From Deltaproteobacteria bacterium (GTDB lineage Bacteria; Desulfobacterota; DSM-4660; Desulfatiglandales; HGW-15): a stretch of DNA of 64,000 nt. Below, one piece after another: positions 1 to 64,000 of this stretch. Below the pieces are notes generated by a model that saw only the letters and a list, made by a program, of their open reading frames with translations, had not been told where the DNA came from and made no database searches. The stretch is taken from assembly GCA_020060215.1 (NCBI GenBank), contig JAGVAP010000009.1, positions 157,492 to 221,491 on the forward strand, read 5' to 3'. A program made the position numbers and the translations under genes. How positions within the stretch are numbered: the first letter of the stretch is position 1; every line of letters starts with the position of its first letter.

Positions 1-661
1 CCTCCAGGACATCCTCCCGCAGGAAATACCGGCGAATGACCGGGATGTCCTTGTCCTGGAGCGCCAGGTTCCGCATTTCCGAGATCTCCTTCAACTCCCG
101 GTCGCTTGATATCGCAATCGTGCTCACCTGGGGTTCGTGGTTGAGGATGACCTTGGGCAGGATGATCCCGATACCCTCCCTGGGATCCCATTCTTTCCTG
201 GAGTAAACCCTCCATTGCTGAACGATGTCGTTGGCCAGGATCTCCCTCGCGATCCCACGGATCTGCTCTTCCGGTGCCTTTGCGGCCTTGATGACGTACA
301 GTCTGGAGGTATAAACCGCCTCATGAGGCTTGAGCCGGATCTTCAGCAGATCCTCCAACGCCTCCACCGCAGTGCTGCCGGCGGTGTCCCTTACACCCGG
401 CCGATAGCCCACCCATATCAGCCAATCGAACCCTCTGGCCAGGGGAGAGAAGGACGACCGTTCCGTTACGGGATTGGTGAAGATCCGGGTCCGCGCCAAT
501 TCCAGGCCCCTCGGCTCCAGATCGGTGTCGAAGGTGAGGACACGGATGACCCGCACATCCTGTAGTTCATAGCCGAGATAGTCCTTGGCCTTGCGCCGGA
601 TGTTCGCGCCTTCCGCATCGAAAAGGGGCTTCTTGAGCATGATCTCAAGTCGTGCTGCCAT
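1..661 (-). CDS. purL: Phosphoribosylformylglycinamidine synthase, PurS-PurL type (N-terminal part)
   Basis: The minus-strand frame is open from an ATG at 661 to the left window edge (about 220 codons), so the C-terminal catalytic part is outside the window. The start has an AGGAG ribosome site a few bases upstream. The protein opens MAARLEIMLKKPLFDAEG, a PurS-like half that reads as a ligand/ammonia-channel subunit fused to the synthase. After residue 180 it continues with SDRELKEISEMRNLALQDKDIPVIRRYF, the usual start of the PurL catalytic region. The enzyme converts FGAR, glutamine and ATP to FGAM in purine synthesis. The identification is from family recall of the fused form seen in deltaproteobacteria. 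Without the ATP-binding domains the call stays moderately confident. It is host DNA next to the left end of the Mu-like element. Confidence 0.7.
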   Translation of the reverse strand, partial: MAARLEIMLKKPLFDAEGANIRRKAKDYLGYELQDVRVIRVLTFDTDLEPRGLELARTRIFTNPVTERSSFSPLARGFDWLIWVGYRPGVRDTAGSTAVEALEDLLKIRLKPHEAVYTSRLYVIKAAKAPEEQIRGIAREILANDIVQQWRVYSRKEWDPREGIGIILPKVILNHEPQVSTIAISSDRELKEISEMRNLALQDKDIPVIRRYFLREDVLE

Positions 662-831
662 GACTGCTCCTGGCGTAACAGCAATTGTAAAAACAAAGGG
701 TTAATTTAATGAAATGGCAGTGAGGAGTCAACACAGGAAAGAAGGAAGATGGTCCTTGGTCATTTGTTCTTTGTCATTTGTCATCTGGTATTACCCTCGA
801 CCCGCAAACCGCAACTCGCCCCTTTATCCCC

Positions 832-1119
832 GGACACATGGTTTAACACACTGAAATCAGGGGGGGTGGAGTGGCGGCGGTAGGGTTTTTATGTAGTTCC
901 TTTGGGCTCTTAAGGGGCGCGGACGGTGGGTTCTTGAGCAAAACCATTTGTCCAAAATGTGGCGGCCCGGACAGTGCGCGGCAGATCGCGCCATTATTTG
1001 AATGATCGTAAGGATTTGAAAGGCTCGATCCTACATGATAACGGAGGGCTGTTCCCGAAATTCTGGCGGCCATTTGGACAAATGGTTTTGTCTAAACCAG
1101 GTCTCAGGAGGTTTACAAG
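832..1119. repeat. Left-end transposase-binding-like sites
   Basis: Three copies of a GGACAMATGGTTT-type sequence are seen: GGACACATGGTTTAACAC at 832-849 (plus), CAAAACCATTTGTCC at 939-953 (minus), and GGACAAATGGTTTTG at 1076-1090 (plus) followed by TCTAAACC to 1098. A further GGTTTACAAG lies at 1110-1119 and again at 1179-1188. The same core is found in the opposite orientation at the right flank (11985-12028). This matches the layout of multiple MuA-type L and R sites. The 662-1202 interval has no credible gene; 750-785 holds a low-complexity TCATTTGT-type repeat of the kind also found beyond the right end. Confidence 0.5.
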
Positions 1120-1202
1120 ATAACTTTACGGTTTCCGATCCAGCTTCAGCTTTCTATGAGAATCACGCTTAGAGAGTAGGTTTACAAGGGAAGTTAACAA
1201 GA

Positions 1203-1610
1203 TCACTCCAGCTTCTTTTCGAGCTGACGAATCTCTCCTTCGAGCGCTCCAGATCTAGGTCCCTTCAGTCGTTTCGCTTTGGCTACTGCAAGCGCAAAAA
1301 TGTCCTGCAATCCTTCCCGATCCAAGCATCGGAGGATATTCAGTAGAGCGTGCTCTTCCTCCGAGACGGTCCGAGTGAATTCGATCTTCAGCTCGTCACT
1401 CACCTTTACTTCGTCGACAGGTATTCCGAACCGATCCTTGATTGCAAGAAGCAGATGGCGCGATGGTTCTGTTCTACCAGATTCGATATCACCGACGTAT
1501 GATCTGGAAAACCCGATCTCCTTTGCAAAGTTGTCCTGACTTAGTCCAAGTCTTCTTCTTATCTCAGCTACTTGTATCGATTTTTCTTTCATCATATTTT
1601 GGCTTGACAT
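1203..1610 (-). CDS. XRE-family prophage repressor (Mu c-like)
   Basis: This 135-residue protein has an N-terminal helix-turn-helix (about residues 13-68: IRRRLGLSQDNFAKEIGFS, then SYVGDIESGRTEPS). A charged C-terminal tail is likely to mediate oligomerisation. It is transcribed leftward, divergent from the Ner-like gene and the transposase, exactly where the Mu lysogeny repressor sits. The shared intergenic region carries three TGACGT half-sites that overlap the rightward promoter. By analogy it would keep transposase silent in the lysogen. It could start at MMKEKS, a few codons in. The HTH class is clear; the role as immunity repressor is inferred from position. Confidence 0.8.
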   Translation of the reverse strand: MSSQNMMKEKSIQVAEIRRRLGLSQDNFAKEIGFSRSYVGDIESGRTEPSRHLLLAIKDRFGIPVDEVKVSDELKIEFTRTVSEEEHALLNILRCLDREGLQDIFALAVAKAKRLKGPRSGALEGEIRQLEKKLE

Positions 1611-1637
1611 TACGTCATATTTGACGTATGAACGTCA
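1604..1637 (+). promoter_or_regulatory. Rightward early promoter with overlapping TGACGT operators
   Basis: TTGACA at 1604-1609, a 17-bp spacer and TATGAA at 1627-1632 form a good sigma-70 promoter firing toward the Ner-like gene and transposase. Overlapping it is TACGTCA-N4-TGACGTA (1611-1617 and 1622-1628), and the second half-site pairs again with ACGTCA at 1632-1637. This gives three half-sites 10-11 bp apart, as expected for cooperative dimers on one DNA face. Likely ligands are the divergent XRE repressor and/or the Ner-like protein. Confidence 0.7.
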
Positions 1638-1664
1638 GTGACAATGCAAGAAACTGGATAGACC

Positions 1665-1838
1665 ATGAAGATAAAGACGATCAAAAAGAAGTTGATTGAC
1701 CATGATTTAACCATCCCGGCACTGGCCAGGATATTGGATTATTCACCGGAATACACCTGGAGGATCATCAACGGTCATCTGAAGTCCAAGAAAGCAAGTC
1801 AGCGTATCGAAGAGATCCTCAAGGCTAAGAAGAGATGA
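1665..1838 (+). CDS. Small Ner-like DNA-binding protein
   Basis: This is a 57-residue basic protein starting MKIKTIKKKLIDHDLTIPAL and ending EEILKAKKR. The middle (LTIPALARILDYSPEYTWRIINGHLKSKK) reads as a Cro/XRE helix-turn-helix: helix, turn at LDYSPEY, recognition helix WRIINGHLKS. It lies 33 bp downstream of the rightward -10 and before the transposase, the position of ner in Mu, where Ner dampens early and repressor transcription. No strong Shine-Dalgarno is visible. The function is inferred from size, fold and position. Confidence 0.65.
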   Translation: MKIKTIKKKLIDHDLTIPALARILDYSPEYTWRIINGHLKSKKASQRIEEILKAKKR

Positions 1839-1925
1839 CACCGTGTATTTTATTAAACGTCCTGTGTTTTGTCCCTCAATTTTTTACTAGAAACATCTGC
1901 CAATTCTCGGGCAGTGAGATAAGGG

Positions 1926-3803
1926 ATGAACACCACACTAAAGCTTTCTGATGGCCACCTTCACGCGATCATCGAAGCCAGAGATCACCTGCGCCGTGCT
2001 TTGAGCCTGGGTGAACGTGAAGGGAGATCACAAAGCCAGATCATTAGTTCATGGCGAACTGACTTCAACTCCGGTCTCTACCTCTCTCATCTTTCATCGG
2101 TCATAGGGCAGATCAAGAGTGATTCGACTCTTCGAAAATGGCTGAATGCAGCGGATGCCGAGTCCCTGAGGCCACGCTACGGCAACAGGCGCGGCCAGAG
2201 TAAAGCCACGACTGATGAACAAGAGGCGCTTCTCCGGGTTGCTCTTCATCCGAACAGACTTCGGAAATCGCAGGCGGTTCGCCTTGCAAGAATGGCCCTT
2301 CGGTCCAAAGGGGTGCCTTCACCGTCGAGTGATCGAACATTGGTCAGATGGCTGAATGGGTGGATCAAGGCCAATTACGATAAGTGGGTTTTCGCACGCG
2401 AAGGATCGAAGGCGCTGAATGACAAGTGCCTGCCTTTTCTCTGCCGCAATGCCGAGCTGCTGGAGGTTGGCCAGGTCCTTATTGCCGATGGCCATAAACT
2501 CAACTTCCAGATTCTACACCCCTTCACCGGCAAGCCTTGCCGAATGAACATGGTTCTTTGGTATGACTGGGCCAGCCGATGGCCGTGCGGTTTCGAGATC
2601 ATGCCGAACGAAAACGTGCAGGCCGTCGCCAGCAGCCTTCGCAAGGCGATCCTGAACCTGGGGAAGATCCCACAGGTTGCTTACCTGGACAATGGGAAAG
2701 CCTTCAAAGCGAAGATTTTCACAGATGAATCGATTGACTTTGAAGAGGCCGGTTTCTACGGCATGTTCGCCCGGCTGGGCATCGAGACCGTTTTTGCATG
2801 GCCCTACAATGCTCAGAGTAAGCCAGTTGAGCGCTTCTTCGGAACCTTCAGCGAAGTTGAACGCCTGATGCCGACCTTCACCGGCACGTCCATTCAGGAC
2901 AAGCCTGCCCACATGCTGCGAAATGAACAACTTCACAGGGCAGTCCACCTGAAGAAATATAACGGGTGGGTTCCGACAATCGAGGAAGCGAGGGTGATCA
3001 TTGAAGGCTGGTTGGCAGAATACGGACAGCGCCCGCACAGCGGCTTGAAAGGTCTCTGTCCTTTAGATGTTTCTGAATCAGGCAAGGGGCCGGGCGTTGA
3101 TCCGGAATCGCTACGCCATTTGATGATGGCGATGGAAGTTCACACAGTCACTCGCAAAGGCATCAGCTTCATGACGCGTGACTATTACGATCCAGCCTTG
3201 TACGGCCTGAGAAACACTGTTCTTATAAAGTACGACCTGAGTGATCTATCCCAAATCCTGGTTTTCGATGAAACCGGACGAAGGTTCATTTGCAGAGCGG
3301 AGGTCCGCCAGGCGGTCCATCCAATCGCCGCTATTGCCGGTACATCAGATGATCTTGAAGCAGTAAAGGAAGGGATCCGGCTGAAGCGATCGCTGAAGCG
3401 TCAAACCGAAGCGGCAGCCCGCGCTTATGTCATGGATGCTCCCGCCCTGGTCCAGATCCCGGAGGTTACGGGCGGTATCGTTCAAGGCCGGAATGGAAAA
3501 GCGATCAAGGTAATTTCCCTGCCGCAAGGGGAAGCAGAACACATAGAGGCAGAGGCCGCGCGTATGCGCGTGGTGCCGGTGAAACCAAAGGAGCAGCCGA
3601 TTTTTTCAAATGAGGTTGACCGGTACGAATGGTGTTTGAAGCATGAATGTGTCGAGCAGGTATTAGGTCCTGATGACGTGACCTTCATGCGTTATTTCGA
3701 AAAAACGAAGATGTTCACCAGATTCCAAACCAGGTTCGAATTCTTGAGAGAACAATGGACGGCTGAATCTGGAGGGTTGGCAGATGAAAAATATGTTTGC
3801 TGA
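1926..3803 (+). CDS. Mu-type DDE transposase (MuA-like)
   Basis: The 625-residue protein is close to MuA length. An N-terminal DNA-binding region (about 60-150) precedes an RNase H-like integrase core with the catalytic triad visible as D188 (LIADGHKL), D255 (YLDNGKAFK) and E302 (SKPVERFFGTF). An aromatic-rich beta-barrel region follows (about 385-440), then a charged C-terminal tail suited to contact the B ATPase. The start is ATG after AAGG. It overlaps the B gene by 20 bp, so translation is coupled. It would pair the end sites, nick 3' ends and join strands in replicative transposition. The core motifs make the call firm; activity is untested, but no catalytic residue is missing. Confidence 0.93.
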   Translation: MNTTLKLSDGHLHAIIEARDHLRRALSLGEREGRSQSQIISSWRTDFNSGLYLSHLSSVIGQIKSDSTLRKWLNAADAESLRPRYGNRRGQSKATTDEQEALLRVALHPNRLRKSQAVRLARMALRSKGVPSPSSDRTLVRWLNGWIKANYDKWVFAREGSKALNDKCLPFLCRNAELLEVGQVLIADGHKLNFQILHPFTGKPCRMNMVLWYDWASRWPCGFEIMPNENVQAVASSLRKAILNLGKIPQVAYLDNGKAFKAKIFTDESIDFEEAGFYGMFARLGIETVFAWPYNAQSKPVERFFGTFSEVERLMPTFTGTSIQDKPAHMLRNEQLHRAVHLKKYNGWVPTIEEARVIIEGWLAEYGQRPHSGLKGLCPLDVSESGKGPGVDPESLRHLMMAMEVHTVTRKGISFMTRDYYDPALYGLRNTVLIKYDLSDLSQILVFDETGRRFICRAEVRQAVHPIAAIAGTSDDLEAVKEGIRLKRSLKRQTEAAARAYVMDAPALVQIPEVTGGIVQGRNGKAIKVISLPQGEAEHIEAEAARMRVVPVKPKEQPIFSNEVDRYEWCLKHECVEQVLGPDDVTFMRYFEKTKMFTRFQTRFEFLREQWTAESGGLADEKYVC

Positions 3804-4500
3804 AACGTCGAATGTGAAGAGCCTTTATTGCGGAATGGAGTCAGTCAGAAAATCCATTGGAGAATCTGCGCTGGTGGTCGTTCATGGTGAAACGGGCCGG
3901 GGCAAGACAGCCACTTCGATGAAATTTTCTGCCGAAGAGAACTGTGTCTATTGTCGTGTAAAGAAGGGATGGACAGCGCTTTGGATGCTGAGGGATCTTT
4001 CCTTCGAGCTTGGAATGCACTCCATCCCGAAGAGGACTGCAAGTTGTTTCGATGCAGCCGTTAAAGAGATTCGCGATAATCCGCGCCCGGTCTTCATCGA
4101 CGAAGCAGATAAGTTATCAGAGTCGCTTTTTGAGTGGGTCCGCGATCTGGCAGACCTGAGCTATGTTCCATTCATTCTTGTCGGGGAACCAGAGATTCTC
4201 TTCATGATGAAAAAGCAGAGGAGGATCTGGAGCAGGGTCCAACAGGCTATTGAGTTTGGTCCGATCACTCCGCAGGATGTTCTGTTCTTCTCTCAACAGT
4301 CCTGCGAGATCTTTCTGACCGGGGATCAGGCTGCAGCTATTCAGGCGGCAGCCACTGGCGACTTTCGGGCAATCAGGCGCATTCTCTTGAGTGTCGAAAA
4401 CACACTGTCCGCGAACAGGTCCTTCTCGGCAAATTCAGGCGGCAAGGTCACTGACCGGATTGTTGAAACCGCGATCAAGAACGGCATGCATGGGGCGTAA
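3784..4500 (+). CDS. MuB-like AAA+ target-selection ATPase
   Basis: This 238-residue AAA ATPase has Walker A GETGRGKT (residues 35-42) and Walker B PVFIDEAD (102-109), with a sensor-like ILVGEPE downstream. The C-terminal half resembles the MuB/AAA_22 type (ITPQDV, then a helical lid). It begins inside the end of the transposase gene, so both are translated together. In Mu, B binds target DNA, delivers it to the transpososome and gives target immunity. MuB is somewhat longer; this form lacks an obvious N-terminal HTH domain. The family call is firm and the biological role is by synteny. Confidence 0.9.
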   Translation: MKNMFAETSNVKSLYCGMESVRKSIGESALVVVHGETGRGKTATSMKFSAEENCVYCRVKKGWTALWMLRDLSFELGMHSIPKRTASCFDAAVKEIRDNPRPVFIDEADKLSESLFEWVRDLADLSYVPFILVGEPEILFMMKKQRRIWSRVQQAIEFGPITPQDVLFFSQQSCEIFLTGDQAAAIQAAATGDFRAIRRILLSVENTLSANRSFSANSGGKVTDRIVETAIKNGMHGA

Positions 4501-4501
4501 G

Positions 4502-4948
4502 ATGAGCAGGCGACCTAAGACCGGCCTGACTGCGAAATTGCGGGAAGCGGCAAGAGAATTCTCCGGGGTGTTCACTGCCGATCAGCTTGTCTCTGCCCTT
4601 GACATTCGGACCTTCAGCGAGGTGCGAACGATCCATCCTTTGATCTGCAATTTGGTTCGAGGAGAGGAATTCGAGCGAGTGCGGGAAGGCGTCTACCGGC
4701 ACGCTTCAAAGGTTCCACGTACGCGCAAGGTCGATGTGATGTGGCGTCTCTTTCGAGCAAAGAAGCAATTCAAGACCGAGGAGATCGAGCGGTTATCGGG
4801 TGCTGCCTCAAGCACCGTGCGGTTCTGTTGTCGGGATCTTCAGAAAACCGGAATTCTGAGGAAGGTTGGGGCAGGACGGTTTCAGCTTCTGAATGATCCA
4901 GGCCCGGCCACTCCTGATGTTCTCTCGAACAATGGAGGCGTGAGATGA
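4502..4948 (+). CDS. Tandem winged-helix-like phage early protein
   Basis: The start chosen is the ATG at 4502, one base after the ATPase stop; longer upstream starts would overlap that gene deeply. The 148-residue product seems to hold two winged-helix-like units. The first (about 10-60) is AREFSGVFTADQLVSALDI followed by a wing REGVYRHA. The second (about 75-125) is KKQFKTEEIERLSGAASSTVRFCCRDLQKTG followed by GAGRFQLL. It is probably a DNA-binding early regulator. I do not recognise a named family. It overlaps the next gene by 4 bp (ATGA), which supports a real operon gene. Confidence 0.65.
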   Translation: MSRRPKTGLTAKLREAAREFSGVFTADQLVSALDIRTFSEVRTIHPLICNLVRGEEFERVREGVYRHASKVPRTRKVDVMWRLFRAKKQFKTEEIERLSGAASSTVRFCCRDLQKTGILRKVGAGRFQLLNDPGPATPDVLSNNGGVR

Positions 4949-5637
4949 GGCGCGAGAAGTGGGAGAAGTCAATTTACGGTCTCCAGAATAAGACTATCCA
5001 TTCGGCACGCGCGCAGCTTTGCATGGAATTGGACGATTGCCGCGAACTGGCCAGGTCCATAAACGGAACGCCTTCTCTCAGCAGCCTCAGCCTGGTTGAG
5101 AGATCTGAATTGATCGAGATCCTGAAGGAGAAAGGCGCGAGGGTCCATAACCCGAAGATACCCGGCCTTCCTGCCACTTCACAGGGCAGCCGCAAGAGTC
5201 ATTGTGCCATCTTCCCCTTTGACAATGCCGTCCCGCGTCGTGACGGCACTGAAGGGGTTTCTGCCAGCAATGACAACGTGCGGTGCCCTGTGAAGTGGCA
5301 GGAAGCTGAGAAGAAGAAGGATGCCTACGCAAACAGGCTGGAAGAATGGAATTCAAAATTTCCGAATCACAGGCCTGGATTCGCCAGCAATAAGGAACTC
5401 GCTTGGATCCAGACGTTGTGGGATCTGAACTTTGCCGATGGCCGGGCCGGATCCGGGAGCGGAGGCCTGCGGGGGTTCGTCTTTCGGCAAACACAGAATC
5501 TGCCAGAAGGGCCGGTCTCTGATCTGGCCTTTCTGAGGGTGGAGCATGTACGGGCGGTTCTCACACCCTTGAAGGCGAAAGCATCGGCTGCCATGAAACG
5601 TAACTCCAATCGCCCCCTCTGGAGAATGCCAGCATGA
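4945..5637 (+). CDS. GemA-like (DUF1018, Mu gp16) regulator with an inserted hairpin segment
   Basis: The 230-residue product has two halves of a GemA/DUF1018 protein. The N-terminal half is KTIHSARAQLCMELDDCREL and LVERSELIEILKEKG. The C-terminal half is ELAWIQTLWDLNFADGRAG, GLRGFVFRQTQNLPEG, then LRVEHVRAVLTPLKA. Family members usually keep these halves close together. Here about 75 residues separate them, and about 46 of those codons fall in a 139-bp inverted-repeat segment (5167-5305) that stays in frame. In Mu, GemA modulates host gene expression and supercoiling. The family call is by recalled pattern. The hairpin is treated as a separate repeat feature and may alter or disable the protein. 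Confidence 0.7.
   Translation: MRREKWEKSIYGLQNKTIHSARAQLCMELDDCRELARSINGTPSLSSLSLVERSELIEILKEKGARVHNPKIPGLPATSQGSRKSHCAIFPFDNAVPRRDGTEGVSASNDNVRCPVKWQEAEKKKDAYANRLEEWNSKFPNHRPGFASNKELAWIQTLWDLNFADGRAGSGSGGLRGFVFRQTQNLPEGPVSDLAFLRVEHVRAVLTPLKAKASAAMKRNSNRPLWRMPA
5167..5305. repeat. Perfect 22-bp inverted repeat forming a 139-bp palindromic element
   Basis: The arms at 5167-5188 and 5284-5305 are exact reverse complements over 22 bp (left arm begins CTTCCTGCCACTTC). The 95-bp interior continues as an imperfect inverted repeat (GTCATTG paired with CAATGAC, CCCCTT with AAGGGG) and is capped by TGCCGTC / GACGGCA near 5227-5249. It sits inside the gemA-like frame without breaking it. It looks like a MITE or hairpin insertion, or possibly an invertible segment. 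Confidence 0.85.
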
Positions 5638-5969
5638 AGCCGAAGCGTGAAATGCGACCAGGGCTCACACTCAGTCAGAATTTTCGTCTTGCGATGACTG
5701 AGCAGAAACTGACCTTCAGAGATCTTGCGAGAAAGTCTCATGTTGCGATTGACACCGCTTACCGCCTGGTCGAGCGTACACCCGATCTTGTCCGGGATCC
5801 TCTCATAAAGGTAGGGAAGACTCTTGGTTTCACCGAGCGGTCGATCCGTGAAAAGGCGAGACAGGAGCGGCTTTCCGAGAGAAAGACCTTTTCGAGGAAA
5901 GAGCAGTTCTACCAGATCGTTTCCGACCTGGTGAACTTCTTTGAAGCTGACCACGAAAGGAGGAGGTGA
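5634..5969 (+). CDS. Phage helix-turn-helix protein
   Basis: The 111-residue protein overlaps the end of the gemA-like gene by 4 bp. Residues 13-75 (LSQNFRLAMTEQKLTFRDLARKSHVAIDTAYRLVERTP, then a helix) have the arrangement of a lambda-repressor/XRE helix-turn-helix. A basic linker and a C-terminal helix (QFYQIVSDLVNFFEADHERRR) follow. It probably regulates middle genes of the element. It is not recognisably Mor or C, which have a different fold, so the element's middle/late activator is not identified with confidence. Confidence 0.6.
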   Translation: MKPKREMRPGLTLSQNFRLAMTEQKLTFRDLARKSHVAIDTAYRLVERTPDLVRDPLIKVGKTLGFTERSIREKARQERLSERKTFSRKEQFYQIVSDLVNFFEADHERRR

Positions 5970-6022
5970 ATCAGTAGCGGCAAACGGAGGAGTTATGTCA
6001 ACGCTTTCGAAGGGAGTCAGAA

Positions 6023-6400
6023 ATGCATCCAATACTTTCAAATGACCGAAGTGAAGACTTGATGAAGTGGGCAAAGATTCTGAAGGCTGTTGGTTATGTG
6101 CTGTCTGTCATGGGCTCCAGAAATGACCAAGATCAGGCCTTCGAGTTTCATGGTGAACAAATCGGATGGATCATCGAGGACTATGCCGAAGCGATATATC
6201 AGACGGCAGAAGAAGCGCGCCTGCCCATTCAGGCCTTTTTCGAGGCCAAAACAAGTCAGGAAAATGCAAGAGCCTCTGTCACCCGGCAAAGTGAATCAGA
6301 GGCTCAAGAGCAGGCTCCCGAAGGAACCCGAGAAGAAGAAACTTTATCAGAGACTGTGGCCGGTTGCAAGTGTGGTGACAAGACACATCGGATGAATTGA
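6023..6400 (+). CDS. Hypothetical phage early protein
   Basis: This 125-residue acidic protein has a helical N-terminal half (LMKWAKILKAVGYVLSVMGS, then FEFHGEQIGWIIEDYAEAIYQTAEEA) and a low-complexity Gln/Glu-rich tail ending CKCGDKTHRMN. No family is recognised. Its start follows AAGGGAG. A 16-codon ORF at 5995-6045 with a better GGAGG site overlaps it and could act as a leader peptide coupling its translation. It lies in the early operon, last before a strongly structured 120-bp spacer. Confidence 0.5.
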   Translation: MHPILSNDRSEDLMKWAKILKAVGYVLSVMGSRNDQDQAFEFHGEQIGWIIEDYAEAIYQTAEEARLPIQAFFEAKTSQENARASVTRQSESEAQEQAPEGTREEETLSETVAGCKCGDKTHRMN

Positions 6401-6406
6401 GTTCTA

Positions 6407-6520
6407 TTGCCCTGGCTACTCCGGCCAGAGGAAAAGGGGCACGCTCCCCCCTGCCAGGGCAAACCAAATGAGCGGCAACCTATGAGCGGGGTTGCGTGTG
6501 CGATGCATGCAACCCCTTTT
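6407..6520 (+). terminator. Double hairpin with terminator-like second stem
   Basis: The first stem is TTGCCCTGGC (6407-6416) with GCCAGGGCAA (6453-6462), a perfect 10-bp match over a 36-nt loop that holds smaller stems. The second stem is GGGGTTGC (6488-6495) with GCAACCCC (6509-6516), followed by TTTT. The second has the form of an intrinsic terminator and ends just before the metallopeptidase gene, so it may separate the early operon from the genes after it or attenuate transcription. Confidence 0.5.
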
Positions 6521-6532
6521 CTATTTGTGCAG

Positions 6533-6928
6533 ATGGATCGAGAACTGACAAAGCGCGAACGTGAAAGAGTTCTAGGTCTGCTACTGGAGATGAGACTGGC
6601 TAGTCCGCCTTCCTCCTCTATCGCTGAAGTATTCAAAAACCTAGTCCAGTTCGCAAGTGACAAGGGGTGCAGACTCTATTGGGCAGACGATCTTCTCAAA
6701 TCATGGGGTTGTTCCGGATGTTTTTCTCGCAGCTTAAACGCGATACTGCTTCGGAGACAGGCACCCCATGACGTTGCGGTCACACTCGCCCACGAAGTTG
6801 GGCACCTCATTGGCTGTTTAACAGACAAAACTGAGGCCGGAAACAGGGCATCTGATGAGGCCTTTGCAGATAGGTTGGAGAAAGTCATTCTTGATATCTT
6901 TTACACACAGGAAAGGAGGAACTTTTAA
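6533..6928 (+). CDS. ImmA/IrrE-like zinc metallopeptidase
   Basis: The start is taken as ATG 6533, after the terminator-like hairpin; an upstream in-frame extension would run through that hairpin. About 131 residues follow. The sequence LAHEVGHLIG gives the HEXXH zinc site. A downstream acidic helix (ASDEAFADRLEK) supplies the likely third ligand, as in the ImmA/IrrE (DUF955) family. ImmA of ICEBs1 cleaves the ImmR repressor to trigger mobilisation. Here it could act on the XRE repressor at 1203-1610, but that is inference. The Shine-Dalgarno is weak, and the stop overlaps the next start by one base (TAATG). Confidence 0.7.
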   Translation: MDRELTKRERERVLGLLLEMRLASPPSSSIAEVFKNLVQFASDKGCRLYWADDLLKSWGCSGCFSRSLNAILLRRQAPHDVAVTLAHEVGHLIGCLTDKTEAGNRASDEAFADRLEKVILDIFYTQERRNF

Positions 6929-7614
6929 TGAACATGCAGGAGACAATTACCAAGTTGAAAGAGATGATCTTCGTGAAAAAGGGCACGGGGCAGGAGTGCC
7001 AGAAAGAGGAAGAACTCCTGAAGAGTCTCGAAGATCAGGAAGCGGAGGCCTTGAGGCTTGCCGATGAAAACCTGAAGGCTCTTAATGCCAAAAAAGCGGA
7101 GCTGGATGCATCTTGGGACAAGGTTGGAGAGATCAAAAAGAAGTTCTCCAAAGTGGTGACCCAGTACCAGGGCCTGCTTTTGGATCTCTTCCGGGAAGAG
7201 CGAAACAGGGAGGCCCTTTTCGAACATCTCAGAGCGCTTCGGATCGCGGGCGGTATGGAGCTGGGTTCCTTCACTCCTCCCGGCCGGTCCATCTTCATCG
7301 GAAGCACCCGCACGCAATGGGTTGAAGATGAGATCTTCCCTTTGTCGGAGGATTTCAGAATGAGGCTCATTGCCGACAACCGAGAGTATTACGCGGAACG
7401 GCGAAAGACCAAGAAGCAGAGGGTGCGGCCTCCGGTTGCGGACGGGGTGAAGTTCATCCCTGAACAGGTGCAACATATGATTCAAGCCGGTTTGGACGTG
7501 CCTGCCTGGATGCGGGAGAGGCTGCATAAGTGGGAGGTAGCACGGAAGAAGGAGATAAAAGAGAACCCTGTCGAAAGCTTCGACGTGAGGGGTTCTCTCG
7601 ACTTCATGATTTGA
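6928..7614 (+). CDS. Coiled-coil phage protein of unknown function
   Basis: The 228-residue protein follows a strong AGGAGG site within the previous gene. Residues 1-85 are a long Glu/Lys/Leu-rich coiled coil. A mixed domain (about 86-150) and a basic C-terminal region (KKQRVRPPVADGVKF, then VQHMIQAGLDVPAWMRERLHKWE) follow, the latter perhaps nucleic-acid binding. No named family is recognised. Its position among accessory genes between early and structural genes, coupled to the metallopeptidase, is all that context offers. Confidence 0.55.
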   Translation: MNMQETITKLKEMIFVKKGTGQECQKEEELLKSLEDQEAEALRLADENLKALNAKKAELDASWDKVGEIKKKFSKVVTQYQGLLLDLFREERNREALFEHLRALRIAGGMELGSFTPPGRSIFIGSTRTQWVEDEIFPLSEDFRMRLIADNREYYAERRKTKKQRVRPPVADGVKFIPEQVQHMIQAGLDVPAWMRERLHKWEVARKKEIKENPVESFDVRGSLDFMI

Positions 7615-7712
7615 CCTTGAAGCGAGCCGCCGAACTGCGCGTCCACGGCGGACGAAGTAGGCTTAGAGTCTCTGATTTACAAATTCGGATTTCACAGAAA
7701 GGAAGGTGCGCA

Positions 7713-7916
7713 ATGTTCCGAGGAAGAATGCAGGTGAAGGGAAAACCGGCCATGAAGAAGATCGTTATTGCGATGATCGAGAAAGACCTAAGTTCCGACG
7801 ATGTCGGCAGGTTGGCGGGGATCTCCCCGGCCCTGGTGGATCAGATGATTTCCGGACAGATCAATGATCCTGAGTGGGAAGGGAAGATAGCGGCAGCGCT
7901 TGGAATCAGCCTCTGA
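7713..7916 (+). CDS. Small helix-turn-helix protein
   Basis: The start chosen is ATG 7713, because GGAAGG lies just upstream. The frame extends further upstream but overlaps the previous gene. The roughly 67-residue product has KKIVIAMIEKDLSSDDVGRLAGISPALVDQMISG, a compact Cro-like helix-turn-helix, ending with AAALGISL as in XRE proteins. An internal start at 7752 is possible. It is probably a DNA-binding regulator or transcription antagonist of the element. The 95 bp before it contain nothing recognisable. Confidence 0.5.
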   Translation: MFRGRMQVKGKPAMKKIVIAMIEKDLSSDDVGRLAGISPALVDQMISGQINDPEWEGKIAAALGISL

Positions 7917-7977
7917 GAGCGAGCATCGTGTTCTTAGTATAACTGAATTGAGCCTCAAGCCGCACGGAGTCGTTTAG

Positions 7978-8685
7978 GTGGACCAGGGCGGGCAGCTCCA
8001 GGGAATAGTTGACTTGCCGGGGTTCTTTCACTGCGAAAGGGCCAACTGCGATCTGAAGATTTCAGCATGCATCGGAAGGCAGGAGGCAAATGCACAGAGG
8101 CATCCTTTCGAGCCGATACCCTATGCGATTTGCCAGGACTGCCAGAAAGGAAAAGGCTACCTGGTACAAGCGGAACCATTCCCCGAAGGCACCAAACCGA
8201 AGCGGGGAAAGGGTCAGAGGAAATCCGATTGCGACCTATACGGAAAGTGCCTTGATTTTGCGGCCAAGAGGGATTGGAAAAGCTGGAACTGCTACGGCTG
8301 CCCGGTGATCGAGGGGGTGAAAGCGATGCCTACAGAAGATGGAATTGCGAAGGTTGTCAACACCCGGATCTGCGAGGATTGTAAATCCAAGCCCACGATC
8401 CATTCGAATCATCCTCTGTGCGCTTCTTGCATGGCAAAGCGCTCGAACAGCAGCCCGAACAGGACGCAAAAGGCGCAGGAGAGGCGAAAACGGAAACACG
8501 CGACCGAGGATAAGCGTAAGGTCGAGATCTCGCGCCCACGGCCCGATTTGAAAGTCCTTATTTCTTTTTCCCAGCATCCGGAAATCCTCGATGCTCTAAA
8601 GGCAGCGGCAGAGCGGGAAATCCGGCCTTTGGATCTTCAGGTGATCTACCTTCTGAAAAAGGGGCTCGAAGAAGTTCAAGGTTAG
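7978..8685 (+). CDS. Cysteine-rich zinc-ribbon protein with ribbon-helix-helix-like tail
   Basis: The GTG start follows GGAG. The 235-residue product has many paired cysteines: CERANCDLKISAC (about 19-31), ICQDCQ (about 51), CDLYGKC, NCYGC (about 104) and a zinc ribbon CEDCKS...CASC (about 132-151). A Lys/Arg-rich linker leads to a C-terminal domain (KVLISFSQHPEILDALKAAA, then LDLQVIYLLKKGLEE) with the strand-helix-helix pattern of RHH DNA-binding proteins. It may be a zinc-dependent regulator. I know no named family with this arrangement, so function is unassigned. Confidence 0.6.
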   Translation: MDQGGQLQGIVDLPGFFHCERANCDLKISACIGRQEANAQRHPFEPIPYAICQDCQKGKGYLVQAEPFPEGTKPKRGKGQRKSDCDLYGKCLDFAAKRDWKSWNCYGCPVIEGVKAMPTEDGIAKVVNTRICEDCKSKPTIHSNHPLCASCMAKRSNSSPNRTQKAQERRKRKHATEDKRKVEISRPRPDLKVLISFSQHPEILDALKAAAEREIRPLDLQVIYLLKKGLEEVQG

Positions 8686-8696
8686 GGGGAAATCCC

Positions 8697-8912
8697 ATGC
8701 TGCTATTTCTAATTCTCATAATTGGTTGGTGCATCCTGTTGGTTATCTGCTGGCCTGCTGCGGTAGTCGTTGGGCTTCTGTTCTTGGTTTTAGGAATGGT
8801 TTATTTGGTGATCCGCCTGACCGGCAAGACGATTGGCGGAGTGTTTGCTTTAGTGCGTGCCGCATTTCGGCATGAAAGGAGACCGGCAAATGGAAGTGGT
8901 CCTCGAACCTGA
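8697..8912 (+). CDS. Small two-helix membrane protein
   Basis: The 71-residue protein is preceded by AGGGGGAA. Two strongly hydrophobic segments (residues 1-20, and 22-42 with WPAAVVVGLLFLVLGMVYLVI) are followed by a basic cytoplasmic tail. It sits where Mu-like phages sometimes carry holin or superinfection genes. Nothing in the sequence distinguishes these, and no endolysin is nearby, so a holin role is not claimed. It overlaps the next gene by 23 bp. Confidence 0.5.
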   Translation: MLLFLILIIGWCILLVICWPAAVVVGLLFLVLGMVYLVIRLTGKTIGGVFALVRAAFRHERRPANGSGPRT

Positions 8913-9117
8913 TCAAGTAAAGCGGGAAAATGTTCCTGATCCTTTGGCGGAGTGTCTGGCCAGAGTCAGTGCTAAGGCCGTGCTGCTTGGTGGCGCTTCA
9001 ATTGCGAAAAATTGCGGGATGTGCGGTGAAGAGAAGGAGGTGCACGCATGGGGTCGTTTATCGAGATCGTGGATGAACAGGAACGGATCGAGCATTGCTT
9101 CGGAGATTCGAGATTGA
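8890..9117 (+). CDS. Hypothetical phage protein
   Basis: The 75-codon frame begins at ATG 8890 with a good AGGAG site 8 bases upstream. The product MEVVLEPDQVKRENVPDPL... contains one CGMCGE pair and has no recognised family. It overlaps the next gene by 70 bp, longer than other overlaps in the element, so its 3' end may be a passive extension. The ribosome site is the main argument that it is real. Confidence 0.4.
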   Translation: MEVVLEPDQVKRENVPDPLAECLARVSAKAVLLGGASIAKNCGMCGEEKEVHAWGRLSRSWMNRNGSSIASEIRD

Positions 9118-9437
9118 TTCTGAGGCGGCTTACGCCCGAAACCCACGAGGAGATCCGTAGAAGACATACAAAGCGATACCGCACCAAATCCGGGGAGTGG
9201 GCAAAGGAACTCGATGAGAACGCTGTTCTTCTGGACTGCATTGATTACGTGATCGTCGGTTGGAGCGGTGTCAAGCATCCTGTCACAAAGCAGGATGTTC
9301 CTTGCACCCCGGAGAACAAGAAGAGAATTCCCATTCAGGCAATGGGAGAGGTCATGGACCTGGTATCCGAATTGAACCAGGTCGCGCAATCAGAAGCCGA
9401 GAACGAATTAAAAAACTCGAAAGGTTCCTCCGTGTAA
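9048..9437 (+). CDS. Phage tail assembly chaperone (short form)
   Basis: The start has AAGGAGG 6 bases upstream. The 129-residue product includes LRRLTPETHEEIRRRH and DCIDYVIVGWSGVKH, then PCTPENKKRIP, a pattern seen in phage tail-assembly chaperones and tail-tube neighbours. It lies directly before the tape measure gene. Its last codons hold a slippery A AAA AAC with 0-frame codons AAA AAC, and the -1 frame continues for about 106 codons, the arrangement of gpG/gpGT (lambda) and Mu gp41. Chaperones of this type coat the tape measure and recruit tube subunits. Synteny plus the recoding site support the call more than similarity does. Confidence 0.75.
   Translation: MGSFIEIVDEQERIEHCFGDSRLILRRLTPETHEEIRRRHTKRYRTKSGEWAKELDENAVLLDCIDYVIVGWSGVKHPVTKQDVPCTPENKKRIPIQAMGEVMDLVSELNQVAQSEAENELKNSKGSSV
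9410..9416 (+). other. Programmed -1 ribosomal frameshift site (A AAA AAC)
   Basis: In the 0 frame the codons read TTA AAA AAC, giving the classic heptamer A AAA AAC. After slippage the -1 frame reads LERFLRVKADF without a stop to 9736. The 0 frame stops 21 bases after the heptamer, at 9437. Bases from about 9450 can pair (AGGCCTGG with CCAGGCC) to form a possible downstream stimulator. Confidence 0.8.
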
Positions 9438-9736
9438 AAGCTGACTTTCCAGGCCTGGACTGTGAGAGCTGCGGGGACCAGGCCGAACCGGGGGAACCTG
9501 AGCCCGATTGTGCAGCTTGCCCTTTGCCGGAATTGCTTCCGGAAAATTTGGAAGCCCTACAGATTCATGAAGTGTTGAACGTCGGAACAGAAGCCGGGTT
9601 GGAGCAAGAGATGATTCAGATCACCATGCCGAAGATGACGAAGGAGAAGGCAAAGCTTTTGGTCATGAAACTTGCTCTGATCCGCAAGGTCACTTCGGCC
9701 ATGAAGGGAGAAGCAGAAGATGGCAGCCGGAATTGA
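9410..9736 (+). CDS. Tail assembly chaperone frameshift extension (GT-like domain)
   Basis: This frame has no good start of its own near its conserved part and is joined to the preceding gene by -1 slippage at 9410-9416. The predicted fusion is about 229 residues (123 from the first frame, 106 from this one). The extension has a cysteine-bearing N-terminal part (DCESCGDQAEPGEPEPDCAACP) and a helical tail (TKEKAKLLVMKLALIRKVTSAM). It overlaps the tape measure start by 17 bp. The T domain of such proteins binds the tape measure. Confidence 0.7.
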   Translation, partial: KKLERFLRVKADFPGLDCESCGDQAEPGEPEPDCAACPLPELLPENLEALQIHEVLNVGTEAGLEQEMIQITMPKMTKEKAKLLVMKLALIRKVTSAMKGEAEDGSRN

Positions 9737-10598
9737 ATTGGAAATGACGGTGACTGACAAAGGAACTGCGGAGGTGAAAGCAATCACGCAGAAGGCCCTT
9801 TCCTCTTTTGACAGTCTGAGAAACCATGCCATATCGGTCAGCCACTCTATCGGCAACGCATTTTCCGGAGCCATGTCAAAATTGAAGGAGTTCGGCAGCA
9901 TGGTATTCTCTTTGCGGGGACTCATGGTCGCGCTTTCTGGAGCCGGGGGCATTCTTCTCGTTTCGCGAGCAGTTGAAATAATCGGAGAGAGATCCGAAAC
10001 GCTGAAACAGAGGTTCGATGCCGTCAAGGAGGCTGCTGGAGGCTTCATAGATCGGCTCATCGATTACGTGGGGAAAAGCCCTGAGCTGTTGAGTTTCTTG
10101 GACCGCATGAAAGAGAAGATCATCGATTGGACACAGAGAATGCCCGAGCTGGAGGGAACCATCCGGGGTTTCTTCGATGGGGTTTCTGCATTCATGCAGG
10201 AGGCGCTTCCGAAAATAACCGCTTTCGTCAGCAACTTCCTCGGGGTTATGAAGGAACTCTATGACCGGATCAAGTCGATGTGGCAGACCATCAAGGACAT
10301 TGCCGCTGGAGCGAAAAGCGTCATGAGTGCCCTCGGTCGAAGTATACCTTCCGAAATGTACGGGCCAGATGGTCAGATACTTCAACCGGAGCCTGCTCCA
10401 GGCACCAGCAGCTCCCCAGCTCCTGCTCCTGCTTACGGCAGCGAAGCTTATTGGCAGCAGCAGGTGAGCAGTCCAATCACCGTGAATTTCAACGGACAGA
10501 TGAGCCGGAGCGATGTCACGAACATCATCAGCGAAATGGAGCGCCGTGGGGATCGCGGTGGGGGTGGCGAGTACGTGTACGGAGTCGCTTCCTATTGA
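9720..10598 (+). CDS. Short phage tail tape measure protein
   Basis: The 292-residue product is preceded by GGGAGAAG. The N-terminus (IELEMTVTDKGTAEVKAITQKALSSFDSLRNHAISVSHSI) is typical of tape measure proteins, as is the hydrophobic stretch MVALSGAGGILLVSRAVEII (about 65-84). Long amphipathic helices follow (to about 200), then a Pro/Ala-rich linker and the C-terminal TVNFNGQMSRSDVTNIISEMERR. Both ends look intact, so it is either a naturally short ruler (predicted tail only about 40 nm at roughly 1.5 angstrom per residue) or an in-frame internal deletion. Tape measures of Mu-like phages are usually several times longer. Confidence 0.7.
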   Translation: MAAGIELEMTVTDKGTAEVKAITQKALSSFDSLRNHAISVSHSIGNAFSGAMSKLKEFGSMVFSLRGLMVALSGAGGILLVSRAVEIIGERSETLKQRFDAVKEAAGGFIDRLIDYVGKSPELLSFLDRMKEKIIDWTQRMPELEGTIRGFFDGVSAFMQEALPKITAFVSNFLGVMKELYDRIKSMWQTIKDIAAGAKSVMSALGRSIPSEMYGPDGQILQPEPAPGTSSSPAPAPAYGSEAYWQQQVSSPITVNFNGQMSRSDVTNIISEMERRGDRGGGGEYVYGVASY

Positions 10599-10628
10599 CG
10601 CCTGATTTTCAGTCACGAGGTTCCGCTG

Positions 10629-11915
10629 ATGAAGTTCTTCTCAAAGCATGAATGGTCAAAGCGGCTCGCTCAATTTCTGACAAAGCGCGGGGGGGTGCAG
10701 ATTCCTCTAGGCGCGGGTGGTGCCGTGCCGGGCGGGTTCTCTGCATGGTCAAACCTCGGCAGCGCTTCTAAACAGATTGATGCCTATAGAGGGCACGTCT
10801 ACAAGTGCGTGACGCTGATCGCGAACCGCGCCATATCGATTCCCCTGCGGCTCTACAAGCAAGAGGAGAAGACGGTTAAGGAGATCACCAGGCACCCCTT
10901 TCTAGATCTGCTGTACAGGCCAAATCAGACCATGAGCGGCGCGGATCTGAAGTTCTTGACGTTCATCCATCGAGACCTGACCGGCAAGGCTTTTTGGTAC
11001 GTTCCGCGGAATGCGCTGGGCAGGCCCGCCGAGATCTGGCCGTTGAACCCGGCAGACTTTCGGAGGTTCGTTTTCAGCCCAAACGGAAGAAGCCTTGTCG
11101 GCTATGAGTTCGGATCGGGGAGCGGGGAGGCCGTAACCTATGCGCCCGATGAGATCATTTACTTCCGGTATCCCCACCCGAGGCACATGCTGGAGGGGGC
11201 AAGCCCGATTCAGGCAATGGCCTATGAGTATGACATCGACCTGGCCATCAAGGTGTACGAACGCGCCTTCTTCCAGAACAGCGCCCGGCCAGATGTGGTG
11301 CTTGAAACGGATCAGTCCATACAAAAAGCCGATGCCACGCGACTGCTGCTTCAGTGGAACGAAGCCCACCAGGGCGCGGACAAGCGATGGAACACGGCAA
11401 TCCTGAGCCACGGCCTGAAGGCGAAGGTGATCCAGGCGAACTCGGCCGATCTGGAGTTTGCGACCCTTGCGGCGATGGCGAAGCAGGATATTTTGGAGGC
11501 CTATAACGTGCCTCCTGGCAAGCTGGGCAGCGTTGAAGACGTGAATAGGTCCAGTGATCTCGGGGTGGACATAACTTTCAATTCTGAGTGCATCACGCCC
11601 CGCCTGGTCAGCTACCAGGACCAGGTAAGCCGGGGTGTCCTGTCTGTCTACGGCAGCGGCCTTTATGCCTCCCATGATAACTGCATCCCGAGGGATCTGG
11701 AACACGATCTTCGGAGGCGGGAATCCGACCTTCGGAGCAAGGTAACAACAGTCAATGAGGAGCGGCAAAGGGACGGGCTTTCCCCTATGCCCTGGGGTGA
11801 AGTGCCTTGGGTCAGCATAGCAGAAAGACAGTATGGCCAGGTGGAGACTGTACAGCTTCAGAGGAGGAGCATCAGGACCCGAAAAAGGCGGTTTTCGGCC
11901 ATTTTCGCCGGTTAA
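10629..11915 (+). CDS. HK97-type phage portal protein
   Basis: The 428-residue protein matches the HK97 portal family (PF04860). It has the segment AYRGHVYKCVTLIANRAISIPLRLYK (about 47-72), HPFLDLLYRPNQTMSG, the DEIIYFRYPHP and LEGASPIQA motifs, and the MAKQDILEAYNVPPGKLG stem-clip region (about 278-295). Portals form the dodecameric DNA gate of the capsid. A portal following the tape measure, with no terminase or capsid gene, is out of normal order and suggests deletion or rearrangement. It is the last gene before the right-end sites, and its C-terminal 25 residues are Arg-rich and may be altered by the junction. Confidence 0.88.
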   Translation: MKFFSKHEWSKRLAQFLTKRGGVQIPLGAGGAVPGGFSAWSNLGSASKQIDAYRGHVYKCVTLIANRAISIPLRLYKQEEKTVKEITRHPFLDLLYRPNQTMSGADLKFLTFIHRDLTGKAFWYVPRNALGRPAEIWPLNPADFRRFVFSPNGRSLVGYEFGSGSGEAVTYAPDEIIYFRYPHPRHMLEGASPIQAMAYEYDIDLAIKVYERAFFQNSARPDVVLETDQSIQKADATRLLLQWNEAHQGADKRWNTAILSHGLKAKVIQANSADLEFATLAAMAKQDILEAYNVPPGKLGSVEDVNRSSDLGVDITFNSECITPRLVSYQDQVSRGVLSVYGSGLYASHDNCIPRDLEHDLRRRESDLRSKVTTVNEERQRDGLSPMPWGEVPWVSIAERQYGQVETVQLQRRSIRTRKRRFSAIFAG

Positions 11916-11984
11916 ATACAGCTACACCCAAAACGCCTGTCTTCGACTCAGAAGGGCAGAGTCGGACAGGTGAGGTGTCTCTAC

Positions 11985-12034
11985 GGTTTACAAAACCATC
12001 TGTCCTGATTTCTGAAACCATCTGCCCCTCTACA
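11985..12034 (-). repeat. Right-end transposase-binding-like sites
   Basis: Two sites point inward on the minus strand: 11985-12005 (reverse complement GGACAGATGGTTTTGTAAAC) and 12014-12028 (GGGGCAGATGGTTTC). They match the left-end sites in opposite orientation. A CA at 12033-12034 is a possible terminal dinucleotide. Beyond it, 12073-12105 is a CCAATGACCAATAACCAATG low-complexity repeat in host DNA. The 11916-12117 stretch holds no gene. Confidence 0.5.
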
Positions 12035-12117
12035 CCCTTGCACAATCAACCGGCGTTCGAAATCCGCAGTGGACCAATGACCAATAACCAATGAGCCATG
12101 ACCAATCCCCTATGGCC

Positions 12118-12146
12118 TTGAAATTGCTAGAGTGGATGAGTATATT
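12118..12146 (+). promoter_or_regulatory. Sigma-70 promoter of the ClpX-like/heme operon
   Basis: TTGAAA (12118-12123), a 17-bp spacer and TATATT (12141-12146) lie 112 bp upstream of the ClpX-like start and just outside the right end of the Mu-like element. This is one of the best promoter matches in the window. It would drive the ClpX-like gene and, given an 11-bp gap, ahbC. Confidence 0.6.
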
Positions 12147-12257
12147 GTTCTATCAGGCAGCCCGGGGGTTTGGCCCCTGATTCGTTACCGAATGCGGACG
12201 GCCTGGTCGCAGCGGCCCCGGGGAACGGGGCGAAAACAAGGCGATCAAGAGGTGATT

Positions 12258-14036
12258 ATGACATACGAAGGTTTTGAAAACGACGGGGGTGAGAAGCTTC
12301 CCAATCAGAAAGAGCTCGAAAAGGAGTTGAGCGAATATCTTTCGAAGAAGTACGGGAACCGGATCAAGATCATTTCCCCCTTCCTTTTTCCCAAGGCCGA
12401 AGAATCCCAGAGCGACGTCGGCAAAGGGTCTGAAAAAGAGGGGAAGGGTCCTGTCTTCGATATGCTTCCAGAAGAACTCGAGCACTTCCTGGACAGCTTC
12501 ATCGTGAAGCAGAATCAGGCGAAATCCGTCCTGGCCACCAAGATGTGCACGCATTTCAATCGAATCAAATATCTCAAGCAGCACGGCGGGAAGAGGAAGA
12601 CCGCCGGTGTAGGCATGATCAAGAACAATGTGCTCATGATCGGGCCTACCGGCGTCGGCAAGACCTATATGATCAAGCTCGTCGCACAGAAGCTCGGGGT
12701 CCCTTTCGTCAAGGGGGACGCCACCAAGTTCAGCGAAACAGGGTATGTGGGGGGCGATGTGGAGGACCTCGTGCGCGACCTGGTCTATGAAGCCGGGGAT
12801 GACATCGAGCTTGCCGAAAACGGGATCATCTATATCGATGAGGTGGACAAGATAGCCTCCGCCAGGAACATCATCGGGCACGACGTCTCCAGGACGGGGG
12901 TCCAGCGCGCTCTCCTCAAGCCCATGGAGGAGACCGAGGTCGATATGAAGGTGCCCCATGACGCCGTGTCCCAGATCCAGGCGATCGAGCACTTCAGGCG
13001 CACGGGCAAACGCGACAAGAGGATGGTGAACACCAGGAACATCCTGTTCATCATGAGCGGTGCGTTCGGGGACCTGGCCGAGATCATCAAGAAGCGGCTC
13101 CAGAAACAGGGAATCGGGTTCGAAGCCAACGTGAGCGCCACCGAGGTGCCCTGGGAGATCCTGAAGGAGGTGAGCGCCCAGGACCTGATCGACTTCGGGT
13201 TTGAAACGGAGTTTGTGGGCCGCCTGCCGGTGATCGTGGTCTTTGACGAGCTCAGCAAGGAAGACCTGGCCGAGATCCTCAAGAACCCGAACAACCCGAT
13301 CATCCTCAGCAAGAGGCAGGACTTCAAGGCGTACGGGATCGACATCAAGTTCGAGGACGAGGCCCTGGAGAAGATCGCGGAGATGGCCGCGTCCGAGAAG
13401 ACGGGCGCAAGAGGGCTGGTCAGCGCCATCGAGCGGGTCCTCATCCCCTTTGAAAAGCGGATGCCTTCCACGGACATGAAGAGACTGGTGGTGACGCGGG
13501 AGGTCGTGACCGATCCGGAGGCCGAGCTCGTTTCCCTCGAGGAGGGCTATGACACCCAGGAGCGGGCGGAGAGTTTCGAAAGGGCTGCATTCAACGAGAA
13601 GCAGAGGGTGGTGAGGTTCATCTCCGAGCGTGAGAAGGATTTCCGTGAAAAGTCGGAGCTGGACCTCTATGATGAAAGGGTGGACCTGATTGCAGAGATC
13701 TACGTCCGGATGACCTCGGATCTCAATACGGTCTTCGAAGATTTTGCCAACATGTACCAGCAGATCAGGGTGCAGGAAGTGACCCTGTCCGGCGATCTCG
13801 ACACCACCGTGAGCTTTGACGAAAGGGCGATCGACGAGATCGTCCGAAAGGCCATGGATACGGGGCAGCAGGCCGGGGCCCTGGCCTTCCAGCTCGTCAA
13901 GAGGCTGGAATACGGGCTGAAGCTGGTGAAGGAGCGCTCGGGCATCGAAAGCTTCGTGATCACCCGGGAGGCGGTTACAGACATGGAAAGGTATATCAAC
14001 GGACTCGTCAAGAAGTTCTACAGGCAGATGAGCTGA
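12258..14036 (+). CDS. ClpX-like AAA+ unfoldase lacking the zinc domain
   Basis: The start ATG 12258 follows AGGTG; upstream frame extension is not protein-like. The 592-residue product has Walker A GPTGVGKT (129-136), the ClpX-type segment ETGYVGGDVEDLVRDLV (about 160-176) and Walker B IIYIDEVDK (190-198). Sensor and arginine-finger regions and the KTGARGLVSAIERVL C-subdomain follow. ClpX is about 420 residues with an N-terminal four-cysteine zinc domain. Here that domain is replaced by a charged 70-residue leader, and about 150 extra C-terminal residues follow the ATPase. It may unfold substrates with or without ClpP; no clpP is nearby. Proximity to ahbC suggests, without proving, a link to heme enzyme turnover. 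Confidence 0.85.
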   Translation: MTYEGFENDGGEKLPNQKELEKELSEYLSKKYGNRIKIISPFLFPKAEESQSDVGKGSEKEGKGPVFDMLPEELEHFLDSFIVKQNQAKSVLATKMCTHFNRIKYLKQHGGKRKTAGVGMIKNNVLMIGPTGVGKTYMIKLVAQKLGVPFVKGDATKFSETGYVGGDVEDLVRDLVYEAGDDIELAENGIIYIDEVDKIASARNIIGHDVSRTGVQRALLKPMEETEVDMKVPHDAVSQIQAIEHFRRTGKRDKRMVNTRNILFIMSGAFGDLAEIIKKRLQKQGIGFEANVSATEVPWEILKEVSAQDLIDFGFETEFVGRLPVIVVFDELSKEDLAEILKNPNNPIILSKRQDFKAYGIDIKFEDEALEKIAEMAASEKTGARGLVSAIERVLIPFEKRMPSTDMKRLVVTREVVTDPEAELVSLEEGYDTQERAESFERAAFNEKQRVVRFISEREKDFREKSELDLYDERVDLIAEIYVRMTSDLNTVFEDFANMYQQIRVQEVTLSGDLDTTVSFDERAIDEIVRKAMDTGQQAGALAFQLVKRLEYGLKLVKERSGIESFVITREAVTDMERYINGLVKKFYRQMS

Positions 14037-14047
14037 GGGGCATCCTG

Positions 14048-15274
14048 GTGATCGGAATATCCAAATTGTACTGCGGAACCGTGGAACCCTCCGACGCCCT
14101 CCGGTATGGAAGGCGCTCGAAGGATCTCCCTTCTCACCTCCTCCAGTTCTCGGAAGACAAGAAACCGGTGGTGGTCTGGAACCTGACCCGATCATGCAAT
14201 CTGAAATGCATCCACTGTTATGCGCGCGCGGTGAGGCACAGCCTCGAAAAGGAGCTCGACACCGATCAGGCCGTCAAGGTCCTCGACGACCTCGCCGATT
14301 TCGGTGTGCCGGTGGTCCTCTTCTCCGGTGGTGAGCCGCTCCTTCGGCCGGACCTCGGCCGCCTGTCCAGGTATGCGGTCGAGAAGGGAATGAGGGCGGT
14401 CATCTCCACGAACGGGACCCTGATCACCAGGAAGAAGGCGGCGGAGTTGAAGGATGTGGGCCTCTCCTATGTGGGCGTGAGCCTGGACGGCCTGGAAAAG
14501 GTCCACGACCATTTCCGGGGAGAGACCGGGGCCTTCAAGGCCGCCATCGCCGGCATCAGGAACTGCCAGGACGCGGGTCTCAAGGTCGGGCTTCGATTTA
14601 CGATCAACCGGCTCAACAAGGATGAGGTGGGGGGGCTCTTCGATCTTCTGGAGAGAGAGGCGATCCCCAGGATCTGCTTCTATCACCTCGTGTACGCCGG
14701 GCGCGGTTCCGAGCTGATCAAGGATGACCTGGATCATCGGGAGACCCGGCAGGTCGTGGACCTGATCATGGATCGCACCAGAGATCTCCACGAAAGGGGC
14801 CTGGCGAAAGAGGTGCTCACGGTCGACAACCATGCCGACGGCCCATACGTGTACCTGAGGATGTCGCGGGAGGGAAACCCCCGGGCCAAGGAGGTGCTGC
14901 AGCTCCTCCGGATGAACGAGGGGAACAGCTCGGGACGGGGAATCGGCTGCATCAGCTGGGACGGCGCGGTCCATGCCGATCAGTTCTGGAGACACCTCAG
15001 TTTCGGGAACATCCTCCAAGTACCCTTCAGCCGCGTCTGGAGCGACCTCTCCAATCCCCTCATGGCGAGGTTGAAAGACAAGAAAAGATATGTGAGCGGC
15101 CGCTGCGGTTCATGCCGCTGGCTCGACATCTGCGCCGGCAACTTCCGGGTCAGGGCCGAGGCGGTGACCGGAGATCTCTGGGCCCCCGACCCGGCGTGCT
15201 ATCTCACCGATGAAGAAATCTCCGGCGGCTTCGCCCCTGCACTGAGATCCGCGTCAGGTCCTCCCCTTTCGTAA
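14048..15274 (+). CDS. ahbC: AhbC, radical SAM 12,18-didecarboxysiroheme to Fe-coproporphyrin III enzyme
   Basis: The GTG start gives [20 protein letters not shown], the hallmark N-terminus of AhbC/NirJ1. The radical SAM cluster motif is C50-x3-C54-x2-C57. FSGGEPLL and a TIM-barrel follow, and C-terminal cysteines ([19 protein letters not shown]) bind an auxiliary Fe-S cluster. Length is 408 residues. In the siroheme route to heme, AhbC removes acetate side chains from 12,18-didecarboxysiroheme. It lies 11 bp after the ClpX-like gene and shares the cluster with hemB, ahbD and ahbA. The last 15 residues run into a low-complexity repeat, so the C-terminus may be slightly extended. Confidence 0.9.
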
Positions 15275-15392
15275 AGGGGAAACAGAGGGGGCTTTTCCCG
15301 CTTGCCGGGCAGAAGGGGGTGGACATCCACCCATTCCCATTTTATTCTTTGCTGCGGACGCCGACCACCACACTCTTTCGAGAGGACACCAG

Positions 15393-16352
15393 ATGAACAT
15401 TCGCCCCCGCAGGTTGAGACGCACGACCATGATCAGGGATATGGTCAGAGAGACCTCCCTGACCCCGAAGGATTTCATCGCCCCCCTTTTCGTCAAGCAC
15501 GGGCACGGCATCAGGGAACCCATCCCGTCCATGACGGGTCAGTACCAGTTCTCGCCCGATACGGTGGTCCGGGAAGTGAAGGAACTGGCTTCTCTCTCCA
15601 TTCCGGCGGTGATCCTGTTCGGGCTCCCGGACAGGAAAGACCCGAGCGGAGCGAGGTCCTACGCGGAGGACGGCGTGGTCCAGCGAGCGGTCGCGGAGAT
15701 CAAGGAGAAGGCGCCGGGGGTGCTCGTGTTCACCGACGTCTGTCTCTGCGAGTACACGGACCACGGGCACTGCGGGGTCCTGAAGGACGGGGAGGTCGAT
15801 AACGACGCGACCCTCGAGATCCTCGCGCTCCAGGCCCTCAGCCATGCCAGGGCGGGAGCGGATTTCGTCGCCCCCTCGGACATGATGGACGGCAGGGTGG
15901 CATCCATCCGATGGGAACTGGACGAGGCCGGATACAAGAACACGGGAATCCTCTCCTATGCGGTCAAGTATGCCTCGGGTTTTTATGGACCCTTCCGCGA
16001 GGCCGCGGATTCGGCTCCGCAGTTCGGGGACCGATGCGGCTATCAGATGGACCCGGCCAATGCGCTGGAGGCCTTGAAGGAGGCCGGCCTCGATATGGAG
16101 GAAGGGGCGGACATGATCATGGTGAAGCCGGCCCTCGCCTACCTGGATATCATCAGGAGGGTGAGGGAGCGGTGCGTGCTCCCTGTGGCCGCCTACAACG
16201 TGAGCGGCGAGTATGCGATGGTCAAGGCTGCGCAGGAGCGGGGATGGATCGACGGCGGGAGGGTCATGATGGAGATCCTGACCTCCATCAAACGGGCCGG
16301 CGCCGATATCATCCTGACCTACTTTGCAAAGGAGGCGGCGGCGCTTCTTTAG
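15393..16352 (+). CDS. hemB: Porphobilinogen synthase (delta-aminolevulinate dehydratase)
   Basis: The 319-residue protein is full length. It condenses two 5-aminolevulinate molecules to porphobilinogen, the first common tetrapyrrole step. The active-site Schiff-base lysines are visible as K192 ([13 protein letters not shown]) and K245 (MVKPALAY). The zinc-binding cysteines C117, C119 and C127 ([14 protein letters not shown]) place it in the Zn-dependent class. [10 protein letters not shown] is the conserved substrate-site loop. It lies between the two Ahb radical SAM genes, supplying precursor to the same heme pathway. The start has GAGAGGA upstream. Confidence 0.97.
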
Positions 16353-16391
16353 TTCGGGTTTGTCCGGTTTTTCCGGTTTTCGGTTATGAAG

Positions 16392-16474
16392 CTGTAGGAG
16401 CAAGCTCCTGCTTGCGATGAGTGCGTTTGAGGTAAGAAGGGAAAGGAATCGCAACCGGGAGGTTGCTCCTACAG
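16392..16474. repeat. REP-like palindromic element
   Basis: Perfect 12-bp terminal inverted repeats CTGTAGGAGCAA (16392-16403) and TTGCTCCTACAG (16463-16474) flank an inner pair (GCTTGCGAT / ATCGCAACC). This is the GTAGGAGC... type of extragenic palindrome spread in many proteobacterial genomes, probably mobilised in trans by a RAYT transposase. Only one copy is seen in the window. It follows hemB by 40 bp and could stabilise the mRNA end. Confidence 0.75.
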
Positions 16475-16533
16475 AAGAGCGGATTCCGGGATGCGCAGAG
16501 TTTCACGCGCGTGAGATCAGCATACGTAGAAAC

Positions 16534-16641
16534 CGGACAAACTGAACAAACCAGACAAACCAGACAAACCAGACAAACCAGATAAACCAAACAAACCAGA
16601 CAAACCAGACAAACCAGATAAACCAAACAAACCAGAGAAAC
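16534..16641. repeat. Twelve-unit 9-bp tandem repeat (CAGACAAAC)
   Basis: Twelve contiguous 9-bp units of CAGACAAAC or one- to three-base variants run without a gap to 8 bp before the ahbD start. Units 4-7 and 8-11 are identical 36-bp blocks, showing recent expansion. The period is a multiple of three, so both strands are open across it, but no gene is supported there. It occupies the whole 5' leader of ahbD. Confidence 0.9.
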
Positions 16642-16649
16642 TGTTCCAC

Positions 16650-17741
16650 ATGAAACACGCACATCCCAAATCCGACCAAAATCCCGCACCCCACCTCCCG
16701 CGGCTGGTGGCCTGGGAGATCACGCGCAGCTGCAACCTGGATTGCGTCCACTGCAGGGCGGCCGCGAACTGCGGGCCTTATGCCGGTGAACTGGACAAGG
16801 AGGAGTGTTTCCGCGTCCTCGGCGAGATCGCGGCGCTCGCCAAACCCATTGTGATCCTCACCGGAGGTGAGCCCCTCCTCAGGCAGGATATCTGGGAGAT
16901 CGCCCTCCGAGGCGCCGAACTGGGCCTTCGGATGGTCATGGCGACCAACGGGACCCTGGTCACGCCGGAGACGGTGGAGAAGATGAAGTCGTCCGGCATC
17001 AAGCGGGTCAGCATCTCCCTCGACGGGGCAAGCGCAGCCGGACACGATGCGTTCAGAAAAGTGGAGGGCGCCTTTGCAGGGGCCCTGGCGGGTATCGAGG
17101 CGCTCAAGAAAGGCGGGGTCGAATTCCAGATCAATACGACCGTCACCAGAAACAACATCGGCGAGATTGAGGATCTCCTGGACCTTGCCATACGGCTTGG
17201 CGCCGCGGCCCATCACCTGTTCCTGCTCGTGCCTACCGGCAGGGCAAAGGACATGGTCGACCAGGAGATCGATGCCGCGGAGTACGAGAAGGTGCTTCGC
17301 TGGTTTTACAGAAAGGGGCGGGAGGTCCCGCTCCACCTGAAAGCGACCTGCGCGCCCCATTACTATCGGATCCTCCGCCAGGAGGCCCGCCTCAGGGGGG
17401 AGAAGGTGGACTTCGAGACCTATGGGCTCGACGCGGTGACCAGAGGGTGCCTGGGCGGCACTTCCTTCTGTTTCATCTCCCACCTCGGGATCATTCAACC
17501 CTGCGGCTATCTGGAGCAGCCGTGCGGTGACCTCAGAAAATCCTCCTTCGGCGAGATCTGGAACGGATCTGAAGTGTTCCGAAAGCTGAGGGACCATTCG
17601 GCGTACAAGGGGAAATGCGGCCGGTGCGAATATCTCAGGTTCTGCGGAGGGTGCCGGGCGAGGGCCTTCGAGTCCACCGGGGACTACATGGCCGAGGAAC
17701 CCCTCTGCATGTACCAGCCGGCCAGGACGAATCATGGATAG
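16650..17741 (+). CDS. ahbD: AhbD, radical SAM heme synthase
   Basis: The 363-residue radical SAM/SPASM protein converts Fe-coproporphyrin III to heme b by two oxidative decarboxylations in the siroheme-dependent pathway. The catalytic cluster motif is C28-x3-C32-x2-C35 (TRSCNLDCVHC). LTGGEPLL and the SAM-binding ATNGTLVT follow. The SPASM region carries auxiliary-cluster cysteines (GCLGGTSFC, QPCGYLEQPC, KCGRCEYLRFCGGC, CMYQP). No strong Shine-Dalgarno is present, because the leader is a tandem repeat. Its last 8 bases overlap the next gene, ahbA. NirJ or PqqE-like relatives are alternatives, but synteny with ahbC, hemB and ahbA favours AhbD. Confidence 0.9.
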   Translation: MKHAHPKSDQNPAPHLPRLVAWEITRSCNLDCVHCRAAANCGPYAGELDKEECFRVLGEIAALAKPIVILTGGEPLLRQDIWEIALRGAELGLRMVMATNGTLVTPETVEKMKSSGIKRVSISLDGASAAGHDAFRKVEGAFAGALAGIEALKKGGVEFQINTTVTRNNIGEIEDLLDLAIRLGAAAHHLFLLVPTGRAKDMVDQEIDAAEYEKVLRWFYRKGREVPLHLKATCAPHYYRILRQEARLRGEKVDFETYGLDAVTRGCLGGTSFCFISHLGIIQPCGYLEQPCGDLRKSSFGEIWNGSEVFRKLRDHSAYKGKCGRCEYLRFCGGCRARAFESTGDYMAEEPLCMYQPARTNHG

Positions 17742-18180
17742 ACTCGACAGAGAAATCATCAACGAAATCCAATCCGACTTCCCCATCGTCCCCAGGCCGT
17801 TCCTCGACCTTGCAGACCGTCTCGGCTCCACGGAGGAGGAGATCCTCGCACGAATAGGGGAGCTGAAGAGAAGGGGGATCATCAGGAGGATCGGGGGGAA
17901 CTTCCAGTCCAGGAAGCTCAACTTCACGAGCACCCTTTGCGCGGCGAGGGTGCCCAAGGGAAAGCTCAAACGGTTTGTGGAGGTCGTGAACCGATACGCG
18001 GGGGTGACCCACAACTATCTGAGGCGGCATGAGTACAATGTATGGTTCACTTTCATCGCCCCGGACATGCAGACGATCGAGCGATCCTTACAGGAGATCG
18101 CCGAGACCACCGGCGTAACCGACATCCTGAACCTGCCCGCAGTCAGGATGTTCAAGATCAAGGTGGATTTTGAGGTCTGA
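17734..18180 (+). CDS. ahbA: Siroheme decarboxylase subunit (AhbA-like)
   Basis: The 148-residue Lrp/AsnC-like protein has an N-terminal winged helix (DRLDREIINEIQSDFPIV to RRIGGNFQSRKLNF) and a RAM-like domain with GVTHNYLRRHEYNVWFTFIAP. AhbA/AhbB heterodimers decarboxylate siroheme at C12 and C18. The histidine-rich HNYLRRHEYNVWF segment fits the substrate site, and the protein ends FKIKVDFEV. I assign the alpha (AhbA) type by pattern memory; the partner AhbB is not in this window. Translation is coupled to ahbD. It resembles a transcription regulator, but the operon makes the enzyme role much more likely. Confidence 0.8.
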   Translation: MDRLDREIINEIQSDFPIVPRPFLDLADRLGSTEEEILARIGELKRRGIIRRIGGNFQSRKLNFTSTLCAARVPKGKLKRFVEVVNRYAGVTHNYLRRHEYNVWFTFIAPDMQTIERSLQEIAETTGVTDILNLPAVRMFKIKVDFEV

Positions 18181-18238
18181 AGAAGTGCTCACTCCAGCCG
18201 CTTGCCGCCGGGGGCAGGCTGGTTCCTCGTAAGCCGTC

Positions 18239-18258
18239 ATCCCGGTGAAAACCGGGAT
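18239..18258. repeat. GNRA-loop hairpin repeat
   Basis: ATCCCGGT and ACCGGGAT form a perfect 8-bp stem closed by a GAAA tetraloop, 60 bp after ahbA. The surrounding GCCGTCATCCCGG...GGGATCC text is typical of dispersed extragenic repeats. It lacks a T-run, so it is only a possible factor-independent stop for the heme operon. Confidence 0.5.
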
Positions 18259-18323
18259 CCTGAGCGACTTTACCTGGCGGTGAGATTGGAGTGCCGGCAC
18301 ATGTGCGGCGCCCGAAGGCGCAT

Positions 18324-18620
18324 CTATTTTCGTTCGTCCCCGGGCTCCGCCATCTCTTCGACGAGCAGCTCCAACTGCTCCTCCGAAATCTTCCCCGCCT
18401 CGACCAGAATCTTCCCGATACCGGCCTTTCTCAATTCCTCCACGGCCAGGATCGAGTTGGTCGCTTTCCCCTGGGTGCTGAAGAAGGTGTAGTCCAGGGT
18501 GAGGTTCGATTTCCTGAGGATTTTGACACGGCTCCCCACAAAGACAATGTGGTTTGACAGGAGGAAGTAACCCGCCCCGACGACGCAGAGCCACACGAGC
18601 AGCTTTTTGAACCCTTTCAT
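18324..18620 (-). CDS. Small membrane-anchored protein of unknown function
   Basis: The start is ATG 18620, with GAGGG upstream. The 98-residue product begins MKGFKKLLVWLCVVGAGYFL, a single N-terminal membrane anchor. About 75 residues follow that are probably outside the cytoplasmic membrane, ending in an acidic tail (EEQLELLVEEMAEPGDERK). The segment RKAGIGKILVEAGKISEEQLELL resembles a short helical motif found at the ends of GspE/PilB-like N-domains, but no family is claimed. It is convergent with the heme operon. Confidence 0.55.
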   Translation of the reverse strand: MKGFKKLLVWLCVVGAGYFLLSNHIVFVGSRVKILRKSNLTLDYTFFSTQGKATNSILAVEELRKAGIGKILVEAGKISEEQLELLVEEMAEPGDERK

Positions 18621-18924
18621 GAACAAGCCCTCAAAGAGATTCGATGTTTAACTCAGCAGAGGCGGTGTCCACCCTGTCGAGGAGAGAGGAGAGGTCCGGT
18701 TTTTGGTTGACAGCCCCCATGCTTTCACCTAGCTTTTTGCTCAAACGCCGGAAGGGTGCTGAAAGGACCATCTTCCCGGACGCGAGCCCGCTCCTTCAGC
18801 AACCTCTGTTCATGGGTTTTCCTTGCAATCCTGATGCCACTCACTGGTGGTGCACCAAGATGGTCGTGAATCGATCTGTTCACGTCACTTCCTGCAGGAC
18901 GAAATAACCCGAGAGGAGGGGACC

Positions 18925-19230
18925 ATGGGCGGGGAGGAAAGGAGACTTTCGGAGATGGAGTTCGTGGAAAGGGCGATCCGGCGACTCCGCATCACCCCTT
19001 ACAAAGGGATACACTCCGTATACAGCGGGTTCAACAGGGCCTTCAGGGAGTACTTCGACATCAATCCGGTCGAGGCGACGACAAGGCTTTCCGCGGAAGG
19101 GAAGATCGTGACCAGGCCGGTGAAAGGCGGAGTCATGATCTATCTCCCCCAGGAGGCACCCCCTGCAAGGGGTTCCAAGAGCGTGCTGGACAAGATCCTG
19201 CTGGACGAAGAGCCTGAAAAGGACAGATGA
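18925..19230 (+). CDS. Hypothetical 101-residue protein, possible winged helix
   Basis: The start ATG 18925 follows GAGGGG; the upstream frame extension is not protein-like. The product has EMEFVERAIRRLRITPYKGIHSVYSGFNRAFREYF, then NPVEATTRLSAEGKIVTRPVKGGVMIYLP. This is helix-rich and ends in a two-strand wing-like hairpin, which suggests a small DNA-binding or adaptor protein. No named family is recognised. The 270 bp before it (18640-18924) hold no other gene. Confidence 0.6.
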   Translation: MGGEERRLSEMEFVERAIRRLRITPYKGIHSVYSGFNRAFREYFDINPVEATTRLSAEGKIVTRPVKGGVMIYLPQEAPPARGSKSVLDKILLDEEPEKDR

Positions 19231-19408
19231 TCAGAGGTCGGCACGACCGCTGGGCCAATGGCCGGTCTGATCGTATGGGAAACCTAACAGGGTGTCTGGG
19301 CTTCGGGTGTCAGCCCGGTCATCCATCCATTTCCTGACACCTGAACACTGAAACCTCTTAAGGCCGGAGCCGGACGGCACCAGGACTGAGCTGGCCTCCG
19401 CCTTCCGG

Positions 19409-20188
19409 TCACCTCATCCATTCCTTCGCCTTCGCCACGATCGCAGGCATGATCTCCCCGGCCTTTCCTTCGATGCGGACCATGGCCAATTCATCCATGG
19501 CCGTGGGCCCCATGTTGATGATCACGAGCTTGGCACCGGCCCTCGCTGCATACAGCGGCATGGTTGCGGCCGGATAAACGACAAGGGTGGATCCGAGGAC
19601 GATGCAGAGATCGCAGCCCCTGGAGCGGCGCTCCGACTCCATCAGTACGTCGAAGGGAAGCTGCTCCCCGAAAAAGACGGCGTCCGGTTTCAGCATGCCC
19701 CGGCACGCAGGGCATTGCGGTTCGTCCACTCCCGCCAGAATCCACCCTTTGACCGCCTGGATGGGATAGCGGCAATTGCACCCGAGACACCTCGCATGGC
19801 TCAGGTCCCCGTGCAACTCGAAAACCAGCCCCTCCTGAACCCCTGCCTTCTGGTGAAGACCGTCCACGTTTTGCGTGACAACGCCGTACAGTTTCCCGAT
19901 ATCCTGGAGGGAGGCAATGGCGTAGTGAGCGGGGTTGGGTTTGGCATCCGCCACGATGAACTCGTCTCCCGTAAGGAGCTGCCAGTGTTTCTTTCGGACC
20001 TCCCGGTCTGAGAGGAACCGCTCGATGGTGAAATCCTCTGGATCGTATCTGCTCCACAGGCCGTCCGGGCCCCTGAAGTCCGGGATACCCGATTCCGTGC
20101 TCACCCCTGCCCCGGTGAAGACCACGATCCTGTTTGCCCGGGCCACCAGCCGAGCCACCTCTTCGATCTGTTTTTCAAGCATCGCCAC
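19409..20188 (-). CDS. Sir2-family NAD-dependent protein deacylase
   Basis: The 259-residue protein shows all sirtuin motifs. These are GAGVSTESGIPDFRG (residues 26-40) and TQNVDGLHQKAG (105-116). The catalytic histidine is H126 in FELHGD. The structural zinc site is C134-x2-C137 and C159-x2-C162. It removes acyl groups from lysine using NAD+, forming O-acyl-ADP-ribose. GTG 20188 is preferred, because AGGAGGG lies 6 bases upstream; ATG 20182 is possible. It stands alone on the minus strand with a 9-bp palindrome upstream. The 19231-19408 gap holds only short direct repeats of a CTGACACCTGAACACTGAA type. Confidence 0.93.
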   Translation of the reverse strand: MAMLEKQIEEVARLVARANRIVVFTGAGVSTESGIPDFRGPDGLWSRYDPEDFTIERFLSDREVRKKHWQLLTGDEFIVADAKPNPAHYAIASLQDIGKLYGVVTQNVDGLHQKAGVQEGLVFELHGDLSHARCLGCNCRYPIQAVKGWILAGVDEPQCPACRGMLKPDAVFFGEQLPFDVLMESERRSRGCDLCIVLGSTLVVYPAATMPLYAARAGAKLVIINMGPTAMDELAMVRIEGKAGEIMPAIVAKAKEWMR

Positions 20189-20230
20189 GCCTTCCCTCCT
20201 GACACTTCGACGCTCCCAAAAAGCTCATGA

Positions 20231-20253
20231 CTTACATTACTCCATAATGTAAG
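20231..20253. promoter_or_regulatory. Perfect palindrome upstream of the sirtuin gene
   Basis: CTTACATTA (20231-20239) and TAATGTAAG (20245-20253) are exact inverted copies around a 5-bp centre, 43 bp upstream of the sirtuin start. No T-run follows in the orientation of a terminator, so a dimeric-repressor operator is the simpler reading. No regulator is identified. The region 20254-20583 otherwise holds a weak promoter-like TTGTTT-N16-TATGAT (20455-20482) facing the GNAT gene. Confidence 0.45.
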
Positions 20254-20583
20254 ATGAATCAAAAAAAGGGGGAAGTATGGCGGAGTGGAAGGATCGAGGG
20301 TGAAGAAAGCCTCCGTCCATACCGGCGATCCCGATTTCAAGCCTGTTGGAGCCGAACAGGAAGTGGTCTGGCTCTAGTGCTGCTCAGGTCCACCCGCATG
20401 CAGCCTCCCGGCATCCTTACGCCTCGACCGGCCACTCCGCCGGCTCATGTCCTCTTGTTTGCGTCCACGAAAGTGTTATGATGAGCATAGTCGTTTCTCT
20501 TAAGGCACGTACTTTGCATTCAAGTGCAAATCAAAGCCGGCCCCTCTGGAGCCGGACCTTTAATGAGGAGGTTATCTTACCTT

Positions 20584-21147
20584 ATGCCCGTCGATGAAGA
20601 CTTTTCGACCAAAGGCAGAAATCATTGCGTGAAGATCAGGCAGATGGAAATCGACGATCTGCCTGTTGTTTTTCATCTCGGCGAGAGGCTTTTCAGCGCA
20701 GACAAGGCCCCCAACCTCTACAGGACCTGGGACCAGTACGAGGTCGTGGAACTGTTCAACGCGGATTCGGAGTTCTGCCTGGTGGCAGAGGTGGATGAAA
20801 AGATCACAGGCTTTGCACTGGGGACGACCGTGACCAAGAGCCGGTCCGCCTGGAAGTACGGCTACCTGGTCTGGCTTGGGGTGGAACCGTCCGCACAGCG
20901 GGAAGGCGTCGCCCAGCGGTTGTTCAATCGCTTCCGGGACCTCATGCTCAAGACCGGGGTAAGGATGCTCCTGGTCGATACGGAGGCCGAAAACCTGCCG
21001 GCACTCCATTTTTTCAGGAAACAGGGCTTCGGCAACCCTCAGCAGCACATCTATCTTTCCATGAACCTGGCCAATCATCAGCTGTCCCTCAAGAAGAAAC
21101 AAAATGGAGAGTTCCAGGAACAGCGGACCCGCAGGAGCCACGGCTGA
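20584..21147 (+). CDS. GNAT-family N-acetyltransferase
   Basis: The start ATG 20584 follows GAGGAGG at 12 bases; an earlier ATG at 20563 is possible. The 187-residue protein carries a GNAT fold: KIRQMEIDDLPVVFHLGERLF, then FCLVAEVDEKITGFALGT (strands 2-4). The acetyl-CoA loop in VWLGVEPSAQREGVAQRLFNRF (Q/R-x-x-G-x-A) and the LLVDTEAENLPALHFFRKQGF strand follow. The substrate is unknown. It overlaps the M20 peptidase gene by 44 bp, so the two are co-translated and may act on the same class of N-acyl compound; the basic, Gln-rich tail encoded in the overlap may not be conserved. Confidence 0.85.
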   Translation: MPVDEDFSTKGRNHCVKIRQMEIDDLPVVFHLGERLFSADKAPNLYRTWDQYEVVELFNADSEFCLVAEVDEKITGFALGTTVTKSRSAWKYGYLVWLGVEPSAQREGVAQRLFNRFRDLMLKTGVRMLLVDTEAENLPALHFFRKQGFGNPQQHIYLSMNLANHQLSLKKKQNGEFQEQRTRRSHG

Positions 21148-22258
21148 AACAGCATCACGCGTTCAGCCGCAGCGGCTCAAGAAGCTGCTCAAGAGGCTCA
21201 TTGATATCTACAGTCCCTATGGCAAGGAAGAGGGGATCCTCCACTTCGTCTCAGGCTATCTCAGGCGCCGGGGCTTTCATTCGGTCCTTCAGCCGGTGGA
21301 CGAGAACCGCTTCAACCTGGTCCTGATGCCGGCGGGTGTGGCACCCAGGCTCGCCTTCGTCGGCCACCTGGACACCGTGGTCGCCTGTGACCTGGAGGAC
21401 TACGGATACAAGGAAGAGGGCGACATCATCAGGGGGGTGGGCACGGCGGACATGAAGGCGGGATGTGCGGCCATGATCGAGGCGTACATGGCCGCCCATG
21501 GCGGCACACCGGACTCGCCGATTCCGGTGGCCCTCTGTCTTGTGGTCGGCGAGGAGGGGGAGGGCGACGGCGTCGACCGCCTGGTGGAGGAATACGACTT
21601 TCCGTGGGCCGTCATCGGCGAGCCGACGGACATGAGGCCCTGCCTGAGCAACTACGGCTACCTGGAGGTCCATCTCTCCACCGTCGGACGCAGGGTCCAC
21701 GCCTCCCTGGCCAACCGCGGGGGCAACCCGGTGGAGGTGATGATGCATATGATCACCGGGATATGCCGGTACATGGAGGCCCGGCGTCCGGAGGTGGTCT
21801 ACAATATCCGTGACGTCTTCAGTTCGCGCGCGGGGTTTGCAGTCCCGGAACGGTGCGACGCATGGCTCGATATCCACCTGCCTCCCCGGGCGGCGATTGG
21901 GGAAATCGCTGCCGAGCTGGAGGAGATCCTGGATGCGGAGAAGAACCGCTTTCCCTCCGTGGAGGAGTCGCTGCGGCTGGCCACCATCGACGCCGGCTAT
22001 GAACTCCCGGAGAAAGGGCGTTTTGTAGAAGGGCTGAAGGAGGTCTTCTCCGGTTCCGGTCTCTCCTGGGAACCGGCCCCTTTTGTCAGCCATTCGGATG
22101 CGAACCGGCTCTGGAGGGCCGGAGTCAAACCCGTGCTGATCGGACCGGGAAGCCTGGCCAAGGCGCATACGCCCGATGAATCCGTATCCTTTCAGCAGAC
22201 CCTTGCGGCCGCCAAGTTCTACTATCATCTTTCCATGAGGATGGCACAGGATGCCTGA
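21104..22258 (+). CDS. M20-family metallopeptidase (ArgE/DapE/carboxypeptidase type)
   Basis: The 384-residue protein has the di-zinc site of the M20 family: H88 and D90 in FVGHLDTV, D116 in GTADMKAG, catalytic E150 and E151 in VGEEGEGDG, a GEPTD loop, and a late histidine in KAHTPDESV. An internal dimerisation domain is present (about 185-290). Such enzymes hydrolyse N-acyl amino acids or dipeptides, and ArgE, DapE, LysK and CPG2 cannot be told apart here. Coupling to a GNAT acetyltransferase could suggest an acetylated intermediate that is made and then released. Family assignment is firm; substrate is not. Confidence 0.88.
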   Translation: MESSRNSGPAGATAETASRVQPQRLKKLLKRLIDIYSPYGKEEGILHFVSGYLRRRGFHSVLQPVDENRFNLVLMPAGVAPRLAFVGHLDTVVACDLEDYGYKEEGDIIRGVGTADMKAGCAAMIEAYMAAHGGTPDSPIPVALCLVVGEEGEGDGVDRLVEEYDFPWAVIGEPTDMRPCLSNYGYLEVHLSTVGRRVHASLANRGGNPVEVMMHMITGICRYMEARRPEVVYNIRDVFSSRAGFAVPERCDAWLDIHLPPRAAIGEIAAELEEILDAEKNRFPSVEESLRLATIDAGYELPEKGRFVEGLKEVFSGSGLSWEPAPFVSHSDANRLWRAGVKPVLIGPGSLAKAHTPDESVSFQQTLAAAKFYYHLSMRMAQDA

Positions 22259-22543
22259 AGGCACCTCATAGTTTCACAAGAAGAAGGGAATGACGTTTGA
22301 TCATGGACGAATCTTCTCAGGAATGAATATCGAGCATTGCCCTTTTCGATCTCACCGCCAATGAATTGAGGCTATCCCGGGTTTCTGCAACGACAGGGGA
22401 GATACTCCGGCTTTTTGAAAAAATGAAGAGTTGACTCAGGCCTTACGGCCGCAACCAAGATCCGCCACGAAGACACCAAGAGATCGCGGTCGTCTTCGGG
22501 TCTTAGCGTTTTCGTGGCAGATCTTCTCTGCAAAGGGATCGAG

Positions 22544-23995
22544 ATGACGTTGCCCAAGCACAAGACCAAGATCGTCTGCACCATCGGACCCGCCTCGGAA
22601 TCCCCCTCGGTCATGGAGCAGATGATCGAAGCGGGCATGAACGTGGCCCGGCTGAACTTCTCTCACGGGGATTTCGCTACCCACCGCAACGTGATTGAGA
22701 ACCTGCGGGCCGCCTCGAGGTCCCTCGGACGGCGTATCGCGATCATGGCCGACCTGCCGGGCCCTAAGATGCGGATCGGGAGGATCGACCCGGAACCCGT
22801 GGAACTCAGGCCGGGCGACCCGTTCATACTCACCACGGAGGAGATCGTCGGTGACCGAACCCGCGTATCGGTCTCCTTCGACCCCCTCCCCCAGGCGGTG
22901 AAGCGCGGGGACACGCTCTTCCTGAACGACGGCTTTATCCAGATCGAAGTGACCGGAGTAGAGGGTCATGACATCATCTGCAAGGTGCTGGTGGGCGGAG
23001 AGCTCCGCTCCCGGAAGGGCCTCAATCTGCCCGGCATCGATCTCGGGATCAGCGCATTCACGGCGCGGGACCGTGAATACCTCCAATTCGCCCTCGAGAA
23101 CGGGGTAGATGCCGTAAGCCAGTCCTTCGTGGAAAACGGACAGGACATCGAGGCTGTCCGCAAGGCGGCCGCGGACCTGGGCCATCATCCCTTGATCATC
23201 GCCAAGATCGAACGTTCCAGGGCGCTCGAGCATATCGATGCGATCATGGAGGCTTCGGACGGCATCATGATCGCCCGCGGCGACCTGGGTGTAGAGGTCC
23301 CGATCGAGCTGATCGCCGTGGTCCAGAAGCGGTTGATGAGACTTGCGAACATCTACGCCAAGCCCGTCATCACGGCGACCCAGATGCTCGAGTCCATGGC
23401 CAACAACCGGCGGCCCACAAGGGCCGAGGCCACGGACGTGGCCAACGCGGTGCTGGACGGTACCGACTGCGTCATGCTCTCCGCGGAGTCCGCAATGGGC
23501 AGGTATCCCGTGGATGCGGTCGCGATGCTCGCAAAGATCTGTGCCGCCGCCGAGTCCCGTCGAACCGCCATTCCGGTGAAGGATCTCTTCAGGGGGATTG
23601 AACTGACCGGGAAGGTCAGGCCGGAGCATCTCATCGCGATCGGGGTGGAAGCCGGTCTGCAGTACGCGCACCCGGCGGCGGTGTTCGTCCCGACGCACAG
23701 CGGCTCCACGGCCAGGAGTGTGGCCCGGTTCCGTTTCCCCGTCTGGACGGTCGCCGTCAGCTCCCAGGAGGCGACCTGTCAGCACCTCCAGTTCTCCGCC
23801 GGCATCCATCCGGTGTACGAGCCGGAGCAACCGGAGACCTGGAGGGCTTACATCGAGAAATGGTTGCGTGATCACGATATTTCCGGTGAGGTAGTCTTCC
23901 TGACCGGTGGCCCTTCGAGAGAGCACCCGGACGCGAATCACCGGATGGAGATCATCGATCTTCGGCCCCCAGCCGATGAGGCGCAACACCTTTGA
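22544..23995 (+). CDS. pyk: Pyruvate kinase
   Basis: The start ATG 22544 follows AAAGGGA and gives MTLPKHKTKIVCTIGPAS. The 483-residue protein contains the TIM-barrel core split by the B domain, MNVARLNFSHG, the signature IIAKIERSRALEHIDAI with the catalytic lysine, the metal-binding IMIARGDLGVEVP, and TQMLESMANNRRPTRAE. The C-terminal domain ends QHL. It converts phosphoenolpyruvate and ADP to pyruvate and ATP. It heads a run of central sugar-phosphate genes (pgm, gpmA, pgi) on the same strand. The 22259-22543 interval holds degenerate CACGAAGACACCAAGAG-type repeats and no gene. Confidence 0.97.
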   Translation: MTLPKHKTKIVCTIGPASESPSVMEQMIEAGMNVARLNFSHGDFATHRNVIENLRAASRSLGRRIAIMADLPGPKMRIGRIDPEPVELRPGDPFILTTEEIVGDRTRVSVSFDPLPQAVKRGDTLFLNDGFIQIEVTGVEGHDIICKVLVGGELRSRKGLNLPGIDLGISAFTARDREYLQFALENGVDAVSQSFVENGQDIEAVRKAAADLGHHPLIIAKIERSRALEHIDAIMEASDGIMIARGDLGVEVPIELIAVVQKRLMRLANIYAKPVITATQMLESMANNRRPTRAEATDVANAVLDGTDCVMLSAESAMGRYPVDAVAMLAKICAAAESRRTAIPVKDLFRGIELTGKVRPEHLIAIGVEAGLQYAHPAAVFVPTHSGSTARSVARFRFPVWTVAVSSQEATCQHLQFSAGIHPVYEPEQPETWRAYIEKWLRDHDISGEVVFLTGGPSREHPDANHRMEIIDLRPPADEAQHL

Positions 23996-24027
23996 ACCAA
24001 AACAGGAAGAGTCGAGTGAGGTGAAGA

Positions 24028-25680
24028 ATGACCGTACATGAGCTAGCAGGCAAACCGGCGCCGAGATCGGCGCTTGCCAACATACCGAGGCTGGTGAGCG
24101 CGTACTTTGTCCGAAAACCCGACGTATCCGATCCTGCAGAGCGCGTGGCGTTCGGAACCTCGGGCCACAGGGGGAGTTCGCTGAAGAACAGCTTTAACGA
24201 GGAGCATATCCTGGCTGTGAGCCAGGCGATCTGCGACTACAGAAAAGGGAAGGGGATCGACGGCCCCCTTTTCGTGGGGATCGACACCCATGCCCTTTCG
24301 GAGCCGGCCTTCGCCAGCGCCCTCGAGGTCTTTGCCGCCAACCAGGTCATCGTCATGTTTCAGGAAGGAATGCGATACACGCCTACGCCTGTGATCTCCC
24401 ACGCCATCCTCACCTACAACCGCGGGAGAAAGGGCGGCCTGGCGGACGGGGTGGTCATTACCCCCTCCCATAATCCGCCGGAGGACGGTGGATTCAAGTA
24501 CAATCCGCCGGAGGGAGGGCCGGCCGCTCCGGAGACTACCCGGACCATCGAAGACCATGCCAATCGTTTCATTGAACAGGGCATGAAGGGAGTGAGACGG
24601 GTGTCCTTCCAAAAGGCCATTCAGGCCGATACCACGCGCTCCCATGATTATATTCTCCCCTATGTGGAGGACCTCCTGAATGTGATCGACATGGAGGCGA
24701 TTGCCGGGGAAGGGCTCAGGATCGGGGCGGACCCGCTGGGAGGCTCGGCCGTCGACTTCTTCGACCGCATCGGCGAGCGCTACGGCCTTGACCTCCAGGT
24801 CGTCAACCCTGCGGTGGACCCCACCTTTTCCTTCATGACCCTCGACCATGACGGCAGGATCCGCATGGACTGCTCCTCGCCCTATGCCATGGCCGGTTTG
24901 ATCGGGCTGAAAGACCGCTTCGACGTCTCCTTCGGCAACGACGCGGATGCGGACCGCCACGGCATCGTCACAAAGGGCTCCGGGCTCCTGAACCCGAACC
25001 ACTACCTGTCCGTGGCGGTGGAGTACCTGTTTCAAACCCGGCCCGGATGGAAGGAGAATGCGGCCGTGGGCAAGACCCTCGTATCCACGTCCATGATCGA
25101 TCGCGTAGCCGGTTCTCTCCGGAGAAGGGTGATCGAGGTTCCTGTCGGGTTCAAGTGGTTTGTCGATGGTTTGATCGACGGATCCCTGGGTTTTGGAGGG
25201 GAGGAGAGCGCCGGGGCCTCTTTTCTGCGGCGGGACGGTACGGTCTGGACCACGGACAAGGACGGGATCGTGATGGATCTCCTTGCCTGCGAGATGACGG
25301 CGAAAATGCACAAAGACCCAGGGGAGCTCTACAGGGATCTCGAGGAGCGGTTTGGAAGAGCATTTTATCAAAGGATGGACGTCCCCGCATCACGCGAGCA
25401 GAAGGCCGCGCTCAAGAAGTTGTCTCCTCAGCATGTCAGCGCGAAGGAGATGGCCGGCGAGCCTATCCTGTCCAAGCTCACCAGGGCGCCGGGCAATGAC
25501 GCGGACATTGGAGGGTTGAAGGTGGTCACCCCCGGCGGATGGTTTGCGGCCCGTCCCTCGGGCACCGAGGATATCTGCAAGATCTACGCGGAGAGTTTCC
25601 GGGACGAAGACCACCTCAAGAGCATTCAGGAAGAGGCCATGGCCATGGTAGAAGCGGCCTACAGGGCGGCCGGGGTGTAG
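24028..25680 (+). CDS. pgm: Alpha-D-glucose phosphate-specific phosphoglucomutase
   Basis: The 550-residue length fits the bacterial Pgm family. FGTSGHRGSSLKNSF (about residues 44-58) is the N-terminal signature. TPSHNPPEDGGFKYNPP (about 148-164) contains the phosphoserine. FGNDADADRHGI carries the magnesium-binding aspartates. GGEESAGASFLRRDG is the sugar-binding loop, and ARPSGTEDICKIYAES binds phosphate. It interconverts glucose 1-phosphate and glucose 6-phosphate, linking glycogen and nucleotide-sugar metabolism to glycolysis. It starts 32 bp after pyk with GAGGTGAAGA upstream. Confidence 0.97.
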   Translation: MTVHELAGKPAPRSALANIPRLVSAYFVRKPDVSDPAERVAFGTSGHRGSSLKNSFNEEHILAVSQAICDYRKGKGIDGPLFVGIDTHALSEPAFASALEVFAANQVIVMFQEGMRYTPTPVISHAILTYNRGRKGGLADGVVITPSHNPPEDGGFKYNPPEGGPAAPETTRTIEDHANRFIEQGMKGVRRVSFQKAIQADTTRSHDYILPYVEDLLNVIDMEAIAGEGLRIGADPLGGSAVDFFDRIGERYGLDLQVVNPAVDPTFSFMTLDHDGRIRMDCSSPYAMAGLIGLKDRFDVSFGNDADADRHGIVTKGSGLLNPNHYLSVAVEYLFQTRPGWKENAAVGKTLVSTSMIDRVAGSLRRRVIEVPVGFKWFVDGLIDGSLGFGGEESAGASFLRRDGTVWTTDKDGIVMDLLACEMTAKMHKDPGELYRDLEERFGRAFYQRMDVPASREQKAALKKLSPQHVSAKEMAGEPILSKLTRAPGNDADIGGLKVVTPGGWFAARPSGTEDICKIYAESFRDEDHLKSIQEEAMAMVEAAYRAAGV

Positions 25681-25818
25681 TGGGAGGGTTTCCGTGTTCA
25701 GGGTTCAGGATTCAGCGCAGCCCCCGACACCGAAGCGCGTGAAGTTGCACTGCTGGGCCCTTCATGAGTCTCCCTCTGAACACCGGAGACCGAACACTCT
25801 AAAGGAATGGAGGATCCT

Positions 25819-26568
25819 ATGCACAAGCTGGTCTTGTTGAGACATGGTGAGAGCACCTGGAACAAGGCAAACCTCTTTACCGGCTGGACGGACGTGGACC
25901 TTTCGGAGAATGGGGTCGAAGAGGCCAGGGAGGCCGGCCGGGTACTCAAACGGGAGGGATATGTCTTCGATCTCGCCTTCACCTCTGTGTTGAAGCGGGC
26001 GATACGGACCCTCTGGCTCGCCCTGGACGAGATGGACCTCATGTGGATCCCCGTGGTGCGCGACTGGAGGTTGAACGAACGACATTACGGTGCCCTGCAG
26101 GGGCTGAACAAGGCACAGACCGCGGAGAAATTCGGGGAAAAACAGGTGAAGATCTGGAGGAGGAGCTACGACATCCGGCCTCCGGCCCTGGAGGAGCCCG
26201 ATGAGCGCAACCCTGCCCGGGACCCCCGCTACCGCGACCTGAGAAAAGAACAGATCCCCCTGACGGAGTGCCTGAAGGACACGGTGGAGCGGTTCCTGCC
26301 GTGCTGGCACGATGTGATCGGTCCGACAGTGGGGTCCGGGAAGCGAGTGCTTATCGCAGCCCACGGCAACAGCCTGCGTGCCCTTCTGAAATACCTGGAC
26401 CAGATCCCTGACGAAGTGATCCCCGAGGTCAACGTCCCCACGGGGATGCCTCTGGTCTACGAGTTGACCGACGACCTGAAGCCGATCCGGAGCTACTATA
26501 TCGGCGATCCGGAAAAGGTGAAGAAGGCCATGGAGGCGGTCGCGGCACAGGGAAAGGTGAAGAAGTAG
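25819..26568 (+). CDS. gpmA: 2,3-bisphosphoglycerate-dependent phosphoglycerate mutase
   Basis: The start is ATG 25819 ([13 protein letters not shown]), preceded by GGAGG; an ATG 12 bases earlier is less likely. The 249-residue protein carries the catalytic RHGES, the [15 protein letters not shown] loop, [11 protein letters not shown] with the catalytic glutamate, and [15 protein letters not shown] with the second histidine, all as in GpmA. It interconverts 3- and 2-phosphoglycerate. It is third in the sugar-phosphate run. The 138-bp gap before it contains TTCAGGGTTCAGGATTCAG-type repeats found elsewhere in the window. Confidence 0.96.
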
Positions 26569-28467
<1,899 letters not shown>

Positions 28468-28498
28468 TCTCGAGGGAAGGCCCTCAGGGGGTGGCGTC

Positions 28499-29695
28499 TC
28501 ACGCGACTTGCGGTCTCATGACGGCCCGGGGGACCTCTTCCCGGCTGCGCCGAGACAAGGTACGGTACGTCTCGGCGAGGAGACGGCCCTGCTTTTCCCA
28601 TCCGTGGTCCGAGGCCGTTCTCCTGGCCGCCATACCCATGGCCAGCCGGTTTTCCCTCTTCATCAGGAAGGCCAGCGGTTCCGCGATATCCGCGGCGGAA
28701 GGGTGATCCTTCAGCACGAAGCCCTGAACGCCGGTCCGGACCAGGTCTCTGGCTCCAACCTTCTCCGTAATGATGACGGGCAACCCCGCCATCATGGCCT
28801 CCAGCACCACCATCCCGAATGCATCGCAACTCGACGGCAGGATGAAAATGTCGCTGGCATGATAGTACTTTTCGATCTCCCGGGTGATGCCGGCGAAACA
28901 ACAACGATCCGCTATGCCGAGGCTCCTGGCCAGGGACAAATACCGAGTGGAAGGCGTTTTCCCCACGATCAGGAGCTTGGCGGACTGAAAGGGACCGTCG
29001 CTGTGGACCAGTTCGGCCATTCCCGCCATGGCAAGATCCAGCCGTTTGATCTCATAGTTCAACCCTACAAACAGGACCACGATGTCGCTCGACAGCAGTC
29101 CGTGTCGGGCGCGGATCTCCCGCCGTCCGGCATCTCGATCGGAGCCGGAGAACCGCTCTCGCGAGACCCCGGGATGGATGACCTTCATCCGCCTTTCCGG
29201 GATTTCATAGCACTTCAGCATCTCTTCCTTGGCAAGGCTGGAGACAGAGGTGATGATGGGAGAAGAAGACCCCGTCACCCCGCATCTTTCCACCCATGCC
29301 GTGGCCCTGTCGAACAGACTCATATGCTTCTTCCTCACATCTCTGACCCAGGCGGCATGAGGAATGCCGTGCATGGTGAGGACGTCCATCCGGAATATCC
29401 GATCGTGACTGTGGATCAGATCGAAGCGGCCCTTCCTGATCAGCGCATTGGAAAAATAGGCAAAACTGACAGGCCTCAGGGAGCGGGGATATGGGACAAT
29501 GGGTACCTTGTGAAAGATCACGCGGGAACGCTCAGGCCCCCGGAGATGGGCGAATACGTGGATCTCGAAGTCGTCCTGGGCGGATAACTGCTCGGCCAGA
29601 TGAAACGCATAGCTTTCCGCGCCGCCTACCCGCCCGTAATGGGGAGTCACGACGGCAACCGTCACCTTGTTCCCACAGCCCAGGTCCATTTTCAT
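28499..29695 (-). CDS. Family 4 (GT-B) glycosyltransferase
   Basis: The 398-residue protein has a GT-B fold: N-terminal VAVVTPHYGRVGGAESYAFHLAEQL (about 12-36) with the acceptor-side glycine-rich loop, LIHSHDR, then in the C-terminal domain VVLFVGLNYEIKRLDLAM and the EX7E region of GT4 enzymes (DAFGMVVLEAMMAGLPVIIT). It resembles WaaG-type lipopolysaccharide glucosyltransferases, including the FDLIHSHDRI segment. It is probably a cytoplasmic-face enzyme adding a sugar to lipopolysaccharide core or another envelope glycan. It is convergent with pgi. The 29696-30019 interval shows no gene. Confidence 0.88.
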   Translation of the reverse strand: MKMDLGCGNKVTVAVVTPHYGRVGGAESYAFHLAEQLSAQDDFEIHVFAHLRGPERSRVIFHKVPIVPYPRSLRPVSFAYFSNALIRKGRFDLIHSHDRIFRMDVLTMHGIPHAAWVRDVRKKHMSLFDRATAWVERCGVTGSSSPIITSVSSLAKEEMLKCYEIPERRMKVIHPGVSRERFSGSDRDAGRREIRARHGLLSSDIVVLFVGLNYEIKRLDLAMAGMAELVHSDGPFQSAKLLIVGKTPSTRYLSLARSLGIADRCCFAGITREIEKYYHASDIFILPSSCDAFGMVVLEAMMAGLPVIITEKVGARDLVRTGVQGFVLKDHPSAADIAEPLAFLMKRENRLAMGMAARRTASDHGWEKQGRLLAETYRTLSRRSREEVPRAVMRPQVA

Positions 29696-30019
29696 TCCCT
29701 CTTCGCTCGTTCCTCAGCCTACGAATACAAAGACGAGCACATGGATGAGTCATCAAAGCAGAAACCGTCGCAGAATGCAGTACCCATGGAAGCCATTCCG
29801 GGCAAGGGTGGACGGGTGAGTCCTCGAACCTGCCGCACCGCTTGAGCGAATAGGAACCGAGACATCCGAGGTGACTGGAATACAGAATGGGGCATCGCCG
29901 GTGAGGATGTCAAGCGTTAGGAGTGGTGCCTCTCTGGAGGTGTTCGAAAGTAGGCGATTTTCACTGATCTTCAGGATACGGCCGATCTGCGGGTGGAGTG
30001 CCAATCCCTCGACAGTCCC

Positions 30020-30691
30020 TCACCTTGTCGAAGGACCGAAGAACCAGGTCAGCGCGACAAAGCCGCCGAAGGCGTTGACCCCGACGTTCCTGTCGTCAAA
30101 ACCTGCGTTGGAGATGTGGTGGAACATCCCCTCGAGATCGAGGGACCATGACTTCCCGAGGATATAGCGGAACCCCAGACTCCCCTGGGGGGTGAACTCG
30201 ACGGACTGGCCGAGCAGGTCCTGCGATCCATCCATGTAAAGCTCGTTGTGGAGCGCGCCGGCCCCGATCTGAATGTAGGGGACGACACGCCAGCCCGGAT
30301 AAACGATGTTGTAGCGGGCAAGGAGGGCGAACTCCCAGAAGTGCTGATCGAAATCCTCCGTAAACACGGGCTCGAATCCGTCCGTGGCGACGGATCCGCT
30401 CAATTGGAAAAGGACTTCGAGGTTGCCCCGGGGAAAGAACTTTTTCTCGGTCGGGTTCGAGAACAAATAGCCTCCCCTGAAAAAGGTCATGGCGTAGTCC
30501 AGGTCCGGTCTCTCGGTCTTGATGAATACAGGGGAAAGCAACAGGCCGGTCCCCAACTGGAGCGTCCTGCTTCCCTTGACCAAGAGATCGTCGGCCGTGC
30601 TGCTCGAATCGGCAAGACCGGCGGGAGGATTCGTGACACTGAACAGGAACAGAGAGATCAGGGTCAGTACAAAAGACGCGGATTTCGGCAT
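30020..30691 (-). CDS. PagL-like lipid A 3-O-deacylase / acyloxyacyl hydrolase family outer-membrane protein
   Basis: The 223-residue protein starts with a cleavable signal peptide (about 1-27, ending GLADSS). Alternating strands of an eight-stranded beta barrel follow, with the terminal aromatic VALTWFFG. FHHISNAGFDDRNVGVN carries the family H-x-S-N signature (H192, S194). PagL removes the 3-position acyl chain from lipid A at the outer membrane. The third catalytic residue could not be assigned, and the position where I would expect the glutamate reads asparagine, so activity is uncertain. The next upstream gene is another outer-membrane barrel. Confidence 0.65.
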   Translation of the reverse strand: MPKSASFVLTLISLFLFSVTNPPAGLADSSSTADDLLVKGSRTLQLGTGLLLSPVFIKTERPDLDYAMTFFRGGYLFSNPTEKKFFPRGNLEVLFQLSGSVATDGFEPVFTEDFDQHFWEFALLARYNIVYPGWRVVPYIQIGAGALHNELYMDGSQDLLGQSVEFTPQGSLGFRYILGKSWSLDLEGMFHHISNAGFDDRNVGVNAFGGFVALTWFFGPSTR

Positions 30692-31106
30692 GAAAGCCCC
30701 CTTTGGATCGTGACTTCATCAGAGCGGGTGCAGGACCGTGTCGACCGGACAAGTTCACCCGGTGGCGCTCGGAATTCGGTAGGATTCGGGTGTGAACCCT
30801 CCTCCGGGAGAGTTACTCGCAACCCATAGTCACTCTCCTTGTCGCGCGCAAGGGGCGGCGGTTCTGCAATGAGACCGAGCCTGGCAAGGGTGCTTTCTTT
30901 CCGGAGCGCGAGGGCCTGCGTACTCCAGCCTTTGGCTGGTGCCCATCTGGAAAATCAGGCGCGACGAGCGGAAGGGCCGACCGCTCCGCGCCGATCGCTA
31001 AACCCTGCAGCAGAGATAGCACGGAATCTCAAGACTTGTGCCCTTGGGGCTTTCCCCCGGAGGCCACGCCCCTGTCCCCCCAGGCAGCGCCCAAGCGGTG
31101 GGGGCT
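30692..31106. other. Intergenic region without a supported gene
   Basis: These 415 bp lie between two minus-strand outer-membrane protein genes. Short plus-strand frames here are Arg/Pro-rich and lack ribosome sites. No clear terminator, promoter or RNA structure was found. The segment 31050-31105 is very C/G-rich. Confidence 0.6.
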
Positions 31107-31961
31107 TCACTCCGAACGCTCGGGCTGGAGAAGGGGGGTGTCCCCATCCGGACGCCGGGTCACCAGCGTCTTGGACTTGGCGAAGAACCAGGTCAGGGTC
31201 ACCCCCACACTGAAATAGCTGTCGGTCTTGACGAGCGGGCTGTCTTCGAACGCAGCACCCGCCAGCCAGTCATAGCGAAGGGAGGAGGAAACCCGAAAAT
31301 CCCTGAAGTTCCTCGACACTCCGAAAGCGACGGCGCTTCCGCCGTATCCGCCGCTGGGGTGGTATTCAGGCCGGCCGGGCCTTGCGAACCGCGGCTCCAC
31401 CTCGTAAAAGTAATCGTGGTAGCGCTCGGAGCCGAAGATCGGGCCGATGGTGAACGACATCCACCATTCAGGAAACAGCGGGATCCTTCGGTCGTAATCC
31501 AGGTAGGGCGCAAACTTGATTCCCCGGTACTCGAAGTCGGGCACCGAGAAGACGCCGCGGAGCGGGACCTTCAGCCACAGGGAGCCGGACTTCTTCTCAA
31601 AGAACCGCCACTCCAGGGACGGGCCGATCTCTCCGGTGAAATCGAGGTCATCCATCCCCTCCCGCGCCTCGTTGTCCTCGCTGTTGACGGGGAGGGACCC
31701 GGACAGGCTCAGGTCCAGCCTCAGGCGGTCGGACTCGAAGAGTTGGCCGGAAAGCCTGCTCCCCTGGGCCCTGAAGATCTTGCCTCGGTAGACGGGGTAG
31801 GGGAAGGGAAGGGCATAGAGCCTGGATTCGTCGGATCCGCGGTAATCCGGCAGGTACCATCCGGCGACACCGACCCCGATCTCCCACAGGGGAACGTCCT
31901 CGGCAAGGACGGGGCACGCTGCGAACAGGAAAGCAAAGAGCAGGAGGATATACTTCTTCAT
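31107..31961 (-). CDS. MipA/OmpV-family outer-membrane protein
   Basis: The start ATG 31961 gives MKKYILLLFAFLFAACPVLA, a textbook signal peptide; the frame upstream is not protein-like. The 284-residue product follows the MipA/OmpV pattern: WEIGVGVAGWYLPDYRGSDESRLYALPFPYPVYRG near the mature N-terminus, repeated amphipathic strands, FTIGPIFGSERYHDYFYEVEP, and terminal TLTWFFAKS. MipA is a scaffold between murein synthase and hydrolase in E. coli, and most relatives are uncharacterised barrels. The C-terminal 18 residues after the last strand are unusual. The 31962-32187 interval has no gene. Confidence 0.85.
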   Translation of the reverse strand: MKKYILLLFAFLFAACPVLAEDVPLWEIGVGVAGWYLPDYRGSDESRLYALPFPYPVYRGKIFRAQGSRLSGQLFESDRLRLDLSLSGSLPVNSEDNEAREGMDDLDFTGEIGPSLEWRFFEKKSGSLWLKVPLRGVFSVPDFEYRGIKFAPYLDYDRRIPLFPEWWMSFTIGPIFGSERYHDYFYEVEPRFARPGRPEYHPSGGYGGSAVAFGVSRNFRDFRVSSSLRYDWLAGAAFEDSPLVKTDSYFSVGVTLTWFFAKSKTLVTRRPDGDTPLLQPERSE

Positions 31962-32187
31962 CCGGTGTCTCCCGAGGGCAGGCGTGCTTGGGTAGGAACA
32001 GGCGAAGGTAATATGGGCAGGCGCGGCTTCTTTGTCAAGCCGACCTGGAAGGACAATGGGGCGGGATGAACACGTGGTCATCCGAAAATGACCCTGCCGC
32101 GGGATCAGCGGTCAGCCAAGGAACCGGCATGACAAAGATCTGAGCTGAAAGCCGACAGCTGAGATCCTCGTTCGGGGGAATTCTATC

Positions 32188-33615
32188 CTACACACCTCCA
32201 CGGCTTCCGTCCACCAGGGCCACTAGCCTGGACACCAGGTCCTTCATCTGATCTGCCTGCGTGCTCAGTTTCTGGGAAGCCGAGGCCCATTGCTCGGCAT
32301 TGGCTGCATTCCTCTGCGTCTGGTCCTGCATGGCCAGTGCGGTCCGGTTCAGCTCCTCGATCGAACGTGCCTGCTCCTGCGATGCGGCAGCGATCTCTCG
32401 AACCATCTGCGCGGATTTCGAGGAACCGGTACCGGCCTTCACGAACTGCTCGTTCGTCTTCTCGACCAGGGCCGAACCCTGCCGAACCTTGGAGACGGTG
32501 CCTTCAATCAAACCGGCGGTGCCCCGCGCCGCTTCGGCCGCCCTCAATGCAAGGTTCCTTACCTCATCCGCCACTACCGCAAAACCCGCCCCCGCTTCAC
32601 CTGCCCGTGCGGCCTCCACGGCTGCGTTCAAGGCGAGCAAGTTCGTCTGGAAGGCAATCTCATCGATGGTCTTGATGATCTTCTGGGTGTTGTCCGAGGC
32701 GGTCGAGACCTCGCCCATGAAGGTCTTGAGGCCGCCCATGGAGCTGGCTGCCTCGCGGATGAGGTGCGAGGTGTCGGTCATGAGCTGGTCGGCCGTTTTG
32801 GAACCCTCGGAGTTTCTGTCGGTCATCGAGGAGATCTCATTCAATGCAGAAACGGTCTCCTCAAGGGACGCGGCCTGCTCCGAGGCCCGTTCGGCGAGTT
32901 CTTGACTCGCCGTGGATATTCCGGCAGAGGCACTCGAGACCTGTGCAGCGCACGTTCCCATCCCCTCGATGACGAATCGAAGCGGCCTGACGATCGAGCG
33001 GTGGAGTGAGAAGTATATGGCGGAGCACAGGATGATCACGAAGAGCGCCGCGAATGCCCCTACTCGAAGGACCATGGATCGTGTAGCCTCCGCCTTGGCG
33101 CCCCCCAGACGGCTCGCAAGGATCCCGTTCCGTTTTTCCACATCGGCTGCCGCGTTGAATATGGTGTCCAGGGAAAGGCCGATTTCCAATTCCCCCAGTT
33201 TCTGCCCTTCGGCCAGGATCTCCTGTTTCACTACCTCGCATTTTTCAATCCGGGTTCCGGCCTCGGCGATTGGTTTTCCATCCTGACCGAAAAAACGTAC
33301 GAACAGGATCCCCGGGTCGCTCACGGCGACCCTGGACATCTCGTTTACGGCGTCATAATTGTAGTTCAGGATGAGACCTACCGCCGAGTTGGCCATGAGC
33401 ACGGTCATCGATTTGCCCTTGGCGAGGATCAGGCCCCTCAGATGTTCCTGCTCTGCCCTTCCGGCCGCCTCCAGCTGCACGATGAGATCTCCTGAAAGGC
33501 GATCGAAATCCCCCTTTACTGCAAGAGTGATCAGGAAGCCGAAACCAGCCATCAGCACGAGCACGACCAGAACTGCCACCAGGATGAACCTCCGAGTCAT
33601 TTTCATCTGCTTCAT
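32188..33615 (-). CDS. Methyl-accepting chemotaxis protein
   Basis: The 475-residue receptor has a transmembrane helix (about 9-33), a periplasmic sensing region of about 150 residues without a recognised ligand motif, a second helix (about 184-206), a HAMP-like linker, and a long cytoplasmic coiled coil. The hairpin tip [40 protein letters not shown] is the universal CheA/CheW contact. No C-terminal CheR pentapeptide is present (it ends DGSRGGV). It stands alone, so its signalling partners are elsewhere. Confidence 0.95.
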
Positions 33616-33634
33616 GGCCCCAAGTCCTCCGATA

Positions 33635-33674
33635 AAAAGCAGGGGTACCCTATGTATCGAGGACCCCTGCTTTT
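33635..33674 (-). terminator. Rho-independent terminator after the rhodanese gene
   Basis: AAAAGCAGGGGT (33635-33646) and ACCCCTGCTTTT (33663-33674) form a perfect 12-bp stem with a 16-nt loop. Read on the minus strand it ends in a run of T immediately after the rhodanese stop, and it insulates the chemoreceptor gene downstream. Confidence 0.85.
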
Positions 33675-33675
33675 C

Positions 33676-34473
33676 TCACTTGTATTTCTGATCCCCCAGG
33701 ACCGCCGTCGCCCCCCCTTGCAGGAAGGAATAGCTGGCGTAGCCGTGCTTTTTCAGGTAATACATCAGCCATTCGGTCTGCTTGTTCACCTGATCGAAGA
33801 TCAGCAGGGTCTTGTCCTTTTCCATGCCCTTCTCCACGAAATTGGGGATGAACTGGTCGAGAGGGATCGTGCGCGCCGTTTCGAGCCCCGGGAGTTTTCC
33901 CGACGCCTGCACGAAGTCCCGAACATCGATGACGATCGCCTGGGGGCTGGCCGCCTTGGCCTTGAACTGGTCGAAAGGCAGGCAGTGTCCGCTGAATTCG
34001 CTCTTGGAGATCAGCTTTGACTTATCCGCGAGAGGAGCGCCGAGAAGCAGGGTCGACTCCGGATGGACTTGAGCCCACTCGGGGATGCCGGCATCATAGA
34101 CATAACAACCTTTGTAGTTCAGTTCCTTGATTCCTTTTTCCGCGGCTTCGTAACTCTTGAGGCACGTCACACCGTTGCAGTAGAAGGCGAGCGGCTTTCC
34201 GGGATTCTCCGCCATCAGCTTGCGCAGATCATCCGTGAACGATCTTTTCGAAAGCGGAAGGTGCACTGCATTCCGTATATGGATCACGTTGTACTCGATG
34301 GAAGACCTCACGTCCACGATCACGATCTCCCGTTTGGCCTCTTTTGACGCCAGATCCGCTGTCGTGATGAATGGGACGTCCGGGTACTTCTGCCGGTATG
34401 GGAACTCCGCACCACCGGCAACCCCTGCCAGAAAAAAGAAGATTGCGATGGAAAACATGATTTTCTTCAACAT
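33676..34473 (-). CDS. Exported protein with two rhodanese-like domains
   Basis: The 265-residue protein begins with a signal peptide (about 1-21, ending AGGAEF). The first rhodanese domain (about 35-135) has VDVRSSIEYNVIHIRNAVHLP and an active-site-like loop FYCNGVTCLKS, with a cysteine at the expected place. The second (about 165-262) has VIDVRDFVQASGKLPG but only LLIFDQVNKQTEW where the catalytic loop should be, so it lacks the cysteine and is probably structural. It may handle sulfane sulfur in the periplasm, which would fit a sulfur-metabolising anaerobe. The 34474-34653 gap holds no gene. Confidence 0.85.
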   Translation of the reverse strand: MLKKIMFSIAIFFFLAGVAGGAEFPYRQKYPDVPFITTADLASKEAKREIVIVDVRSSIEYNVIHIRNAVHLPLSKRSFTDDLRKLMAENPGKPLAFYCNGVTCLKSYEAAEKGIKELNYKGCYVYDAGIPEWAQVHPESTLLLGAPLADKSKLISKSEFSGHCLPFDQFKAKAASPQAIVIDVRDFVQASGKLPGLETARTIPLDQFIPNFVEKGMEKDKTLLIFDQVNKQTEWLMYYLKKHGYASYSFLQGGATAVLGDQKYK

Positions 34474-34653
34474 GGTAAGACCCTCCTTTCAGATTAGACC
34501 CTCGGTCGAATATCCAATTCAACCGAAAGGCACCGGCAGGTGCCGTCAACTCAAATTCATCATCAAATCATCTCTCCGACCCGCTTCTTCTCATGTGTCT
34601 TTATCGGACTTGCGCGAAAATTCCGAAACAGAGAACGAATGAGGTCGCCTCGG

Positions 34654-35733
34654 TCATCCGGCCTCCACCGCCTTTCTCCCGGTGAAAGCCGGGGCTGCAA
34701 AAAGCCTGGGAATCAGCAGTTTCAGGACCCGCGAGATCACCTTGAAAAACCCAGGGGAGCCGGTCTCCCTGATCTCTTCCGAGTGTTCAGCCAGGATCAG
34801 CTCGATCTCCTCCAGCTGAGCTTCAGTGAACGTGCCATTCACGGCTTCAGTGATCTCGTTGATGTGCCCCGAGCACCTAGCCCCGACAATGGCCGAGGTC
34901 AATTCCCGCCTTCGGAGCACCCATGCTATGGCGAGTTGAGGCAGGGTAAAGCCCATTCTTTCCGCCACCGGCTTGAGTCTCCCGAGCGCGTTCAGGTGAA
35001 TGCCAAGCAGAGGGTCCTGGAAGTCGGGGAGCCTGGGTCTGAAGTCGTCCGCGTGGAACCCCCGGAGGCGCTCCCTGGAGAAGCCGCCGCTGATCAGTCC
35101 GGAGCATAGAGGGCTGTAGGTAACGATCCCGATCGCATTCCCGGTGCAATAGTCCATGATTCCGTGCTCGATCTGACGGCTGAACATGTTGTAGACCGGC
35201 TGGATGGATGCAATGGGATGAATGGGTTGGAGTCTTTGTATCTGCTCGAGGGTAAAATTGGAGACTCCCCCATAACGGATTTTTCCCTCCCTGATCAGCT
35301 CGGAGATACAATGCCAGCCTTCCTCCAGTTCCTCATCAGGGACGGGCAGGTGAATATGAAGTAGGTCGATCTGCTCCGTCTGTAGTCTCCGCAGGCTTGC
35401 TTCGACCTCGGAGCGGAGGCTGTCCTTTCTGAGGGAGTAACGGAACCGCTTGTCCTGGTCCCAGAGGATCCCGCATTTCGTTGCGACGGTGACATGCTTG
35501 CGGACTTCCCGGACCGCCTTCCCGATCACTTCTTCGGCATGGCCCAAACCGTACATCGGTGCGGTGTCTATCCAGTTGATCCCTTTCTCCAGGGCCTCGT
35601 GGATGGTGCGGATGGACTCCTTATCGTCCTGGAATCCAAGTCCGCACTCGTAGCCTCCTCCTCCCATGGCCCAGGTGCCGAGACCGAGAGCGGAAAGGTG
35701 GAGATCACTAAAACCCAGCTTCTTTGTCTTCAT
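34654..35733 (-). CDS. Aldo/keto reductase
   Basis: The 359-residue TIM-barrel oxidoreductase has GLGTWAMGGGGYECG, the catalytic aspartate and tyrosine (D56 in WIDTAPMYG, Y61), the lysine (K86 in ATKCG) and LLHIHLPVP. A late cofactor loop AIVGARCSGHINE binds NADP(H). It belongs to the group of general stress or yeast-Gcy-like reductases (MocA/IolS type). The substrate is unknown. The C-terminal 30 residues (after EEIRETG) are basic and hydrophobic, beyond the usual domain end. Confidence 0.92.
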   Translation of the reverse strand: MKTKKLGFSDLHLSALGLGTWAMGGGGYECGLGFQDDKESIRTIHEALEKGINWIDTAPMYGLGHAEEVIGKAVREVRKHVTVATKCGILWDQDKRFRYSLRKDSLRSEVEASLRRLQTEQIDLLHIHLPVPDEELEEGWHCISELIREGKIRYGGVSNFTLEQIQRLQPIHPIASIQPVYNMFSRQIEHGIMDYCTGNAIGIVTYSPLCSGLISGGFSRERLRGFHADDFRPRLPDFQDPLLGIHLNALGRLKPVAERMGFTLPQLAIAWVLRRRELTSAIVGARCSGHINEITEAVNGTFTEAQLEEIELILAEHSEEIRETGSPGFFKVISRVLKLLIPRLFAAPAFTGRKAVEAG

Positions 35734-36227
35734 CGCGAGAACCCCTTTTCCGTTGAGGTCTTGTGGAATCTGCAGTGCGCCCGAGTTCCACCCGGCTTTA
35801 ATACGATCAATCCGATCGAATTCTCAGGATGAGTGAAGCAAGAATTGTGCCTTTACGGCTGTTCCAGGAGGGTGCTGATCTTTGCGGACTTTCGAGGACA
35901 TAGATGCGAAGGAGAAAGAAGCTGAATCGAGTGTGCGATGGGTTGGTGTAACAATTTACAGAAGTGTAACGTCACGGAACTGTACCATGTAGTAGAGCCT
36001 CTCCCGCCCCGGCCCGGTGAAGTCTTGCAGCCCGCCCCATGCAGGTAGTATGCTTGTCTTTGGGCGCCGCTTCTCAATCGACATCAGTTCGATCAAACGT
36101 TTCGACGCGCGGTGAGCTGTTCGGTTGGGTCTTTTCCCATATCAGGACGGCCTGAAGTGCGCTCTTTGGACCAGCGGGATGGACGAAATATGTTCGGCGA
36201 CGGTGTCATTGAGTCATGGGTTAGAGA
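35734..36227. other. Divergent intergenic region, no gene supported
   Basis: These 494 bp separate the leftward reductase gene from the rightward Fe-S protein gene, so promoters for both should lie here. No strong -35/-10 pair, operator or RNA motif was found by eye. Short frames here lack ribosome sites. Confidence 0.6.
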
Positions 36228-37439
36228 ATGGGAGAGGACCAAGGGATCGTGTTCGAAGACGCTCACGAGAAGCTCATCGCGTGGTTGAGGGAGTGCGGCG
36301 CCTATGTCCCGGAGTCCCCGGAACTGATGCCCCTGATGAAGGCCTCCTATACGCCTGAAGAGGCCCGCCTCCTGACAGGCATGCCTCTTTCTCCTGTCGA
36401 TCTGGAAGGAATCGCTGCCCTCAAACAGGTTGATGCAAGGGACATCGCCCCGGCTCTCGACGACCTGGCCAGGCGGGGGCTCGTCTACCGCTCCAACCGG
36501 GATGGCGTCGCGACTTATCGGTTGAACTCCGTCCGATTTGCCTTTATCCGCAGTTTCTTCTGGCCCGGCAGAAAGGATGAATACACGCGGAGGGTGGCCT
36601 CCCATGCCTCCCGGTATTACCGCGACGGACTCGGTGATCACTGGAAAGAAGTGCAGACAAAGGGGCTGCGGGTGGTTCCCATTCGACAGACCCTGGAGGA
36701 TCCGCGGAAGATACTGCCCTATGAAGATGTCAGGGCACTGCTCCTGGATCAGGAGCTTTTTGCCGTCGCCCACTGTCCGTGCAGACATCGAGCAAGGATG
36801 GACGGTTCAGGGTCGAGTTGCCGGCACGAAACGGAGAATTGCCTGCACTTCGGGAGACTCGCAGACTATATCATCAGGAACGGCCTGGGCAGAGCGATCT
36901 CGAGGGAGGAGTCGGAAGCGATCCTCGCCAGGTCTGCAGAAGCGGGACTTGTCCATGCGGTGTCGAACTGGCAAAGAGACGTGGACACCATCTGCAACTG
37001 CTGCAGCTGCTGCTGCGTCTACTTCCAGGCCTATCATCTCCTCAAGCACCCCGGCGCCATGAATGGTTCGGGGCACGAGATCCGAGTCAACCAGGAGAGC
37101 TGCCAGGGCTGTGGACGGTGCGTGAAGCGATGCCCGATGAAGGTGCTGCGGCTTGAAGCGCACCCCGATGCAAGGGGCAAGAACGGCAGAGTCGTCGCCG
37201 TCACCCCGGAGGCGTGCGTCGGCTGCGGAGTATGCGCCTACACCTGTCCTGGCGGATCCCTGACCCTCAAGGCACGTCCGAGGGCAATGGAGCCCCCCGG
37301 CGACGTGAATGAACTCCGGAAAAGGTACGCTGAAGAGCTTGCGGCGGCCCGTGCCTTTCGCGGAGAAACCGCTTCAGCCCGCACGCGTCCGGCCGACGTG
37401 AGCGGCGGAGAGTCGACCGGCCCCCGGAAAAAAGGGTGA
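36228..37439 (+). CDS. Iron-sulfur protein with N-terminal winged helix and double [4Fe-4S] ferredoxin domain
   Basis: The 403-residue protein has three parts. The N-terminal 110 residues contain a winged-helix-like unit (ARDIAPALDDLARRGLVYRSNRDG). A middle cysteine-rich region has HCPCRHRA, SCRHETENCLHFG and an unusual CNCCSCCC run (about 260-267). The C-terminus carries two ferredoxin motifs, CQGCGRCVKRCP (about 292-303) and CVGCGVCAYTCPG. Such proteins are common in sulfate reducers and other anaerobes, near oxidoreductases of unknown role. The DNA-binding-like domain joined to redox centres suggests a redox sensor or electron carrier. A named function is not justified. Confidence 0.75.
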   Translation: MGEDQGIVFEDAHEKLIAWLRECGAYVPESPELMPLMKASYTPEEARLLTGMPLSPVDLEGIAALKQVDARDIAPALDDLARRGLVYRSNRDGVATYRLNSVRFAFIRSFFWPGRKDEYTRRVASHASRYYRDGLGDHWKEVQTKGLRVVPIRQTLEDPRKILPYEDVRALLLDQELFAVAHCPCRHRARMDGSGSSCRHETENCLHFGRLADYIIRNGLGRAISREESEAILARSAEAGLVHAVSNWQRDVDTICNCCSCCCVYFQAYHLLKHPGAMNGSGHEIRVNQESCQGCGRCVKRCPMKVLRLEAHPDARGKNGRVVAVTPEACVGCGVCAYTCPGGSLTLKARPRAMEPPGDVNELRKRYAEELAAARAFRGETASARTRPADVSGGESTGPRKKG

Positions 37440-37479
37440 GCGTGGAGTAAGGGGGTGCCCCCGGCGCCATGGTCCGGGA

Positions 37480-40400
37480 TCAGGGTCCGACTTTCAGTGC
37501 ACCAACGTCGGAATGGAGCATGATCTCCCCGGCGTGCTCCTCCGGCCGAATCCGGGCAGGAGGCTCCATGGCCGTGGCTCCGGTCCGGTGGTCCTCCTGG
37601 ATGGTCCCCTCAAGCACGTTCAGCCATCGCTCCAGACAGGTGTTCAGGATACGCTCCGCGCGCCTGAGATCGAGCCTGTACTTTTCAGGGATGAAACCGA
37701 GGTCCACGGAATAGATCCCGTTCCGCCTCTTCAGAAAGAAACAACCTTCCAGCGCTGCCGGTGAGAGATGGGAGAGATAGTAGAAGGCACGGTTGAGTAG
37801 GGACCTGCATTCCTTGATTTTGATCCCCTGGATCGCGTAGTTGTTGGAGAAGACCTTGAACCCCTTGGAGCCGGGATCCAGGCCGCTTTGGGTCAGGAGA
37901 TAGTACGGGGCGACGAGGGAGGCGCGACATGGCTCGAAACCACTCCGGGTGCAATCGGCCTCGATCTCGTGGATGATGGAGGGGAGGTCCACCCTGGACG
38001 GGCCGAGGTCCCGGCGTTCTCCGTATCTCTCGATTACCGGGAAACCACCGGTATGTCCCCTCCTGACCTCGGGTTTGAAGAGAAAGACTCTGCGTCGCCC
38101 CTCCCGGAGCGTCTCGTCGTCTGCCTCCAGGTCGATCTCCTGGGGGTCCTTGATCAGGTGGACGCAGAATCCCGCCTGGTCCTTCAGCGGGTTCAGTCCC
38201 TCCGCAGCCGTTCGTGCATGTTCGACGAAAGGGTCTTCCAGCCGACGGATCTCCTCCTCGTCGATGAAGGCCACTTCGGCCGCCTGGGTGATGTGGTCCA
38301 CACCGATCACCTGAAGGGTATGGCGTCCATAGTCGACAGGCTCATGCTCCCCCCTCCACTGCGCATAGGTCAGGATCTGAAGCTCCCGCTTGAGGGCGTC
38401 GGGCAGCCGCTCGATCCCGCCGTGGCCGGTGAGGTTCTCCTTGGGGATGATCATGGTCCTGCACCCGGCATCATAGGCGGTCTCCAGCTTGATGTCGATC
38501 CCGCCCACCCCCGTAATCCGGCCCCGGGTGTCGATCTCGCCCGTCATGGCCAGATCCCTTCGAACCGACCGCTCGGAGAGCAGGGAGGCCAGGGCCAGGG
38601 CTATGGCCCCTCCTGCGGACGGGCCGTCCTTCGGCGTAGAGGCCCCCATCAGATGGAGGTGGATGGGGTTTTCGGTCCTCGACGCGTCGATCCCCAGTTC
38701 ATTTCCGCAGTAGAGGATGGCGGTCATCGCCACTTTCCGGCTTTCATCCATGACCTTTTCGATGTTGCCGGTGGCGTGAACCGTGCTCAGTCGATCATTC
38801 TCTCCCCCCGTGCCTTCCTCCCGGAGGTGGATAGGAGTGGCCTGGATGGGGATGACCGATCCAATGCCCCTTTCCACATTCACGCCGAGGGCCAGCGCCT
38901 CTCCTACGCGGTCCTCTTCATTGATCCCCCAGGACTTGCCGGGAGGTTCGAGGTATTCCCTGACCTTGATCCTGTTGACCCTCACCTTCCGATGCCCCTG
39001 ATCCAGGACCTCCTTTCGGAAGATCCGCAGGAAGAGGGTGCGTATGATCCGCTCCAGCTCCCGAACGCCGGGCTCACGGGTATAGGTCGTGATCAGGGTC
39101 CTCAGGAGATCCTCTTCATGATCCGGGTCGAAGAAGATCTCTTCTTGGCTGATGCCATAACGGTTCCGCACCCGTTCGACCAGGTACTGCCGGGCAATGG
39201 CGATCTTCTCTTCCACGCTGTAGCGGTCCAGGAACACCACCTCGCAGCGGTTGACGACGGCCGGCGGCACCGTCTCCAGCGTGTTGGCGGTGAGGATGAA
39301 GTGGCAGCAGGACAGGTCGATGTCCAGGGTGGTCTCGGTGTACTTATCATGGAAAAGGTGGTTCTGTTCCGGGTCCAGGATCTCGAGGAGGGTTGCGATG
39401 GCGAACGGTTCGGTCTTGTCCGCCTCATCCAGGATAAAGACCCCGTTCATCGCCCCCATCTTGATCAGCCCCTGCAGGACGGCCCCGGGCTTCGACCCCT
39501 CATAGGTGAAGCCGTACCCCCGGAGATCCGCCTCGTCCTTCATCCCCCCAAGAGAGATCTTGTGATAGGGAACGGCCAGATTCCTGGCGATCGAGATGGC
39601 CATGGACGTCTTTCCTACGCCCGGCGGTCCGACGAACAGAAATGCGCTGCCGGTGCGGTGAAGACTCTCGTGCCCCTCTTCATGGATGTTCCGGTAGCGC
39701 CAGATGAGATTGGCAAAAAAATCGCAGATGATCTCTTTGGGCCCCTTGAGTCCGTAGTGGGTCCGGTTCAACCCCTCTTCGAAGGACCCGGCATCGACTT
39801 CGATCCGTTGGACCTTTCCCCAGGGGATGGCCAGGAGGGTTTCGATGAGCTCGGTATACTTGGGGCCGCTGTGGCCCACGGCAGCGGTCTTGTTCTTGTC
39901 GATGATCTCGATGGCCCGCCGGGGGAAGAGGGGATCGTTCCTCGCTTCTTCGATGCGATCCTTGAGGCTCTTGGTCTGGGGACCGGCCGGAGAGGGCTCG
40001 ACACGGGGGAGCGTTGGGGGGGCTGCAGGGCAGGCCCCCTGCCTCTCTGCGGAAAACATGGCCACGTGCTCCTTGAAGGCCTCAAACAACTCCTCCTCTT
40101 TCCCGTTCTCCAGACTCATTTCCGGAAGGTCCAGTTCCCGGAACAGATAGATCAACCCATATCGGTCCCTGAAGAACTGAAGAACCTCCCTCGTCCCTTT
40201 CTCATCGTGGTGCAGGGAGACGGCGAACAACCGCATGACCGTTTCGAGATAAACGCTTCTTCTCTTGAGCGAATAGGAGGTGTTGCGGCTTTTCCGATAG
40301 CATTCCTCCAGGATGTTCTTCTTCAGGTCCAGTTTCAATGGGGGAAAAATGTTCTGAAGCCATTCATCCGGCAGCTCGGAAAGCCGAGCAACCGAGCCGC

Positions 40401-41064
40401 TGAAGATCTTCGCGACGATGGGGTCGAGGGGCCGCTCCTGTTCGGCCGCATCGAGAAGCTCGAGGTAACCGGACCCCCTGATCCCATTCATCTCGTCGGC
40501 CAGGGCGGCCCGCAGCATCCGGTAGAAGGTCGGATCACCGATGCGCTTTTCCATGGCAAAGGCCGCGTCTGAGGCGATGACCTCACGCTGGGTCTTCCCC
40601 GGGTACAGCAGGTGCTCAATCTGGTGGCGCAGAAAGAACTCCGCGAACGCCAGCATCTTGCCTTCTTCCGACGTTTTTCCACCCAACCGGGAGTGGGGAT
40701 CGCTGGGGATCACGAATGCGATGAAATCGAATATCCGTTCATGGATGAGGATCACCCATCGGTCCTTTTCCAGGGAGATCTGGCTGACCATCGGGATCCG
40801 CCGGTTTTCGTCCTCCCATCTCCGGAGCGTCAACGAAGAGGAAACGCGGGCGATCGCCGTCGATTCGGCGATTCTGCGGTTCCTGAAGTAAGGCATGATC
40901 CGGGCCATGCAGACGGCCCTGAGGATCTGGAGGATTCGGCGGCTGCCTTCGTCATCGGGCAGGGGAAGGCTTTCGAGCGCCTCATGGTCGAATTCGATCG
41001 GAAACATGGCCCAGCATTGCGCGGCGTCCCCGAGAAGAAAATACAGGAAGGTACGAAAAGTCAT
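37480..41064 (-). CDS. Lon-like ATP-dependent protease with extended N- and C-termini
   Basis: The 1194-residue protein is far longer than classical Lon (about 800). Residues 1-350 do not resemble the Lon substrate domain. A Lon-type linker and AAA+ module follows with Walker A GPPGVGKT (479-486) and Walker B FILDEAD (543-549). The protease domain has catalytic S816 (PKDGPSAGGA) and K859 (GGIDIKLETAYDAG), the correct 43-residue spacing. About 290 further residues after 905 are unlike other Lon proteins. It should be an active serine-lysine protease with special substrate recruitment. It lies 8 bp upstream of the start-side limit of the photolyase stop and may be co-transcribed with that gene. 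Confidence 0.88.
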   Translation of the reverse strand: MTFRTFLYFLLGDAAQCWAMFPIEFDHEALESLPLPDDEGSRRILQILRAVCMARIMPYFRNRRIAESTAIARVSSSLTLRRWEDENRRIPMVSQISLEKDRWVILIHERIFDFIAFVIPSDPHSRLGGKTSEEGKMLAFAEFFLRHQIEHLLYPGKTQREVIASDAAFAMEKRIGDPTFYRMLRAALADEMNGIRGSGYLELLDAAEQERPLDPIVAKIFSGSVARLSELPDEWLQNIFPPLKLDLKKNILEECYRKSRNTSYSLKRRSVYLETVMRLFAVSLHHDEKGTREVLQFFRDRYGLIYLFRELDLPEMSLENGKEEELFEAFKEHVAMFSAERQGACPAAPPTLPRVEPSPAGPQTKSLKDRIEEARNDPLFPRRAIEIIDKNKTAAVGHSGPKYTELIETLLAIPWGKVQRIEVDAGSFEEGLNRTHYGLKGPKEIICDFFANLIWRYRNIHEEGHESLHRTGSAFLFVGPPGVGKTSMAISIARNLAVPYHKISLGGMKDEADLRGYGFTYEGSKPGAVLQGLIKMGAMNGVFILDEADKTEPFAIATLLEILDPEQNHLFHDKYTETTLDIDLSCCHFILTANTLETVPPAVVNRCEVVFLDRYSVEEKIAIARQYLVERVRNRYGISQEEIFFDPDHEEDLLRTLITTYTREPGVRELERIIRTLFLRIFRKEVLDQGHRKVRVNRIKVREYLEPPGKSWGINEEDRVGEALALGVNVERGIGSVIPIQATPIHLREEGTGGENDRLSTVHATGNIEKVMDESRKVAMTAILYCGNELGIDASRTENPIHLHLMGASTPKDGPSAGGAIALALASLLSERSVRRDLAMTGEIDTRGRITGVGGIDIKLETAYDAGCRTMIIPKENLTGHGGIERLPDALKRELQILTYAQWRGEHEPVDYGRHTLQVIGVDHITQAAEVAFIDEEEIRRLEDPFVEHARTAAEGLNPLKDQAGFCVHLIKDPQEIDLEADDETLREGRRRVFLFKPEVRRGHTGGFPVIERYGERRDLGPSRVDLPSIIHEIEADCTRSGFEPCRASLVAPYYLLTQSGLDPGSKGFKVFSNNYAIQGIKIKECRSLLNRAFYYLSHLSPAALEGCFFLKRRNGIYSVDLGFIPEKYRLDLRRAERILNTCLERWLNVLEGTIQEDHRTGATAMEPPARIRPEEHAGEIMLHSDVGALKVGP

Positions 41065-41072
41065 CCTGATGT

Positions 41073-42581
41073 TCAGTAATCAGGGCGGAATTTTCCTGTA
41101 TATTTTTTCATGTATACCTCGGCCCGCACTTTCCGCAGCGTGCTCTCCGAGCTCATGTACCGGATCTTGCCGAACACGGGTCTTTCAGGCCCCCAGGGGC
41201 GGTCATATCTTCCCAGGACCCACATGATACCGCTGTAGGAGTTGGGGTCCCTTCCGTCGATGCCGTACTTGTTGTTGAGTTCGATCATGACCTTGAGCGC
41301 CTCTTCGGGGGACGGTGTCCACTCCAGGATCTTCTTCCCCCAGACCATCCGGAGATAGTTGTGGATCCGGCCTTCGCGAAGCAGCTGTCCCTGGGCCGCA
41401 TTCCACAAGGGATCGTGGGTCTGTGCCTTCTCGAATTCCTCGAGTCGATAGAGGCGAGGTCTCCGGTCCGCCCGGTGGTCTCCCAGGGTCTGCAGGGCCC
41501 ATCCGGGCAGGGAGCGGTACCGGTCATAATCGCGTCGCTGACTGCACATGTTGAACCCGAGCTCTCTCCAGGTGACCAGCTGATCCAGAAAGGCCTCGGC
41601 CGATCCGCTCATGCGCCACCATCCGCTCCGGCCCCCGGACGCCTTCGCAGGAAGACGGTCCGGGGTCCATCCCTCTCTCGCGGCCAGGAGATGAAACACC
41701 TCGTGGACCGAGATGTGGCCGAAATGGAGGTAGGGGGAGAGCCCGCTGGTGGAGTCCTCGTCGGGGTGGTTCCTCTCTTCCGCATAGGCGGGGAGCTTCT
41801 TCTGAACGAACCTCTTTATCCTCCTGGATGCCTCCCTTGCGCCTCCCCTCTGACCCACGACGCCGACCCGGTGGTCTATTGAAAAACGGGAAAGGGCCCG
41901 GGATCCCCCTTCCAGGGTCTCCGGGGACGCGGCAGGCCAGCGCTTCAGGATGTCTCCCGGGATAGGGACCATGCCCCGCTGCTTCAGCCTTTTCAGGGGG
42001 CCGGCATGGGGCAAAGCAGCAAGGTGGGAAGGGAGCCGCTTCTGGAGAAAACCCCTGAAGAACCTGGCCGCCGTGAAGGCCCGGTCCGCCTCCCTCATCG
42101 GGAGCAGACCGTTGGAATCCACCTTCTCCATGCGGACCGGGATCTTTCCAGAGGCTGAACGGACCATGCGGGGCAGGAAAAAGGCCGGATAGTCATCCGT
42201 CACCACCACACAGGCCTGTTCCGCAAGCGCGGAGAGAAGACCCTTGTCTTCATCGGGTGCAGGTTCCAGGTAAGGGTAGTAGGACACCCCGGTTCTTGCC
42301 GCATCCCCGGCATTGTCGGCCATGCCGTCCATGATGAACCGATGGAAGCGGTCGCATGCCCAGGGGTAGCCCAGCCGCAGGGGTTCGAACACCAGGAGGG
42401 GCTTTGACAGACGAACGGCCCATTCCACGGCCCTCTGGAGGCTGAAGTTCCATCGCATGCGGCGGTAGGCGATCATCCAGTAGAGGACATAAGCCCCGCT
42501 TGACCGGACAGGGAGATCATTGCACCTGCTGACCCGGATGTCGGGCACCGGACTATCGGATGATCTCTTCAAAGTGCGCAT
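41073..42581 (-). CDS. Class II cyclopyrimidine dimer photolyase
   Basis: The 502-residue flavoprotein begins with an alpha/beta antenna domain (GAYVLYWMIAYRRMRWNFSLQRAVEWA). It ends with the class II FAD domain: STSGLSPYLHFGHIS, VTWRELGFNMC, and the diagnostic SGIMWVLGRYDRPWGPERPVFGKIRYMS followed by KKYTGKFRPDY. It repairs UV-induced pyrimidine dimers with blue light. Presence in an inferred anaerobe suggests occasional exposure to light. The N-terminus overlaps the PPOX-family gene by 29 bp. Confidence 0.93.
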   Translation of the reverse strand: MRTLKRSSDSPVPDIRVSRCNDLPVRSSGAYVLYWMIAYRRMRWNFSLQRAVEWAVRLSKPLLVFEPLRLGYPWACDRFHRFIMDGMADNAGDAARTGVSYYPYLEPAPDEDKGLLSALAEQACVVVTDDYPAFFLPRMVRSASGKIPVRMEKVDSNGLLPMREADRAFTAARFFRGFLQKRLPSHLAALPHAGPLKRLKQRGMVPIPGDILKRWPAASPETLEGGSRALSRFSIDHRVGVVGQRGGAREASRRIKRFVQKKLPAYAEERNHPDEDSTSGLSPYLHFGHISVHEVFHLLAAREGWTPDRLPAKASGGRSGWWRMSGSAEAFLDQLVTWRELGFNMCSQRRDYDRYRSLPGWALQTLGDHRADRRPRLYRLEEFEKAQTHDPLWNAAQGQLLREGRIHNYLRMVWGKKILEWTPSPEEALKVMIELNNKYGIDGRDPNSYSGIMWVLGRYDRPWGPERPVFGKIRYMSSESTLRKVRAEVYMKKYTGKFRPDY

Positions 42582-42996
42582 CCGTGAACCCTTCCAGCAG
42601 GAGGAAGGATTGGATCTTGACGCGGATCAGCTCTGCATCCGGATGATCCAGGAAGACCGCCAGCTGGGGATGCCTCTTCAAGAGCATTTCCCGGACCCTT
42701 TTTCGTTCGATCCCATCTTCGAGTAATTCGAACAGGCCGGACACGGTCATGGCCTTGGCCTCGGGGAGGCGGGAGCCCTTGTGGTCCGCCCGGGTATCGA
42801 TGAGGAGGCTGACCGCGGGGTTCTCCATCAGGTTCCTGAACTTGGTGGTGTTCCGGTAGGTGGTCATGTAGATCTCGGTGCAATCATCGCTGGTCGTGTA
42901 GGCCATCAGAGAACAGTGGGGGGTCCCACCGCCTGAGGCCGTGGCCAGCACGCATAGACCGCTTTCACGCGCGAGCTCCTTCATCCTTTCGATCAT
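42553..42996 (-). CDS. Pyridoxamine 5'-phosphate oxidase-like flavin-binding protein
   Basis: The start ATG 42996 (MIERMKELARESGLCVLATA) is chosen because the upstream frame is Pro/Arg-rich. The 147-residue split-barrel protein has CVLATASGGGTPHCSLMAYTTS, then EIYMTTYRNTTKFRNLMENPAVSLLIDTR and a C-terminal strand RVKIQSFLLLEGF. Relatives bind FMN, F420 or heme. No catalytic assignment is possible. It precedes and overlaps the photolyase gene, so the two may be co-expressed, although flavin supply to photolyase is speculative. Confidence 0.85.
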   Translation of the reverse strand: MIERMKELARESGLCVLATASGGGTPHCSLMAYTTSDDCTEIYMTTYRNTTKFRNLMENPAVSLLIDTRADHKGSRLPEAKAMTVSGLFELLEDGIERKRVREMLLKRHPQLAVFLDHPDAELIRVKIQSFLLLEGFTDAHFEEIIR

Positions 42997-43108
42997 GTCC
43001 TGGGTTCTCCCGTGGTAAATTGAGCTCTTTGAGAGCGTCTCTGGGGGCAGGCCGCGTGGGGGGTCTTTTCTTCCAAAACGCCCCTCTGGAGCGCCCCCTG
43101 GGTGCCGT

Positions 43109-44287
43109 CTAGGTGAGGCGAAAGCGCCAGAGGGAAAGCAGGAAAAAACCGCCTGCGAAGCACAGGAGCACACCCACCTCCGGCAGGATCGCCTCGATCC
43201 CGCGCCCGCGGATCATGATATCATGATATGCGGCCAGTGCCCAGGCGTGAGGCGTAAAGAGAGAGATCTCCTTCATGATGCCGGGCATGAGGAATGCGGG
43301 CACCATCATCCCGCCCAGGGCCCCGAGGGTGATGGCCAGAAGAACCGAGAGGCCGTTTACCTGCGCTTCGGTCCTCCCGAGGCCGGCCACCAGAAGACCC
43401 AGGCCGTTCGCAGCGGCGGAGAGGGCCAGAGAGACCAGGACCAGGGCGGGCAGGTTCCCGGACTCCATTCCGAACAGCGTCACCCCCACCCCGAACATGA
43501 GCGCAATCTGGACGAGGTTCACGAGATAGTAGGGAAAGAGTTTTCCCAGGAGGAGGGTGCTCCTGGACACGGGGCCTGCGAGGATGCGCTGGAACGTGCC
43601 CTGTTTCTTCTCCTGCAGGAGGCTGGAGGAAAGGGTCAGGGCGATGAAGAAGACGCCGAAGATGGTGTATGCGGGGACGTTCTGCTCGATCACGCCGGGA
43701 CGTCTCTCCCTCTCCATGCCGGAAGGGGAGGTGGTTTCGAGCGTCGTGATGAACATACGATCCATCCCCTCGGGCGCCCTCGCAAGGAGTGCGCGTCTTT
43801 CCAGGACAGATCGGACGGCGCCCTGGACCGATGCCGCAAGCTGCCGGTTCATGACGGGATCCACCATCAACGACACCGGCGCCGTGCCGGGGGGACCAAC
43901 CATCCCCGAGAGAAGCGATCGGGAATAGTTTTCACGAAACACGAGGGCCAGCGGGTAAGCGCCTTCCCGAATCCATCCCTCGGCCTTCTGCAGCGTGATC
44001 TGCCCCTCCCGCTCCTCCTCCATCACCTGGATTCCCTCCAGCCCCTTCAGATCCGCGATCGCATCCCGCGCCAGGACCCCTGAGTCATGATTGACCACGA
44101 TCAGTTTCAGGGGGCGGGCCTTCGTGCCCGCTTCGAAGGCGGCCTCCAGGGCGAAGCTCATGACCAGGATGAAGAACAGGGGCATGGCGAAGAGGAGGGC
44201 CAGCGACTCCCGATCTCTCCAGAGGACCCTGATCTCCTTCAGGGTGATGGCGAGCATCTGATGAACGGTCTCTTTGCCGGGAGCCAT
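43109..44287 (-). CDS. ABC-2 type exporter permease
   Basis: ATG 44287 lies one base after the ATPase stop, with AGGA upstream, so it is the natural start (392 residues). The layout is an N-terminal transmembrane helix (LALLFAMPLFFILVMSFAL), a large extracytoplasmic domain of about 150 residues, then five membrane helices (VFFIALTLSSSLLQEK, LFPYYLVNLVQIALMFGVGV, LVLVSLALSAAANGLGLLVAGL and others). This matches ABC2_membrane_3/YhfE-like permeases that export lipids, glycans or drugs. It is the last gene of the CrtQ-CrtO-like/ABC operon. Confidence 0.9.
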   Translation of the reverse strand: MAPGKETVHQMLAITLKEIRVLWRDRESLALLFAMPLFFILVMSFALEAAFEAGTKARPLKLIVVNHDSGVLARDAIADLKGLEGIQVMEEEREGQITLQKAEGWIREGAYPLALVFRENYSRSLLSGMVGPPGTAPVSLMVDPVMNRQLAASVQGAVRSVLERRALLARAPEGMDRMFITTLETTSPSGMERERRPGVIEQNVPAYTIFGVFFIALTLSSSLLQEKKQGTFQRILAGPVSRSTLLLGKLFPYYLVNLVQIALMFGVGVTLFGMESGNLPALVLVSLALSAAANGLGLLVAGLGRTEAQVNGLSVLLAITLGALGGMMVPAFLMPGIMKEISLFTPHAWALAAYHDIMIRGRGIEAILPEVGVLLCFAGGFFLLSLWRFRLT

Positions 44288-44288
44288 T

Positions 44289-45251
44289 CTATCCTGCGTC
44301 CGAAGGGTGTGCATCCCTGACGCGCCTTCCGGTCAGGTGCAGAAAGACGGTTTCGAGGTTGGGCGCCAGGATGTCCAACCCTCTGAGCGCCAGCCTCTCT
44401 ACGGCGGCCGCTTCGAGGACCCGTTTCAAGGCCTCCTCCCTGTCTGCTGTCTCCAGTCGGAGCCTGTTGGCCCGTCCGCCGACAAGACGCGGTTCACCGA
44501 CGGTCTCCAGCCTCTTGAGAAGAGACTCCGGGATCGGCCCTTCGAATTCCGCATGGATCACCCCCTGTGCAAAGGTTCGGATCAGTGAGGCCGGACGATC
44601 CAGGGCGATGATCCTGCCGTGGTCCATGATCGCGACCCGGCTGCACAGCCTCTCCGCCTCCTCCATGTAGTGGGTGGTGTAGAGGATGGTCACACCGGAT
44701 CGGGTGAGATGGTTCAGGGCCTCGAACACCGCGTTCCGGCTCTGCGCGTCCACGCCGACCGTAGGCTCGTCCAGGATCAGGATTTCCGGCTCCTGGAGCA
44801 GGCCGATGGCGATGTTCAGCCTCCTCTTCATTCCATTGGAGAACCCGGAGACGGTTGCATCCATGTACTCCCCGAGCCGAACCGCATCCAGGACCTCCGT
44901 CGACCGCTGCTGCAGCAGCCGCCCTCTCAGTCCATAGAGCCTGCCGAAGAAGGACAGATTATCCCCGGCCGTCAGTGTCTGGTATAAAGCCAGATCCTGG
45001 GGAACCAGCCCCATCCTGGACCTGATTTCCGCAGGATGGGAAGAGATGTCCCTGCCGTCCACCCGAACCCTTCCCCGCGTGGGCTTCGCGAGACCGGCCA
45101 GTGCGGCGATCGTCGTGGTCTTGCCCGCCCCGTTCGGCCCCAGGAGACCGAAACATTCCCCCCGTTCGACCTCAAAGGTCAGCCCGCGAACGGCCTCTTT
45201 CGTACCGTAGGCCATGAACAGGTCTTCGACCGAGAGAACGGCGTCACTCAT
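44289..45251 (-). CDS. ABC transporter ATP-binding protein (DrrA/CcmA type)
   Basis: The 320-residue ATPase has Walker A GPNGAGKTT (about 40-48), a Q-loop, the signature FSNGMKRRLNIAIGLLQEPEILILDEPT (about 138-165, where FSNGM replaces LSGGQ), and the H-loop TTHYMEEAE. A C-terminal extension of about 90 residues after residue 220 is typical of DrrA-like exporters. Its start overlaps the acyltransferase stop by 8 bp, and its stop touches the permease start, so all are translationally coupled. Confidence 0.93.
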   Translation of the reverse strand: MSDAVLSVEDLFMAYGTKEAVRGLTFEVERGECFGLLGPNGAGKTTTIAALAGLAKPTRGRVRVDGRDISSHPAEIRSRMGLVPQDLALYQTLTAGDNLSFFGRLYGLRGRLLQQRSTEVLDAVRLGEYMDATVSGFSNGMKRRLNIAIGLLQEPEILILDEPTVGVDAQSRNAVFEALNHLTRSGVTILYTTHYMEEAERLCSRVAIMDHGRIIALDRPASLIRTFAQGVIHAEFEGPIPESLLKRLETVGEPRLVGGRANRLRLETADREEALKRVLEAAAVERLALRGLDILAPNLETVFLHLTGRRVRDAHPSDAG

Positions 45252-45750
45252 GATCGGACGGACTCCAACCCTTTCTTCTCAGGAACCGCCGCAGGCGGAG
45301 ACGGTTATATCTCTGGGCCATGATGAGCGGGAGGTTTTCCACCGCGGCATAGAGGATCATGAAAAACCCCACCCACAAAGGGTTCCACAGAAAAAAGAGG
45401 GGGGCAAAGAGCATGATCACCCAGTGGGTCAACTCGGCGCGACAGGTCTCCAGCATGAAGGCGATCATGTATTCGGGGCTGACCTCCTCCATGCGGGTCT
45501 TGTAAAACCCCCTGTACCTGAAAAACCGGGATCCGTCGGGGAGGTTTCCTTTCCATTTTCGGATCCTGAAGACGCGCCGGTAAAGGGCCCCTTCCTCCTC
45601 CCACGGCCGGGGCCTGAAGATCCGGGCGTCGGGATCGAATCTCGTCACCGGCAGCGACACCATCGCAAGGACCACACCCATATGGATGACGAACCAGGCC
45701 GCGAAGTCCAGAAGGATGGTCCAGAAGGTCGGGAAATGAACGAGCCTCAC
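45244..45750 (-). CDS. CrtO-like glycosyl acyltransferase
   Basis: The start is GTG 45750, overlapping the glycosyltransferase stop (GTGA); the longer frame is a shadow of that gene. The 168-residue product has an N-terminal membrane helix (TFWTILLDFAAWFVIHMGVVLA) and then DPDARIFRPRPWEEEG, YRRVFRIRKWKGNLPDG, ETCRAELTHWVIMLFAPLFFLW and ENLPLIMAQRYNRLRLRRFL. This order closely follows glycosyl-4,4'-diaponeurosporenoate acyltransferase (CrtO) of staphyloxanthin synthesis, including RKWK, ELxHW and QRYNRxRL. No carotenoid synthase is present, so the true acceptor may be another glycolipid. Confidence 0.75.
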   Translation of the reverse strand: MRLVHFPTFWTILLDFAAWFVIHMGVVLAMVSLPVTRFDPDARIFRPRPWEEEGALYRRVFRIRKWKGNLPDGSRFFRYRGFYKTRMEEVSPEYMIAFMLETCRAELTHWVIMLFAPLFFLWNPLWVGFFMILYAAVENLPLIMAQRYNRLRLRRFLRRKGWSPSDHE

Positions 45751-46874
45751 GGATGGGATCTGCCGTCCTTTCCGGTCCGTATGGTCCTTCCCTTCCACCG
45801 CACGCTTCTCAGAAGGAAGACCTGAACCAGTGAGAGGCAGAAGACGGCCGCGAAAAAAAGCAGCGGGACAGGGTAAAGCAGCGCGTCGAAGAAACCGAAG
45901 TTGCCTATGCGACGAAGCATCCATCCGATCTGGACGGCGTACAACGCGTACATGGGCCCCCAGAACGGCAGCGAACCCGGACCTTCGCTCACTCCTTCCT
46001 GAAGGAGGTGCCTGGCCACCGATGCCCCTCCGAAGACCCACAAGGAGAGGATGAGCAGCATGGTGAAGGAGATCGCGCCGGCGCCTGTGGCGAACCCCTT
46101 GCCGAAGCCCGCGATGAGGGACCGCAGCCCGTCGGAGTACATCTGAAAGCAGAGGGTCCCTTTCCCTCCGAAACAGCGGACCGGCTTCCCCAGACGGAGA
46201 AGGTGTCTCCCCAGCAGGAGGTTTTCCAGCACCGCGTCCTTGACCCTGGTGTGACCGCCGAAGGCCAGGTACTCTTCTCTGGTGCAGGCCAGGCATGGTC
46301 CGAAGGCGCCGGCAGGTTTGATCCGCGAGCCCAGGGGGGTGAACGCACTCAGGCCTGCCGCGGTGACGATGTTGAAAAACGCGGATAGATGTTCGACCAT
46401 ACGTTCCATCCGGTGATAAGGCTGGATCGTCAGGAGGCCTTCGCCCTTGAGAAAGGCCGAGAGCACCTTGGCCAGGCCCCCGGGGGCCAGAAAGGTGTCT
46501 GCATCCAGAAAGAGCAGGATCCTTCCCTTTGCAGCCAGGGCCCCCTGCCAGCAGGCCCAGGGCTTTCCGGTCCAGCCCGCGGGCAGGTCATCCGACGGCA
46601 GGACGCGGACCCCGTGCGCGCCGGCGACCCGAGCCGTCGCGTCTTCGGAGTGGTCGTCCACCACGATGACCTCGCGGGGTGGAGGGACTTGGCCCTTCAG
46701 GGCGTTCAACAACCGGCCCAGGTTCTTCTCTTCATTGCGGGCCGGGACAATGATGGTGGCATCCCAGCGATCGGGCAGAGGGCCGGCAGGGTTCTCCAGA
46801 AGGGGTATCCTCCACAGGGAGAAGAGCCCGCCCAGCCAGCAGAGGACAATGACGAGTTGAAGGAGGGCGTCCAT
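45747..46874 (-). CDS. Family 2 membrane glycosyltransferase (CrtQ-like)
   Basis: The start ATG 46874 (MDALLQLVIVLCWLGGLFSL) begins with a membrane helix. The 375-residue protein has the GT-A core TIIVPARNEEKNLGRLLNALK, VIVVDDHSEDATA, the DxD-like LLFLDADTFLAPGGL (about 125-140), GPCLACTREEYLAFGGH, and three C-terminal membrane helices. This matches 4,4'-diaponeurosporenoate glycosyltransferase (CrtQ) and hopanoid glycosyltransferases such as HpnB. It transfers a sugar to a lipid at the membrane. It heads a four-gene, overlapping operon with a CrtO-like acyltransferase and an ABC exporter. The 46875-47199 interval is the divergent promoter region with the TTT operon. Confidence 0.82.
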   Translation of the reverse strand: MDALLQLVIVLCWLGGLFSLWRIPLLENPAGPLPDRWDATIIVPARNEEKNLGRLLNALKGQVPPPREVIVVDDHSEDATARVAGAHGVRVLPSDDLPAGWTGKPWACWQGALAAKGRILLFLDADTFLAPGGLAKVLSAFLKGEGLLTIQPYHRMERMVEHLSAFFNIVTAAGLSAFTPLGSRIKPAGAFGPCLACTREEYLAFGGHTRVKDAVLENLLLGRHLLRLGKPVRCFGGKGTLCFQMYSDGLRSLIAGFGKGFATGAGAISFTMLLILSLWVFGGASVARHLLQEGVSEGPGSLPFWGPMYALYAVQIGWMLRRIGNFGFFDALLYPVPLLFFAAVFCLSLVQVFLLRSVRWKGRTIRTGKDGRSHP

Positions 46875-47199
46875 ACCCTTTTCCGTTACGTCCCGTTCAG
46901 CAGGTACCGCCGACCACCGCCAAGACCAAGAGACTGATCCATCGATATCACGTCGCATGGCCCATGGCAATGGGAAGCCTCCGGAGGAACCGGGCAACCC
47001 CTTGCCATCACGATGGATCCGAGGGATCGTGGACCCGGCGAGGGCCCACCCATTTCGCTCTTCGTCGCCTCAGGGCGAAAGAACCAGCCGTATCCTTGGC
47101 CGATATCGAAACATGAACGGGCGCAGGGCCTGACCCGGCCTCGCACGGCTCCCCGGGGCGCAACGGTTCTTCAACTGGATCTCTCCGGAGCCGTTTCCC

Positions 47200-47241
47200 T
47201 TGACATTGAATACCTGATTGCATATAAGATTGCATACAATC
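47200..47241 (+). promoter_or_regulatory. TTT operon promoter with GntR-type operator
   Basis: TTGACA (47200-47205), a 17-bp spacer and TATAAG (47223-47228) make a near-consensus promoter. GATTGCATA is repeated at 47216-47224 and 47228-47236, and the second copy extends into the exact palindrome GATTGCATACAATC (47228-47241). FCD-type GntR regulators bind such ATTG-N4-CAAT boxes, and one is encoded in the operon. The overlap with the -10 implies repression. Confidence 0.7.
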
Positions 47242-47265
47242 TCTGATCGGAGAAGAGTTCTGGCG

Positions 47266-47763
47266 ATGCCGAGATCCGAAAGAGGAGCAGGGTCCGGGGC
47301 GGGACGGGTGAACCGGCGCGATTTCGCGAGCGGACTTTTCTGGCTGGGGACCTCCCTCTTCTTTATGACCCGGGGACTGGAACTGGAGGTAGGCCGCTTC
47401 ATCAGTCCGAAACCGGGCTTTCTCCTTTTCTGGTCGAGCGGCGTTTTCGCTTTCCTGTCGGTGGTCCTCGTGGTCAGGAGTGTGGCGGTCAGGGGCGCAG
47501 GGACAAGGCTGGCGGATTCGTGGAGAGATTGCACATGGTGGAACCCCGCGATCACCGTTGCGCTTCTCTGTCTGTACGCTTCCTTTCTCAGGCCTCTCGG
47601 CTTTCTTCCGGCCATGTCCCTGCTGATGGCCATCCTGTATGCGCTGGGGCGGGTCCGGTGGCACGTAAGCCTGGCCGGCGCAGTGGTGACCGTACTTCTG
47701 GCCTATGCGGTCTTTCATCTCGGACTGCAGGTTCCGCTTCCCGGGGGGATTCTCGACCGGTGA
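47266..47763 (+). CDS. tctB: TctB, small membrane subunit of a tripartite tricarboxylate transporter
   Basis: The start ATG 47266 has GGAGAAGAG upstream. The 165-residue protein has four membrane helices (FWLGTSLFFMTRGL, FLLFWSSGVFAFLSVVLVV, ITVALLCLYASFLRPLGFL, VVTVLLAYAVFHLGL), as expected of TctB. It precedes tctA by 33 bp. TctB supports the large subunit in secondary uptake of carboxylates bound by the TctC receptor. The substrate is not predictable from sequence. Confidence 0.85.
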   Translation: MPRSERGAGSGAGRVNRRDFASGLFWLGTSLFFMTRGLELEVGRFISPKPGFLLFWSSGVFAFLSVVLVVRSVAVRGAGTRLADSWRDCTWWNPAITVALLCLYASFLRPLGFLPAMSLLMAILYALGRVRWHVSLAGAVVTVLLAYAVFHLGLQVPLPGGILDR

Positions 47764-47796
47764 AGAATCGGACCCCCCTGAAACGGGTTTAGCTTT

Positions 47797-49314
47797 ATGG
47801 AGACGATACAGAGCCTTCTCTTCGGTTTCTCCATCGCCCTTCAGCCTGAAAACCTGTTCTTCTGCCTCCTGGGCTCCTTGTTGGGAACACTGGTCGGGGT
47901 CCTGCCGGGCGTCGGTCCCGTGGGCGCCAACGCCATCCTCCTTCCGGTCACCTTCAAGATCTCCACGACCGGAGCGATCATCATGCTCGCCGGTCTCTAT
48001 TACGGGGCCATGTACGGCGGTTCCACCACTTCGGTGCTCGTGAATATCCCCGGAGAAGCGGCGTCGGTGGTCACATGCATGGACGGGCACAAGATGGCTC
48101 TGCAGGGGAGGGCGGGTCCGGCCCTGGGAATGGCCGCCTTCGGCTCGTTCATCGCCGGCACCATCGGACTCGCCGGGCTCATGTTCTTTGCCGTTCCGCT
48201 CTCCCGCTTCGCCCTCAAATACGGCCCCCACGAGTACTTTGCCCTCATCGTGCTGGGGCTGACATTGGTGACCTACCTCTCCCAGGGGTCCATCCTGAAG
48301 GCGTTGATGATGGCCTGCCTCGGCCTCATGTTGAGCAACATCGGTCTGGATCCGATTACCTCGACTCCGAGGATCACCTTCGGGTTCCTGGAGCTGTTCG
48401 AAGGTCTGGGCATTTCGCCGCTTTGCATGGGTCTCTTCGGCGTGGGGGAGGTCCTGTTCAACCTCGAACGAAGGTATTCGAGGAAGATCGTTCAGGCCAA
48501 GATCAGGAATCTGTTTCCTTCGAAGCTGGATTGGATCGCTTCCAGGTGGGCCCTGGCCAGAGGCACGGTGATCGGTTTTCTCCTCGGCATCCTGCCGGGG
48601 GGAGGTCCGGTTCTTGCGGCCTTCTTCTCCTACGGGGTAGAAAAGAAGGTCTCCAGGGAGCCGCAGAAGTTCGGCCGGGGGGCGATCGAAGGAGTGGCCG
48701 GGCCGGAGTCTGCAAACAACTCCGCCGCCTCCTCGTCCTTCATCCCCCTGCTGACACTCGGCATTCCACCCAATCCAAGCCTCGCCATCCTGTTCGGGGC
48801 CTTTCTGATCCACGGGATCACCCCGGGGCCTCTCCTGTTGAGAGACAACCCGGATGTGTTCTGGGGAGTCCTGAGCAGCATGTACGTGGGGAACGTCATG
48901 CTCCTCGTCCTGAACCTTCCCCTGATCGCCATGTGGGTTCAGGTCCTGAAGGTGCCGGCCCGGTATCTCTATCCCCTCATCCTCATGTTCTGCCTGATCG
49001 GAGCCTACAGTCTGAACAACAACGTGTTCGACGTGGCCGTCATGATCCTTTTCGGCCTCGTCGGTTACCTTTTTCGCAAGTTCGACTATGAGGGAGCACC
49101 CCTGGTGCTCGCCTTTGTGCTGGGGCCCATGCTGGATCTCAACCTTCGGCAGGCGCTGCTCGTGTCCGATGGAAGGTTCCTGGACTTTTTCATGCGCCCG
49201 ATTTCAGGGGTGACCTTGATCCTGGCGGTGCTTCTCCTGGCCAGTGCCTTGTTTCCCCTCATGATGAAGAGACTGCAGGTCTACAGGGCGGGGGTTCGGG
49301 ATGAACAATACTAG
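47797..49314 (+). CDS. tctA: TctA, large membrane subunit of a tripartite tricarboxylate transporter
   Basis: The 505-residue protein has about eleven or twelve membrane helices and the duplicated TctA glycine motif: LVGVLPGVGPVGANAILLP (about 33-51) and LLGILPGGGPVLAAFFSYG (about 262-280). The YYGAMYGGSTTSVLVNIPGE segment (about 68-87) is also characteristic. It is the permease of the TTT system. No Shine-Dalgarno of note is seen at its ATG. It is followed by the regulator gene 49 bp downstream. Confidence 0.95.
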   Translation: METIQSLLFGFSIALQPENLFFCLLGSLLGTLVGVLPGVGPVGANAILLPVTFKISTTGAIIMLAGLYYGAMYGGSTTSVLVNIPGEAASVVTCMDGHKMALQGRAGPALGMAAFGSFIAGTIGLAGLMFFAVPLSRFALKYGPHEYFALIVLGLTLVTYLSQGSILKALMMACLGLMLSNIGLDPITSTPRITFGFLELFEGLGISPLCMGLFGVGEVLFNLERRYSRKIVQAKIRNLFPSKLDWIASRWALARGTVIGFLLGILPGGGPVLAAFFSYGVEKKVSREPQKFGRGAIEGVAGPESANNSAASSSFIPLLTLGIPPNPSLAILFGAFLIHGITPGPLLLRDNPDVFWGVLSSMYVGNVMLLVLNLPLIAMWVQVLKVPARYLYPLILMFCLIGAYSLNNNVFDVAVMILFGLVGYLFRKFDYEGAPLVLAFVLGPMLDLNLRQALLVSDGRFLDFFMRPISGVTLILAVLLLASALFPLMMKRLQVYRAGVRDEQY

Positions 49315-49362
49315 TCTCCCGGAGGTCCGTTCTGCCGAGCGCGACGGGAGGGCGGTAAAGGG

Positions 49363-50013
49363 ATGAGCGGCCTGAAGAGAGAGCGAGCGTACCAGTGTCT
49401 TCGAGACGCCATCACCTTCGGGACATTCAAACCCGGAGAAAAGGTGGTCGAAAAGAATGTCGGCGAGATGTTCCGCCTGGGGAGGACCCCTCTCCGTGAG
49501 GCCCTTCGTCAACTGGAAAAGGAGGGTTTCATCGATGTGTTCCCGAACCGAGGCGCTGTGGTGAGAAAGGTCTCCGTGGAGGATCTTGAGCGGGTCTATG
49601 ATGTGCTGGCGGTCCTGGAAGGTCACGCCGTGGAAAGCTCGGCGGGTTCGATGAACCCCACGGCGATCAAGGAACTGAAATCGGTCGAGAGGGCGATGCT
49701 GGGGGCGGCCAGAGAAAAGGATTTCAAGAAGTGGTTGGACCACAACGCGCGCTTTCACGAAATCTTTCAACGGGTGTCGGGCAACACGGTGCTCTCGGAA
49801 ACCATCTCCAATCTCAGGAGGCAGACCTACCGGTACCGTGCACTTGCCCTGTCGATCGCAGGCCATGTCGAAGAGTATCTCTCCGATCACAGAAAGATCC
49901 TGGAGGCCACCATGGAGGGGAAACCGGAAAAGGCCGGCAAGGCGATGCGCCGGCATGTGGATCGGGCGGGGAGAATCCTGGTGAAGTTTCTCAGAGAAAA
50001 CCCATGGGCGTGA
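49363..50013 (+). CDS. GntR-family (FCD) transcription regulator
   Basis: The 216-residue protein has an N-terminal winged helix (RERAYQCLRDAITFGTFKPGEKV, then RLGRTPLREALRQLEKEGFIDVFPNRGAVV; about 4-68). The all-helical FCD effector domain includes a metal-binding histidine pattern (LDHNARFHEIF, HRKILEATMEG, MRRHVDRAG). It lies inside the TTT operon between tctA and tctC and is the likely ligand of the palindrome at 47228-47241. The effector is presumably the transported carboxylate or its metabolite. Confidence 0.92.
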   Translation: MSGLKRERAYQCLRDAITFGTFKPGEKVVEKNVGEMFRLGRTPLREALRQLEKEGFIDVFPNRGAVVRKVSVEDLERVYDVLAVLEGHAVESSAGSMNPTAIKELKSVERAMLGAAREKDFKKWLDHNARFHEIFQRVSGNTVLSETISNLRRQTYRYRALALSIAGHVEEYLSDHRKILEATMEGKPEKAGKAMRRHVDRAGRILVKFLRENPWA

Positions 50014-50066
50014 AGATGCAAACCTGATGCATGAACCCAGCATAGAACGGAAGGAGGAAGAAAGAT

Positions 50067-51065
50067 ATGTCTAGGAGAGGGAACAGATGGGGATGGATAT
50101 GCGGGCTTGGTGTCATTTCCGTGATCCTCTTGGGGGCGGGAGAAGCGAGATCGGAATTCCCCGGGAGAAACGTCACCGTGATCGTTGCATGGGCGGCCGG
50201 CGGGCCGGTGGACATGGTGACGCGGGCATTGGCCGTTGGAGCCGAAAAGCACCTTGGAAAGCCGGTCGTCATCGAGAACAAGGGCGGCGGCGGGGGGACG
50301 GTCGGTCTTTCGGTGGTCGCCAATGCCGCCCCGGACGGGTATACGTTGTGCGCCACACCCAATGTGTCGGTGGTGGATACGGCGATTATGCAAAAGGTCA
50401 CCTTCAAGCCTCTGGCGAGTTTCACTCCGATCCTCGGTCACAGCCTGGCCGAACACACCGCACTGATCGTGAAGAGCGACGCGCCTTGGAAGACCTTCAA
50501 GGAGTTCATCGAATACGCCAGGAAGAACCCCGGCAAGATCAAATACAGTTCGGCAGGGATCGGTTCCGGGATGCACGTGGCCATGGAGGTGATCGCCGGG
50601 AAGGAAGGCATCAAGTGGGTGCACGTGCCGTACAAGGGGGCTGCACCGGCAACCACCGCCCTTCTGGGGGGTCATGTGGATGCCTGTTCCGCCGGTATAG
50701 GATGGCAGGTCCATGCCCAATCGGGCGCCGTGAGAGCCCTTGCCGATCATGGAAGAGAACGGAGCCCCGATTTTCCCGAAGTCCCGACCCTCTGGGAACT
50801 CGGATACGGTTTCACCAACGACACCATCCATGCCGTCGTGGGCCCTGCCGGGTTGCCCCCCGAGGCCAAGAGGAAGCTGGAGGAGGCCTTCCTGAAAGGC
50901 ATGGAGACACCGGAGTTCAAGGCCGCCCAAAAGAGGTTGTATCTCAGCCCTGCCCGGTACGACAGCCAGGCCTATGGAAGACACCTCCAGGAGCGGTGGG
51001 GGAGCGTGGTGAAGATCCTGACCGAAGCCGGGATCGTCAAGGAAGCGGCTACGCAGCCGGAATGA
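50067..51065 (+). CDS. tctC: TctC (Bug-family) periplasmic substrate receptor
   Basis: The 332-residue protein begins with a signal peptide (about 1-29, ending GEARSE). PGRNVTVIVAWAAGGPVDMVTRALA follows, the Bug-family opening strand with the carboxylate-binding loop. VIENKGGGGGTVG, the ligand-binding KYSSAGIGSGMHVAMEVIAG and VHVPYKGAAPATTALLGGHVDA are all standard. It captures a carboxylate for TctAB. Two flavoenzyme genes follow on the same strand, which probably act on the imported compound. The gene has AAGGAGGAAGAAA before its ATG. Confidence 0.94.
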   Translation: MSRRGNRWGWICGLGVISVILLGAGEARSEFPGRNVTVIVAWAAGGPVDMVTRALAVGAEKHLGKPVVIENKGGGGGTVGLSVVANAAPDGYTLCATPNVSVVDTAIMQKVTFKPLASFTPILGHSLAEHTALIVKSDAPWKTFKEFIEYARKNPGKIKYSSAGIGSGMHVAMEVIAGKEGIKWVHVPYKGAAPATTALLGGHVDACSAGIGWQVHAQSGAVRALADHGRERSPDFPEVPTLWELGYGFTNDTIHAVVGPAGLPPEAKRKLEEAFLKGMETPEFKAAQKRLYLSPARYDSQAYGRHLQERWGSVVKILTEAGIVKEAATQPE

Positions 51066-51153
51066 GCCTCTGGGGGCTCGAACCGGGAGATGATCTGCAG
51101 GGGCCCTGCCGCGGAGGGGCCCCGTACGGATCCGTAGAGGAGGCATTCTGCCG

Positions 51154-52800
51154 ATGGAAGATCGAGGGTGGGGGAGGATCATGGATGCCGATGTGCTTGT
51201 CCTGGGGGCGGGCGCTGCAGGATGCGGCGCGGCCATCGCGGCAAGGGAAAGAGGCGCCGGCGTCCTCCTGGTGGAGAAGGGAAAGCTCGAGAGCTCGGGT
51301 TGTCTGGGGGGCGGGAACGATCATTTCATGGCCGTCCTGAACAGTGGCCCCGCCACGGACACGGGGCAGGCGGTGGTGGACTTCTACAAGACCCCCCTGA
51401 GCGGGCTGACCGCGGAGATGATCGAAGAAGGGTGGGTCAAGAACATGCCCGTCATCCTGGCGCTGCTTCAGGAGATCGGTGTCGAATTCGTCCGCGATGA
51501 ACAGGGCGGCTGGCTGCGAACCACCGGCTTCGGGCAGCCCGGCAACTGGTGGGTGAACATCCTGAACGGAACCACGATCAAGAAGCGGCTCGGCAGGAAG
51601 GTCCGTCAGATGGGCGTCCAGGTGATGGACCATGTGATGGTGACCAGGCTGCTGAAGCGAAACGGCCGGGTCACCGGGTGCATCGGGTTCAATGTCCTGG
51701 ACGGCACCTTTTATCTCTTCAGGGCCAGGAAGGTGATCATGGCCCTCGGCAACACCGCGGCGCGCGGATGGGCCAATTCCACCGGCAATCCCTACAACAT
51801 CTGGCAGTACCCGTACAACACGGGGAGCTATTTCGTCCTGGCTTATGAGGCAGGGGTGAAGATCCTGAACCTCGACATCGGCCAAAGGGCTACCATGATC
51901 CCCAAGGGATTCGGGGCCCCGGGCATGAACGGCATCAACGGCATGGGCGGTCACGAACTGAACGGCCTCGGCGAAAGGTTCATGGGGAAGTATGACCCGA
52001 TGTGGGAAAACGGGAAAAGGATCAACCAGATCACCGGGACCTATGAGGAACTGTTGCAGGGCAAGGGGCCGCCCTTCTATATGGACATGCGCCACCTGGA
52101 CAAGGAGGAGGTTCATCACCTCCAGTACGTGCTCATGCCCGGGGACAAGGCCACGTACCAGGATTACTGCGATCAAAGAGGGATCGAGTTCGCAAGGGAT
52201 CCCCTGGAGGTGGAGATCTCGGAGCTCTGCTTCAGCGGGGGACTCCTGACCGGGGACAACTTCGAGACCAACGTGAGCGGCCTCTACAATGCCTGCGTGT
52301 TTTTCGCGTTTTCCGGAGCGATCTGTGGCGGGTATTATGCGGGGCGGCAGGCCGCGGAGGCCCTTGCAGGCGGTGCGGTTCCTGAAGTTCCGGACGAGTC
52401 CGAGGTCCTGCTGGAAAGGGAACGGGTCTACAGCCCCATGGGTGTCCGGAGGGGGATTGGCTACAGGGAATTTGAAGGCGCCGTTCGTCAGGTCATGGCC
52501 TATTACATGGGATACAGGAGAAACCGGAAAGGCATGGAGGTGGCGCTGGAGAGACTCTCCTTTCTGGAGGGCCATGCCGACCGGATCAAGGCCGCCAGTT
52601 ACAGGGAACTGATGAAAGCCCATGAATCGCGTGATCTCATCAGGATGTGCATGCTGACCACAAGGGCCAGCATGGAGAGAAAAGAGAGCGGGCGCGCCTA
52701 TTACAGACGATCCGACTACCCGGAGCCGTCGCCCGCATTGCAGAAACCGCTGGTGCTCTGGCAGGAAGATGGGCGGCAGAACCTGACGTGGGGGGCCTGA
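51154..52800 (+). CDS. FAD-dependent fumarate reductase/AprA-like flavoprotein
   Basis: The 548-residue protein starts at 51154 (GAGGAGG 10 bases upstream); ATG 51181 is an alternative. The N-terminal dinucleotide fold is DADVLVLGAGAAGCGAAIAA (about 11-30). SGCLGGGNDHFMAVLN follows, then a capping domain rich in GMNGINGMGG. The FAD-binding C-terminal signature is CFSGGLLTGDNFETNVSGLYNAC. The layout resembles adenylylsulfate reductase alpha and succinate/fumarate reductase flavoproteins. No covalent-flavin histidine is obvious, and there is no beta subunit. In this operon it probably reduces or oxidises the imported carboxylate. The exact reaction is unknown. Confidence 0.8.
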   Translation: MEDRGWGRIMDADVLVLGAGAAGCGAAIAARERGAGVLLVEKGKLESSGCLGGGNDHFMAVLNSGPATDTGQAVVDFYKTPLSGLTAEMIEEGWVKNMPVILALLQEIGVEFVRDEQGGWLRTTGFGQPGNWWVNILNGTTIKKRLGRKVRQMGVQVMDHVMVTRLLKRNGRVTGCIGFNVLDGTFYLFRARKVIMALGNTAARGWANSTGNPYNIWQYPYNTGSYFVLAYEAGVKILNLDIGQRATMIPKGFGAPGMNGINGMGGHELNGLGERFMGKYDPMWENGKRINQITGTYEELLQGKGPPFYMDMRHLDKEEVHHLQYVLMPGDKATYQDYCDQRGIEFARDPLEVEISELCFSGGLLTGDNFETNVSGLYNACVFFAFSGAICGGYYAGRQAAEALAGGAVPEVPDESEVLLERERVYSPMGVRRGIGYREFEGAVRQVMAYYMGYRRNRKGMEVALERLSFLEGHADRIKAASYRELMKAHESRDLIRMCMLTTRASMERKESGRAYYRRSDYPEPSPALQKPLVLWQEDGRQNLTWGA

Positions 52801-52866
52801 GTGCGGTATCGTTCCCGCAACGGGCGAGGCGTCGGTACGAACATCGATTGAAAGGAGTTCACGCGT

Positions 52867-54567
52867 ATGCCCCCTCGATTCAGCAGAGAGGTCAGCAGTC
52901 CGATCGTCCATGGAAGCGTTTTGGATCTCCAGGGGAGGACGTCCCCGTGCGAAGCGGGATGTCCCGCAGGAAACCCCATCCAGAAGGTCCATGCCCTGGT
53001 CAGGGAAGAACGTCTCCCGGAGGCCGTGGAATACCTCCGATCCAGGAATCCTTTCCCCGGCGTCACGGGAAGGGTCTGCAGCCACCCCTGTGAAACACAG
53101 TGCAACCGATCCGGCTACGACGAACCGGTTGCGATTCGCGCCCTCGAGCGATACGCCGCGGATCATGTGGACATGACCAGGGTTCGGAGTCCCCTGCGGA
53201 GCGAAGCCAGCGGAAAGAGGGTGGCCGTGATCGGATCCGGGCCTGCAGGATTGACCTGCGCCTATTTCTCGGCCCTCTTCGGCCATGAGGTCACGGTGTT
53301 CGAAGGGTCGTCGGTCCTGGGAGGGATGCCCAGAAGAGGAATACCCGATTTCCGGCTGCCGAAATATGTGGTGGATCGGGAAGTGGGGCTCATCCTCGAA
53401 CTCGGGGTCCGCGCGCGGACCAACACGCTGGTGGGGAGGGATATCGACCTCGATGAACTCATGCAGGAGTACGACGCCTGCCTGATCGCGACAGGGACCT
53501 GGAAAGAGAAGGTCCCGGTCGTACCGGACCTGGGCGGCTCCCTGGGCGGCCTTTCTTTCCTGACCAGAGTCAACCGGGGGGACCCTCCACGCCTGGGAGA
53601 GCGTGTGGTGATCGTCGGGGGCGGCGGTGTGGGTTTCGACTGCGCCTTTACCGCGAGGAGGCTCGGTGTCTCCGAAGTCCACGTCGTCTGCGTGGAAGAC
53701 CGGGGGACCATGCGCGTCACCTCCGAGGATGTGGACCAGGCTCGGCGCGAGCAGATCGTTGTCCACCCGGGCCATATGATCTCACGGATGCTGAGGTCCG
53801 CCGGGGAAACGGCCGGTGTCGAGTGCTTTCCGATCTCCTCTTTTCACCTGGATGAGGGCGGGAGGATGAGCGTGGTTCCGGCCTCGGGTGGGACGATACG
53901 GATCCATGCGGACACGGTCATCCTTGCGGTCGGCCTGGAGCCTGATCCGGCGTTCACCCGAAACCGATTCGAGCGGACGGACAAAGGCACGCTCCAGGTG
54001 AACGGTGCGAACATGTCCACCTCCGTCCCCGGGGTGTTTGCCGCCGGGGACGTGGTCCACGGTCCCGGCACCGTCGCCCGGGCCGTCGGCAGCGGTCGAG
54101 TCGCTGCGATTGCCATTCACAGGTATCTGAGCGCAGGCCGACCGGACCTCCGTGTGCGCGTGACGGGCGGAGGGGGGAAGATCCTCGAATTCGAGGAGTG
54201 TCCCGAGGAGCCTGGTCCTCACGTGGTGGCCTATGAGGAACTGCTCGACAAGGAGTCTTTCGAGAAATGCCAAAGGGAGCGGACAGCCCGTCTGGAACCG
54301 GATCGATCCATCCGTTGCTTCGAGGAGATGGACCTTGGGTTTCGGCACGCGGAGCAGGCGGTGCGAGAGGCCGGACGCTGCTTTCGCTGTGGACATTGCC
54401 GGGTGTGCGGGAAATGTGCGGAGCATTGTCCGGGATATGTGCTGGCGATGGAGGAAGACGGCCCCGTGGTCTCTTTCCCGGATGAGTGCTGGCACTGCGG
54501 GAGCTGCAGGATCCATTGTCCTTCCTCCTGCATCTCGTATGAATTTCCCATTTCCATGCTGGTCTGA
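52867..54567 (+). CDS. NAD(P)H:FAD oxidoreductase with N- and C-terminal Fe-S domains (GltD-like)
   Basis: The 566-residue protein has an N-terminal cysteine domain typical of glutamate synthase small subunit and NfnB-like proteins (C28, C32, C71, C75, C79). An FAD fold (VAVIGSGPAGLTCAYFSALFG) and an NAD(P) fold (VVIVGGGGVGFDCAFTARRLG) follow, then the second FAD contact GVFAAGDVVHGPGTV. At the C-terminus is an added two-cluster ferredoxin (CFRCGHCRVCGKCAEHCPG, then CWHCGSCRIHCPSSC). It should pass electrons between NAD(P)H and Fe-S centres and is the natural partner of the preceding flavoprotein, which has no NAD site of its own. The start follows AAAGGAG. Confidence 0.85.
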   Translation: MPPRFSREVSSPIVHGSVLDLQGRTSPCEAGCPAGNPIQKVHALVREERLPEAVEYLRSRNPFPGVTGRVCSHPCETQCNRSGYDEPVAIRALERYAADHVDMTRVRSPLRSEASGKRVAVIGSGPAGLTCAYFSALFGHEVTVFEGSSVLGGMPRRGIPDFRLPKYVVDREVGLILELGVRARTNTLVGRDIDLDELMQEYDACLIATGTWKEKVPVVPDLGGSLGGLSFLTRVNRGDPPRLGERVVIVGGGGVGFDCAFTARRLGVSEVHVVCVEDRGTMRVTSEDVDQARREQIVVHPGHMISRMLRSAGETAGVECFPISSFHLDEGGRMSVVPASGGTIRIHADTVILAVGLEPDPAFTRNRFERTDKGTLQVNGANMSTSVPGVFAAGDVVHGPGTVARAVGSGRVAAIAIHRYLSAGRPDLRVRVTGGGGKILEFEECPEEPGPHVVAYEELLDKESFEKCQRERTARLEPDRSIRCFEEMDLGFRHAEQAVREAGRCFRCGHCRVCGKCAEHCPGYVLAMEEDGPVVSFPDECWHCGSCRIHCPSSCISYEFPISMLV

Positions 54568-54893
54568 GCCGGTACCAGGGAGATGCCGGAGCCCATCACA
54601 AAGAAAATACTCATCGGCCGATCCATGGAAATACTTGAATGCGGGAAGGCAAAAAAATGGAAGTGCTCGCACAAAGGCTTGTGACCCGTATGGTGTCGCT
54701 GACATTTTTCTTGCAAAGTGTTTCTGCGACTTGTAGAACAACCCCATGCCTTCTCCGGAACGAATCCGTTTGGCTTCTGCAGAATGGGTTTCAGAAATGG
54801 GACACCCGCCTGCATGAAGATGGGCCGTTCGGATCAGGTTGGTTTTCGCAGGGTAAGGGCAGGAACGAACAAACTTGAAAAGAGGAGGGAATC
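54568..54893. other. Intergenic region, no gene supported
   Basis: These 326 bp after the flavoenzyme operon contain no frame with a ribosome site and no clear terminator. It is probably the leader of the small exported peptide gene, since a strong AGAGGAGGG lies at its end. Confidence 0.55.
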
Positions 54894-55055
54894 ATGAAGA
54901 AAATCATCATGATCATGCTCGTCCTCTTCCTCAGCGCAGGGGTAGCGCTGGCAGGAGGAGATCAAGTGCGTGGAGATAAAGGCGAAGGCCCCACCGTACA
55001 GGATTTTTGCGGGCCTGACGACGACTGCGGAGGCGACCCCTACTGGTGGGACTAA
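54894..55055 (+). CDS. Small exported peptide with acidic Cys/Trp tail
   Basis: The 53-residue frame has an excellent GAGGAGG site 6 bases upstream and its own terminator 40 bp after the stop. Residues 1-20 (MKKIIMIMLVLFLSAGVALA) are a canonical signal peptide cleaved after ALA. The predicted mature peptide is only 33 residues, acidic, and ends FCGPDDDCGGDPYWWD with two cysteines, which could form a disulfide or bind metal. No family is recognised. The gene is monocistronic. It could be a metal-binding or signalling peptide, but none of this is shown. Confidence 0.75.
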   Translation: MKKIIMIMLVLFLSAGVALAGGDQVRGDKGEGPTVQDFCGPDDDCGGDPYWWD

Positions 55056-55094
55056 TCAGAAGGCGAAGAGGCAGCCTCGGACGTCTCTCTCTCG

Positions 55095-55128
55095 GCCCGC
55101 CCCCGCAAAGCCCGGGGGCGGGCTTTTT
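55095..55128 (+). terminator. Strong rho-independent terminator
   Basis: GCCCGCCCCCG (55095-55105) pairs exactly with CGGGGGCGGGC (55113-55123), an 11-bp GC stem with a 7-nt loop, followed directly by TTTTT. It ends transcription of the small peptide gene. Confidence 0.92.
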
Positions 55129-55338
55129 CCTTTTTCCGCCCCATGGACCAGTCACAGTTCGCACCATCTTGTTGTGACCTGAACTCCCGGATTGTTCGTT
55201 CTCGGTGGTTCGTTGCGGGTCGGCCCCTGCGTCCCACATGCCGAAGACATACCGCCGCCGGCGAGGCGCTTTCCTTACACATTTCTAACACAAACCAAAC
55301 CCCTCCTGAACATTCCCAAGCTTTGCTGTCAGGTGAGT

Positions 55339-55406
55339 GTTCAGCGTTCAGGGTTCAGAATGGGTGGATTATGGTTTGCTTGAACACTGATCCCTGAACG
55401 CTGAAC
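55339..55406. repeat. Inverted copy pair of a GTTCAGCGTTCAGGG repeat
   Basis: The 20-bp arms 55339-55358 and 55387-55406 are reverse complements with one mismatch. The text TTCAGGGTTCAG recurs at about 25693-25715, and related CTGAACACTGAA text at about 19325-19355. It is a dispersed short-unit repeat family of intergenic DNA. The 55129-55429 interval holds no gene. Confidence 0.7.
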
Positions 55407-55429
55407 CCTATCCTTATGGGAGGACGCTC

Positions 55430-55858
55430 ATGGCGAAGATCAGGGTCTTGTTTGTCTGCACGCACAACTCGGCGCGGAGCGTCATGGCCGAGACCTTTAT
55501 GAATGACCTCGGCGGAGACCGCTTCCACGCGGAGAGCGCAGGTCTCGAGCCTCGCGAAACCAACCCCCTGGTGATCCGCGTCATGAAGGAGGAGGGCTAC
55601 GACCTTTCCGGCAGGAAAGGGAACAGCATCTTCGAATACTTCAAGGAAGGACGCCTCTACGATTACGTGGTTTACGTCTGCGCCAGCGAAGACGAAGACC
55701 GTTGCCCTGTGTTTCCGGGCGTGAGAAGATCCCTGCACTGGCCCTTCCCCGACCCATCCAGGCTGGAGGGGAGAGAAGAGGAGAAACTTTCCGAGACGCG
55801 CCGGATCCGGGATCAGATCAGGTCCAGGATCGAAGAATGGATCAGGACGCTCGGATGA
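55430..55858 (+). CDS. arsC: Arsenate reductase, thioredoxin-coupled ArsC type
   Basis: The 142-residue protein has the low-molecular-weight phosphatase loop VCTHNSARS with nucleophile C10. Two more cysteines, C84 and C92 (VVYVCASEDEDRCPVF), stand where ArsC of S. aureus uses its redox triad, and the WPFPDPS acid loop is present. It reduces arsenate to arsenite. No arsenite efflux or arsR gene is adjacent, so a phosphotyrosine phosphatase role is possible, but the cysteine triad favours ArsC. The start has GGGAGGA upstream. Confidence 0.85.
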   Translation: MAKIRVLFVCTHNSARSVMAETFMNDLGGDRFHAESAGLEPRETNPLVIRVMKEEGYDLSGRKGNSIFEYFKEGRLYDYVVYVCASEDEDRCPVFPGVRRSLHWPFPDPSRLEGREEEKLSETRRIRDQIRSRIEEWIRTLG

Positions 55859-56066
55859 GCATCGCGTAGATTCCACCTCCTCACCGCCTCCGGTAACGGT
55901 CGATGATCCACGGCCGAGGTTTCGGACCGGCTGTCGCCCGGGAACCACCCCTGACGAGTCGACCTCCTGCCTGCCTAACCAAACGGCTCGCCTGGCTTGC
56001 TCTTGTCACCAGACGGCCGAATCCGCTAAAGTTGCTGTTCAAAACGGATTGAAAGGAATGGGGTGG

Positions 56067-56444
56067 ATGATGAAAATCCTGCTGGTGATCCTGGGCGGAA
56101 GCGTTGGCGCGCTATGCCGCTACGGCGTATCCCTTCTCGCAGTACGGTTCCTCGGAACGCGATTCCCGTTCGGAACGCTTGTCGTGAACCTTTCCGGATG
56201 CTTTCTCGTCGGTCTTTCACTGGCCTTGGCGGACCGTGGCCTGAACATCATGAGTCCCTCGGCTCGCCTTTTCTTTGTTACCGGCTTTCTCGGCGCAATG
56301 ACCACCTTTTCAGCCTTTGCGCTGGAGACCGTGAACGCCGTGCGTGCGGAGACTTACTGGATAGCGGCAGCCATTTTCCTTTCGAACAACCTTATTGGAG
56401 GAGCCCTGGTTTTCCTCGGGATTTGGGCGGGTAAAATGAGGTAA
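56067..56444 (+). CDS. crcB: CrcB/Fluc fluoride channel
   Basis: The 125-residue protein has four membrane helices with the Fluc motifs: GGSVGALCRYGVS, RFPFGTLVVNLSGCFLVG with the pore asparagine, and GFLGAMTTFSAFALETV with the TTFS signature. Fluc dimers export fluoride passively. ATG 56067 and 56070 are equivalent choices; an ATG at 56049 adds six residues. It is followed 19 bp later by a DUF190-CBS gene. A fluoride riboswitch was looked for in the 190-bp leader and not convincingly found. Confidence 0.93.
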   Translation: MMKILLVILGGSVGALCRYGVSLLAVRFLGTRFPFGTLVVNLSGCFLVGLSLALADRGLNIMSPSARLFFVTGFLGAMTTFSAFALETVNAVRAETYWIAAAIFLSNNLIGGALVFLGIWAGKMR

Positions 56445-56463
56445 GGAAAGGAGGGAGACGATC

Positions 56464-57744
56464 ATGCCACAGTACAAGGTTATCGAGGTTTTCTCCAGTG
56501 AGCAGGCCCGATCGCAGGGGCGGCCCCTCCACAGCGCGATTGTCGAGTATGTGGCCGGCCTCAAGATCGCGGCTCGCTCCATCGTGACGAGAGGGATAGA
56601 GGGGTGTTATGAGAGCGGCGAGATCGCCACCGCCAGCCTTGAAATCCTCTCCTACAATATGCCCGTTCGAGTCACCATAGTGGTGCCGGATCCCGAATCC
56701 GACCTTGTCCTTTCAAGAGTGGAGGAGATGGTCACGGATGGGATCGTGGCCGTCCGCAGCGTGGAGGTCGTGTCCTACAAGACCCGAGGGCTTCTGATGC
56801 CGAAGCACACAAGGGTCCGAGAGATCATGACCCCCGCGCCGAAGAGGGTCGGCACGACAGCGCCTTTGAGCGAGGTGGCACGCCTCCTGCTCTCTTCCAC
56901 GTTCACGGGCCTCCCCGTGGTGGACGAGAATGACCGCCCGGTGGGGGTCATCTCGCAGGGAGATCTGATATACAAGGCGGGCATGCCCATGCGTCTGGGG
57001 CTTCTGGCCGAATCGGACCGCGAGAAGGTGGACTCGGTCATTGAAGCGCTTGCCCCGAGGCAGGCCGGAGAGGTCATGACCAGGCCCGCCGTGACCATAG
57101 GAGAGGACAAACCGGTGGTGGGGGCGGTCGATCTCATGATCGAGAGGGGGGTCAAGAGGCTTCCGGTTGTAGACGGATCAGGGAGACTGGTCGGGATTCT
57201 TTCGCGAGTCGATGTGTTTCGGACCATTATGCGGGAATGTCCCGACTGGTCGGCTCTTCGCGAGAAAGAGATCCGGGTCGAGGGCTTGCGCTTCGTCTCC
57301 GACATCATGCGCCGGGATGCCCACAGCGTTCTCCCGGGGACACCGGTCGAGGAAGTGATGCGCATTATCGACTGCAACGATATCCAGAGAATCTGCGTGG
57401 TGGATGAAGATGGACACTTCCTGGGACTCATCTCGGACCGGGATTTGCTCGTCGCCTTCACGGAGCGCCACCCCGGGGTATGGGATTACTTCGCGGGCAA
57501 GATCCCTTTCACCGAGAGGAGCAGGAGGCACAGGGAACTGAGCGAATACCTGCGTGCAAGGACGGCTGCAGAGGTGATGAATACAAGAATCATAACCGTC
57601 CCTGAGGACGCCCCCCTGGAGGAGGCCATACGTCTCATGCTCAGCCATAAGATCAAGCGCCTTCCGGTGCTGGATCCTGAAGGGATATTCAAAGGGATGA
57701 TCAGCCGTGATTCGCTCCTGCGAACAGGTTTTGCCGCTCCATAG
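56464..57744 (+). CDS. DUF190 protein fused to four CBS domains
   Basis: The 426-residue protein opens with a DUF190 domain (about 1-110: KVIEVFSSEQARSQGRPLHSAIVEYVAGLKIAARSIVTRGIEGC, ending VEVVSYKTRG). Four CBS repeats follow, starting near REIMTPAPKRV, GEVMTRPAVTI, SDIMRRDAHSV and AEVMNTRIITV, each with a GLPVVDENDRPVGVIS-like second half. CBS pairs bind adenosyl nucleotides. DUF190 proteins are commonly encoded beside CrcB, and here the pair is coupled with a strong AAGGAGGG site. This suggests a nucleotide-sensing regulator of the fluoride channel; the fusion with CBS repeats is less usual. Confidence 0.88.
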   Translation: MPQYKVIEVFSSEQARSQGRPLHSAIVEYVAGLKIAARSIVTRGIEGCYESGEIATASLEILSYNMPVRVTIVVPDPESDLVLSRVEEMVTDGIVAVRSVEVVSYKTRGLLMPKHTRVREIMTPAPKRVGTTAPLSEVARLLLSSTFTGLPVVDENDRPVGVISQGDLIYKAGMPMRLGLLAESDREKVDSVIEALAPRQAGEVMTRPAVTIGEDKPVVGAVDLMIERGVKRLPVVDGSGRLVGILSRVDVFRTIMRECPDWSALREKEIRVEGLRFVSDIMRRDAHSVLPGTPVEEVMRIIDCNDIQRICVVDEDGHFLGLISDRDLLVAFTERHPGVWDYFAGKIPFTERSRRHRELSEYLRARTAAEVMNTRIITVPEDAPLEEAIRLMLSHKIKRLPVLDPEGIFKGMISRDSLLRTGFAAP

Positions 57745-57944
57745 CTTTACGATTGGAGTCGGGCACTCAGGGTCTTGATCCTGGCCTCCAGTATTTCCCT
57801 CTTCCCAAAAGGATTCCTCAGGGTGGTAGGGCTTCTGCTCCTCAGGATGCATGAAATTGGGAACAGAAATGGAGGAGTTCCCCTATTCCCGGGGATGGAA
57901 ACATGGGTACCCTTGGCATTATCCTGTGCCGTCCGGAGGTTCCC

Positions 57945-58366
57945 ATGAGAAGAGCAGCCACACAGATCGTCATGTCTTTTCTTGCAGTCTTCGGGCTTGC
58001 GGTCGTCGCTTTTGGTTTTACATCCCAGCAGGCATCCGACGGGAAGACCCTCTATGCCCAACACTGCGCGGTCTGCCACGGCGCCGACGCCGGGGCGGGA
58101 CCGTGCCCGGGAAGTTCGGAAAGCTTGCGGGAATGAAGGCGCCCCCGCTGGCAGGGCCGAAGGCACTGCCCGGCATGGCCAACGCTCATGAGGTCTATCA
58201 GTTCGCGAAGACCCGGATGCCCGCAGACAACCCCGGGAGTCTGAAGGATCAGCAGTACCTGGACATCGTGGCCTTCGCCCTGCAGGCCAACGGCATGAAG
58301 CCCGACAACAAACCGCTGACACCGGAATCGGCGAAAAAGATCAAGCTCTCCGGAAAGAAGAAATAG
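57945..58366 (+). pseudogene. Class I cytochrome c with a one-base frameshift
   Basis: ATG 57945 after GGAGG starts a signal peptide (MRRAATQIVMSFLAVFGLAVVAFG). KTLYAQHCAVCHGADAG follows with heme-binding CAVCH. Near 58095-58103 the frame must shift by -1 to continue as GTVPGKFGKLAGMKAPPL, HEVYQFAKTRMPADNPGSL (axial methionine) and LDIVAFALQANGMKP, to a stop at 58366. Loss of one G from the run in GCCGGGGCGGG explains it. Either the gene is broken or the base is a sequencing error. When joined, the product is about 140 residues, a periplasmic mono-heme cytochrome. Confidence 0.8.
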
Positions 58367-58383
58367 CTTCCGAAAACGCCCGC

Positions 58384-58434
58384 GTCTCTATCAAGGATTA
58401 CGCGATCATCGGGAATTGCCGCTGCGGTGTTTGA
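58384..58434 (+). pseudogene. Possible fragment of a GH15 glucoamylase/trehalase N-terminus
   Basis: The frame reads VSIKDYAIIGNCRCGV before a stop. The DYAIIGNCR piece resembles the conserved opening of bacterial GH15 enzymes (DYALIGDCRTAALV...). Nothing downstream continues the family in any frame; 58435-58615 instead shows TCCCTGCCAAAGAGGGA-type palindromic text. It is short enough to be chance. The rest of 58435-58724 holds no supported gene. Confidence 0.25.
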
Positions 58435-58724
58435 GGCGGTACCCGATGGTCGGCTCTACCCAGGGTTTCGTCAGCTCGACGATCATCAGCTTCATCGGTT
58501 TGCGGCTCTGGACGTCATCCCGTCGCGATGGGTGCGAGCGATCCCTGCCAAAGAGGGATGGACCGTTTTCCCGCCCTGCGGGCGGAGCCGGATGCATGTG
58601 CAGGCTAACGCAGATCTAAGGTGACTGTAACCGTATCTGAATCTCCCCAGGTTATGATTTCGGCAAGTGAAGGACGGCGCAGAGAGAGGGAGTCATTGGA
58701 CTTCAGGAAAGGAAAGGAACGAAG

Positions 58725-59015
58725 ATGGGTACGAGAAGACAGGTAGAAAGCGCGATGTGCATTTTCGATCTCACCATCGGCAAGGCCATCAGCCTCCCGG
58801 AGAGCATACGGGCAAAGGTGATGATGCTTTACAGCAAGAAGGACAACCGGCGGGAATTCAGGGTCCTGGACCTGTCTTTTCCCGAGGGTGTCGATCGCCG
58901 GATCATCTCCTGGCTTGAAGAAAACACGGGACCGGATGACATCCTGTGGGGGCTCGAGTCCAACAGGATGGACGCGGACCGGTTTCAGCCGGAGCGGTGG
59001 GGTCCGGACTCCTGA
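58725..59015 (+). CDS. Hypothetical 96-residue protein
   Basis: The start ATG 58725 follows AGGAAAGGAACGAAG. The product has MCIFDLTIGKAISLPESIRAKVMMLYSKKDNRREFRVLDLSFP, then DRRIISWLEENTGPDDILWGLES, a compact alpha/beta pattern without membrane segments. No family is recognised. It is convergent with the molybdoenzyme operon, 16 bp from its last gene. Confidence 0.6.
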   Translation: MGTRRQVESAMCIFDLTIGKAISLPESIRAKVMMLYSKKDNRREFRVLDLSFPEGVDRRIISWLEENTGPDDILWGLESNRMDADRFQPERWGPDS

Positions 59016-59031
59016 GCCGCCTTCCCCGAGA

Positions 59032-59571
59032 TCAGCCTCTTCCCGCCGGGAACGATGAAGCGGCATTCCCGGCCGCATCGACCACTTTGCGGGCCGCCTT
59101 TGCCGCAGCCAGGTCGGCCATCTTCTCCAGGGGCCCGAAGTGAAGGGCCTCTGCAGGGCAGGTGGCCACGCAGGCGGGCTCCTCCCCTTCACGGACGAGC
59201 TCCAGACACGAATTGCACTTCTGCATCCGGCCGTCGCTTCCAAACCGGACCGCGCCGAAGGGGCAGACCCACAGGCAGGAGTGACAGCCGATACACCTTT
59301 CCGGGTGGACCACCACGATCCCGTCTTCCGAGCGCTTCTCGATTGCGGCCCTCGGGCAAACCGCCCTGCAGGCGGGCTCGCCGCAGTGCATGCAGGCGAG
59401 GGAGACGGTCCGATTCGCCACCTCGGGGTACACCCCCCGCCAGAGACTGACGATCCTTCGCCATCCGATTCCGAACTCCACCTGGTGAAGACTCTTGCAG
59501 GCCAGCTCGCAGGCATGGCACTGGACGCACCGGTCGGGGTCAAAATAGAATCCGAGTTGTCTGTTTTTCAT
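59032..59571 (-). CDS. Four-cluster [4Fe-4S] electron-transfer subunit (DmsB/PhsB-like)
   Basis: The start is ATG 59571, overlapping the catalytic-subunit stop (ATGA). The 179-residue protein has four cysteine sets: C15-x2-C18-x2-C21-x3-C25 (CVQCHACELAC), CMHCGEPACRAVCP, CIGCHSCLWVCPFGAV, and KCNSCLELVREGEEPACVATCP. This is the standard pattern of beta subunits of complex iron-sulfur molybdoenzymes. It relays electrons between the molybdenum subunit and a membrane or soluble partner. No membrane anchor gene follows in this window. Confidence 0.93.
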   Translation of the reverse strand: MKNRQLGFYFDPDRCVQCHACELACKSLHQVEFGIGWRRIVSLWRGVYPEVANRTVSLACMHCGEPACRAVCPRAAIEKRSEDGIVVVHPERCIGCHSCLWVCPFGAVRFGSDGRMQKCNSCLELVREGEEPACVATCPAEALHFGPLEKMADLAAAKAARKVVDAAGNAASSFPAGRG

Positions 59572-61745
59572 TCGCCCGCCTCCCGCCTGACCTGAACGAG
59601 GGTCTGGCTCGACATGGCCGTCACCAGTGGATCGAACGCCTTTTCCGGGTCGCAACAGTACATGTGATTCGCGTTCGCCCCCCCGTCCAGGAGCGGAAAG
59701 CCCGGCAACCGGAGCTCACGGCAGCCCTGCCACCACCCGTGGAGGGCCATGACCGTATCCGGTCTTATCCCCGGAATGATTTCGGCCTTCAGTCTCATGG
59801 AGCCGTGAGGGGACTCCACGATCACCCAGTCCCCCTCCTGAATGGACCTTGCCCGGGCGGCATCCGGGTGGATCTGGAGCGTGGGGTAGGGGAGGACCTC
59901 CCTGAGGAGGGGAACATTCCTGAGCCAGGACGCGTTGTAGACCTTGGAGGTGTGAAAGTCCGAAAAGACGAGGGGATACTCTTTCAGGAGATCCGGCGTC
60001 GCCGTGGGGCCCTCCGGGGGCTCTCGCCACGAGGGCAGCGGAGAAAAACCGTGCTCCTCGAAGGTGGTATTGTAGATGGCGACTTTCCCCTGGGGGAGGA
60101 ACGGTCTTCCGGAGAGCAGGGGGCTCCTGGTGGAGAAGATCTGCTCGTATTTTTGGTAGACCATCGGCTTCATGGGATAGACGATTCCGGTCGGGTGGGT
60201 CCGCAGCTGATCGATGGTCATGCCGAGGGGCGCGAGTTGTTCATTCATGCATTCGGTCATGCTGCCGTTCCAAAAATCGGCGCCGTACCCCATACGGACC
60301 CCCAGGTCGAGCCAGAACTCGTACATCGACTTGTACTCCCCCAGCGGCTCGATCACCCGGCTGCGCGCCATAATCCAGTTCGTGGTGAATTCGAAGGGAT
60401 GATCGGTTTCATAGGGTGTGGCCAGGGGGATGACCACGTCCGCATAGGCCATCTCGGCCGTGGGCATCACGTCGGCCACCACAAAAAAATCCAGCTTCCG
60501 GAGCGCCTCGATCACCCTCTTGGGGCCGCGCGTGCTCACGGCCGGTTGGGTCCCGGGTGCGATAATGGTCCGAATGGGGTAGGGCTTGCCGGTCAGAACG
60601 CTTTCGAAGGCGCGATAATAGGCGGAGGAAGTCCCCTCGATGAAGGGTTGGAAGGGTTTCGGGAACTCAGGGCCCACGAGCTTGTCGACCCACTCCTGGG
60701 TGTAGCGTTCCCGGAGATGGACATCCCTGGGCATCGGCATGGTGCTCCCGACCGGGACCACGTTCCCGCCGGGCCGGTCGAAATTGCCGGTGATCGCGAT
60801 GAGGATGGCGATGGCCCTCGCCGCGTCGCTCGCGGAGGTGGCGTGCTCCAGTCCGTTCCCCGGGTCGATGGCCGAGGGCTTTGTGAGGGCATAGAGCCTT
60901 GCGAGCTCGCGGATCCGGGCCGCGGGTATCCCGGTGACGGGCTCGGCCCACGATGGGGAATACGCCTGTACATGGTTCTCCAGTTCACCGAACCCGTAGC
61001 ACCAACTGGAGACGAAGTCTGCATCGTAGAGGTTTTCCCGGACGATCACATGCAGCATGGCCAGGGCGAGGGCCGCATCCGTCCCGGGCCTGATCGGGAC
61101 CCACAGGTCGGCCAGGGCCGCATCGGGCTCCATCGACGGCTTGACGGCGACGATCTTCGCCCCCCGCTCCTTCGCCTCCACGAGGAACCTCGTCCCCCCT
61201 TTGCTGGCGCCGGAATAGACGGGCTGCTTCCCCCAAAGGAGGATGAGCCGGCTGTTCTGGTAATCGGCCATGGGCAGGGGCCAGGAGACCCCGAGGGTGT
61301 ATGCGAAGGAGAAGGCGTTTTGCATGGCGCAGATGCCGCTGTGGCAGTAATTGGGGCTGCCGTGCGCCATGAGAAAGCGGTAGAGGTAGTCGCTGTAACT
61401 CCGCCGAGCCGGGGAGAGGATGGCCAGGGATTCCGGACCGTATCGCTCCTTCTGATCCTTCAGCCTGGCGGCGATCGTGTCCAGGGCCTCATCCCATGAA
61501 ATCTTCTCGAACCGGCCCTCGCCCTTTTGCCCTGCCCGCCTCAGGGGATGCCTGAGGCGGTCGGGCGAATAGACCCACTGCACCGCTGCGTGGGCCTTTG
61601 CGCAGTTCCTCCCCCGGTTCAAGGGGGACTCCTTCATCCCCTCGATCCGGATGAACCTTCCATCCCTCACGTGCGCATAAATCCCGCAGCCGGCGCTCGG
61701 ACCGCACATGCCGCAAAAAGTGGGAATCCTCCGGGTCTCCGGCAT
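59568..61745 (-). CDS. Molybdopterin oxidoreductase catalytic subunit (CISM family)
   Basis: The start ATG 61745 is preferred to an upstream one. The 725-residue protein opens with a [4Fe-4S] motif C11-x2-C14-x5-C20 with C48 (FCGMCGPSAGCGIYA, then RGRNCAKA). The usual spacing is C-x2-C-x3-C, so the loop is two residues longer. SPNYCHSGICAMQNAF is at the molybdenum-ligand region, with cysteine the likely ligand. NRSRLILLWGKQPVY-type and C-terminal FSDFHTSKVYNASWLRNVP / ANANHMYCC segments complete the pterin sites. No Tat signal is seen, so it is probably cytoplasmic. Thiosulfate/polysulfide reductase-like enzymes and hydroxytransferases are relatives. The substrate is unknown, but the TRAP genes upstream suggest an organic acid. 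Confidence 0.9.
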   Translation of the reverse strand: MPETRRIPTFCGMCGPSAGCGIYAHVRDGRFIRIEGMKESPLNRGRNCAKAHAAVQWVYSPDRLRHPLRRAGQKGEGRFEKISWDEALDTIAARLKDQKERYGPESLAILSPARRSYSDYLYRFLMAHGSPNYCHSGICAMQNAFSFAYTLGVSWPLPMADYQNSRLILLWGKQPVYSGASKGGTRFLVEAKERGAKIVAVKPSMEPDAALADLWVPIRPGTDAALALAMLHVIVRENLYDADFVSSWCYGFGELENHVQAYSPSWAEPVTGIPAARIRELARLYALTKPSAIDPGNGLEHATSASDAARAIAILIAITGNFDRPGGNVVPVGSTMPMPRDVHLRERYTQEWVDKLVGPEFPKPFQPFIEGTSSAYYRAFESVLTGKPYPIRTIIAPGTQPAVSTRGPKRVIEALRKLDFFVVADVMPTAEMAYADVVIPLATPYETDHPFEFTTNWIMARSRVIEPLGEYKSMYEFWLDLGVRMGYGADFWNGSMTECMNEQLAPLGMTIDQLRTHPTGIVYPMKPMVYQKYEQIFSTRSPLLSGRPFLPQGKVAIYNTTFEEHGFSPLPSWREPPEGPTATPDLLKEYPLVFSDFHTSKVYNASWLRNVPLLREVLPYPTLQIHPDAARARSIQEGDWVIVESPHGSMRLKAEIIPGIRPDTVMALHGWWQGCRELRLPGFPLLDGGANANHMYCCDPEKAFDPLVTAMSSQTLVQVRREAGE

Positions 61746-61844
61746 GCTCCCCCTCCTCACAAGAGACGTGGCACTTTAGCTCTTTGAAGTGGCGTCGATG
61801 AGGTTCGGTGCGCAGTCTTCCAAGAGCCAAGTGCTCCCACGAAA

Positions 61845-62903
61845 TCAGTACGCCTTGGGAATGGACTTTTCCTTTTCCTGTGCAGTCCAGTACGCGGTCC
61901 GCTCCCGAATGAAGGCGAGATAGGCGTTCACATCGGCCTCCTTGTGGCCGAGGGAGACCAGCTCCTTGGCGTACGCGGAGACGACCGGCGCCACGGCCTG
62001 CACCCATTTCTTGCTCTCCTCATCCGAGAGGACGGTGAGCTGCCCGTTGTGGGCCTTCAACTGGGCGATCCCCTCGATATCGAGCTCCTGGGCGCCCATG
62101 GCGTATTTCTCCCGCCACTCCAGACTCACCTCGTCGAAGATCTTCTTGAGATCGGGGGAGAGTGCGTCCCACTTGGCCTTGTTCATGACGAAATAGAAGA
62201 GCGGGGCGTTTCCGATCCCCTTGGGAACGGTGACGTGCCGGATGAGGTCGCCCAGCTTCCAGCCCTGCAGCATCTCCGCGGGTCCGACCACGCCGTCGAG
62301 CACGGTCCGCCGAAGGGCCTCGTACATCTCCGCAGGATCCATGGCCACGGGCGTCGCACCCAGGGCCTTCACCATGTCGGCCTGGCGTCCCACCGACCGC
62401 ACCTTCAACCCGCGCAGGTCTTCCATCGTCTTGATCTGTTTCTGCAGCGTGAGAGGAATCGCGGGGCCGACACACATCATGTTCAGGACGTGCACCCTGT
62501 CCCACTCCTTGGGCTTGAACTTCTCGTACGCGTCGTTGGCGACATGCGATGCCACCCAGGCGCTGGGGAATCCCATGGGCGCGTCAAAGGCCTCGGCCAT
62601 GGGGAAGCGGCCCCGGGTGAGCGCGGCGGCCGCCAGCCCGATGTCCGCGATTCCCTCCAGGACCGAGTTGAAGACCTTCGGGGCGGTGGCCAGGGTCCCG
62701 CCGCCATAATGGGTGATCTCGACACGGCCGTTGGTCCGTTTCTTGATCTCATCACAGAACTGCTGGTTCAACCCGCAGATCTTGTGGGTGACCGGCCAGA
62801 AGGCGGCAAACTTGAGTTTGACCGGATCCGCCGCAAGGGCTGCGGACGCGGACGTCAGGAGCAGCAGAACACCCATCATGGCCACCAGTACTCTTTTCTT
62901 CAT
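61845..62903 (-). CDS. dctP: TRAP transporter periplasmic substrate-binding protein (DctP)
   Basis: The 352-residue protein has a signal peptide (about 1-24, ending AALAAD). KLKFAAFWPVTHKICGLNQQFCDEIKKRTNGRVEITHYGGGTL follows, the DctP opening. A conserved arginine in GLKVRSVGRQADMVKALGATPVAM (about 170) binds the ligand carboxylate, and ALRRTVLDGVVGPAEM is also characteristic. It delivers an organic acid to the TRAP permease encoded just upstream. The 100-bp gap before the molybdoenzyme has no terminator that I can see, so read-through is likely. Confidence 0.95.
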   Translation of the reverse strand: MKKRVLVAMMGVLLLLTSASAALAADPVKLKFAAFWPVTHKICGLNQQFCDEIKKRTNGRVEITHYGGGTLATAPKVFNSVLEGIADIGLAAAALTRGRFPMAEAFDAPMGFPSAWVASHVANDAYEKFKPKEWDRVHVLNMMCVGPAIPLTLQKQIKTMEDLRGLKVRSVGRQADMVKALGATPVAMDPAEMYEALRRTVLDGVVGPAEMLQGWKLGDLIRHVTVPKGIGNAPLFYFVMNKAKWDALSPDLKKIFDEVSLEWREKYAMGAQELDIEGIAQLKAHNGQLTVLSDEESKKWVQAVAPVVSAYAKELVSLGHKEADVNAYLAFIRERTAYWTAQEKEKSIPKAY

Positions 62904-62961
62904 CTTCTCCCCCTTTCATGCATGTCGGAAAAACGGTTTCCTTCTTTCCCCCCCTCCCTGC

Positions 62962-64000
62962 TCAAAAGGAGACGGAAGGGAGCCACAGCGCAAGCGACGG
63001 GAACACGAACAGCAGGACGGCCACCAGCACCAGGGCGATCAGGAACGGCATGACACCCTTGTAGATGGTACTCAGAGGAACCTTGGTGATGTTCTTGACC
63101 ACGAAGACGCAGATCGCCACCGGCGGGATGACCACGCCGATCATGATCATGACGGCGATGATGATCCCGAACCAGAGGGGATCGAACCCGAGCTTGAGCA
63201 CCGCCGGGTAGAAGATGGGCGTCGCGATGATCATGAAGGAGAGATCGTCGATGAAGGAGCCGCCGATCTGGTAAATGATGCAGATCAGGATCATGATCAC
63301 ATAGCGGTTCAGGGGCAGGCTCACGATCCAGTCCGCGGCATGCTGCGGGATGTTGGTGCTGGTGATGAAGTGTCCGAGGACCAGGGAGCCCACGATGAGC
63401 ATCATGATCATGACCGCGTTCAAGAGCGATTCGACGAGGGCATCCACATATTTCCTGAAGGTCATGTCCCGCTTCACGATGGCCAGGAGGATCAGCGCAA
63501 AGGTGCCTACAGCCCCTGCCTCCGTGGGGGTGAATAGCCCGTACATGATTCCCCCGACCACGAGGATAAACACCACGAGCACCCAGATCACCTCGGGCAG
63601 GGAAGCCCAGCGCGCCTTCCAGCTGAACCGCTCCGAACGCGGGGCCAGGGCCGGGTTGATCCTGGCCCACCCGTAGATGATCGCCATGAAGAAAGAGGAG
63701 GCCATCAGGCCTGGGATGATGCCGCCGAGGAAGAGTTTCCCGATGGACTGCTCGGTGATGATGCCGAAGAGGATGAGGGCGATGCTCGGGGGGATGATCG
63801 CCCCGAGGGTCGCGACCGAGGATACGATGCCGGTGGACAACCGGGTGTCGTAGCCGTATCGATCCATCTCCGGGATGGCGACGCTGGCAAAGGTGGCTGC
63901 AGTGGCGGGGGACGAGCCGCAGATCGCCTTGAAGCCCGTGGTGCCGAGGACGGTCGCCATCGCCAGCCCTCCCGGGATGTGTCCGACGAATTTATGGGCC
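62962..64000 (-). CDS. dctM: TRAP transporter large permease (DctM), N-terminus beyond the window
   Basis: The frame stays open to the right edge, so the gene starts outside. The visible part (about 346 residues) begins AHKFVGHIPGGLAMATVLGTTGFKAICGSSPATAATFASVAIPEM. It then shows repeated membrane helices, IPPSIALILFGIITEQSIGKLFLGGIIPGL, GSFIDDLSFMIIATPIFYPAVLKLGFDPLWFGIIIAV and IGVVIPPVAICVFVVKNI, which are DctM signatures. It is the ion-coupled permease working with DctP, 58 bp upstream of it. The small DctQ subunit is not visible and may lie further right or be fused. Confidence 0.95.
   Translation of the reverse strand, partial: AHKFVGHIPGGLAMATVLGTTGFKAICGSSPATAATFASVAIPEMDRYGYDTRLSTGIVSSVATLGAIIPPSIALILFGIITEQSIGKLFLGGIIPGLMASSFFMAIIYGWARINPALAPRSERFSWKARWASLPEVIWVLVVFILVVGGIMYGLFTPTEAGAVGTFALILLAIVKRDMTFRKYVDALVESLLNAVMIMMLIVGSLVLGHFITSTNIPQHAADWIVSLPLNRYVIMILICIIYQIGGSFIDDLSFMIIATPIFYPAVLKLGFDPLWFGIIIAVMIMIGVVIPPVAICVFVVKNITKVPLSTIYKGVMPFLIALVLVAVLLFVFPSLALWLPSVSF

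Follow-up and report, generated by a model that had tools for sequence, protein, structure and literature searches.

Engineered mini-Mu elements carry the Mu ends and a late region that is small or absent. Phage satellites such as PICI, cf-PICI, P4 and PLE use a site-specific integrase instead of a DDE transposase, and to our knowledge the phage satellites known are integrase or plasmid based. The TA-TA transposable prophages of Leptospira are 38 to 40 kb long and have 6-bp repeats (PMC8705779). The locus described here lies in a 64-kb window, the whole stretch of DNA that was analyzed, and holds a much shorter Mu-like element of 11.2 kb.

Ends, regulators and transposition genes

The element spans positions 825 to 12034 of the window (11,210 bp) and is flanked by the 5-bp target duplication CCCTT (820 to 824 and 12035 to 12039). 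This duplication had gone unnoticed in the sequence-only reading and moves the start of the element from 832 to 825. The left terminus, TATCCCCGGACACATGGTTT (825 to 844, plus strand), includes the A-site L1 (832 to 844) and is followed by L2, which is inverted (939 to 956, minus strand), and L3 (1073 to 1090, plus strand); L2 and L3 form a perfect 18-bp inverted repeat. At the right end, R2 (11993 to 12005) and R1 with the terminus ending in CTACA (12015 to 12034) lie on the minus strand with a spacing of 22 bp. All five A-site repeats, three left and two right, are intact. The GGACAnATGGTTT motif occurs with at most one mismatch at 832, 941 (minus), 1076, 11993 (minus) and 12015 (minus), and at two more places in the window, each with two mismatches. 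The end score of the element is 23, which was reached by none of 2,000 dinucleotide shuffles (best, 19). End A-sites, inverted termini and a 5-bp duplication, as expected of a Mu-like transposable element, are therefore all present.

The left end starts with TA. That this could be a mutation of TG that killed the element was considered and rejected, since TA also starts the left ends of relatives (G014, G020, L004, L086 and L088, by eye; TG was seen by eye in G013 and G016). TA stands at both ends of two of the short elements described below, L284 and L290.

A repressor with a helix-turn-helix (1203 to 1610, minus strand; phrog_8, E = 7e-13) is separated from a Ner-like regulator (1665 to 1838, plus strand; phrog_1468, E = 2e-8) by a likely operator region containing the palindrome ACGTCATATTTGACGT, recognized by eye (1611 to 1664). 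These are followed on the plus strand by A, a Mu-type DDE transposase of 625 aa (1926 to 3803; phrog_310, E = 1.3e-91; PF09299, 3.4e-15), and B, the transposition ATPase (3784 to 4500; DNA transposition protein phrog_296, E = 9e-39), the gene pair that defines Mu-like transposable elements. Residues D188, D255 and E302 of A occupy invariant columns among 17 aligned sequences, the element's own A included, and were identified by eye as the putative DDE triad; the Walker motifs of B likewise appear intact. About 80 N-terminal residues that 13 of the 17 sequences have are absent from the A protein. Its nearest relatives are those of P0002 (67%) and P0043 (72% over 71%), and in the A tree it is nested in a clade of full-length Desulfobacterota relatives.

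The remaining early genes are all on the plus strand. They comprise the regulator-like g5 (4499 to 4948; phrog_2030, E = 7e-8), a GemA-like gene (4945 to 5637; PF06252, E = 7e-6, 27.4 bits against a cutoff of 27; phrog_286), the open reading frame g7 (5634 to 5969), g8 (6023 to 6400), which has relatives in the short elements L012, L284 and L286, a metalloprotease-like gene (6407 to 6928; phrog_87, E = 2e-6), and the open reading frame g10 (6928 to 7614). Then come the small open reading frame g11, which has no family match (7680 to 7916), the cysteine-rich protein g12, which has relatives among both short elements and phages (7978 to 8685), and g13, an open reading frame for a small protein that is of membrane type by eye (8697 to 8912).

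Coding sequence makes up 91% of the element (10,211 of 11,210 bp). The sequence-only reading held that repressor, Ner, A, B and inverted end repeats are uninterrupted, and the family matches, open frames and A-site repeats agree with it; its further observation that A and B are free of stops and frameshifts extends to every listed gene, where none was seen. Taken together, the sequence suggests that the element is probably capable of transposition.

Late region and full-length relatives

The structural genes, all on the plus strand, are a tail assembly chaperone-like gene (9048 to 9437; phrog_389/313), a second, overlapping chaperone frame assigned from position and overlap only and having no family match (9437 to 9736), a short tape-measure-like protein of 292 aa (9720 to 10598; phrog_8462, E = 6e-5, a modest match), and an HK97-type portal of 428 aa (10629 to 11915; PF04860, E = 2e-61). 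This is the set of chaperone, short tape measure and portal that had been proposed at the outset, the chaperone match being weak (E = 0.005). PHROG and Pfam family searches of the element gave no match to terminase, capsid, prohead protease or lysis proteins, and it is therefore not a complete Mu-like phage; tblastn with the open reading frames of seven phage stretches revealed no further phage remnant in it.

The MuF domain found on 28 of 56 portal relatives is missing from the element's portal. Portal relatives of 405 to 416 aa without MuF exist, however, which means that this portal may be full and not truncated. The tape-measure-like protein has distant matches only, one of them in L194, and another search returned only the protein itself; against phage records it gave weak matches only, and the tail chaperone gave none. 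Scans of viral contigs with the portal alone and with the tape measure alone gave no relatives of either.

Full-length Mu-like prophages and phages of Desulfobacterota (L002/G016, G014 and G377) share the A/B type and early genes of the element, and the A proteins of L002/G016 and G014 are 58 to 60% identical to its own. They are at least 33 kb long, with head and tail genes, most of which the element lacks; among these late genes, portal-MuF in L002/G016 and a capsid-type open reading frame in G377 were matched, and the rest were assigned by position or by eye. In the comparison with full-length relatives that had been recommended, L002, a prophage of 32,870 bp with the duplication TTCAT, has the same end-site layout and 5-bp length of duplication as the element.

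A close relative with the same genes plus a full head and lysis module at one of the late junctions would expose a private deletion. L193 goes part of the way: a B match and a g12 relative are followed in turn by TerS, TerL, portal-MuF, protease and capsid. Its portal is, however, only 52 to 54% identical to the element's, and the contig starts inside B, which places A outside view. In the element the tape measure precedes the portal, the reverse of the order in relatives (L194 and, in the head block, L193). One deletion is thus insufficient to derive this arrangement from that of the relatives, unless the ancestor was ordered differently.

Other short Mu-like elements in Desulfobacterota

Five further short Mu-like elements of 8.2 to 12.7 kb, one of them incomplete, were found in Desulfobacterota. 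In the A tree, short elements thus fall on four separate branches, three besides that of the 11.2-kb element, and their sizes are 25 to 39% of that of the 32.9-kb L002. They are L012 (8,190 bp, duplication CGAAT), L078 (12,713 bp, GATTG), L284 (9,364 bp, TTGGG), L290 (8,747 bp, TATGT) and L286, of which the right end only was found. The scan for ends and duplications covered 164 loci, including the element, L002 joined to L191, and a second contig copy of L078. It scored the positive control at 40, the element and L012 at 36, L078 at 34, and the next locus at 32. Controls with shifted duplications reached 35, which means that the score alone is no proof of L012 or L078. L012 was accepted because its 18-bp motif is identical in L2, L3 and R2, and L078 on A-site matches judged by eye; lower-scoring rows look like chance. 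Another short element may be L257, which has Mor and then other genes; a search for its ends found none.

L284 and L290 lie in sister genomes upstream of mraZ, with insertion points about 11 bp apart and different duplications, which indicates independent insertions. Their A is about 31% identical to the element's over 285 aa. The sole structural match in both is a capsid-like protein (dN/dS, 0.16), also present in L286. A search of viral contigs with the capsid-like alignment found no relative, and a structure model of this protein, with a mean pLDDT of 33, was set aside. L012 has a Mu-type prohead protease domain. In L284, L286 and L012 the capsid-assembly gene lies downstream of g8, among the early genes. 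L078 has no structural match and no g8; an AbiTii gene lies between its two ends.

Of the six short elements, four (the 11.2-kb element, L012, L284 and L286), on three branches of the A tree, have the g8 gene. When its profile was run against the frames of 337 sequences, matches at E <= 0.001 came from these four and duplicate records only, with a profile built from the same four proteins that it found and with short flanks at many of the other A loci. The next matches were two long frames, in L267 and L268 (E = 0.002), and a search of viral contigs gave none. In L290 g8 is shortened, to 76 aa against 187 aa in L284. That g8 is an ordinary early gene of Mu-like phages is unsupported so far, given that matches at this threshold come only from short elements; it is a possible sequence marker of short Mu-like elements.

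Recurrence across genomes is seen for the L284/L290/L286 type. For the element's own gene order, which the sequence-only reading proposed to look for in other genomes, no second copy was found in the contigs that the scans reached, those of P0002 and P0043 not being among them.

Origin of the element and comparison with known systems

We consider the element most likely (roughly 0.7) to be a natural mini-Mu, in which the lysogeny switch, the A/B module and both ends were kept and the late region was nearly all lost or rearranged. Once the repressor is lifted, the predicted active A and B would move it by Mu-type transposition. Alone it would be unable to build particles, and packaging could be supplied by a full-length Mu-like phage growing alongside it in the cell; such helper-dependent spread is plausible, if unproven. 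The portal, tape measure and chaperone would most likely be remnants of a full-length Mu-like phage, or parts of one that have recombined; that they serve to aid or oppose a helper is less likely. The gene boundaries are clean and, with the high coding fraction, tidier than random decay leaves, which counts against the mini-Mu reading. Independent insertion is seen in L284 and L290, distant cousins of the element whose genes have low dN/dS, and bears on the element itself only indirectly.

The sequence-only reading had offered a satellite or a recent internal deletion. Each has gained some support, with the restriction that one deletion cannot explain a tape measure ahead of the portal. A satellite of transposable phages would be a selected, helper-dependent element that travels from cell to cell inside particles made by full-length Mu-like phages and retains one or a few structural genes as a means of steering or disturbing the assembly of the helper. 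The element is indeed short, has its own regulation and lacks a complete virion set. The recurrence of short elements on four branches, the distribution of g8, the low dN/dS of the capsid-like gene and the independent insertions of L284 and L290 all point the same way, as does the variety of assembly genes (capsid-like in L284, L290 and L286, a protease domain in L012, portal and tail type here). No two genomes, however, have the element's late set in common, L078 and the shortened g8 of L290 do not fit, the portal and protease are missing domains that their long relatives have, as would be expected of leftovers, and the g8 profile has the circularity and short flanks described above. We regard this explanation, which overlaps with the mini-Mu reading and does not exclude it, as less likely than not.

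Defective prophages are common, and an immobile one that arose by several deletions and a rearrangement, with A and B open only because these events are recent, would account for the missing MuF half, the distantly matched tape measure, the odd gene order and the failure to find a sister copy. The intact reading frames, an end score above anything reached by shuffling, and the mobility of L284 and L290 make it unlikely. More tentative still is a broader proposal, that the short Mu-like elements of Desulfobacterota are satellites of several origins that share parts such as g8, spread by A and B within genomes and in Mu-like phage particles between cells, and in many cases use early-placed capsid-assembly genes to redirect or sabotage the helper, the 11.2-kb element being the portal/tape-measure type. 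An island kept by the host, for instance because its cargo defense genes, or capsid, portal or protease pieces acting as dominant negatives, keep out superinfecting Mu-like phages, would suit the AbiTii gene of L078, the low dN/dS and the partial portal and protease, whose shape could be that of dominant-negative proteins, but is improbable given that the L284/L290 type is mobile and that three element proteins tried gave no defense family match.

The Leptospira prophages (PMC8705779) have TA terminal dinucleotides, as do L284 and L290 at both ends and the element at its left end, and a head block of variable position, as among the elements here, which differ from them in being short and having 5-bp repeats.

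Returning to the natural mini-Mu, if a helper packaged by headful, each particle, with room for about 33 kb, would take along at least some 20 kb of host flank with every 8- to 13-kb element, and such elements could be powerful vehicles for host genes in sulfate-reducing bacteria. Even without a helper, L284 and L290 show that a Mu-type transposition module can persist and move after the loss of assembly genes.

The element resembles engineered mini-Mu in its Mu ends and reduced late region, and differs from it in being natural and in having its own repressor and early operon, together with a handful of structural genes. With PICI, cf-PICI, P4 and PLE it shares small size, phage-type regulation and an incomplete structural set; it differs from them in having a DDE transposase and a helper dependence that is plausible rather than proven. 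A Mu-based kind of satellite, if true, would be new.

Extent, ends and gene content of the element

The window carries a Mu-like element of 11,210 bp at 825-12034, whose left terminus reads TATCCCCGGACACATGGTTT and whose right terminus, in the inward reading, is TGTAGAGGGGCAGATGGTTT. The end-site repeats (A-site repeats) of the sequence-only reading were recovered, with three on the left (832, 941 [inverted], and 1076) and two on the right (11993 and 12015, spaced by 22 bp), but the start that it placed at 832 moves to 825, as set by a 5-bp duplication, CCCTT, just outside each end. The combined end score is 23, which was reached by none of 2000 dinucleotide shuffles of both flanking regions (shuffle maximum, 19). 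The same end geometry was found in prophage L002, a full-length element whose transposase A is 58% identical to that of the window, with the duplication TTCAT and a span of 32,870 bp. The terminal dinucleotide at 825 is TA, not TG, with a 5-bp duplication. Five relatives have an extra A-site-like repeat within the early region (L090:11322, L086:8815, L004:14322, L085:7407, and L083:6648), located upstream of the GemA-like gene in L083 and L085, the two checked; no such repeat was found in the early region of the window element at ≤2 mismatches.

The element opens with genes proposed from the sequence alone, namely, a repressor on the minus strand, a Ner-like gene, A (Mu-type DDE transposase), and B (transposition ATPase). 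Four early genes follow (g5, a GemA-like gene, g7, and g8), and after them come a metalloprotease-like gene, g10, g11, and g12, and a small protein of membrane type. The row ends with a weak match to a tail chaperone, overlapped by a second frame, a tape-measure-like protein of 292 aa, and a portal of 428 aa that stops 119 bp short of the right end. The reported near-absence of virion genes holds, as the element gave no match to terminase, capsid, prohead-protease, or lysis genes. When the ORFs of seven phage stretches (two near-identical) were compared with it, matches were confined to A, B, g5, g12, part of the tape measure, and the portal, together with antisense ORFs mirroring A, B, and the portal. 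Approximately 80 N-terminal residues present in 13 of 17 aligned A sequences are absent from the window A, and likewise from its relative P0002 (67%).

Next to the element, a ClpX-like ATPase (634 aa; 12132-14036) is followed by the heme genes ahbC (14048-15274) and ahbD (16650-17741), and a Lon-like protein (1194 aa) is found at 37480-41064. The ClpX-like and Lon-like matches are below the curated cut-off.

Portal, tape measure and the origin of the late genes

A MuF (PF04233) label stands beside the portal in 28 of 56 portal relatives, 8 of the 10 best included, and 35 of the 56 have a length of at least 621 aa. The C-terminal end of the window portal coincides approximately with the start of MuF in the long relatives, and the portal P0121, on a 1.5-kb contig, stops at a similar point; portal relatives of 405 to 416 aa without MuF also exist. 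Across 395 genomes of the phylum, a portal match at 1e-10 was obtained in 21, the nine best hits lying in frames of 491 to 1020 aa. For the tape measure, a length-limited search of 1,885 candidates retrieved the query alone; by tblastn, it is distantly matched (22% over 232 positions) by an ORF of 446 aa in locus L194 that lies some 8 kb downstream of the portal there. By eye, a tape-measure-type ORF also lies downstream of the portal in the full-length element of G377 and, with 617 aa, in G016, where the portal was assigned by match; in G014, no portal was identified.

The sequence-only reading had offered, as one of two possibilities, a recent internal deletion, which a close relative carrying the same genes plus a full head/lysis module would reveal. 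The late genes are indeed mostly missing, and locus L193 carries a head block (TerS, TerL, portal-MuF, protease, and capsid) with a B match and a g12 relative, but its portal is only 52 to 54% identical to that of the window. A single deletion is opposed by gene order: in the window element the chaperone and tape measure precede the portal, an arrangement that calls for two or more events or for an ancestor of another order. The position of the head block is variable among Leptospira transposable prophages (PMC8705779).

Other short Mu-like elements

Two short elements were found in Desulfobacula spp. That of L012 (8,190 bp; duplication CGAAT) encodes a repressor, a Ner-like match, A, B, GemA, g8, a Mu-type protease domain (PF10123, positions 1-186 of 330), a gene of unknown kind, and Mor. 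That of L078, in another species (12,713 bp; duplication GATTG), carries Mor and DUF3164 and gave no structural match; an AbiTii defence gene lies inside its left end (L078 4801-5694). L257 3747-13676 is a possible further case that ends after Mor, for which element ends were looked for and none found.

L284 and L286 were reached through a g8 search of the 395 genomes, and L290 through an A search of five genomes of their class, two of which matched. The elements of L284 (3590-12953, 9,364 bp, duplication TTGGG) and L290 (4607-13353, 8,747 bp, duplication TATGT) come from sister genomes, where each sits upstream of mraZ, and both have terminal TA in place of TG with 5-bp duplications. Gene order is the same in L286, whose right end is at ~7487 and whose left end falls beyond the contig. 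Given the different duplications, insertion points ~11 bp apart, and a site that is uninterrupted in L295 and (by BLAST) L293, L284 and L290 inserted independently; the proximity of the two points suggests a target preference. The L284/L290 pair shows that short Mu-like elements without assembly genes move, with most genes kept open. The survey covers 80 of 234 relatives in the genome-contig scan and 80 of 204 in the alignment scan of viral contigs. Because L012 and L078 were reached by a different route from L284, L286, and L290, the counts do not yield a frequency for short forms among Mu-like loci.

The sole structural match in the L284, L290, and L286 elements is a capsid-like protein of 392 to 393 aa. 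That of L284 matches phrog_29592 (unknown function; 2e-52) and the head families phrog_133 (4e-33), phrog_4523 (7e-31), and phrog_371 (1e-8). Over 387 aa the protein shares 41% identity with the C-terminal half of an ORF of 795 aa in the G377 element; identity is 31% with a hypothetical protein of Microcystis phage Mae-JY22 and 25% with Rhodobacter phage proteins annotated as capsid-protease fusions. Its AlphaFold model was too poor for use. Matches occur in 13 of the 395 genomes, three being the standalone frames of these elements (397 to 416 aa) and ten, weaker, lying in frames of 349 to 819 aa.

Between L284 and L290 the capsid-like protein is 93% identical (dN/dS 0.158, dS 0.24), and ten element genes, g8 being outside the comparison, have dN/dS point values of 0.14 to 0.67. 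Since dS for A (1.78) and B (1.38) far exceeds that of the other eight genes (0.2 to 0.5) and of host mraZ, rsmH, and ftsI (0.05 to 0.07), the transposition module was probably exchanged.

Kinship, mobility and known systems

In a midpoint-rooted FastTree of 174 A frames, some of them duplicates from the L012, L078, and L284 places, the six short elements occupy four positions: the window A falls in a clade with G001, G014, G016, L003, L004, L014, L082, and L084; L012 and L078 each stand separately; and L284, L286, and L290 group together (support 1.0). Short forms therefore probably arose several times. g8 is common to the window, L012, L284, and L286; a profile built from those four gave no hit in the other fetched A loci, many of which have short flanks. 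It has 187 aa in L284 and is cut to 76 aa in L290.

From its ends, A, and B, we infer that the window element would be mobile as L284 and L290 are; its A is distant from theirs (31% over 285 aa). Helper packaging is a matter of speculation, as is any function of the portal and tail pieces.

In the open-licence literature searched, PMC11389934, PMC8705779, and PMC539331 included, neither satellites based on Mu nor families of natural mini-Mu elements were found described; PMC11389934 suggests that defective prophages in general could be proto-hitchers. The TA-TA prophages of Leptospira have 6-bp repeats, whereas the window element, L284, and L290, with TA at one or both ends, are flanked by 5-bp duplications.
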